From an uncultured Prevotellaceae bacterium (lineage in GTDB: Bacteria > Bacteroidota > Bacteroidia > Bacteroidales > Bacteroidaceae), in NCBI GenBank assembly GCA_902775075.1, contig CACYKX010000050.1, positions 1 through 25,144 of the forward strand: DNA of 25,144 bases, read 5' to 3'. This document shows, one piece after another, positions 1-25,144 of this stretch. The notes below the pieces were generated by a model. That model did not search any database. It saw only the letters and a program-made list of their open reading frames with translations, and had not been told where the DNA came from. Both the position numbers and the translations under genes were made by a program. Numbering within the stretch: position 1 is the stretch's first letter; the number at the start of each line of letters is the position of its first letter.

Positions 1-1
1 T

Positions 2-226
2 TCTTCTGAGACTTGTATCTGCATTCGTGGGCATTTTGAGGAGTATTTCTATGATGAGAATGGCAACCTCACTGATACCATTGATATGGTGCCAGGGGGC
101 GTTGTACTGAATATTGAGAAGGGGCTGTGGCATAGCTTGAAATGTCTGGAGAGCGAAACGGTGCTGTTTGAAGCGAAAGATGGGCCATATCATCCGCTGG
201 AGGAGGATGAAGTATGGAACGGATAA
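2..226 (+). CDS. WbuC-family cupin-fold metalloprotein, 5' truncated by window edge
   Basis: An open frame enters from the left edge and ends at TAA 224-226, giving about 74 C-terminal residues. The fragment has the beta-rich look of a small cupin: an RGHFEEYFYDENG stretch, then a gluten-like I-x-K-G-L-W-H-S segment and a closing EAKDGPYHPL. The RG(x)n...FD/YDxxG...WH...E.K.GPY order is what I know from WbuC-type cupins, which are often found beside surface-polysaccharide genes. That fits the sugar-nucleotide genes directly downstream. The metal-binding histidine of the WH motif is present; the upstream metal ligands are outside the window. The biochemical role of WbuC proteins is not established. 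Family assignment is by motif memory, fairly confident; the true start is not visible. Confidence 0.72.
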   Translation, partial: SSETCICIRGHFEEYFYDENGNLTDTIDMVPGGVVLNIEKGLWHSLKCLESETVLFEAKDGPYHPLEEDEVWNG

Positions 227-300
227 AAGAGATTCTGAAAGGTATATTGCAGTTTTGTTCATACATCTTTTGGCCGCAATGGGGAAAACATAAAGAGTAA
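214..300 (+). CDS. possible 28-aa small protein overlapping the cupin gene end
   Basis: ATG 214 lies 8 nt after a good GGAGGA stretch (about 200-206) and overlaps the last codons of the cupin gene by 13 nt in another frame. The peptide starts MERIKEILKG and ends WPQWGKHKE, with a hydrophobic aromatic middle (LQFCSYIFW). It stops four bases before the ATG of the galacturonokinase gene, so it fills the gap exactly. This spacing favours a translated small gene, but the length gives little statistical support. No family is recognised; it could be a short membrane-associated peptide or only a coupling device for the next gene. Confidence 0.35.
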   Translation: MERIKEILKGILQFCSYIFWPQWGKHKE

Positions 301-304
301 ATCA

Positions 305-1471
305 ATGGAAAAGTATCAATATCATATTTTTAGCCCGTATAGGGTTTGCCCATTGGGGGCACACGTTGACCACCAGCATGGGTTGGTGACGGGGTTTGCG
401 ATTGACAAAGGGGTCGATTTGTGGTGGACCCCCTCTGGCTCCCCCTGTTTAGGGGGAGAAAACCGTAGCGTAGTAAAGCTGGACAGTGAGACGTTTGCAG
501 GACATGTGGAATTTGACATTGCGACACCAACGCTGGTGAAACAGGGCAACTGGGGTGATTACGCCCGAGGTGCTAAGTTCGCACTGCAAAAGAGATTTAA
601 GCTGGAGACAGGCATTACAGGAACTATTAAAGGGTCTTTACCAGTAGGAGGATTGTCGTCATCGGCAGCGGTGCTGATAGCTTATGTGATGGCATTTGCG
701 AAAGCGAACAATATTAGTTTGGCTCCGTTTGAGGTGATGAAGATTGCATCGGAGGCTGAACGAGAGTATATTGGACTGAACAATGGCCTGTTGGATCAGG
801 CTTGTATAGCTTTGGGAAAGAAGAATCATCTGCTGATGCTGGACTGTGAGAGTGACGAATATCGTGTTATCCCTAAGCCTGCTGAAATGCCAGACTTTGA
901 ACTGGGTATTTTCTTCAGTGGACTGACACGCAGTCTGATATCATCTGACTATAACCTCCGTGTAACAGAGTGTAAGACGGCAGCATGGACGGTACAGGCA
1001 TACGAGAATGTGCCACTGAAGACGCATGATAAGACATTCCTTCGTGATGTGCCAGAGAGTATGTACAAGCGTAACCGCGACAAGATGCCGCCTCGCTTTG
1101 CTCGAAGGGCGGAGCATTTCTATGGTGAGCATAAACGTGTTCGTGAGGGCATCACTGCATGGGAGTCAGGTAACTTGGAGTGGTTCGGTAGCCTTGTCAA
1201 GGCTTCTTGCGAGAGTAGCATCCACAACTATGAGTGTGGTAGTCCAGAGCTTATCGCCATCTACGAAGCCATGCTCACCACTGACGGCATCTATGGAGGT
1301 CGCTTCTCTGGAGCAGGATTCAAAGGTGCCTGCATCGCCCTCGTTGATCCCACGAAGAAGGAACAGATAGAAAAGGAAATCACAGAGAAATACCTCGCCA
1401 AGTTCCCACAGTATAAGAATACCTTCAAGGTATATTTCTGCAAGAGTGATGATGGAGCGAGATTTGTTTAA
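305..1471 (+). CDS. galacturonokinase-like GHMP kinase
   Basis: A 388-aa GHMP-superfamily sugar kinase. It carries the N-terminal substrate motif SPYRVCPLGAHVDHQHG (residues about 10-26), the ATP-binding loop PVGGLSSSAA (about 113-122), an LDQA segment, and the C-terminal GRFSGAGFKG motif (about 331-340). From memory, the whole frame follows plant D-galacturonic acid kinase closely: SPYR-CPLGAH-DHQ, a G-YARGA stretch, YNLRV-EC, RAEH and IxNYECG are all shared. So the likely reaction is GalA + ATP to GalA-1-phosphate in the cytoplasm; galactokinase is the main alternative. The gene is followed by a nucleotidyltransferase, a UDP-glucose dehydrogenase and a UDP-GlcA epimerase, all consistent with UDP-galacturonate supply. 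One oddity is an extra SPCLGGEN-like loop after residue 43, encoded by a GC-rich perfect inverted repeat at 439-458. The start ATG 305 directly follows the stop of the small upstream ORF. Confidence 0.8.
   Translation: MEKYQYHIFSPYRVCPLGAHVDHQHGLVTGFAIDKGVDLWWTPSGSPCLGGENRSVVKLDSETFAGHVEFDIATPTLVKQGNWGDYARGAKFALQKRFKLETGITGTIKGSLPVGGLSSSAAVLIAYVMAFAKANNISLAPFEVMKIASEAEREYIGLNNGLLDQACIALGKKNHLLMLDCESDEYRVIPKPAEMPDFELGIFFSGLTRSLISSDYNLRVTECKTAAWTVQAYENVPLKTHDKTFLRDVPESMYKRNRDKMPPRFARRAEHFYGEHKRVREGITAWESGNLEWFGSLVKASCESSIHNYECGSPELIAIYEAMLTTDGIYGGRFSGAGFKGACIALVDPTKKEQIEKEITEKYLAKFPQYKNTFKVYFCKSDDGARFV
439..458 (+). repeat. GC-rich perfect inverted repeat inside the kinase coding sequence
   Basis: CTCCCCCT (439-446), a GTTT loop, then AGGGGGAG (451-458): a perfect 8-bp stem with a 4-nt loop, inside a run of C and G unlike the rest of the gene. 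It keeps the reading frame and encodes part of a loop that seems extra compared with the galacturonokinase pattern I remember. It looks like a small palindromic element (REP-like) that inserted in frame. Insertion is inference; the inverted repeat itself is seen directly. Confidence 0.6.
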
Positions 1472-1500
1472 CGAACACGAATCTCACAAATCTAACGAAT
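1470..1500 (+). repeat. intergenic 31-nt repeat, copy 1, next to a palindrome
   Basis: A 31-nt unit starts inside the TAA stop of the kinase gene (AACGAACACGAAT...TCTAACGAAT) and matches 2282-2312 at about 26 of 31 positions. In this copy it runs into the perfect 12-bp palindrome ACGAATATTCGT (1495-1506). An outer inverted repeat, GAACACGAAT (1473-1482) and ATTCGTGTTC (1519-1528), allows a long hairpin between the kinase and nucleotidyltransferase genes. Likely a REP-like intergenic repeat or an mRNA-processing structure. Confidence 0.6.
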
Positions 1501-1545
1501 ATTCGTGCAATTCGAGTAATTCGTGTTCCAGAAAAAAAGAAAAAT

Positions 1546-2283
1546 ATGAAATGTGTTGTAATAGCAGCGGGTTACGCCACAAGGCTGGGTGAGTTGACGA
1601 AGAACTTCCCTAAACCATTGCTGAAAATTGGAGAGAATACTATCTTAGGAAGGATGTTGGACGATATCGACAGAATTCCTGAGATAGATGAGCATATTGT
1701 CATTACAAATCATAAGTTCGCACCGATATTTGAAAAATGGAAGAAGGAAGAGGGCAGATGGCAGAAGCCCATCACGATTGTTGATGATGGTACAGAGACA
1801 AACGAAACTCGTCTTGGAGCTGTATGCGATTTGTTGTTTGCAATGGATAAACTCCACATCGATGATGATTTGCTCGTTGTTGCAGCAGACAACCTGCTAT
1901 TCTTCTCATTCCAGGAGTTTGTGAACTTCGCCAAGGAGAAACAGACCAGTTGCATCATGTGTCATGAGCAACCCTCAATAGAAAAGTTGCAAAGGACAGG
2001 TGTGGTGGAATTGGATGAGAATAACAAGGTGTTAGGCATGGAGGAGAAGCCACAGGTGCCTAAGAGCCACTGGGCAGTACCACCATTCTATATCTATCTA
2101 AAGAAAGACCTTGATTTGGTACGTCATTCAGTTGAGAATGGCTGCGGCAAGGATGCTCCGGGTAATCTTGCTCACTATATGGTGGAGCATACTAGCATGC
2201 ATGCCTGGCCCATGAGCGCAGGACGTTTTGATATTGGCAGCCTCGATACATATTATGAGGCCGTTGAGAAATATGGTAAGTAA
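1546..2283 (+). CDS. sugar-1-phosphate nucleotidyltransferase (RmlA-like, short form)
   Basis: A 245-aa protein of the NTP_transferase family. The N-terminus has the signature AAGYATRLGELTKNFPKPLL (residues 7-26): the AAGxxTRL nucleotide-binding loop and the FPKPLL lysine. A VAADNLLF segment provides the usual metal-binding aspartate, and EEKPQVPKS and FDIGSLDTY are typical later family motifs. It would couple a sugar-1-phosphate to an NTP to make NDP-sugar and pyrophosphate. Lying between a galacturonokinase-like gene and UDP-sugar genes, its inferred substrate is GalA-1-P (giving UDP-GalA); Glc-1-P, to feed the dehydrogenase next door, is the main alternative. The family does not reveal the sugar. 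The length is shorter than RmlA/GalU (about 290 aa), as in single-domain transferases. The A-rich GAAAAAT directly before ATG 1546 suits a Bacteroidetes start. Confidence 0.85.
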   Translation: MKCVVIAAGYATRLGELTKNFPKPLLKIGENTILGRMLDDIDRIPEIDEHIVITNHKFAPIFEKWKKEEGRWQKPITIVDDGTETNETRLGAVCDLLFAMDKLHIDDDLLVVAADNLLFFSFQEFVNFAKEKQTSCIMCHEQPSIEKLQRTGVVELDENNKVLGMEEKPQVPKSHWAVPPFYIYLKKDLDLVRHSVENGCGKDAPGNLAHYMVEHTSMHAWPMSAGRFDIGSLDTYYEAVEKYGK

Positions 2284-2312
2284 CGAACACAAATTACTCG
2301 AATCTAACGAAT
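2282..2312 (+). repeat. intergenic 31-nt repeat, copy 2
   Basis: This copy also starts within the TAA stop of the preceding gene (AACGAACACAAAT...TCTAACGAAT) and resembles copy 1 at 1470-1500, with about five mismatches. It lacks the palindromic continuation of copy 1. A looser related stretch (TCGAACGAATT) follows the epimerase gene near 4729. The identical phase relative to the stop codon suggests a processing or termination role, or amplification of the spacer. Confidence 0.55.
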
Positions 2313-2325
2313 AAAAATTTATTAT

Positions 2326-3657
2326 ATGATGAAAATTGCAGTTGCAGGAACAGGTTACGTTGGCATGAGTATAGCAACACTGCTTGCTCAGCATAATCAC
2401 GTGACGGCTGTTGACGTAATTCCTGAGAAGGTGGAGAAAATCAACAAAAAGATCTCGCCTATTCAGGATGAGTATATTGAGAAGTATTTGGCAGAGAAGG
2501 AGCTTGACTTGACGGCAACGCTGGATGGTAAGGCGGCCTATAAGGATGCTGACTTTGTGGTGATTGCGGCTCCGACGAATTATGACCCACAGAAGAATTT
2601 CTTTGATACGCATCATATCGAGGATGTGATTGACTTGGTGTTGAGCGTTAATCCTGATGCCGTGATGGTGATTAAGAGTACCATCCCCGTGGGGTATTGC
2701 CGTTCGCTGTATGTGAAGTATGCGCTGAAGTTCTTGACTGATCCAGAGTTGAAGGGAAAGAAGTTTAACTTGCTATTCTCGCCGGAGTTTCTGCGTGAGA
2801 GCAAGGCACTGTATGACAACCTTTATCCCTCTCGCATTATCGTAGGCTATCCGAAGATTCTACCTGCTGATAGAAACAGGAAGTGGGATGAGGAGAATGC
2901 TGCCATCACGGCTATTGGGAATCCTGAGGCAGAAGAAAAGGCCAAGACGTTCGCCGGACTGCTACAGGAAGGTGCTATCAAGGAGAATATCGATACCTTG
3001 TTTATGGGCATGACCGAGGCAGAGGCCGTGAAGTTGTTTGCAAATACATATCTGGCTTTGCGTGTGAGCTATTTCAATGAGCTGGATACGTATGCAGAGG
3101 TGAAGGGACTGGATAGTCAGGCTATCATATCGGGCGTAGGTCTGGATCCGCGTATTGGCACACACTATAATAATCCTTCGTTTGGTTATGGTGGTTACTG
3201 TCTGCCTAAGGACACTAAACAGTTGCTGGCCAACTATGCTGATGTGCCTCAGAATATGATGACAGCTATCGTGGAGAGTAACCGTACGCGTAAGGATTTC
3301 ATTGCTGATGAGGTACTACGCAAAGCTGGATATTATACTGCCAACAGTGACTGGAATGAGAGTGCTGAGAAGGATGTGACCATTGGCGTGTTCCGTCTGA
3401 CGATGAAGTCTAATTCTGATAACTTCCGCCAGAGTGCTATCCAGGGCATCATGAAGCGTGTGAAAGCAAAAGGTGCCAATGTCATCATCTATGAGCCTAC
3501 GCTGAAGGATGGCGAGACGTTCTTTGGGTCGAAGATTGTGAACAACCTCGATGAGTTCAAGAAGCAGAGCGATGCCATCATTGCCAACCGCTACGACGAG
3601 GCACTGGATGATGTACAGGAGAAGGTCTATACAAGAGACATTTTTAAGAGAGACTAA
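2326..3657 (+). CDS. ugd: UDP-glucose 6-dehydrogenase
   Basis: A 443-aa nucleotide-sugar dehydrogenase. The N-terminus is a Rossmann fold with GTGYVG (residues about 8-13) and the acidic end of beta-2 (VDV). KSTIPVGY and [13 protein letters not shown] are classical motifs of the family, and the catalytic cysteine lies in [11 protein letters not shown] (C292, counting from ATG 2326). It oxidises UDP-glucose to UDP-glucuronate using two NAD+. The length exceeds the short bacterial class (about 390 aa) because of a charged insert around residues 180-225. The immediately downstream UDP-glucuronate 4-epimerase supports UDP-GlcA as the product; UDP-ManNAc dehydrogenase is the less likely alternative. 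Two adjacent ATG codons (2326 and 2329) could start it. Twenty bases separate it from the next gene, so co-transcription is likely. Confidence 0.9.
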
Positions 3658-3677
3658 TCAAGAATTTGAATTAGAGG

Positions 3678-4721
3678 ATGAAAACCATATTAGTTACAGG
3701 AAGTGCTGGATTTATTGGCTCGAACTTGGTGCTACGCTTGTTTAAGGAACTGAGCGAGGGTACTATTGTAGGCTTGGATAATCTGAATGATTATTATGAT
3801 CCGACACTGAAAGATTATCGCCTCAGTGAGATTGAGAAGGCTAAGCCAGCGGGAATTGAATATGAGTTCGTCAAGGGTGATTTGGCTGACAAGGCGTTGA
3901 TTGATGGCTTGTTTGAGAAGTACCACTTTGACGTGGTAGTGAACCTTGCTGCACAGGCAGGTGTACGTTATAGTATCACCAATCCTGATGCCTATATTCA
4001 GAGCAATATGATAGGCTTCTATAACATCTTGGAGGCATGTCGCCATTACCCAGTGGAACATTTGGTATATGCTTCTTCAAGTTCCGTATATGGTGGCAAC
4101 AAGAAGGTGCCATTCAGCACAGATGACCGTGTGGATAATCCTGTGTCGTTGTATGCAGCTACCAAGAAGAGCAATGAGCTGTTTGCTCACTGTTATTCCA
4201 AGTTGTATGATATTCCCACAACGGGCTTGCGCTTCTTTACGGTATATGGTCCTGCCGGTCGTCCAGATATGGCGTACTTTGGTTTTACCAACAAATTGTT
4301 GAAGGGTGAGACCATCCTGTTATTTAACTACGGCAACTGCCGTCGTGACTTTACGTATGTTGATGACATCGTAGAGGGCGTATATCGTGTGATGCAGAAG
4401 GCTCCAGAGCGCAAGAAGGGTGAGGATGGACTGCCCATCCCTCCCTATGCAGTATATAACATCGGTGGTGGTCAGCCCGAGAACTTGCTTGATTTCGTGA
4501 ACATCCTGCAAGAAGAGCTGGTCCGTGCCGGTGTCCTTCCAGTTGACTTCGATTTCGAGGCCCACAAGAAGCTTGTTCCCATGCAGCCCGGTGATGTACC
4601 CACCACCTATGCCGATGCCACCGCCCTTGAACGTGACTTCGGGTTTACACCCAAGATAACGTTGCGAGAGGGACTGAGGAAATTTGCAGAATGGTATAAA
4701 GATTTCTATAGCCACAAATGA
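3678..4721 (+). CDS. UDP-glucuronate 4-epimerase (extended SDR)
   Basis: A 347-aa extended short-chain dehydrogenase/reductase. GSAGFIGSN near the N-terminus is the NAD-binding GxxGxxG loop, NLAAQAGVRYS is the family N-A-A motif, ASSSSVYGGN holds the catalytic serine, and SLYAATKKSNE holds the catalytic Y159 and K163. RFFTVYGPAGRPDM and FTYVDDI are also typical. The pattern matches UDP-glucuronate 4-epimerases of capsule loci, converting UDP-GlcA to UDP-GalA. The substrate is supplied by the dehydrogenase 20 bp upstream. GAGG just before ATG 3678 is a plausible ribosome site. The related UDP-glucose 4-epimerases remain possible, but the R-Y-S after Q-A-G-V and the neighbour favour the uronate enzyme. 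Full length, no visible damage. Confidence 0.87.
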   Translation: MKTILVTGSAGFIGSNLVLRLFKELSEGTIVGLDNLNDYYDPTLKDYRLSEIEKAKPAGIEYEFVKGDLADKALIDGLFEKYHFDVVVNLAAQAGVRYSITNPDAYIQSNMIGFYNILEACRHYPVEHLVYASSSSVYGGNKKVPFSTDDRVDNPVSLYAATKKSNELFAHCYSKLYDIPTTGLRFFTVYGPAGRPDMAYFGFTNKLLKGETILLFNYGNCRRDFTYVDDIVEGVYRVMQKAPERKKGEDGLPIPPYAVYNIGGGQPENLLDFVNILQEELVRAGVLPVDFDFEAHKKLVPMQPGDVPTTYADATALERDFGFTPKITLREGLRKFAEWYKDFYSHK

Positions 4722-4757
4722 TGGTAATCGAACGAATTTAGCAAGTAGCAAGATACA

Positions 4758-4829
4758 GACAAGTCGGTCATTGAGCTATTGGTTTGAGAGAGCAACTTCC
4801 AATAGTGATATGGCCGCTTGTCGGTTTTT
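4758..4829 (+). terminator. long imperfect hairpin with T run after the nucleotide-sugar operon
   Basis: GACAAG-CGG-CA (about 4758-4770) pairs with TGGCCGCTTGTC (about 4811-4822), and a perfect inner stem CTATTGG (4776-4782) pairs with CCAATAG (4799-4805) around a 16-nt loop. GGTTTTT (4823-4829) follows at once. The outer stem has one bulge, one G-U pair and a small internal loop. This fits an intrinsic terminator closing the UDP-sugar operon. It also argues against a start at TTG 4818, which would lie inside the stem. Confidence 0.65.
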
Positions 4830-4844
4830 AGAAATGGCATAACG

Positions 4845-5705
4845 ATGCAAGAGACGGCAAACAAGCAGAAGCGCATGACTCTGAAAACTCTTCACGAGAT
4901 GTTGAACGGGATGAGCGTGGAACTGGCAGAGAAGGTTCATCTGCTGTTCATGGCCAACTATATCGACTACTCAGACTATGACTTCCGTGATGATGGGCAG
5001 GTAGAAAGCTATTGCTGGTGCTACAGAGACCTCTTTGAACTAAAAACGAAAGAGTCACAGGAAATCGTGAACAGTCAACTCGTCGAGTTCTTGGATGAGT
5101 GGCGGCAGGATGCTCCATCTCGCTATCGGAAGGCAAAGGATGATATCTGCTATTGGATTACCGACGAGTGGTATAGTTTCGAGTCGCCCATGCAGAAGGA
5201 GATAGAATCGGCTTGCCAAGCATTTTTGGAGAAGAAAGATGATATGGCTATTGCTTTAGCTTTGTCGCCATTTGCTCGGAAAACGGCAGAACTGGTGAAT
5301 AGCGGAGCATACGAAGCAGCTGCCGGTAGTTGCTATGCCAACTTCAGATGTCTGGCCAAGACATGCAAGGAGCATGAAGATTGGTTTCGTGGTTTCACTG
5401 GTTATGGTGATACCTACACGAAACTGGCGATATTCACCGAGGCAGTAGTGGAACTATACTGTCACCTACGCCAAATGCCAGACCTCTCAAAGCGCATGGC
5501 TGATGAGATGGATATCAACCTGGAAGTGTTCAACCTCGAAACCGACTTCTTTGGTGACCTGCACTGCAGCTCCCGCTTCACAGACATGCTCTGTGATGCC
5601 CAAGCCCAATACGGGGACTATTCTGTGTTGGATGAGTGCCCCATGTGGGGGATGTGGGTGAAGGAAGGGAGAGAGAATGAGATAAAGGCCCTACGGAAAC
5701 CGTAG
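4845..5705 (+). CDS. hypothetical protein, 286 aa, mostly helical
   Basis: No family is recognised. The protein is acidic and rich in aromatic residues and predicted helices, with several tyrosine/tryptophan clusters (YIDYSDYDF, CWCYRDLF, YWITDEWYSF) and scattered cysteines, but no obvious catalytic motif, signal peptide or membrane segment. The frame is open from TTG 4818, but that codon lies in the terminator hairpin. I chose ATG 4845 (MQETANKQ); ATG 4875 (MTLKTLHEM) is an equally good alternative. The stop codon lies inside a perfect hairpin, CCCTACGG-AAA-CCGTAGGG (5689-5707). The gene stands between the polysaccharide operon and a ComEC-like hydrolase, and its role cannot be inferred from that. 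Confidence 0.72.
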   Translation: MQETANKQKRMTLKTLHEMLNGMSVELAEKVHLLFMANYIDYSDYDFRDDGQVESYCWCYRDLFELKTKESQEIVNSQLVEFLDEWRQDAPSRYRKAKDDICYWITDEWYSFESPMQKEIESACQAFLEKKDDMAIALALSPFARKTAELVNSGAYEAAAGSCYANFRCLAKTCKEHEDWFRGFTGYGDTYTKLAIFTEAVVELYCHLRQMPDLSKRMADEMDINLEVFNLETDFFGDLHCSSRFTDMLCDAQAQYGDYSVLDECPMWGMWVKEGRENEIKALRKP

Positions 5706-5707
5706 GG
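5689..5707 (+). other. perfect hairpin across the stop codon of the 286-aa gene
   Basis: CCCTACGG (5689-5696), an AAA loop, and CCGTAGGG (5700-5707). The TAG stop (5703-5705) lies in the right arm. There is no T run after it, so it may stabilise the mRNA end or act as a weak terminator rather than a standard intrinsic one. Confidence 0.5.
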
Positions 5708-5809
5708 AGCGGGGGGCTGAAGAAATAGCGCGATAGAATCGCTGTGCAAGAGACGAAAGAGAGCCGCGATGGTATTACGGTAAACGGGACAAATGATATA
5801 ATATTAGTT

Positions 5810-6934
5810 ATGGTATTTAAGAGAATATTACATCCTGTAGGTCAAGGGGCATTCTTTACTGAGCAGTTCCTTGATGAGAGTGGTAAAGTGGTATACAACG
5901 TGGTGTATGACTGCGGGAGCTTTACCAGTCAGCCAATGCTATTGGAGTATGAAATAAGGAATACCTTTGAGAAGAATGCCCATATAGACTTGCTCTTTAT
6001 CTCGCACTTTGACGAGGACCATGTGAACGGACTAATGACACTACAGAGTCAAACAAAGATAGACAAAGATACGAAGGTAATAATACCATTTAAATACCCT
6101 TATCTACTGATGGTAATGGATGATGATTATCCTACATTGGCAAGGTTCGTGATGCGAATGTTCAATATCGGGGCTCAGGTAATAGGTGTTGATGAAGGCA
6201 TCAATGAAAACAGACCAGGGGAACCGATAGATATAGACAGACTTGACGGAAACATAACTCTTGGTGGGAAGAATGTTATAAGGCTGGATAAGGTGTTATG
6301 GTACTACTATCCGTTTATGCTGCCTGACCAGAGTTCACTACAAAAGGTGTTCGAGGGGAAGGTAAAAGGTATAGTAAATCTAGACAATCCAAATGAGATA
6401 CTGACGAAACGGAAAGAACTCAGGGATATATACAAGACTATCGGCAAGACAAAAGGTGGCGTTACGAGGATTAACGTGAATGCGCTGTTTATGTTGTCGT
6501 TTCCTGCTGTAAATGTTGTTTGTAATACTAACATCTGGCATCAGATAAACTTTATAGGGGGTGCTGAACCTACTTGCTTTTATACTGGAGACTCGAACCT
6601 GAAGGGTAATGGGTACGACGAGGTGAAGCAACGTGTGACGGATATTCTTGATTCGTATTCGAAGGGAACCAAGGTTAGCATGATGCAGGTGCCTCACCAT
6701 GGTAGTGACAAGTGCTTTCCTGAAAAGATGGCCGACAGGACGGATGGATTTTTTGAGTGTGGGTTTGTGAACTGTAATCCGTGGCATAGGCAGAAGGTGT
6801 TTGATAGCGGTATCATCGGAGAGTTTACTCGCAATAACAAGATGCTTTTACTGGTTACAGAATGTTACCATTCGAGGGTTGAGGTGATTGCTGAACTATT
6901 CAAGATAAAGAGAGACAATGATGTCGATGGATGA
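5810..6934 (+). CDS. ComEC-like metallo-beta-lactamase-fold hydrolase
   Basis: A soluble 374-aa protein of the MBL fold, resembling the C-terminal domain of ComEC/Rec2 without the membrane part. The N-terminus has HPVGQGAFF (the VGQG-type strand), then VYDCGS, the metal motif HFDEDH (residues about 66-71), CFYTGDSN with an aspartate ligand, and QVPHHGSD, where ComEC-type proteins have a further histidine pair. It therefore probably hydrolyses a phosphodiester; nucleic acid or a nucleotide is the likely substrate. Stand-alone proteins of this kind occur in bacterial conflict loci, but the function is not fixed. The frame stays open upstream to GTG 5744; ATG 5810 is chosen because the conserved fold begins right there. 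It overlaps the next gene by 17 nt, suggesting a two-gene unit. Confidence 0.78.
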   Translation: MVFKRILHPVGQGAFFTEQFLDESGKVVYNVVYDCGSFTSQPMLLEYEIRNTFEKNAHIDLLFISHFDEDHVNGLMTLQSQTKIDKDTKVIIPFKYPYLLMVMDDDYPTLARFVMRMFNIGAQVIGVDEGINENRPGEPIDIDRLDGNITLGGKNVIRLDKVLWYYYPFMLPDQSSLQKVFEGKVKGIVNLDNPNEILTKRKELRDIYKTIGKTKGGVTRINVNALFMLSFPAVNVVCNTNIWHQINFIGGAEPTCFYTGDSNLKGNGYDEVKQRVTDILDSYSKGTKVSMMQVPHHGSDKCFPEKMADRTDGFFECGFVNCNPWHRQKVFDSGIIGEFTRNNKMLLLVTECYHSRVEVIAELFKIKRDNDVDG

Positions 6935-7406
6935 TTTTTTTAGCAATCCTGCGGTGGTGGAACTGCCGATAGAAGATGAAGGGTACATGTATGATGCGAA
7001 CTATCATGTGAGGGTGATAGTGGATTCGGAGGCTGAAATAGTACCCGTAGAATTGAGAGATAGCTTTGCATGGTTTGTTGATAAACTTCCCTTTATGGAG
7101 ATGGAGGTTGGCGATGATGGAAGCTACAGATGCTCCATACAAAATACAACGCAAGTGCGGACAAAACGGAAGTTCAGACGTTTGGTAGCTAGCATATTGA
7201 GCCTGATAGACTATGGCGTGAATCATGGTGCGACCTTGTTTATCAGGATAGATGAGAATAAGGCTGTGGGGGAATCGGAAAACAGATTGAAGTTCGCGAA
7301 TGTTGCCAGCAAGGATGTGAGAATAAATACTAAACTACTGATGGGCGTGCTGAAAGAAATGGGCGAGAATAGAGAGTTGAGCGTTTGTGTAAAGGTGGAA
7401 GGATGA
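6918..7406 (+). CDS. hypothetical protein, 162 aa, partner of the MBL hydrolase
   Basis: No family recognised. The start ATG 6918 (alternatives 6921 and 6927) lies inside the 3' end of the hydrolase gene, so translation is coupled. The sequence alternates beta-like stretches (YHVRVIVDSEAEIVPVEL, ATLFIRID) with amphipathic helices and ends in LSVCVKVEG; no catalytic motif is visible and no cysteine pair suggests a zinc site. Overlap with an MBL nuclease or phosphodiesterase suggests a regulator, antitoxin or substrate adaptor of that enzyme, which is inference from position only. Confidence 0.7.
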   Translation: MMSMDDFFSNPAVVELPIEDEGYMYDANYHVRVIVDSEAEIVPVELRDSFAWFVDKLPFMEMEVGDDGSYRCSIQNTTQVRTKRKFRRLVASILSLIDYGVNHGATLFIRIDENKAVGESENRLKFANVASKDVRINTKLLMGVLKEMGENRELSVCVKVEG

Positions 7407-7471
7407 AAGTAGACTGGATGATGTCGACGCTGATGAAGATTGTGGAAGGAGAGATGAGAAGTATGAGATAA
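7403..7471 (+). CDS. possible 22-aa coupled small ORF
   Basis: The ATG overlaps the TGA stop of the 162-aa gene in an ATGA arrangement, the same kind of coupling seen several times further downstream. The peptide is methionine-rich (MKVDWMMSTLMKIVEGEMRS). It is preceded by GGTGGAAGG, an acceptable ribosome site. Length alone gives no proof; it may be the decayed start of a longer gene. Confidence 0.25.
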   Translation: MKVDWMMSTLMKIVEGEMRSMR

Positions 7472-7476
7472 ACTCG

Positions 7477-7572
7477 ATGGGGAAACCGGCAAGGGCAGAG
7501 AGACTGCTGTTAAGGTTGCGATGGTATCGCAACATACGAGAACAAAGAATAAATGCGAGACACTGGTCATGA
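7477..7572 (+). CDS. possible 31-aa basic small ORF
   Basis: ATG 7477 to TGA 7570-7572 encodes a strongly basic peptide starting MGKPARAERLLLRLRWYRN, rich in arginine and with a plausible amphipathic helix. It begins 5 nt after the previous small ORF. The sequence around the start (AAACTCGATGGGGAAA) recurs near 24550 as AAACTAGATGGGGAAAA, again at the head of a very short ORF. No family recognised. Confidence 0.3.
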   Translation: MGKPARAERLLLRLRWYRNIREQRINARHWS

Positions 7573-7885
7573 TTCAAGATAAATTGATGCTCCTTAACAC
7601 AAGAATATGTCCAGGAGCATCCTAAAAGGCTCATAAAGAGCAAGCGTTTTATAATAAAATGTCATTCGGACAGGGCCGAAATCTCTGAATAGGTGTTTGT
7701 TAGATGAACCAACCTATTAAGGTCGCTAACAAGCGAGCAATCTCTACTATCTTCAAGAATAGCTCATGTCGTTGTTTCTTTGTCATTCGCATATTTTTTT
7801 CTCTAAATTAGCGTGCAACTATGCGACAAAAATTATTGCATTACAATTAAATTATTTCTTTTGAAAAGGCTCAAATGGTATTATT
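7573..7885. other. gene-free spacer with several small inverted repeats
   Basis: About 310 nt with no credible ORF. Short inverted repeats follow each other: GATGCTCCT (7586-7594) with AGGAGCATC (7613-7621); TTCGG (7665-7669) with CCGAA (7676-7680); AATAGGT (7688-7694) with ACCTATT (7712-7718); TCGCT (7723-7727) with AGCGA (7732-7736). A T run (about 7794-7801) comes next, then AT-rich DNA up to ATG 7886, which probably contains the promoter of the deaminase operon. A -7-like TTCTTTTG near 7856-7863 is only a weak match to TAnnTTTG. It could be the terminator of the upstream unit plus a promoter, or a small structured RNA. Confidence 0.4.
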
Positions 7886-8341
7886 ATGAGTTATCCGAAA
7901 CTTGATAGAAAAACTAAAAACTATTGTGGGGTCATCTGTAATGAAGTGTTAGCCAAAAGAAAGGGAAATAAGAAACTCACGAAGTGGGACTACCCCGCAA
8001 TGGCGGTGTCTTGTTCGGAAGATCCAAATAAAAGTGGCGTTTCTGACTATTCACGAGGTGTCGTTGACAGAAGCTATAGTTCACCATACGCCCATGAGTT
8101 AAAAGATGCTCTCATGGTAGTTCTTCGTAGAGAAGGAAGACCAGAGCAATTAGGGTCGAGGACAAATTGCGGTAATAGAATTGGGCGGTGTGCAGAGCAA
8201 CATGCAGCCAATAAGCTGATGACAACAAGAAAAAAAACAATACCTCTCGGAGATATTTGTTTTAGCAAGGCACTTAGACCAAGAACTCTTGAAATAAGGG
8301 ACTACTGTAACAATTGCAAAAATGTATTTCCATCTCTATAA
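7886..8341 (+). CDS. CDA-fold nucleic acid or nucleotide deaminase
   Basis: A 151-aa protein with the two zinc motifs of the cytidine-deaminase superfamily: C102-A103-E104 in GRCAEQHAANKLM (zinc ligand plus catalytic glutamate) and C141-x2-C144 in DYCNNCKN. The CAE form, instead of HAE, and the compact size recall deaminases found as toxins or in bacterial conflict systems rather than housekeeping cytidine deaminase. It is the first gene of a tightly overlapping five-gene operon with a PLD nuclease, an EVE-like domain and a HEPN protein. I infer base deamination of foreign nucleic acid or of the nucleotide pool as the role; the substrate cannot be read from the sequence. No signal or secretion domain is present, so an exported toxin is less likely. 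The start follows an AT-rich promoter-like spacer. Confidence 0.75.
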   Translation: MSYPKLDRKTKNYCGVICNEVLAKRKGNKKLTKWDYPAMAVSCSEDPNKSGVSDYSRGVVDRSYSSPYAHELKDALMVVLRREGRPEQLGSRTNCGNRIGRCAEQHAANKLMTTRKKTIPLGDICFSKALRPRTLEIRDYCNNCKNVFPSL

Positions 8342-8948
8342 TAAGATGTATCCAGAAAGCGAGTGGTCAACACGTGATATAGATTGGTTCGTAAAAATCG
8401 GTGATATTTATATCCATGGTGCGTCAAATGGTGGCGTACTGCCTTCTATGATTACTAAAGGGCAGAATCGTCAAATTCAACAGGCTGTGGCCAAGATGGA
8501 TTATCTGTATGCGGATAGTGAGAATGATATCTTTGTCAATAGTGATTATGTAAATCAGAGGTTGAAAGGGCAAAAGCGACTACTTGAAACCGATGGAGAT
8601 AATTTCTCGCCATATAACGCTTATATTGCCTCATTTAAAGATATGGCAAGAAAAGGATTCTATTCGTTCGACAGAGAAATTGCTCCTACTATTGAAGAAG
8701 ACACACGAAGACAATTTCAACTACGATATGTTTTGATAGCCTGCCCGAGACAATTACGAGCTAATAAACTCCCCAATATAGAAAACGTACCAGAAATTGA
8801 GTACAATGCTAAGTTATTTGAAGATTGTCTTGTTAACAGAAAGGAACTAAGTATTTCATTGAATGCTGTCAATAAAATGTGGCGACTAACATGTATTGAA
8901 AGACGATTACTGCGCAAAAAAGGTAATGATAATCCATCGTTCTTATGA
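8322..8948 (+). CDS. hypothetical protein, 208 aa, deaminase-coupled
   Basis: No family recognised. ATG 8322 overlaps the deaminase gene by 20 nt; ATG 8346, just past that stop, is the alternative start. The N-terminal part carries a distinctive stretch, WFVKIGDIYIHGASNGGVLP, followed by helices with many charged residues; a strand-like YVLIACPRQL lies near residue 140, and the C-terminus is basic (ERRLLRKKG). It ends with an ATGA overlap onto the PLD gene. Obligate overlap on both sides suggests a complex or regulatory partner of the deaminase (immunity, activator or specificity subunit), an inference from layout only. Confidence 0.7.
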   Translation: MYFHLYNKMYPESEWSTRDIDWFVKIGDIYIHGASNGGVLPSMITKGQNRQIQQAVAKMDYLYADSENDIFVNSDYVNQRLKGQKRLLETDGDNFSPYNAYIASFKDMARKGFYSFDREIAPTIEEDTRRQFQLRYVLIACPRQLRANKLPNIENVPEIEYNAKLFEDCLVNRKELSISLNAVNKMWRLTCIERRLLRKKGNDNPSFL

Positions 8949-9364
8949 GAGTTGTAAATAATTGCAGAGGGAACCATATAGAAGAGGTCAAGGATTTGCT
9001 GGCCAATAGCAGCAAAGCATTAATAGCGAGTCCTTTTATCTCGCTGACTGTTATCGATAAGATGAAGAATTGGCTTACATTCGGATTCCATGAGTTAACC
9101 TTGATAACGACGCTGAAGGAGAAGGATCCTGACCAGTTAAGAAAGGTTCCCGTGTTGATGGAACTGTTCCGACTGAAAAAAACACGAGGATTCCATCTGA
9201 CAGTAAAAATTGATAATCAGCTTCATGGGAAGGTATATATCGGTATGAGGGATGAAAACTTTACAGGTGCGATTGTTACATCAGCCAACTTTACTGATAA
9301 CGGGCTTGAAAACAATCATGAATGGGGAATTTTCTTTAATGATCAAAAGGAAATATCGAAATGA
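8945..9364 (+). CDS. phospholipase D-like (PLD) nuclease domain protein
   Basis: A 139-aa protein with a single PLD half-site: H94-G-K96-V-Y in NQLHGKVYIG, followed by TSANFTDNGLENNHEWG, the S-A-N-x-T and E-x-x-x-E-W-G pattern typical of PLD nucleases. One HxK motif means the enzyme would act as a dimer, as Nuc and BfiI-type nucleases do. The N-terminal half (ALIASPFIS... LTLITTL) matches the first strands of the fold. The TGA stop overlaps the ATG of an EVE-like protein, and the frame ends soon after the fold should close. This looks like one PLD-EVE protein divided into two subunits. Likely role: DNA or RNA cleavage guided by the neighbouring domain. Confidence 0.8.
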   Translation: MRVVNNCRGNHIEEVKDLLANSSKALIASPFISLTVIDKMKNWLTFGFHELTLITTLKEKDPDQLRKVPVLMELFRLKKTRGFHLTVKIDNQLHGKVYIGMRDENFTGAIVTSANFTDNGLENNHEWGIFFNDQKEISK

Positions 9365-9942
9365 AGATGAAACAATGGATTGATGACAATCCGAAGGAAG
9401 ATGTTAAATCTCCATCTATTGATGTTAGTTTCATTGATATGATAGAAAAGCCCATTGTTAATAAAGCCAGTTTGACCTATTGGCTGAAGCCTTTGGGAAA
9501 AAGTCCTGATCCTGTACCTTCAACAAGATTGTTTGGAGATGAAATGCATCAAATAACTTTCACTACCAAGAATCCTCGAGGTATTGTAGAAGGTGATATT
9601 TTACTGGCATATTCGGTAGTTACGCAACAGATTATATCTGTGTTTGAAGCAACTGATGAAAGAGGTGTGTTGACCGAGTTTGCTAATCTTGGTGATGAGC
9701 GATGGCCCAACTATATTTGGTGCAAGAATCTGTCTCCAGAATATGGAGCCAGCTGGCCTGTAAAGGGATTGACTTTCAGAAAATTACGAGAAGATTTCTT
9801 GAAACGATACCCAACCATGACTATTTTACCATCTGGCAATAAACTGAATGGAATGCAATGGGGGGCTGATCATATTAAGTGTACACCAGAATTTGCTGAA
9901 TATGTGCTTACGAGAATTAAGGAGGAACCTAAGAATGAATGA
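9361..9942 (+). CDS. EVE/PUA-like modified-base reader domain protein
   Basis: A 193-aa protein. After a charged linker (residues 1-35) comes a PUA-like pattern: TYWLKPLGK, RGIVEGDILLAYSV, IISVFEATDE, RWPNYIWCKNLSPEYG and a closing LTFRKLREDF. The early Y-W, the GD-ILLAY strand and the late W-P resemble EVE domains, which bind modified bases and are often joined to nucleases in type IV-like restriction. It begins with an ATGA overlap on the PLD gene and ends with another onto the HEPN gene. The natural reading is the specificity subunit of the PLD nuclease. The family call is by pattern and should be checked by profile search; ASCH is the nearest alternative. Confidence 0.6.
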   Translation: MKMKQWIDDNPKEDVKSPSIDVSFIDMIEKPIVNKASLTYWLKPLGKSPDPVPSTRLFGDEMHQITFTTKNPRGIVEGDILLAYSVVTQQIISVFEATDERGVLTEFANLGDERWPNYIWCKNLSPEYGASWPVKGLTFRKLREDFLKRYPTMTILPSGNKLNGMQWGADHIKCTPEFAEYVLTRIKEEPKNE

Positions 9943-11384
9943 TATACCTAAAAAAAATAGTTAAACCAACATTTGATTCCATTCATCAGTTATGGGATTG
10001 CCGCATGTGGGGCGTGAAAGGTATTGATAATGTTGGTAATGATAATAGGTTTCACTTGGAATGTGACAAATTGCTTTTTTCATACAAAAGTACCTATTCA
10101 AATTCCATAGTGGAGTCGTCATCAAGTGATATTATCTTAAATGACGGATATAGGGAATTTATAATACCCCAATGGCATTATGCATACACGGGTAGGACTG
10201 TAGCTGATGGTAAAACGGAACAGGAACTGAACCTCCAGGTGTCTCACTTAGAACAGTTATCCATGTCTGATAAAACATTACCGCACTATTGGCGTTATGT
10301 TTATGCTGTTAGCGATAGTGAGTGGTTCCTAAAAATCAGCGCAATACCATATCAAACCGAGAGCGGATGTCATTATATGCATGGACTTATTCCATTAAGT
10401 GTTGATAGTCAGGATTTGTGTATTTTCTATGACAGAGGGGAGAAATCCATGATTATAGAAAGTTCGTCACCATTGACTGAAGTGGAAATGGATAGACTCG
10501 TTTTGGCAGTTATTGTTGCTCTAGGTCTTGTTATTGGAAAATATTATGGAGGTTGTAGGTTTAAGGTTGCCAGTGATGATAAGCAATTTCATCAGATATT
10601 AGGTATTATTGTGGATAATCTTAGACCATCAAAATGGTGCCCTTATAAGATTTTTGATACAGAGAGAACACAGATAATATCTATGTTAGGTATGCATGAC
10701 TATCAGGAATATGCTAAAGATGAAGTAACAGCAACTGATAAAGATGGCATATTTTGGTATTATGATGGCAATCCCGTCGGCTTAGATGCATTTCAAAAAC
10801 TTTCAGAACTATTGTTCAAAGACGATGATATGTATGTTGGTGCTTCTATGTTGCTTGATGGTAGCATGTTGGATGCGGTCTATCAAGTTCCTTTCTATTG
10901 CGTCTCAATAGAAACAATAACGTCTTCTCTGATGAAGGGAGTTACAAAAACACCACCCCCAATGAGCTGGGATGATTATAATGAAAAGGTGTTGCCAGCC
11001 CTTAAGAAAGTTGTTGATGAGATGGATATTATTCCCAATGCTGCTAAGGAAATATATAAAAATAAGCTCGCGAACATGAATTATCCGCCTAATGCCGATA
11101 AACTTACGTTAAGCTTTGAGATATTGGGGTATGTATTGACTGATGCAGATAAAGATGCTATTAATAAAAGAAATAAGTCATTTCATGGTAAATTAGTGAG
11201 TGGAAGTAAGCCTCTTATAGATCAAAGTGAGGACATGCTGGCTTTAGGTATGAGATTGCATAAACTTTGTTGTATCTTACTGTTATTAGCATCTGGCTTT
11301 CATGGCAAAATACTTAATAATGAAGTGATTTTCGGTATCCAAGAAGCATGTGCCAGAAAGGAACATGCTTATGTGGAAATATGA
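9939..11384 (+). CDS. HEPN-domain protein with large N-terminal region
   Basis: A 481-aa protein whose C-terminus has the Rx4H motif of HEPN ribonucleases, R411-N-K-S-F-H416 in NKRNKSFHGK, set between helices as expected (helix with LSFEILGYVLTDADKDAI before, LHKLCCILLLLASGF after). The first 300 residues are mixed beta and helical and resemble the N-terminal sensor regions of ApeA-like abortive-infection proteins only in general layout. The likely activity is RNA cleavage on phage sensing. It starts with an ATGA overlap on the EVE-like gene and is the last gene of the overlapping five-gene operon. The coding sequence is visibly more AT-rich than the nucleotide-sugar block. HEPN call fairly confident; exact family not recognised. 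Confidence 0.65.
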   Translation: MIYLKKIVKPTFDSIHQLWDCRMWGVKGIDNVGNDNRFHLECDKLLFSYKSTYSNSIVESSSSDIILNDGYREFIIPQWHYAYTGRTVADGKTEQELNLQVSHLEQLSMSDKTLPHYWRYVYAVSDSEWFLKISAIPYQTESGCHYMHGLIPLSVDSQDLCIFYDRGEKSMIIESSSPLTEVEMDRLVLAVIVALGLVIGKYYGGCRFKVASDDKQFHQILGIIVDNLRPSKWCPYKIFDTERTQIISMLGMHDYQEYAKDEVTATDKDGIFWYYDGNPVGLDAFQKLSELLFKDDDMYVGASMLLDGSMLDAVYQVPFYCVSIETITSSLMKGVTKTPPPMSWDDYNEKVLPALKKVVDEMDIIPNAAKEIYKNKLANMNYPPNADKLTLSFEILGYVLTDADKDAINKRNKSFHGKLVSGSKPLIDQSEDMLALGMRLHKLCCILLLLASGFHGKILNNEVIFGIQEACARKEHAYVEI

Positions 11385-11489
11385 AGAAGGAGAATGAATA
11401 TTTTTAGTATTGTTGGATGATGTGAAAGCATTTTACTAACAGTAGTATAGAGAAACAACGAAACATTTGGATCAATATCTAAAGGATAT

Positions 11490-12542
11490 ATGATGATTCC
11501 ACAAGATGTCATAGATCGGCTTCAAGAGCTCAATATTGAGAAGGTGGCCACAAAACTGGGTATGGACGTTAAAAAACATAAGGCACTATGCTTTATGCAC
11601 AATGACCATACTCCCAGTTTAAGGTTTAGTGCGACAAAGAATATGTTTTTCTGCTTTGTCTGTGACAAAGGTGGCGGCCCCATTCAATTGGTGATGGAGT
11701 ACGAGGGGTGGTCTTTTCAAGATGCTTGTTTATGGCTTGCTAAGGAGTTCAATGTCATCATTCCTGATAATAATAGGTATGTCAAACCCGTAAAAAATAC
11801 AATCAAAAAAGTGCATTTGTCAAAAAAAGATGAATCCGAATATTATGTTGATGAGGAGATTATTACGTGGTTGATTGAGAAAGCTGGTCTGTCGGAAACC
11901 GCCCATAAGTTCTTGTTTGAAGAACGTCATTTCAAGAAAGAGGTTATCATAAACCTCGACATTAAGTCGGTAACTGACTCCAAGAAGGCAAAAGATTTAC
12001 TTATATCTAAATTTGGAGAGGAAAGATGTGTGAAATCAGGGATTATCAGACGTGGTGAATATGGTACTTACTTCTATTTCTACACACCTTGCCTGCTTTT
12101 CCCATATTATGAACAGGATGGAAGATTAGCAGGAATTCAATCAAGGTATTTAGGGGATAAGAAGGATGTACCAAGATTTCAGTTTCTGGCTGCACAGAAG
12201 GCCAGAGTGTTTAACCTACCTATTCTTAATACGCTGCAAAGGGGTGATAAGCTCTATATAAGTGAAGGTATAACCGATTGTTTGGCTATGTTGTCTTCTG
12301 GACTAAAGGCTGTGGCAATACCCAGTGCTACCATTCAACCTTTAGAAGACTTGGTACTGCTGAAGAATTATGATTTGCACATGTATCCTGATCAGGATGA
12401 GACAGGTCAGAGGGCATATATGGAATTGAGACGTTTCTTTGTGAATAACTATTCAACAGTAAAAACGGAGAAACTGCCAAAAGGAATAAAGGATTATTGC
12501 GAATATTATATGTTAACACAAGAAGCTGATGGCAAAAGATGA
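11490..12542 (+). CDS. DnaG-like primase, CHC2 zinc finger plus TOPRIM, short form
   Basis: A 350-aa protein. The N-terminal zinc ribbon uses C34-x2-H37 and C55-x2-C58 with the CHC2 pattern (CFMHNDHTPSLRF... FFCFVCDKGGG). The TOPRIM domain has E259-G-I-T-D263 in YISEGITDCLAM and the D301-x-D303 pair in YPDQDETG. These are the core of bacterial primases, which make RNA primers; the helicase-binding C-terminal domain of full DnaG (about 600 aa) is absent. The gene overlaps the next by 14 nt, and that one overlaps an RT-HD gene, so it is the first member of a three-gene unit. A TOPRIM primase translated together with a reverse transcriptase is unusual. A plain plasmid or phage primase is the alternative, but the operon argues against a bystander. 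Start is ATG 11490 or 11493, after 105 nt of AT-rich spacer. Confidence 0.85.
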   Translation: MMIPQDVIDRLQELNIEKVATKLGMDVKKHKALCFMHNDHTPSLRFSATKNMFFCFVCDKGGGPIQLVMEYEGWSFQDACLWLAKEFNVIIPDNNRYVKPVKNTIKKVHLSKKDESEYYVDEEIITWLIEKAGLSETAHKFLFEERHFKKEVIINLDIKSVTDSKKAKDLLISKFGEERCVKSGIIRRGEYGTYFYFYTPCLLFPYYEQDGRLAGIQSRYLGDKKDVPRFQFLAAQKARVFNLPILNTLQRGDKLYISEGITDCLAMLSSGLKAVAIPSATIQPLEDLVLLKNYDLHMYPDQDETGQRAYMELRRFFVNNYSTVKTEKLPKGIKDYCEYYMLTQEADGKR

Positions 12543-13191
12543 TAAGAATCCTGCGGTAACTGCAAAAGAGGAATATACTTTTCAGTTGCTGCTGAATGAC
12601 ATCCAGGAGAGCGCACTCGAAAACGAGGAAGACGGGCAGTCTGGTGACAAAGCTGCCCGTGAGCGGCAATCTAAATTGATTGTCATGCAAATGCTCATTG
12701 ATAAGTCCAACGAGTATAACGACTATAGTCACCGTGATGACGAGAAGTTGAGGAATGCCATTGATGTCATGGTAAACAATGACGTTCATTTGGCGGGATT
12801 TATCTTCTTTGTCTCACAGAATCCGCAGTTTGATTATTCTTGGAATTATCTGAGAAAACGTGAAAACAGCTATAAGGAGTTTCTTGTAGAGGGCATTCGT
12901 TTCCTAGCTAGTGTGCTTGCAGATGCCAATATGCTTGCTGGAAAGCCTCGAACACAAAAAGATGTTCATGTGGTAATGAATGACATCATTGATATCTCTT
13001 TGACAAGGGAAAAACCTTTCGTTAAAGCTAGTGTTTTATGGGAGAACTTCCATCGGCTGGCTATGCTGAAAAGAAACTATCATCTGACGGTGAAATGCAA
13101 GGAGTGCATTCTGGTAACAGGCATAAGAAAAGTAGCTGCTGATGCTGAGAAACTTATAGATTCGGCCTTGAACATGCTTGGGAACAAATGA
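12529..13191 (+). CDS. hypothetical protein, 220 aa, between primase and RT-HD
   Basis: No family recognised. The gene starts inside the end of the primase gene and its stop overlaps the start of the RT-HD gene (ATGA), so all three are probably made in fixed ratio. The N-terminus is a charged, likely disordered or coiled segment (about residues 1-55); the rest is helical, with blocks such as DVHLAGFIFFVSQNPQF and IRFLASVLADANMLAG. The C-terminal third has a CKEC pair and the helical VAADAEKLIDSALNML. It could be a structural subunit bridging primase and polymerase, inference from location only. Confidence 0.72.
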   Translation: MAKDDKNPAVTAKEEYTFQLLLNDIQESALENEEDGQSGDKAARERQSKLIVMQMLIDKSNEYNDYSHRDDEKLRNAIDVMVNNDVHLAGFIFFVSQNPQFDYSWNYLRKRENSYKEFLVEGIRFLASVLADANMLAGKPRTQKDVHVVMNDIIDISLTREKPFVKASVLWENFHRLAMLKRNYHLTVKCKECILVTGIRKVAADAEKLIDSALNMLGNK

Positions 13192-16100
13192 AACGATTCA
13201 GAATGATGGAGCAAATGAAGCTTTTAGACAAAATACTTGACGAACGGAATATTTTCAATTCGATATTCTGTTTGGAGTCGTATGTGTTTGATAGAGGACT
13301 ATTGGATACGGACAATCCTGTTATATCTTGTACAGAGGATGGCGAAATAGTTGGAACCATCGCAGGAAATGACCTCGAACTATTCTACGCCCTTGCAGAC
13401 AAGTATAATGTTGAACTGATAGAGAAAGTGATAGCCTTATGTCAAGTGAAACTGAAAAGGGTGTTATCGGATAAAGACAGTCTTTTTAGTGCGAAAGTTT
13501 ATTTCAAACTGAAGAACTATGATGCGGATACCCAAACGCTGAACTTCAGGCCAATGCACACGGCCAGGCTGATTGACCAGATTTGTATGGTGAGTATCCT
13601 TAATTGCCTGATGTTTGACGATGACCTTGGCAAGGGAGAACGAAAACTTTCGGACCTTTCCAAGTTACTTCCACATAACTTCTACGGAAATATACCATGC
13701 ACAGATGTTCAGTACCTGTTCCACAGGTGGCAGACGAAGTACAAGGAATACACGAATGAGGTTATAGAGCACTGCAGAGCGTATCAGCAAAATCATAGCT
13801 ATTTGACTGAGGTGAGCCTGGACATCAAGAATTTCTTTCCTTCTATTTCGCCAAAGATGCTATATGACTATATCGTTAGCAAACTGTCGAAAACCTATGA
13901 GAATGATAAGGACATGTTGGGTATGGCTGTCGCAAAACTCCTATATTTCAGGATAGACAAAAAGAATGTGGAGCCTTGGAAGGATTACTATTATCCAGTA
14001 GGCACTGATTTGACAGGAGTAGAGGAATATATGAATTGTGGCATTCCACAGGGTTTGCCGCAGTCATATTTTTTCGGCAATCTATGTATGATTGAGGTGA
14101 AACGGTTGCTAATGAAAGACGAATGCTTCAAAGGTGATGCATATTTCTATGTGGATGATTCGGTCATCTATATACAGGCAAAGCTGGATGATGAAACCTT
14201 CAAAGAAAAGATAAGCAATCTGAACACAAGTCTTGAAGAATGGTGTAAAGAGAAAGAAGATTCGCCAAGTGACTTGGAGAAGCATATTGGGACGGAGTGT
14301 TTAACTTTCCAGAAGAAACTAAGCTATAACATCCATTTCCATGAAGATGGAAAAAGTGTGTTTACGCATATTGATGACACAGATAACCAGTATGGGCCAA
14401 TAGTGAACATTACGCGCGAGACCTATATGAACTCAAATTTGGCCTACAATCTGGATGAAGTGGATGATCATGTGTCTCTTCAGAAGCTGGAAGCTCTCGA
14501 TAAAGTTATATCGAAGGAGATAAAGGAACTGACGAAGAAGCAGAAGGAAGGCGAAGAAAATGGGAAGAAGGGTAATGCGGTCGATTCCAGACTGAAGTTG
14601 CTCAGACGTTTCAAGAAGTTCTTCCTATACAGGAACCGACTCCTAAAAATCAGAGAGGCCGGAGGTCCCAATGATGATATTCAGGATGAGTTCAGAACAC
14701 GCTTTTTGGCAAAGTCGAATGATGCGGCATCGTTCTTTGAACAATTTGATGAAGATATTTTCTTGTCAGAGTACCGTCTGCTGATACAGAAATTGCCTAA
14801 AAAAGGTGCAGAGAACTTCGGACAGGAGATTGCGGACTTTGAAACCGGACTAATGCTGTCCTGCCAAGAGCAATTAGAAGGACGGCAGCAATATCTGTTC
14901 TATGCCAAAGATGCTCGAACCGCCTGTATGATGAAATCGTTGACACAAGACAGCTATGCTTCACTGGTAAAATGGGCAAAAGAGAACTTCAGTGGTTTGA
15001 AAAGCATGGATCCTGGCAAGCAGATGTCCAAGTTCAGGGAATTCCTCCTGCCTGCGGAGGCAGAGGGCAATGATATAAACCTGCAACGAATCTTTGGAAT
15101 GCAAGTAGATGGGTTTGAGGGAAAGAAATTCACTCGCTTTGTGATGAAGGCTTCGGCAGAGTACCAGCGGAGGATATTGAATGTTTATTTTTCAGAGATT
15201 ATGGATGTTGCACCGTCGGATGCTCTTGCCTTTACGAAGATGAATGCCAGAAGACTACGATATTCGGAGTTGCGGATACTGGCATATTTGAGAAACCAGA
15301 AATTCGATTTGGAGGTTTTTGAAGAGTTCATAGAGCACATCAAGGAGAAGGATGTCTCGAATCAGATGGGAATAGACATGGGTATTTTGGAGGTGCTGAA
15401 CATCTTTATCAGGAATGTAAGCAAGCCAGAATGGGTAGATACACTGATAAAGACCCACAGGCTGACAAAAGGGCTTTGGTATAACGGCTCCAAGTTCCTA
15501 AATTCCTATACGCTGCATAATGAAGAACACGCAGTCACTCTTATTACTAAATCGCTGGAGTTGACGAATAGGATTGATTACTTCGTGTTGAAAGATATCG
15601 ATTTCTATATTCTGTTCTTGGCCTGTTATCTGCATGATATTAGCATGGTAATTCATCCTGACTTGGGCAGGTTGAGTTCTGAGAACGGAAAGAATCTGGT
15701 GCTGATTTCTGAGTTGATGAATCAGATGGAGGATGCAGTAAGCGAGTTTGGTAAAATCGATCTTAAGGATAAGAAGAATTCCAGATATAAGAATGCAGGA
15801 CGATTCTTGGTAGAAGTGTTCAATCAGGTGTATGGCTACTTTGAAACATTGGTAAGAGACAATCACGCCAAAGATAGTGCAAAGTTTATACGAGATCGTT
15901 CTAATTCGCTTCTAAACTACTTAGAACCGACATTGCTGTCGTTTGTTGCCAAGGTTTCAGAAAGTCATGGCTATGATGCGATGGATGTATATGGTCTGAA
16001 GTCAAGGGCCAAGGATGACACCATCAGTATAAAGTACCTGATGATTCTTATTAGGATGGCAGACTTGCTGGATGTAGCCAATGACCGGGTAAACTATCAC

Positions 16101-16592
16101 TTGCTGCGGCAAAATTTGAAGAACCTGTCTCAAACATCCAAGTTCCATTGGATTTCCCATTTGGTAACGGACAAGATAGAACTTGATACAGATTACGTCA
16201 CTGATGAAAAAGTGGCGATGGGCGACAAACCGATCACTGAAATCATCAATTTGAAACTCTACTTGAATTTCAAACAACTGACCGTGGCAAGAAAGACGAT
16301 GAAGTGCCAGGGATGTCAGATGGAAAAGGGCGAGAATAGCCTTGTCATCAGAATACATGGTGGTGATAACCGCACAATGGTGTGTGATGAAAATCAGTGT
16401 ATGGTGTTATGCTGCTGGATGATGCGTAAGCATGATTGGTTGGTAAAGGAGTTGGGCGCACTGAAGGAATATCTCTTCTCTGTGAACAACTCCCTGTTCA
16501 AAACTGAAATCAATTTCGTCATTAACTATCGTGATGACATGAAACTTGATGCTGATATGTTTGACAGCGTACAGGACTATTTGGATGCGTAA
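13188..16592 (+). CDS. reverse transcriptase fused to a C-terminal HD domain, 1134 aa
   Basis: The N-terminal half is a reverse transcriptase: motif A with D212 in VSLDIKNFFPSI, motif B GIPQGLPQS (residues 285-293), and motif C Y321-V-D323-D324. The preceding FRPMHTARLIDQI fits RT motif 2. A charged helical linker (about 430-480) leads to a long uncharacterised middle part. The C-terminal third is an HD-type metal-dependent phosphohydrolase: H777-N-E-E-H781, then H816-D817 in CYLHDIS, a further SESHG, and RMADLLD (D959, D962). A cysteine-rich stretch follows (about 1040-1080, CQGCQ... CDENQC), possibly a zinc knuckle. No maturase or HNH domain is seen, so it is not an ordinary group II intron protein; it resembles the Abi/unknown-group RTs of phage defence. 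I infer cDNA or template-free DNA synthesis with the primase, and an HD effector that may cleave nucleotides. It starts by an ATGA overlap on the 220-aa gene. Confidence 0.88.
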   Translation: MKRFRMMEQMKLLDKILDERNIFNSIFCLESYVFDRGLLDTDNPVISCTEDGEIVGTIAGNDLELFYALADKYNVELIEKVIALCQVKLKRVLSDKDSLFSAKVYFKLKNYDADTQTLNFRPMHTARLIDQICMVSILNCLMFDDDLGKGERKLSDLSKLLPHNFYGNIPCTDVQYLFHRWQTKYKEYTNEVIEHCRAYQQNHSYLTEVSLDIKNFFPSISPKMLYDYIVSKLSKTYENDKDMLGMAVAKLLYFRIDKKNVEPWKDYYYPVGTDLTGVEEYMNCGIPQGLPQSYFFGNLCMIEVKRLLMKDECFKGDAYFYVDDSVIYIQAKLDDETFKEKISNLNTSLEEWCKEKEDSPSDLEKHIGTECLTFQKKLSYNIHFHEDGKSVFTHIDDTDNQYGPIVNITRETYMNSNLAYNLDEVDDHVSLQKLEALDKVISKEIKELTKKQKEGEENGKKGNAVDSRLKLLRRFKKFFLYRNRLLKIREAGGPNDDIQDEFRTRFLAKSNDAASFFEQFDEDIFLSEYRLLIQKLPKKGAENFGQEIADFETGLMLSCQEQLEGRQQYLFYAKDARTACMMKSLTQDSYASLVKWAKENFSGLKSMDPGKQMSKFREFLLPAEAEGNDINLQRIFGMQVDGFEGKKFTRFVMKASAEYQRRILNVYFSEIMDVAPSDALAFTKMNARRLRYSELRILAYLRNQKFDLEVFEEFIEHIKEKDVSNQMGIDMGILEVLNIFIRNVSKPEWVDTLIKTHRLTKGLWYNGSKFLNSYTLHNEEHAVTLITKSLELTNRIDYFVLKDIDFYILFLACYLHDISMVIHPDLGRLSSENGKNLVLISELMNQMEDAVSEFGKIDLKDKKNSRYKNAGRFLVEVFNQVYGYFETLVRDNHAKDSAKFIRDRSNSLLNYLEPTLLSFVAKVSESHGYDAMDVYGLKSRAKDDTISIKYLMILIRMADLLDVANDRVNYHLLRQNLKNLSQTSKFHWISHLVTDKIELDTDYVTDEKVAMGDKPITEIINLKLYLNFKQLTVARKTMKCQGCQMEKGENSLVIRIHGGDNRTMVCDENQCMVLCCWMMRKHDWLVKELGALKEYLFSVNNSLFKTEINFVINYRDDMKLDADMFDSVQDYLDA

Positions 16593-16614
16593 AATATTAA
16601 ATTCTCAAATTTAT

Positions 16615-16645
16615 TTTGTAGATTCATATATTTTTTATATCTTTG
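16615..16645 (+). promoter_or_regulatory. Bacteroidetes-type promoter, TTTG-N19-TATCTTTG
   Basis: TTTG at 16615-16618, a 19-bp AT-rich spacer, and TATCTTTG at 16638-16645 match the primary sigma consensus of Bacteroides (TTTG / TAnnTTTG) completely. Transcription should start near 16650-16655. It lies 23 nt after the RT-HD stop, so it begins a new unit: the leader/ncRNA region and probably the STAND-ApeA operon. Confidence 0.8.
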
Positions 16646-16810
16646 CAACCGTGAATGCATTGTGTATTCTTTGTTCTTTGGCTATCTGGCTTCGTTGCAT
16701 TGCCAGCGGTATATGATGACCCTGTGATAACTGTACTTTCGTTAGCAAGTGCAGTAATGAGAGTGATAGGAAATATTTACAAACTTTTTACAATCATAGG
16801 AGGAAGGCAA

Positions 16811-16987
16811 ATGAGAAATCTAAGCAATATAATCAAAAAGAAGTTGACAGCAGGAGTAGAGATGCTCCTGGTAGTGGGGAATATGGGGGAGGCTATTGTG
16901 TACCCACTGCCAAGTAACGAGGTGTTAGTATATTCCCCCGCCAAATATTCTTCAACTTTATATAATTACCCTTCTCACATTTGGTGA
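16811..16987 (+). CDS. possible 58-aa small protein or leader ORF
   Basis: ATG 16811 follows AGGAGGAAGG at good distance, one of the best ribosome sites in the window. The peptide has a basic amphipathic start (MRNLSNIIKKKLTAG) and a later part, EAIVYPLPSNEVLVYSPAKY. The same frame is open up to ATG 16655, which would give 110 aa, but that ATG sits almost on the predicted transcription start. The stop lies within a strong hairpin, so translation could control its folding. No family recognised. Confidence 0.4.
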   Translation: MRNLSNIIKKKLTAGVEMLLVVGNMGEAIVYPLPSNEVLVYSPAKYSSTLYNYPSHIW

Positions 16988-16994
16988 GGAGGGT
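16968..16994 (+). terminator. strong hairpin, possible attenuator or terminator
   Basis: ACCCTTCTCAC (16968-16978), a 5-nt loop ATTTG, and GTGAGGAGGGT (16984-16994) pair over 11 positions with one G-U. The following bases (TCTATTGTATATA) are AU-rich but contain no clean T run. It overlaps the stop codon of the 58-aa ORF, which suits an attenuator coupled to translation. Confidence 0.5.
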
Positions 16995-17072
16995 TCTATT
17001 GTATATATACAAGCTTGCCTGTAGAAGATATATTAAGAAAGAGTTTTCTTTTTATACGATGTGAATTAGAAT

Positions 17073-17303
17073 ATGACGCAAGATGAGAAATGGATAGTGA
17101 GGTATCTGGATGTGATGGGGTTTCTGGATGAGAATCACAGAAATCCGTCTAAGCACCGAATCGAGGAGCATGATATGCTTAATTGGCTGAAGGCTAACCG
17201 TAAAGCCTTAAATGCAGGGAAGATGAAACTGGAGAGGGTAGAGAAGTTTCGAAAACTTCTGGAAATGACGGAACTTTATAAACGTAAGAATCAGTATCAA
17301 TAA
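17073..17303 (+). CDS. small helicase-associated-domain-like protein, 76 aa
   Basis: A small, basic, helical protein of the pattern W-x(4)-Y-x(3)-GFLDENHRNPSKH... LNWLKANRKALNAGKM... RVEKFRKLLEM, which resembles a single helicase-associated (HA) repeat: an aromatic start, a conserved N-P-S turn, a W-L-K/R-N-R-K helix and a final helix. HA repeats probably bind nucleic acid. Stand-alone copies, as I recall, occur in Bacteroidales accessory regions. It ends three bases before the ATG of the giant STAND gene, so it should be translated together with it. Possible roles are a DNA-binding regulator or a cofactor of the STAND protein; both are inference. Confidence 0.65.
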   Translation: MTQDEKWIVRYLDVMGFLDENHRNPSKHRIEEHDMLNWLKANRKALNAGKMKLERVEKFRKLLEMTELYKRKNQYQ

Positions 17304-17306
17304 ATC

Positions 17307-20300
17307 ATGTCAAATTCCAACAACGTAAAATACACGCAAAGAGGTGAACGCGCTGCGATGGGGGGCTACCTGCCGCAGTACGATGCGTTTGCCATTGGTG
17401 TATATGATGCCATGCAAGCCGGAGTTCTAGAAGAAATCCGTGTGGCAGACATGGAGGACAATGTTGGGAAATTGGATGATATAGTATATGCCACACAAGA
17501 TGGCGTACATGCATATCAACTGAAATACAGCAAGACGGAAGCACAAATGGCTTATCCTGCCTTCAGAGATTTGATAGGCGACATAGTAGAAGGATGGCGC
17601 AAGCTAAAGAAAACATATGTTGACAAAACGGTATATCCCTACCTGATGACGAACAAGAGTCTGACAGAGGGTGATAATACCATTAAAGCACTTGTGGATA
17701 AAGACGCAGGAGGCTTCAAAGCATACGAACATGAAGTGCTGGAGAAACTGAAATCAGGTGAACCTATTGATGCAAAATGGGATAAGGCGGTAAAGGAACT
17801 GCAAACCAGATCAACCCTAACGCAAGAGGAATGGGGCGAATTCTGGAAGGTGTTCACATTTTTGCATGACTATGCCCAGGAGACAATTGAGATAGCAAGG
17901 GCTAACGAAGACCAGCGCACCTACGACATCATTTGTATCAACAGGATGATACAGGAGATGGCTGCAGGAAAGGGTTATCAGATAAAGTTGACGGTCAGGG
18001 AGATTATTACCCGCTTGAATTGGGAAAAACGCTTTGAAACGAAGTTTGACCACAATCTGAATGTTCCAGAAGATTCATACGTGCCAAATGCACAGGGTTT
18101 GTCCTTGTTGGATGCTGCAATTCAAGGAAAAACCAGAGGTTATGTATTCTTGAAAGGGTCTCCGGGTGCCGGTAAGTCAACTTTACTGACACAGTGGACA
18201 AGGAACATCAAGAACCCCTCGGTGAGGTTTTATGCCTTTGACTTCTTGAATCCTTCGTCGCAAAGGAATAATGACAGCAGTCGTGGCAGTGGGCTGATAT
18301 TCCTGCATGACATCATACTCCAGATACGCGAAACGGGAGTGGAGGGTAATAGAACGATATTGCCCAATATGGACGCTGAAGCCCTGAGGAATAGATTCTA
18401 TGCACAGTTAGATGCTATTTCCGAGCAGTTCAAAAAGACAGGAATTCCATTTGTAATCATTGTTGATGGGCTTGACCATATTACAAGAGAATACACAGCG
18501 TGTCTGCAAACGCTGATGAAGGTGCTGCCTTCACCGACGGACATTCCTGAAGGTGTTGTCTTTGTGCTGGGTAGTCAGCACTATGACCATTTAGGGCTCA
18601 ACCCTGCTATAGAGAAAGAAATTCTGGTGGCAGGAAACTTAGTGGAGATGCCATCCTTAAGTCGGGATGAATCTGCTAATTTGTGCAAAAAACTCTTGCC
18701 TCCAGCACTGATAACAGAAGAAGTACAGGAGAAATGTTGGAAGAAATCGCTTGGACATCCGCTGTATTTACGTTACCTCCTGAATCATATTGTGACGGCA
18801 GGTGTAGCGGTGATTGAAACATTGGATGATTCTCCTGAAGGTGTTGAGGACTACTATGCACGAATTGTCGGGACACGCCTCGAAGATGTTGATGTGAGGG
18901 ATGCGCTGGGCCTTGTGGCAAGAATAAGCGGGAACATATTGCTGGATGACGTTCGGGATTTGTGTAAAAAGAATGCCTTGCTGGTCATAAAAAACCAGAT
19001 GTGGCATCTGTTCAAATATGATGAGGGAGGGCAGTCGTTGGCGTTCTTCCACAATTCATTCCGCCAATATCTGTTGAACAAGACAGCTGAAGAGATTCTC
19101 ACAGGGAAATATTCGAAGACAGAGGAGATAGACTATTATAAACGCTTAGCTGAACACTTCAAGGATGGCTGGGAGAAAGGGTATTACCTTTATTATGCAG
19201 AAGAGTATGACCAGTTCTTGACGCAGATGAGTCCTGAAAGGTTGTACAAACAGACCCAGAACTACCGACCGCTATGGAGTGTGACAAGGGATTTGAGAAG
19301 GGGTGTCGAAATAGCCAGAAGGAAGAAAGACCCGTACATGCTTGTCCGTTATCTGTTCTTGGAGAATCAAATCTCTCAGATGGATAATCAAGACTATTCT
19401 GTGTTATCATTGACGGAAGACTTCATCCATACTGGGCGCAGTACACTGGCTAAGGCTATTGTAAGAGAGGGGCGGCATTTATACTGCTCACAGGAATATG
19501 CCATGACATTGGCCGTGGAGTATTTCAACACGGGCGACAAAGACGAAGCAAATCTGTTGTTTGCTCTTTCCTATCCCGAATTCCTTTCACATAAGCCTGA
19601 AGACCGTCGTAATACATACCGTGAACTCAAAGATAAAAAGGAATATCTGGCAGATTGGGTTCGAACGGCAGGCTATTTCCTTGAATGGGCTGACATAGAA
19701 AGGCAGATTGCCATATTCATCCCTTATCTGACGGAGCTTGCTGCACACGATAATGAGAGTTTTGATGTTGATGAATTTAGGCATAGGCTGATACTGTCGT
19801 ATTTAGAGTCTCTGACAGCGCAGAATCGCTGGGATGAATTTGAGGCAATGATATTGTCGCTTGGAAAAAACAATGCTTCCTTGTATGTTGCATTCAGTGC
19901 TTATGACAATGCCATAATTCATCTGAGTCAGCAAAAGGGTGACAAGTCGCAGTTGACCCGCTATTTCTCAGAGGAAGAAAAGGTTTATGCTGCCCTGCCT
20001 CAGGATAGTATCCACAATATGGTGATGGCCAATCTGACGGAACGGAGTAATCAAGTGGCTGAGACAGTAATGGGTTATCTCAACAAGGTTAGATGGGAAG
20101 ATATTGGCTCCTATTACATGGACGTTAGCCAGAAGTTTGAAACCATCAAGCCGCATATCTTCTATGTGAAGACCAGAGCCAAGTATGGGGTCTTAGACAA
20201 AATGACTTCTTTGGTGCCGGACAACCCGGATCATGAGGACAACGATCTGATGGTGAATTATGCAAGACGTGTGTTCAGCATAGCCCAGATGGCTGGGAAG

Positions 20301-23156
20301 GCATTGGTGGGGGTGACGGATGCCGGTTTCTTGAAACTGGTTTCGTTGAGCCTCGGTTATTTTGACACATTAGAACCTCCGCTCGCTCAGCATAACAGAT
20401 ATTCTTATCCCATCTCTCAGCAGAGGAAGGATTTCTATGAATTTGTTGTCGAAATGGCCGCAGACTTTGGAGGGGAAATGATAGACAAGGTGGCGCAGGC
20501 ATTTGAACACTATTTTTCAGAATCTTCGTGTCGTGCGGACGGAGCATCGCAGCGAATGGCCATTATGGCATTATTCAGGGAAGGCTACGACCCAGAATGG
20601 TGCAAGTGCCAGTTAGAAAGAGTGGATGGGCTGATTATGACGTGGAAAGACCTTGATGGGCGTGTGAGCGAATCGCTGAAGCAAGGCAAAGCATGGTTGG
20701 AGATGGGCTATTATAACAAAGCAGAGGCTTATTTCCACCAAATGATAGAAGAGACATTCGGGGTGGGCTACCGAAAGGATTCACAGCCTACTCTGTTTGC
20801 AGAATGGCTGGGGGAAGCAATACAACGGGAGCCGGAACACGCCACAGAACATGTACATTGGCTGACTTCGAGGTTGCGATACATTGACGAAATAGCAGAG
20901 ACAAGAACAGCATATAGGGCAGCAAACAGGTTGTTGCACGAAACCTTGAAATATAATCTCCGTTCGGGACTTAAACTCGCCTTCTGGTTGCTTGATGAAG
21001 AATTTGAATATTATCAGTCTGTGTCGTCTGCGCTGCTGCACATATTATTGGCGAAATCGGAAAAAGCAGAAGAGTATCTTTCGCTGTTCAGACTGTTTAC
21101 CGACCTGCATCTATATAACGATGAGAACGATGTGTACGATTTAAGTACCTCATTGTTGCAGGCCATCATCACCCACGGCAAGCGCATACTGGGTGGAGAC
21201 TTCAATAGAGTAATTCCCCAATTGCAGCAAAAGATAAAGACCGAGTGCCCGGAGAATATCGTGGAAGGGCTGTTAAAGAGTCTGGATGAAGTGCTGCTGC
21301 CCAAAGAATCGACTCTAAGTGATGACTCTGACAGAGAAAGAGACCAGAAACTGGCAGAAGCTAAAGCATTGCTGGAGAAGGGTCAAATCAGTGCAGCATG
21401 GAATGCGGCTATGGAAGCCTTATCGGATTCGACACAATCGGGCTGGTCAAGGTTTTATGATGGTGGATCACGGATTAACATTTGCAAAGTGCTGCAAGAG
21501 ATAGACCTCCAAAAGGGGCGTGATTTCACTTTGGATTTGTTTGCAAGTGACATTCCTGGTGGTTATGCATACGGGACTTTGCCATATTTGGACGAGATAG
21601 TACCCTTGTTGACCGAACAGGTTGATTACAAGCGACTCTTTGATGAAGAGTTTGCATACATGAACAGGATACTGCGGGAGGATACTGTAAACAATGGTGA
21701 CAAACCAGACATTACACCAGATAACAGCACTGTATGCGAGATAATACGGGATTGGCTGCTGTTTCTTGCTAAAATGCCAGTCATCAGTGTGTCTGAACGG
21801 GCAAAGATTCAATTGGCTAGGCTTTATGATGAAACAGACACAGCATTGGCACTTTCTTTTGGCGATGTGGATAATGAATTACTTGGGTTAGAGATTGGGG
21901 GCTATCTTGCTGAAATTTGGTCTGCTCGTTTGCCGGAATTCGTTGAACAGGCGCGTAAAAGTGCTGTCTCGCCAAATTATCAATACAGGCTTTACGCTGC
22001 GAAAATCCTGAACGCGCTTGGTGAACCCATTCCAGAAGCGCCGCATAAAACGCTGCCAGCTACATATGGTCTCAGTTTTTCTCCGGCAGAAGCAAAACCA
22101 TTGAGTTGGTTGCCGGGTGAAGACCATTCTTTGGACATTGACTGGAAGAATGCCAGCAGTGTGATGGGTGTTGCCTCGCACTGGAGCGGCTACCTGGCAT
22201 ACTGTGCTGATATAGAACAGCGTACTCTGGATTACAGGGCTGTGGAGTTGATGAAAAAATACGGTATGGCAGGTGATGGAAATGTTGCTGAAGATAAACG
22301 CATTATGCATCACTACGACCAAATAGGTTTGAGATGCCCTTACAGAAAAGCACATGCTATAGCCGCGTTGAACGGTATGCTGGAGGTCGCCTCGGAACTG
22401 AAGGACGGTGGTGCGGTGAAAGTTCGTTACCATGACAGTGTGTTTGTTTCACGGGATTTCTCAAACATACGCATCATTGCGCAAAGTAAGCCCGACTTTG
22501 TCCATAGGCTAGCTCCGGCAGGAGAATGGGGCGTGAATAAAGATTGGATGGACAACGCTGACAAATGCATCAGGTTTAACGAACCATTGCCAGAGTATGA
22601 CGATGGCATCGTGATAGGAGAGTATACCCATTTGAAGAAAGTTGGTGATAATCCCGCTTTTGAAGAATATGAGGCAAAAATAAGTTTTTTCCCAGATAAG
22701 ACATATAGTGAAGGTAGTTCTATCTTCGGAGACAGCCCGTTTATGCAGCCTACTTCAAATTATCTCGAATTGGGTGAGCAAGACTCGGAGGCTATTTTAC
22801 TGAGGGGTGGTTACTATACTGACTTCTCAAACAAGAGCCATTGGATTGCCTTTAATCCCGCTCTTGCTTACACCATAGGATGGATACCATCAGAAGATGG
22901 CTGCTTTGCTTGGAATGATGAAAAGGGAGTGAGAATGGTGGAGTCTATATATTGGCAAAGCGGAAATACCAATATGAATACCAGAGACCATTATGAAACC
23001 GGAGAGGGATGGTTTATTGTGGTCAGCAAGGAAGCGATGTATGCTATTATGGAAATAGCAACGGTATATGTCCATAAGAAGGTTACGCGTCGGCGGGGTT
23101 CCAATCTTGCTGATACGACTCATCAAGCGTACAGCGTAGAAACGATGGAGGGGTAA
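17307..23156 (+). CDS. Avs-like STAND ATPase with N-terminal Cap4-like nuclease, 1949 aa
   Basis: The N-terminal domain (about residues 1-230) has a PD-(D/E)xK-type pattern, GKLDDIVY (about 52-59) and AYQLKY (about 69-74), close to the DUF4297/Cap4 nuclease of anti-phage proteins. Next comes an NTPase: Walker A KGSPGAGKST (about 283-292), Walker B FVIIVDGLDHI (about 380-390), and a GHPLYLRYL sensor as in STAND NTPases. The middle (about 650-1550) is helical repeat, TPR-like. The last 400 residues are beta-rich with many aromatics and not recognised. Avs proteins work this way: the repeats bind a phage protein, the NTPase oligomerises and the nuclease cuts DNA. The size fits Avs (about 1500-2000 aa). 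It follows the HA-like gene by 3 nt and precedes an ApeA-like gene by 6 nt. No break in the frame. Confidence 0.82.
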   Translation: MSNSNNVKYTQRGERAAMGGYLPQYDAFAIGVYDAMQAGVLEEIRVADMEDNVGKLDDIVYATQDGVHAYQLKYSKTEAQMAYPAFRDLIGDIVEGWRKLKKTYVDKTVYPYLMTNKSLTEGDNTIKALVDKDAGGFKAYEHEVLEKLKSGEPIDAKWDKAVKELQTRSTLTQEEWGEFWKVFTFLHDYAQETIEIARANEDQRTYDIICINRMIQEMAAGKGYQIKLTVREIITRLNWEKRFETKFDHNLNVPEDSYVPNAQGLSLLDAAIQGKTRGYVFLKGSPGAGKSTLLTQWTRNIKNPSVRFYAFDFLNPSSQRNNDSSRGSGLIFLHDIILQIRETGVEGNRTILPNMDAEALRNRFYAQLDAISEQFKKTGIPFVIIVDGLDHITREYTACLQTLMKVLPSPTDIPEGVVFVLGSQHYDHLGLNPAIEKEILVAGNLVEMPSLSRDESANLCKKLLPPALITEEVQEKCWKKSLGHPLYLRYLLNHIVTAGVAVIETLDDSPEGVEDYYARIVGTRLEDVDVRDALGLVARISGNILLDDVRDLCKKNALLVIKNQMWHLFKYDEGGQSLAFFHNSFRQYLLNKTAEEILTGKYSKTEEIDYYKRLAEHFKDGWEKGYYLYYAEEYDQFLTQMSPERLYKQTQNYRPLWSVTRDLRRGVEIARRKKDPYMLVRYLFLENQISQMDNQDYSVLSLTEDFIHTGRSTLAKAIVREGRHLYCSQEYAMTLAVEYFNTGDKDEANLLFALSYPEFLSHKPEDRRNTYRELKDKKEYLADWVRTAGYFLEWADIERQIAIFIPYLTELAAHDNESFDVDEFRHRLILSYLESLTAQNRWDEFEAMILSLGKNNASLYVAFSAYDNAIIHLSQQKGDKSQLTRYFSEEEKVYAALPQDSIHNMVMANLTERSNQVAETVMGYLNKVRWEDIGSYYMDVSQKFETIKPHIFYVKTRAKYGVLDKMTSLVPDNPDHEDNDLMVNYARRVFSIAQMAGKALVGVTDAGFLKLVSLSLGYFDTLEPPLAQHNRYSYPISQQRKDFYEFVVEMAADFGGEMIDKVAQAFEHYFSESSCRADGASQRMAIMALFREGYDPEWCKCQLERVDGLIMTWKDLDGRVSESLKQGKAWLEMGYYNKAEAYFHQMIEETFGVGYRKDSQPTLFAEWLGEAIQREPEHATEHVHWLTSRLRYIDEIAETRTAYRAANRLLHETLKYNLRSGLKLAFWLLDEEFEYYQSVSSALLHILLAKSEKAEEYLSLFRLFTDLHLYNDENDVYDLSTSLLQAIITHGKRILGGDFNRVIPQLQQKIKTECPENIVEGLLKSLDEVLLPKESTLSDDSDRERDQKLAEAKALLEKGQISAAWNAAMEALSDSTQSGWSRFYDGGSRINICKVLQEIDLQKGRDFTLDLFASDIPGGYAYGTLPYLDEIVPLLTEQVDYKRLFDEEFAYMNRILREDTVNNGDKPDITPDNSTVCEIIRDWLLFLAKMPVISVSERAKIQLARLYDETDTALALSFGDVDNELLGLEIGGYLAEIWSARLPEFVEQARKSAVSPNYQYRLYAAKILNALGEPIPEAPHKTLPATYGLSFSPAEAKPLSWLPGEDHSLDIDWKNASSVMGVASHWSGYLAYCADIEQRTLDYRAVELMKKYGMAGDGNVAEDKRIMHHYDQIGLRCPYRKAHAIAALNGMLEVASELKDGGAVKVRYHDSVFVSRDFSNIRIIAQSKPDFVHRLAPAGEWGVNKDWMDNADKCIRFNEPLPEYDDGIVIGEYTHLKKVGDNPAFEEYEAKISFFPDKTYSEGSSIFGDSPFMQPTSNYLELGEQDSEAILLRGGYYTDFSNKSHWIAFNPALAYTIGWIPSEDGCFAWNDEKGVRMVESIYWQSGNTNMNTRDHYETGEGWFIVVSKEAMYAIMEIATVYVHKKVTRRRGSNLADTTHQAYSVETMEG

Positions 23157-23162
23157 AGTGTT

Positions 23163-24509
23163 ATGGAGAATATTGATTTAGACCAGAAGTTGGAGTATAA
23201 AGGGTACTGGTGGTTGCCCTCTGATCCAGACAAAAGAGTGGCTGGGGTGCTGACGTATTATCCCAATGAGAAGATAGTACTGGAATTATTAGGATGCTTT
23301 GGCGAGTATTCTCTTGCTATATTGACAGGTAATAACCAAGAGGATATTGTCTATGGTAAGACGGCAGAAAACAAGGAGATTACGCTGATTAATAATTTTA
23401 GGTCGTTGAGTCTTAACTTCAGTGCGGATTTCCCCATCGTGCGGTACACTTGCAACTATATGGTGATAGGGAAGCATGTGGAAGGATTGGACGAAAAACG
23501 GAGTTATTGGGCTACTGCGAGAATACCAGAGTTGTCGTTTTGGTGTCAGCCAGAGGCTATTACGACGACCATGTTCTTTGACAAGAATCATAATTCGACA
23601 ATGACAAATTTGGCGTTCAGTACAAAATTTAGGAGCATGAAGGATATTATCAACAGCGTTGGGGTTAACGAGAATACGACTGTAAAGATAAAGAAGGCTG
23701 TGCGATACAATGGAGACCACTTCGCTCCAGAGGTTGAGCAGTATTCCTATCTTGAAATCCGTAAAAAGAGGAAGGTATCGATTAAGGAGATTGTATCTGA
23801 TATCTTTATGTTTGAGCAGTTCCTTTCGTTGGCGACGCTTAGCATTGTAAAGAGTTCAAAGATTACGTTGTTTGATAAGAGCACTTACCGGCAGGAAGGG
23901 AAAACTAGATTTTATAGGGAGATTCACTTTATACATGCTTTCAGTGAGAGAATCAATCTGCAAAGTGCAGACTCGAATAAGTTCAGGAACCTGTTTGATT
24001 ATCCGACGATTAAGGATGTTTATCCAGAGATAATAACAAAGTGGTATAATGAGCCAATAGAGTTGGCTCCTATACGATATCACTTGATTAGCAGTCTGGA
24101 GAAGAAGCTGCTGTATGGGAGTGTTGATTTCTTAATCGTGATACAGGCACTGGAGGGGTTCTGTAGGAGGTTTAGAAGCAGGAAGTATAGGAAGGTGCAT
24201 GGGTTGCCGGAAAGAGATTATTCGGACTTGTTGGCCATTATGGATAGCCTGTTAGATGAATTCGGTGATATTGAGCTGATACGGAAATGCAAGATTGATA
24301 AAGAAGCAGTTGTAGATTCACGAAACTATTACTCGCATTTTATGCCTAAGCAAAAAGATTCAAAGGTACTTGATGGGTATAAGCTATATGAACAGACAGT
24401 GAGGTTGAGGATATTGTTGGTATGCAGCGTGCTGTCGTTGTTTGGGTTTGATAATAGTCGAATTAATCAGATAATGAAGGAGAGCAACTCAAAGTTTTTG
24501 GAGTTGTAA
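23163..24509 (+). CDS. apeA: ApeA-like HEPN abortive-infection protein
   Basis: A 448-aa protein. The N-terminus has the ApeA pattern, YKGYWWLPSD... GVLTYYPNEKIVLELLGCFG, then an I-x-G-x-T/ITL-type stretch and beta-rich sequence to about residue 200; the C-terminus is a HEPN domain with R387-N-Y-Y-S-H392 followed by a long helix (RLRILLVCSVLSLFG). Known ApeA proteins are single-gene anti-phage systems whose HEPN RNase stops translation on infection. Here the ATG follows the STAND gene by six bases, so the two are probably made together, though ApeA can function alone. The Rx4H site is complete and the length is close to ApeA, so it should be active. Bacteroidetes ApeA variants are diverse, so the symbol is given by family resemblance. 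Confidence 0.82.
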   Translation: MENIDLDQKLEYKGYWWLPSDPDKRVAGVLTYYPNEKIVLELLGCFGEYSLAILTGNNQEDIVYGKTAENKEITLINNFRSLSLNFSADFPIVRYTCNYMVIGKHVEGLDEKRSYWATARIPELSFWCQPEAITTTMFFDKNHNSTMTNLAFSTKFRSMKDIINSVGVNENTTVKIKKAVRYNGDHFAPEVEQYSYLEIRKKRKVSIKEIVSDIFMFEQFLSLATLSIVKSSKITLFDKSTYRQEGKTRFYREIHFIHAFSERINLQSADSNKFRNLFDYPTIKDVYPEIITKWYNEPIELAPIRYHLISSLEKKLLYGSVDFLIVIQALEGFCRRFRSRKYRKVHGLPERDYSDLLAIMDSLLDEFGDIELIRKCKIDKEAVVDSRNYYSHFMPKQKDSKVLDGYKLYEQTVRLRILLVCSVLSLFGFDNSRINQIMKESNSKFLEL

Positions 24510-24592
24510 ACTATACTATGGCGTAGCGATAAACGATGTAAGAAGAGAAACTAGATGGGGAAAACCATCGAACACAGTAATAAAGAAAAGGA

Positions 24593-24736
24593 ATGAGGCA
24601 GCTCAATACTACATATCATAGCGGGATGGCTGGGTATCTGATGGACTTTGGATTTGGCGGGTTCATTGGGTACGGGAAAGGTGTGTCCGTAGAATTGGTG
24701 ATGGAAGAGCTGAATATAAGAATGAGGTATTATTAG
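24593..24736 (+). CDS. possible 47-aa glycine-rich small protein
   Basis: ATG 24593 after AAAAGGA, ending TAG 24734-24736. The peptide contains a hydrophobic, glycine-rich middle (LMDFGFGGFIGYGKGVS) followed by a charged helix (VELVMEELNIRMRYY). No family recognised. The 84-nt spacer before it holds only an A-rich tract and a short AAACTAGATGGGGAAAA segment like that at 7471. Probably a genuine small ORF, or the remainder of a lost gene. Confidence 0.35.
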   Translation: MRQLNTTYHSGMAGYLMDFGFGGFIGYGKGVSVELVMEELNIRMRYY

Positions 24737-24744
24737 GACGATAG

Positions 24745-24856
24745 GCCCTGCGGAGAGGTGCAGGGCTTGGTGACTATCTCAACGGGTGAACCGTTGAGCA
24801 CTGTTAGTATATGAGCATCCCCCGATTCAGCTTTTCGTGAGCTGGGTCGGGGGATG
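24745..24856 (+). terminator. three consecutive perfect or near-perfect hairpins between convergent genes
   Basis: Hairpin 1: GCCCTGC (24745-24751) with GCAGGGC (24760-24766). Hairpin 2: CTCAACGG (24778-24785) with CCGTTGAG (24791-24798), loop GTGAA. Hairpin 3: a 17-bp stem, CATCCCCCGATTCAGCT (24816-24832) with 24840-24856, two G-U pairs, loop 7 nt. They lie between the last + strand ORF and the convergent S24-like gene, where a bidirectional terminator is expected, but none has a long T run. A structured RNA is the alternative. Confidence 0.5.
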
Positions 24857-24876
24857 TCGCGTTTGGTCGGGCCGGT

Positions 24877-25144
24877 TCACTGGCGGCGGTAGTTGCCGAC
24901 GACCTTGTAGATCTCTACGATGATGTCCTTGGGGATGCTGGACTCTACGGGAGTGCCATCGACCATCTGCGTGAAGTTGATGCTTTGCTCGTCAGGCTGA
25001 GTGACAGACACCTTACGGAGAACTTTGTATTCGCTGGTAACGACAACACAGATGAAATCACCAGGAATATATTCCTTCCATGAACTCAGACGCTTCAGTG
25101 CAATGATGTCAGCAGGCATGATGAATGGTGCAAGGGACTTGTCG
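24877..25144 (-). CDS. S24/LexA-like regulator, C-terminal part, runs off window
   Basis: Read on the - strand, the frame enters from the right edge and stops at TGA (24877-24879), giving 88 residues. It begins DKSLAPFI, in the place of the S24 serine motif (S-M-x-P), then an AL-KR strand, EYIPGDFICVVVTSEY, and KVLRKV, where the family has the catalytic lysine. The spacing and the I-P-G-D-F-I-C-V-V-V-T strand fit the LexA/S24 peptidase fold of HTH-S24 repressors in Bacteroidales. The family usually carries an N-terminal helix-turn-helix, which would lie beyond the edge. It may be a stress- or phage-related repressor. It converges on the defence island and is likely not part of its operons. 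Whether the protease is active cannot be judged here. Confidence 0.6.
   Translation of the reverse strand, partial: DKSLAPFIMPADIIALKRLSSWKEYIPGDFICVVVTSEYKVLRKVSVTQPDEQSINFTQMVDGTPVESSIPKDIIVEIYKVVGNYRRQ

Follow-up and report, generated by a model that had tools for sequence, protein, structure and literature searches.

According to the accessible text of PMC13275509, class 3 of the UG/Abi reverse transcriptases (RTs) combines an RT with a nitrilase or a phosphohydrolase in one protein, and those class 1 and class 3 RTs that have been investigated use protein as the primer. Purified DRT1 and DRT5 carry out template-free, protein-primed DNA synthesis without a primase. In DRT1 the DNA adducts control the nitrilase, and activation requires the T4 single-stranded DNA (ssDNA) helicase Dda, which does not suffice by itself (same part of PMC13275509). 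DRT7 (UG10), which is described as protein-primed and protein-templated in the accessible text of PMC13213688, provides a precedent for an RT with a primase, although of another primase family than the one found here. Other systems, namely DRT2, DRT3, DRT9 and DRT10, have a non-coding RNA (ncRNA) encoded in cis.

The window, that is the whole stretch of 25,144 nucleotides analysed here, carries at 11490-16592 three + strand open reading frames (ORFs) in which consecutive genes overlap by 14 nt (genes 1 and 2) and 4 nt (genes 2 and 3). These encode a DnaG-type primase of 350 aa (11490..12542), a conserved 220-aa protein to which no family is assigned (12529..13191) and a 1134-aa RT of the UG24 group fused to an HD-CE phosphohydrolase-type domain (13188..16592). 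An earlier note on this DNA had read them as one operon, and the ORFs and their overlaps agree with this. The true start of the RT may lie at 13215 and not at the ATGA overlap at 13188, because in most of its homologues the first residue falls where M10 (MKLLDK) stands. We compared twelve distinct RT loci, namely the window, L001-L009, L017 and L018, of which L006 and L008 run off the ends of their contigs. RT homologues that consistently lack the partner genes were not what was observed: the middle gene is present in all 10 loci with upstream sequence and the primase lies upstream of it in 9 of them, while L006 retains part of the middle gene. With ORFs taken from their first start, genes 1 and 2 overlap in 7 of 9 loci and genes 2 and 3 in 8 of 10. 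Judging from an order kept in 9 of 10 loci and from purifying selection, the three-gene arrangement is not a chance one. Besides these three, no gene is common to all the loci compared. The named relatives are metagenome-assembled genomes (MAGs) of gut or rumen Bacteroidales, and the window itself probably comes from a gut member of this order.

UG24 RTs with an RTasDnaG-like primase reportedly go back to Mestre et al. 2022 as their source paper. UG24 in the RT sense appears in a table in the accessible part of PMC8934634, and our literature search returned no functional study or phage assay of UG24. PADLOC assigned the window RT to RT_UG24 (1237.9 bits, with positions 2-1035 of the 1036 in the profile covered) and the primase to RTasDnaG-like (354.2 bits; positions 40-377 of a 550-position model), both filed under DRT, and the relatives in L017 and L018 received the same two assignments. 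With a full-length profile match for the RT and the RT-associated DnaG-like partner beside it, the module is a UG24 DRT as far as profile matching defines one, in line with the earlier suggestion that the RT belongs to the UG/Abi defence RTs. The pairing of an RT with a DnaG-type primase, for which the earlier note named no precedent, is not new, since it has been in PADLOC-DB 2.0.0 (2023) under DRT. The match to a described DRT type therefore holds for the RT and the primase (RT_UG24 and RTasDnaG-like) and fails for the middle gene, for which the UG24 system in PADLOC has no model although the window carries it. Because the catalogue lacks this third gene, cloning UG24 as RT and primase only would probably omit a needed part. 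What is new is that the third gene is a constant component across the loci examined, that the unit is sharply bounded and that the two active sites of gene 3 are invariant. The module is a complete and well-defined object on which to study the phosphohydrolase branch and the immune use of a DnaG-type primase.

The next-best PADLOC matches of the window RT are Drt1a and UG17, tied at 39.3 bits each over the RT part only. Drt1a is absent from the matches of two distant UG24 RTs (P0246 and P0248), so the likeness to DRT1 by profile is limited to a tied second place for the window RT. By architecture, the window protein and DRT1 both have an RT fused to a hydrolase domain, and no cis ncRNA was found at the window. 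The window differs from DRT1 and DRT5 in having HD-CE in place of the nitrilase and two extra genes, one of them a primase. Pfam identified RVT_1 (E 2.1e-7) and HD-CE (E 1.4e-25) in gene 3. The catalytic palm of the RT (13719..14252) contains D212, GIPQGLPQS from residue 285 with its QGLPQ core, and YVDD from 321, and the HD-CE domain (15504..16190) contains H777, H781, H816, D817 and D959, all at the residues given in the earlier note. With RVT_1 and HD-CE carrying the full HD motif, and a phosphohydrolase activity predicted from the sequence, the protein fits class 3, the least studied of the UG/Abi classes, by domain make-up.

Conservation was counted in a set of 236 RT proteins, made up of the best 120 of 881 and the best 120 of 624 matches together with the window, L017 and L018 RTs. 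In the 228 proteins of at least 1030 aa, near-copies included, D212, Q288-Q292 and Y321-D324 are invariant, and so are H777, H816, D817 and D959, while H781 is replaced once (H781R in P0259). When the set is reduced to 73 representatives that are less than 75% identical (median identity 43%), only 94 of the 1134 positions remain invariant, the catalytic ones included. At the nucleotide level, pN of the RT is 0.11-0.12 against L001, L002 and L009, with synonymous sites saturated. The remaining eight proteins, shorter than 1030 aa, were considered as natural variants without the HD domain and rejected. They look truncated, because seven of them end at differing points before the usual C-terminus and P0291 lacks its front.

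The invariance of both active sites would fit the HD domain as an effector or as an off-switch alike, and calling it the effector is a prediction from its motifs. Since hydrolases of dNTPs and of nucleic acids are found among the HD enzymes, the domain might clear away dNTPs or what the RT has made while no infection is under way, with the DNA itself being the toxic agent. We consider such a braking role rather unlikely. In DRT1 the fused hydrolase kills and does not brake (accessible part of PMC13275509), and HD-CE appears to be a portable module, because L041 has it in a protein that lacks an RT domain, beside a sub-threshold match to an HSP90-like ATPase. The matches listed in a literature search on HD-CE were all unrelated.

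Further features of gene 3 lie outside the two active sites. A C-terminal cluster of C1040, C1071, C1075 and H1082 (16305..16433), seen in the homologue alignment, is retained in 227, 226, 226 and 224 of the 228 homologues respectively and is possibly a metal site. Residue Y590 is invariant and distant from both catalytic motifs, and we would offer it as a guess for the protein-priming residue. The structure model of the protein is poor in the HD part (block pLDDT about 26-55). For the RT, the ranking given by Foldseek placed viral RNA polymerases first (HCV NS5B, best E 3.3e-4, 8% identity) and a second ranking placed G2L4 and group II intron RTs on top. The palm and fingers common to both groups lend support to a modelled RT-type polymerase fold and to nothing more specific.

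An RNA template encoded beside the module was looked for in the 300 bp on each side of it across the loci. Downstream, homology to the window ends no more than 4 bp from the RT stop codon. Upstream of the window primase start, only an 11-nt match at chance level was found. Longer upstream stretches are shared between L001 and L002 and between L003 and L004, mainly inside the neighbouring gene of L002, L003 and L004, and the remaining ones either have fewer than 20 nt, with an E of at least 0.1, or reach only a few bases past the start codon. In L002 the neighbouring genes stand 14 bp upstream and 3 bp downstream of the module. Because homology to the window stops at the ORF limits, no conserved flanking ncRNA was seen, and the unit begins and ends with coding sequence. 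Rfam gave no match in the window. With no conserved flank beyond shared neighbour genes, a cis ncRNA template is not supported for the flanks, a result that covers the adjacent DNA, and an RNA may be encoded elsewhere. In this the window RT appears to differ from DRT2, DRT3, DRT9 and DRT10.

Taken as a whole, the module is best explained, at a probability of about 0.45, as a class 3, DRT1-like unit of three UG24 genes in which DNA made by the RT would control the fused HD domain. In this explanation the RT would make DNA without a dedicated RNA template, and this DNA, probably attached to or held by protein, would control the HD domain on the same chain. On phage infection the HD domain would hydrolyse nucleotides or nucleic acid and growth would stop. 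The DnaG-type primase would sense single-stranded phage DNA or start strands on it, and the small middle protein might be an adaptor or regulator that ties the primase to the RT. We rate DNA-gated HD action as the most likely reading because the window protein shares the class 3 plan, with HD-CE as its hydrolase, and because no flanking ncRNA was found. The module as a whole probably protects against viruses.

The primase is the part that the DNA-gated HD model explains least. Pfam identified its CHC2 zinc ribbon at residues 8-94 (11511..11771; E 1.2e-16) and Toprim_2 at 256-339 (12255..12506; E 1.5e-6), with a DNAG_N match at 136-226 under the Pfam cut-off, and a profile of 7 primases aligned with the DnaG structure 2au3 over 12-333 (E 1.6e-20). 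The residues C34, H37, C55, C58, E259, D301 and D303 assigned to these two motifs beforehand were found in place. The protein resembles bacterial DnaG in having a zinc ribbon and an RNA polymerase core with the TOPRIM residues, but it differs in its length, as it terminates at residue 350 without the helicase-binding C-terminal domain, and in its TIGR01391 dnaG score of 107 bits against an equivalog cut-off of 283.6. The module is like DRT7/UG10 in joining an RT to a primase and differs from it in that the primase is of the DnaG/TOPRIM type in a gene of its own and that an HD domain is present. No PrimS (AEP) domain was found by Pfam, where the primase has CHC2, Toprim_2 and the weak DNAG_N and the RT protein has RVT_1 and HD-CE. 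The zinc ribbon is used by DnaG in template choice. Its residues C34, H37, C55 and C58 are retained in 6 of 7 aligned primases, the exception being L017, whose 248-aa ORF begins past the ribbon, whereas the triad E259, D301 and D303 is invariant in all 7. Against the three closest loci (L001, L002 and L009) dN/dS is 0.13-0.16.

A primase under this selection, with zinc ribbon and TOPRIM core intact and standing as the first gene of the module in 9 of 10 loci, suggests a mode of starting strands different from that of purified DRT1 and DRT5, because those made DNA without one. It might lay short RNA primers on exposed phage ssDNA for the RT to extend, with the resulting DNA blocking phage replication or arming the HD domain. 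The lack of the helicase-binding domain, by which the primase looks freed from the host primosome, would agree with this. We nevertheless find the proposal doubtful, as protein serves as the primer in the class 1 and class 3 RTs investigated to date (accessible part of PMC13275509) and two loci speak against it. L005, from a Paludibacteraceae MAG, has the RT and the middle gene with radical SAM genes and small ORFs in the place of the primase, and the single primase match in its draft genome is a DnaG-sized frame of 667 aa. The other is L017, whose primase ORF lacks the zinc ribbon. Together they indicate that a dedicated primase is not required in every member, unless the housekeeping DnaG substitutes. 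The loss in L005 looks secondary in the RT tree, because the L005 RT nests among primase-bearing loci, although the tree leaves open the node on which this placement depends, and recombination was detected within the operon. Conservation argues for a role of the primase and its absence in L005 against an absolute one.

An unlikely variant would be a relay of two polymerases, where the DnaG-type primase starts RNA on phage ssDNA, hands it through the middle protein to the RT, and the DNA then activates the HD domain. If true, a primase would initiate immune DNA synthesis by a chain that also bears the effector, in contrast to the systems in the literature found, which are protein-primed or ncRNA-templated. 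The gaps in L005 and L017 could instead be taken to mean that the primase serves first as a bait for, or a sensor of, ssDNA or a phage primosome and only secondarily as a catalyst. The DRT1 trigger does involve a phage ssDNA helicase (accessible part of PMC13275509). Such a sensor role nevertheless seems improbable with TOPRIM catalytic residues retained in 7 of 7 primases and a dN/dS as low as that given above.

The priming proposal also draws on the RT_UG29 profile. This profile opens with a DnaG-like region, where the window primase matches positions 9-286 (103.6 bits), a hint that another group has DnaG and RT in one protein. UG29 differs in being a single profile of 2280 positions, and the window RT has no match to it at E 0.1. 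Searched against Bacteroidota, the RT_UG29 profile matched in 390 of 395 genomes; among the matches listed, these involve positions 1-490 and open frames of 613-912 aa, with DnaG-sized proteins and no recognisable UG29.

The 220-aa middle protein gave no match in Pfam, PADLOC, NCBIfam or PHROGs. A total of 209 homologues were found, and the best 120 of them contain no Pfam domain. Its AlphaFold model (mean pLDDT 82.0) is predicted to be helical in the N half and alpha/beta in the C half, and structure comparison gave no confident fold match. For the gene, dN/dS is 0.08-0.11 against L001, L002 and L009. Profile comparison links the distant middle proteins to the window family (L017, E 8.9e-7, 91%; L018, E 2.3e-4, 45%; E values of single comparisons, with match probabilities as percentages), and the two are 35% identical to each other across 185 columns, while the RTs of this pair are 37% identical. 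Its presence in every RT locus with upstream sequence places the gene within the unit, as far as the sequences tell. In addition, an RT row and a middle-protein row share an identical longest-contig size in at least 15 of the first 43 RT rows and at least 17 of 120, where shifting gave a chance expectation with a mean of 0.36 and a maximum of 2. This count is a floor, drawn from the best 120 of 881 RT rows and the best 120 of 209 middle-protein rows, and it supports the linkage of genes 2 and 3 only.

The UG24 module is rare in the genomes searched. The UG24 profile matched in 2 of 393 Bacteroidales genomes (the seed and apparently the L001 genome) and in 2 of 395 Bacteroidota genomes (the seed and one partial match limited to HD-CE). 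Its surroundings are of the defence type in several loci. In the window, the module is preceded by a five-gene cluster that includes a PLD nuclease and followed by a protein with an Avs1b-like ATPase region (residues 267-594) and by an ApeA-HEPN protein of PADLOC class PDC-S58. Among the chosen neighbours scanned in other loci, YhcG-type nuclease genes were found 13 bp (L003) and 108 bp (L004) upstream of the primase and at about 4.7 kb in L005 and about 7 kb in L018, where part of the gene is present. PDC-S01 genes lie 83 bp upstream in L007 and 1.1 kb downstream in L017, and in L002 a HEPN-RES gene begins 3 bp past the RT. The neighbours scanned in L001 and L009 included no defence-type gene.

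The module might alternatively have no defence role and serve replication, or act as a retro-element, within a mobile element. The L017 and L018 contigs were called viral, and the L018 module lies amid four tyrosine recombinase genes and a group II intron maturase. We regard this as very improbable, since the defence-type neighbours recur, the neighbours are not common to the loci, the window RT had no match in phage records and only two, both to the HD part, in 72,556 plasmids, and the distant RT P0246 had none in plasmids. A search of viral contigs for the 220-aa family confirmed 0 of 66 candidate stretches, even though diverged copies are present in L017 and L018. What does favour a mobile-element role is that phages commonly carry relatives of the primase by itself: 71 of 50,697 phage records match the window primase, 49 of these over at least 80% of its length. 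The best of them, MT838840.1, is 34.3% identical over 97% of the primase, and the record ends about 60 bp beyond the match.

The locus L002 and the locus L009, two other loci with a homologous RT, are nearly identical at fourfold sites (differences of 0-0.09, with one block at 0.30) across the late primase, the middle gene and the greater part of RT codons 1-300, whereas the difference rises to 0.42-0.82 at the primase start and in the remainder of the RT-HD gene. The operon is thus a mosaic produced by intragenic recombination, with breakpoints within both the primase and the RT.

Low identity between close relatives was also observed within the RT-HD protein P0003, at residues about 300-375 and 450-675. 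The RT and HD cores on either side of these variable stretches are highly conserved, and the stretches themselves are candidate sensing surfaces. Among the 228 homologues (RT proteins of at least 1030 aa from the best 120 of 881 and best 120 of 624 matches, plus the window and L017/L018 RTs, near-copies included), H781R in P0259 was the sole change of an HD motif residue.

In the Paludibacteraceae locus L005, the position of the primase is taken by a pair of radical SAM enzymes together with a protein of 83 aa whose tail is rich in His and Ser (L005:5005-7872); this set of genes looks like a peptide-modification cluster. A primase 34.3% identical to that of the window was found at L040:4425-5405 (MT838840.1), a faecal contig called phage whose record stops about 60 bp past this gene. 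A Lachnospira eligens plasmid encodes a 1028-aa protein with an HD-CE domain (L041:3842-6928), in which we found no RT domain and in which an HSP90-like ATPase match fell just under the cut-off.

Upstream of the primase in the window, all on the + strand, are a metallo-beta-lactamase-fold protein (5744-6934) with partial matches to the LmuA and RTasMBL models and a tightly packed five-gene cluster (7886-11384). One of its genes (8945-9364) encodes a PLD nuclease matching the NgoFVII and DrmC models, and none of the remaining four has a confident family. The five genes are possibly another uncatalogued defence cluster.

Downstream of the RT, also on the + strand, a 110-aa ORF (16655-16987) that lies before the next gene has no confident family and no relative in the loci compared, and there is a terminator-like stem at 16968-16994. 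A 76-aa ORF (17073-17303), with weak helicase-associated domain similarity below the cut-off, is perhaps a remnant. Further downstream, Pfam and PADLOC identify a 1949-aa protein (17307-23156) with an Avs1b-like ATPase region at residues 267-594 and, after a gap of 6 bp, an ApeA-HEPN protein (PDC-S58; 23163-24509); the two possibly form a second defence system in the window.
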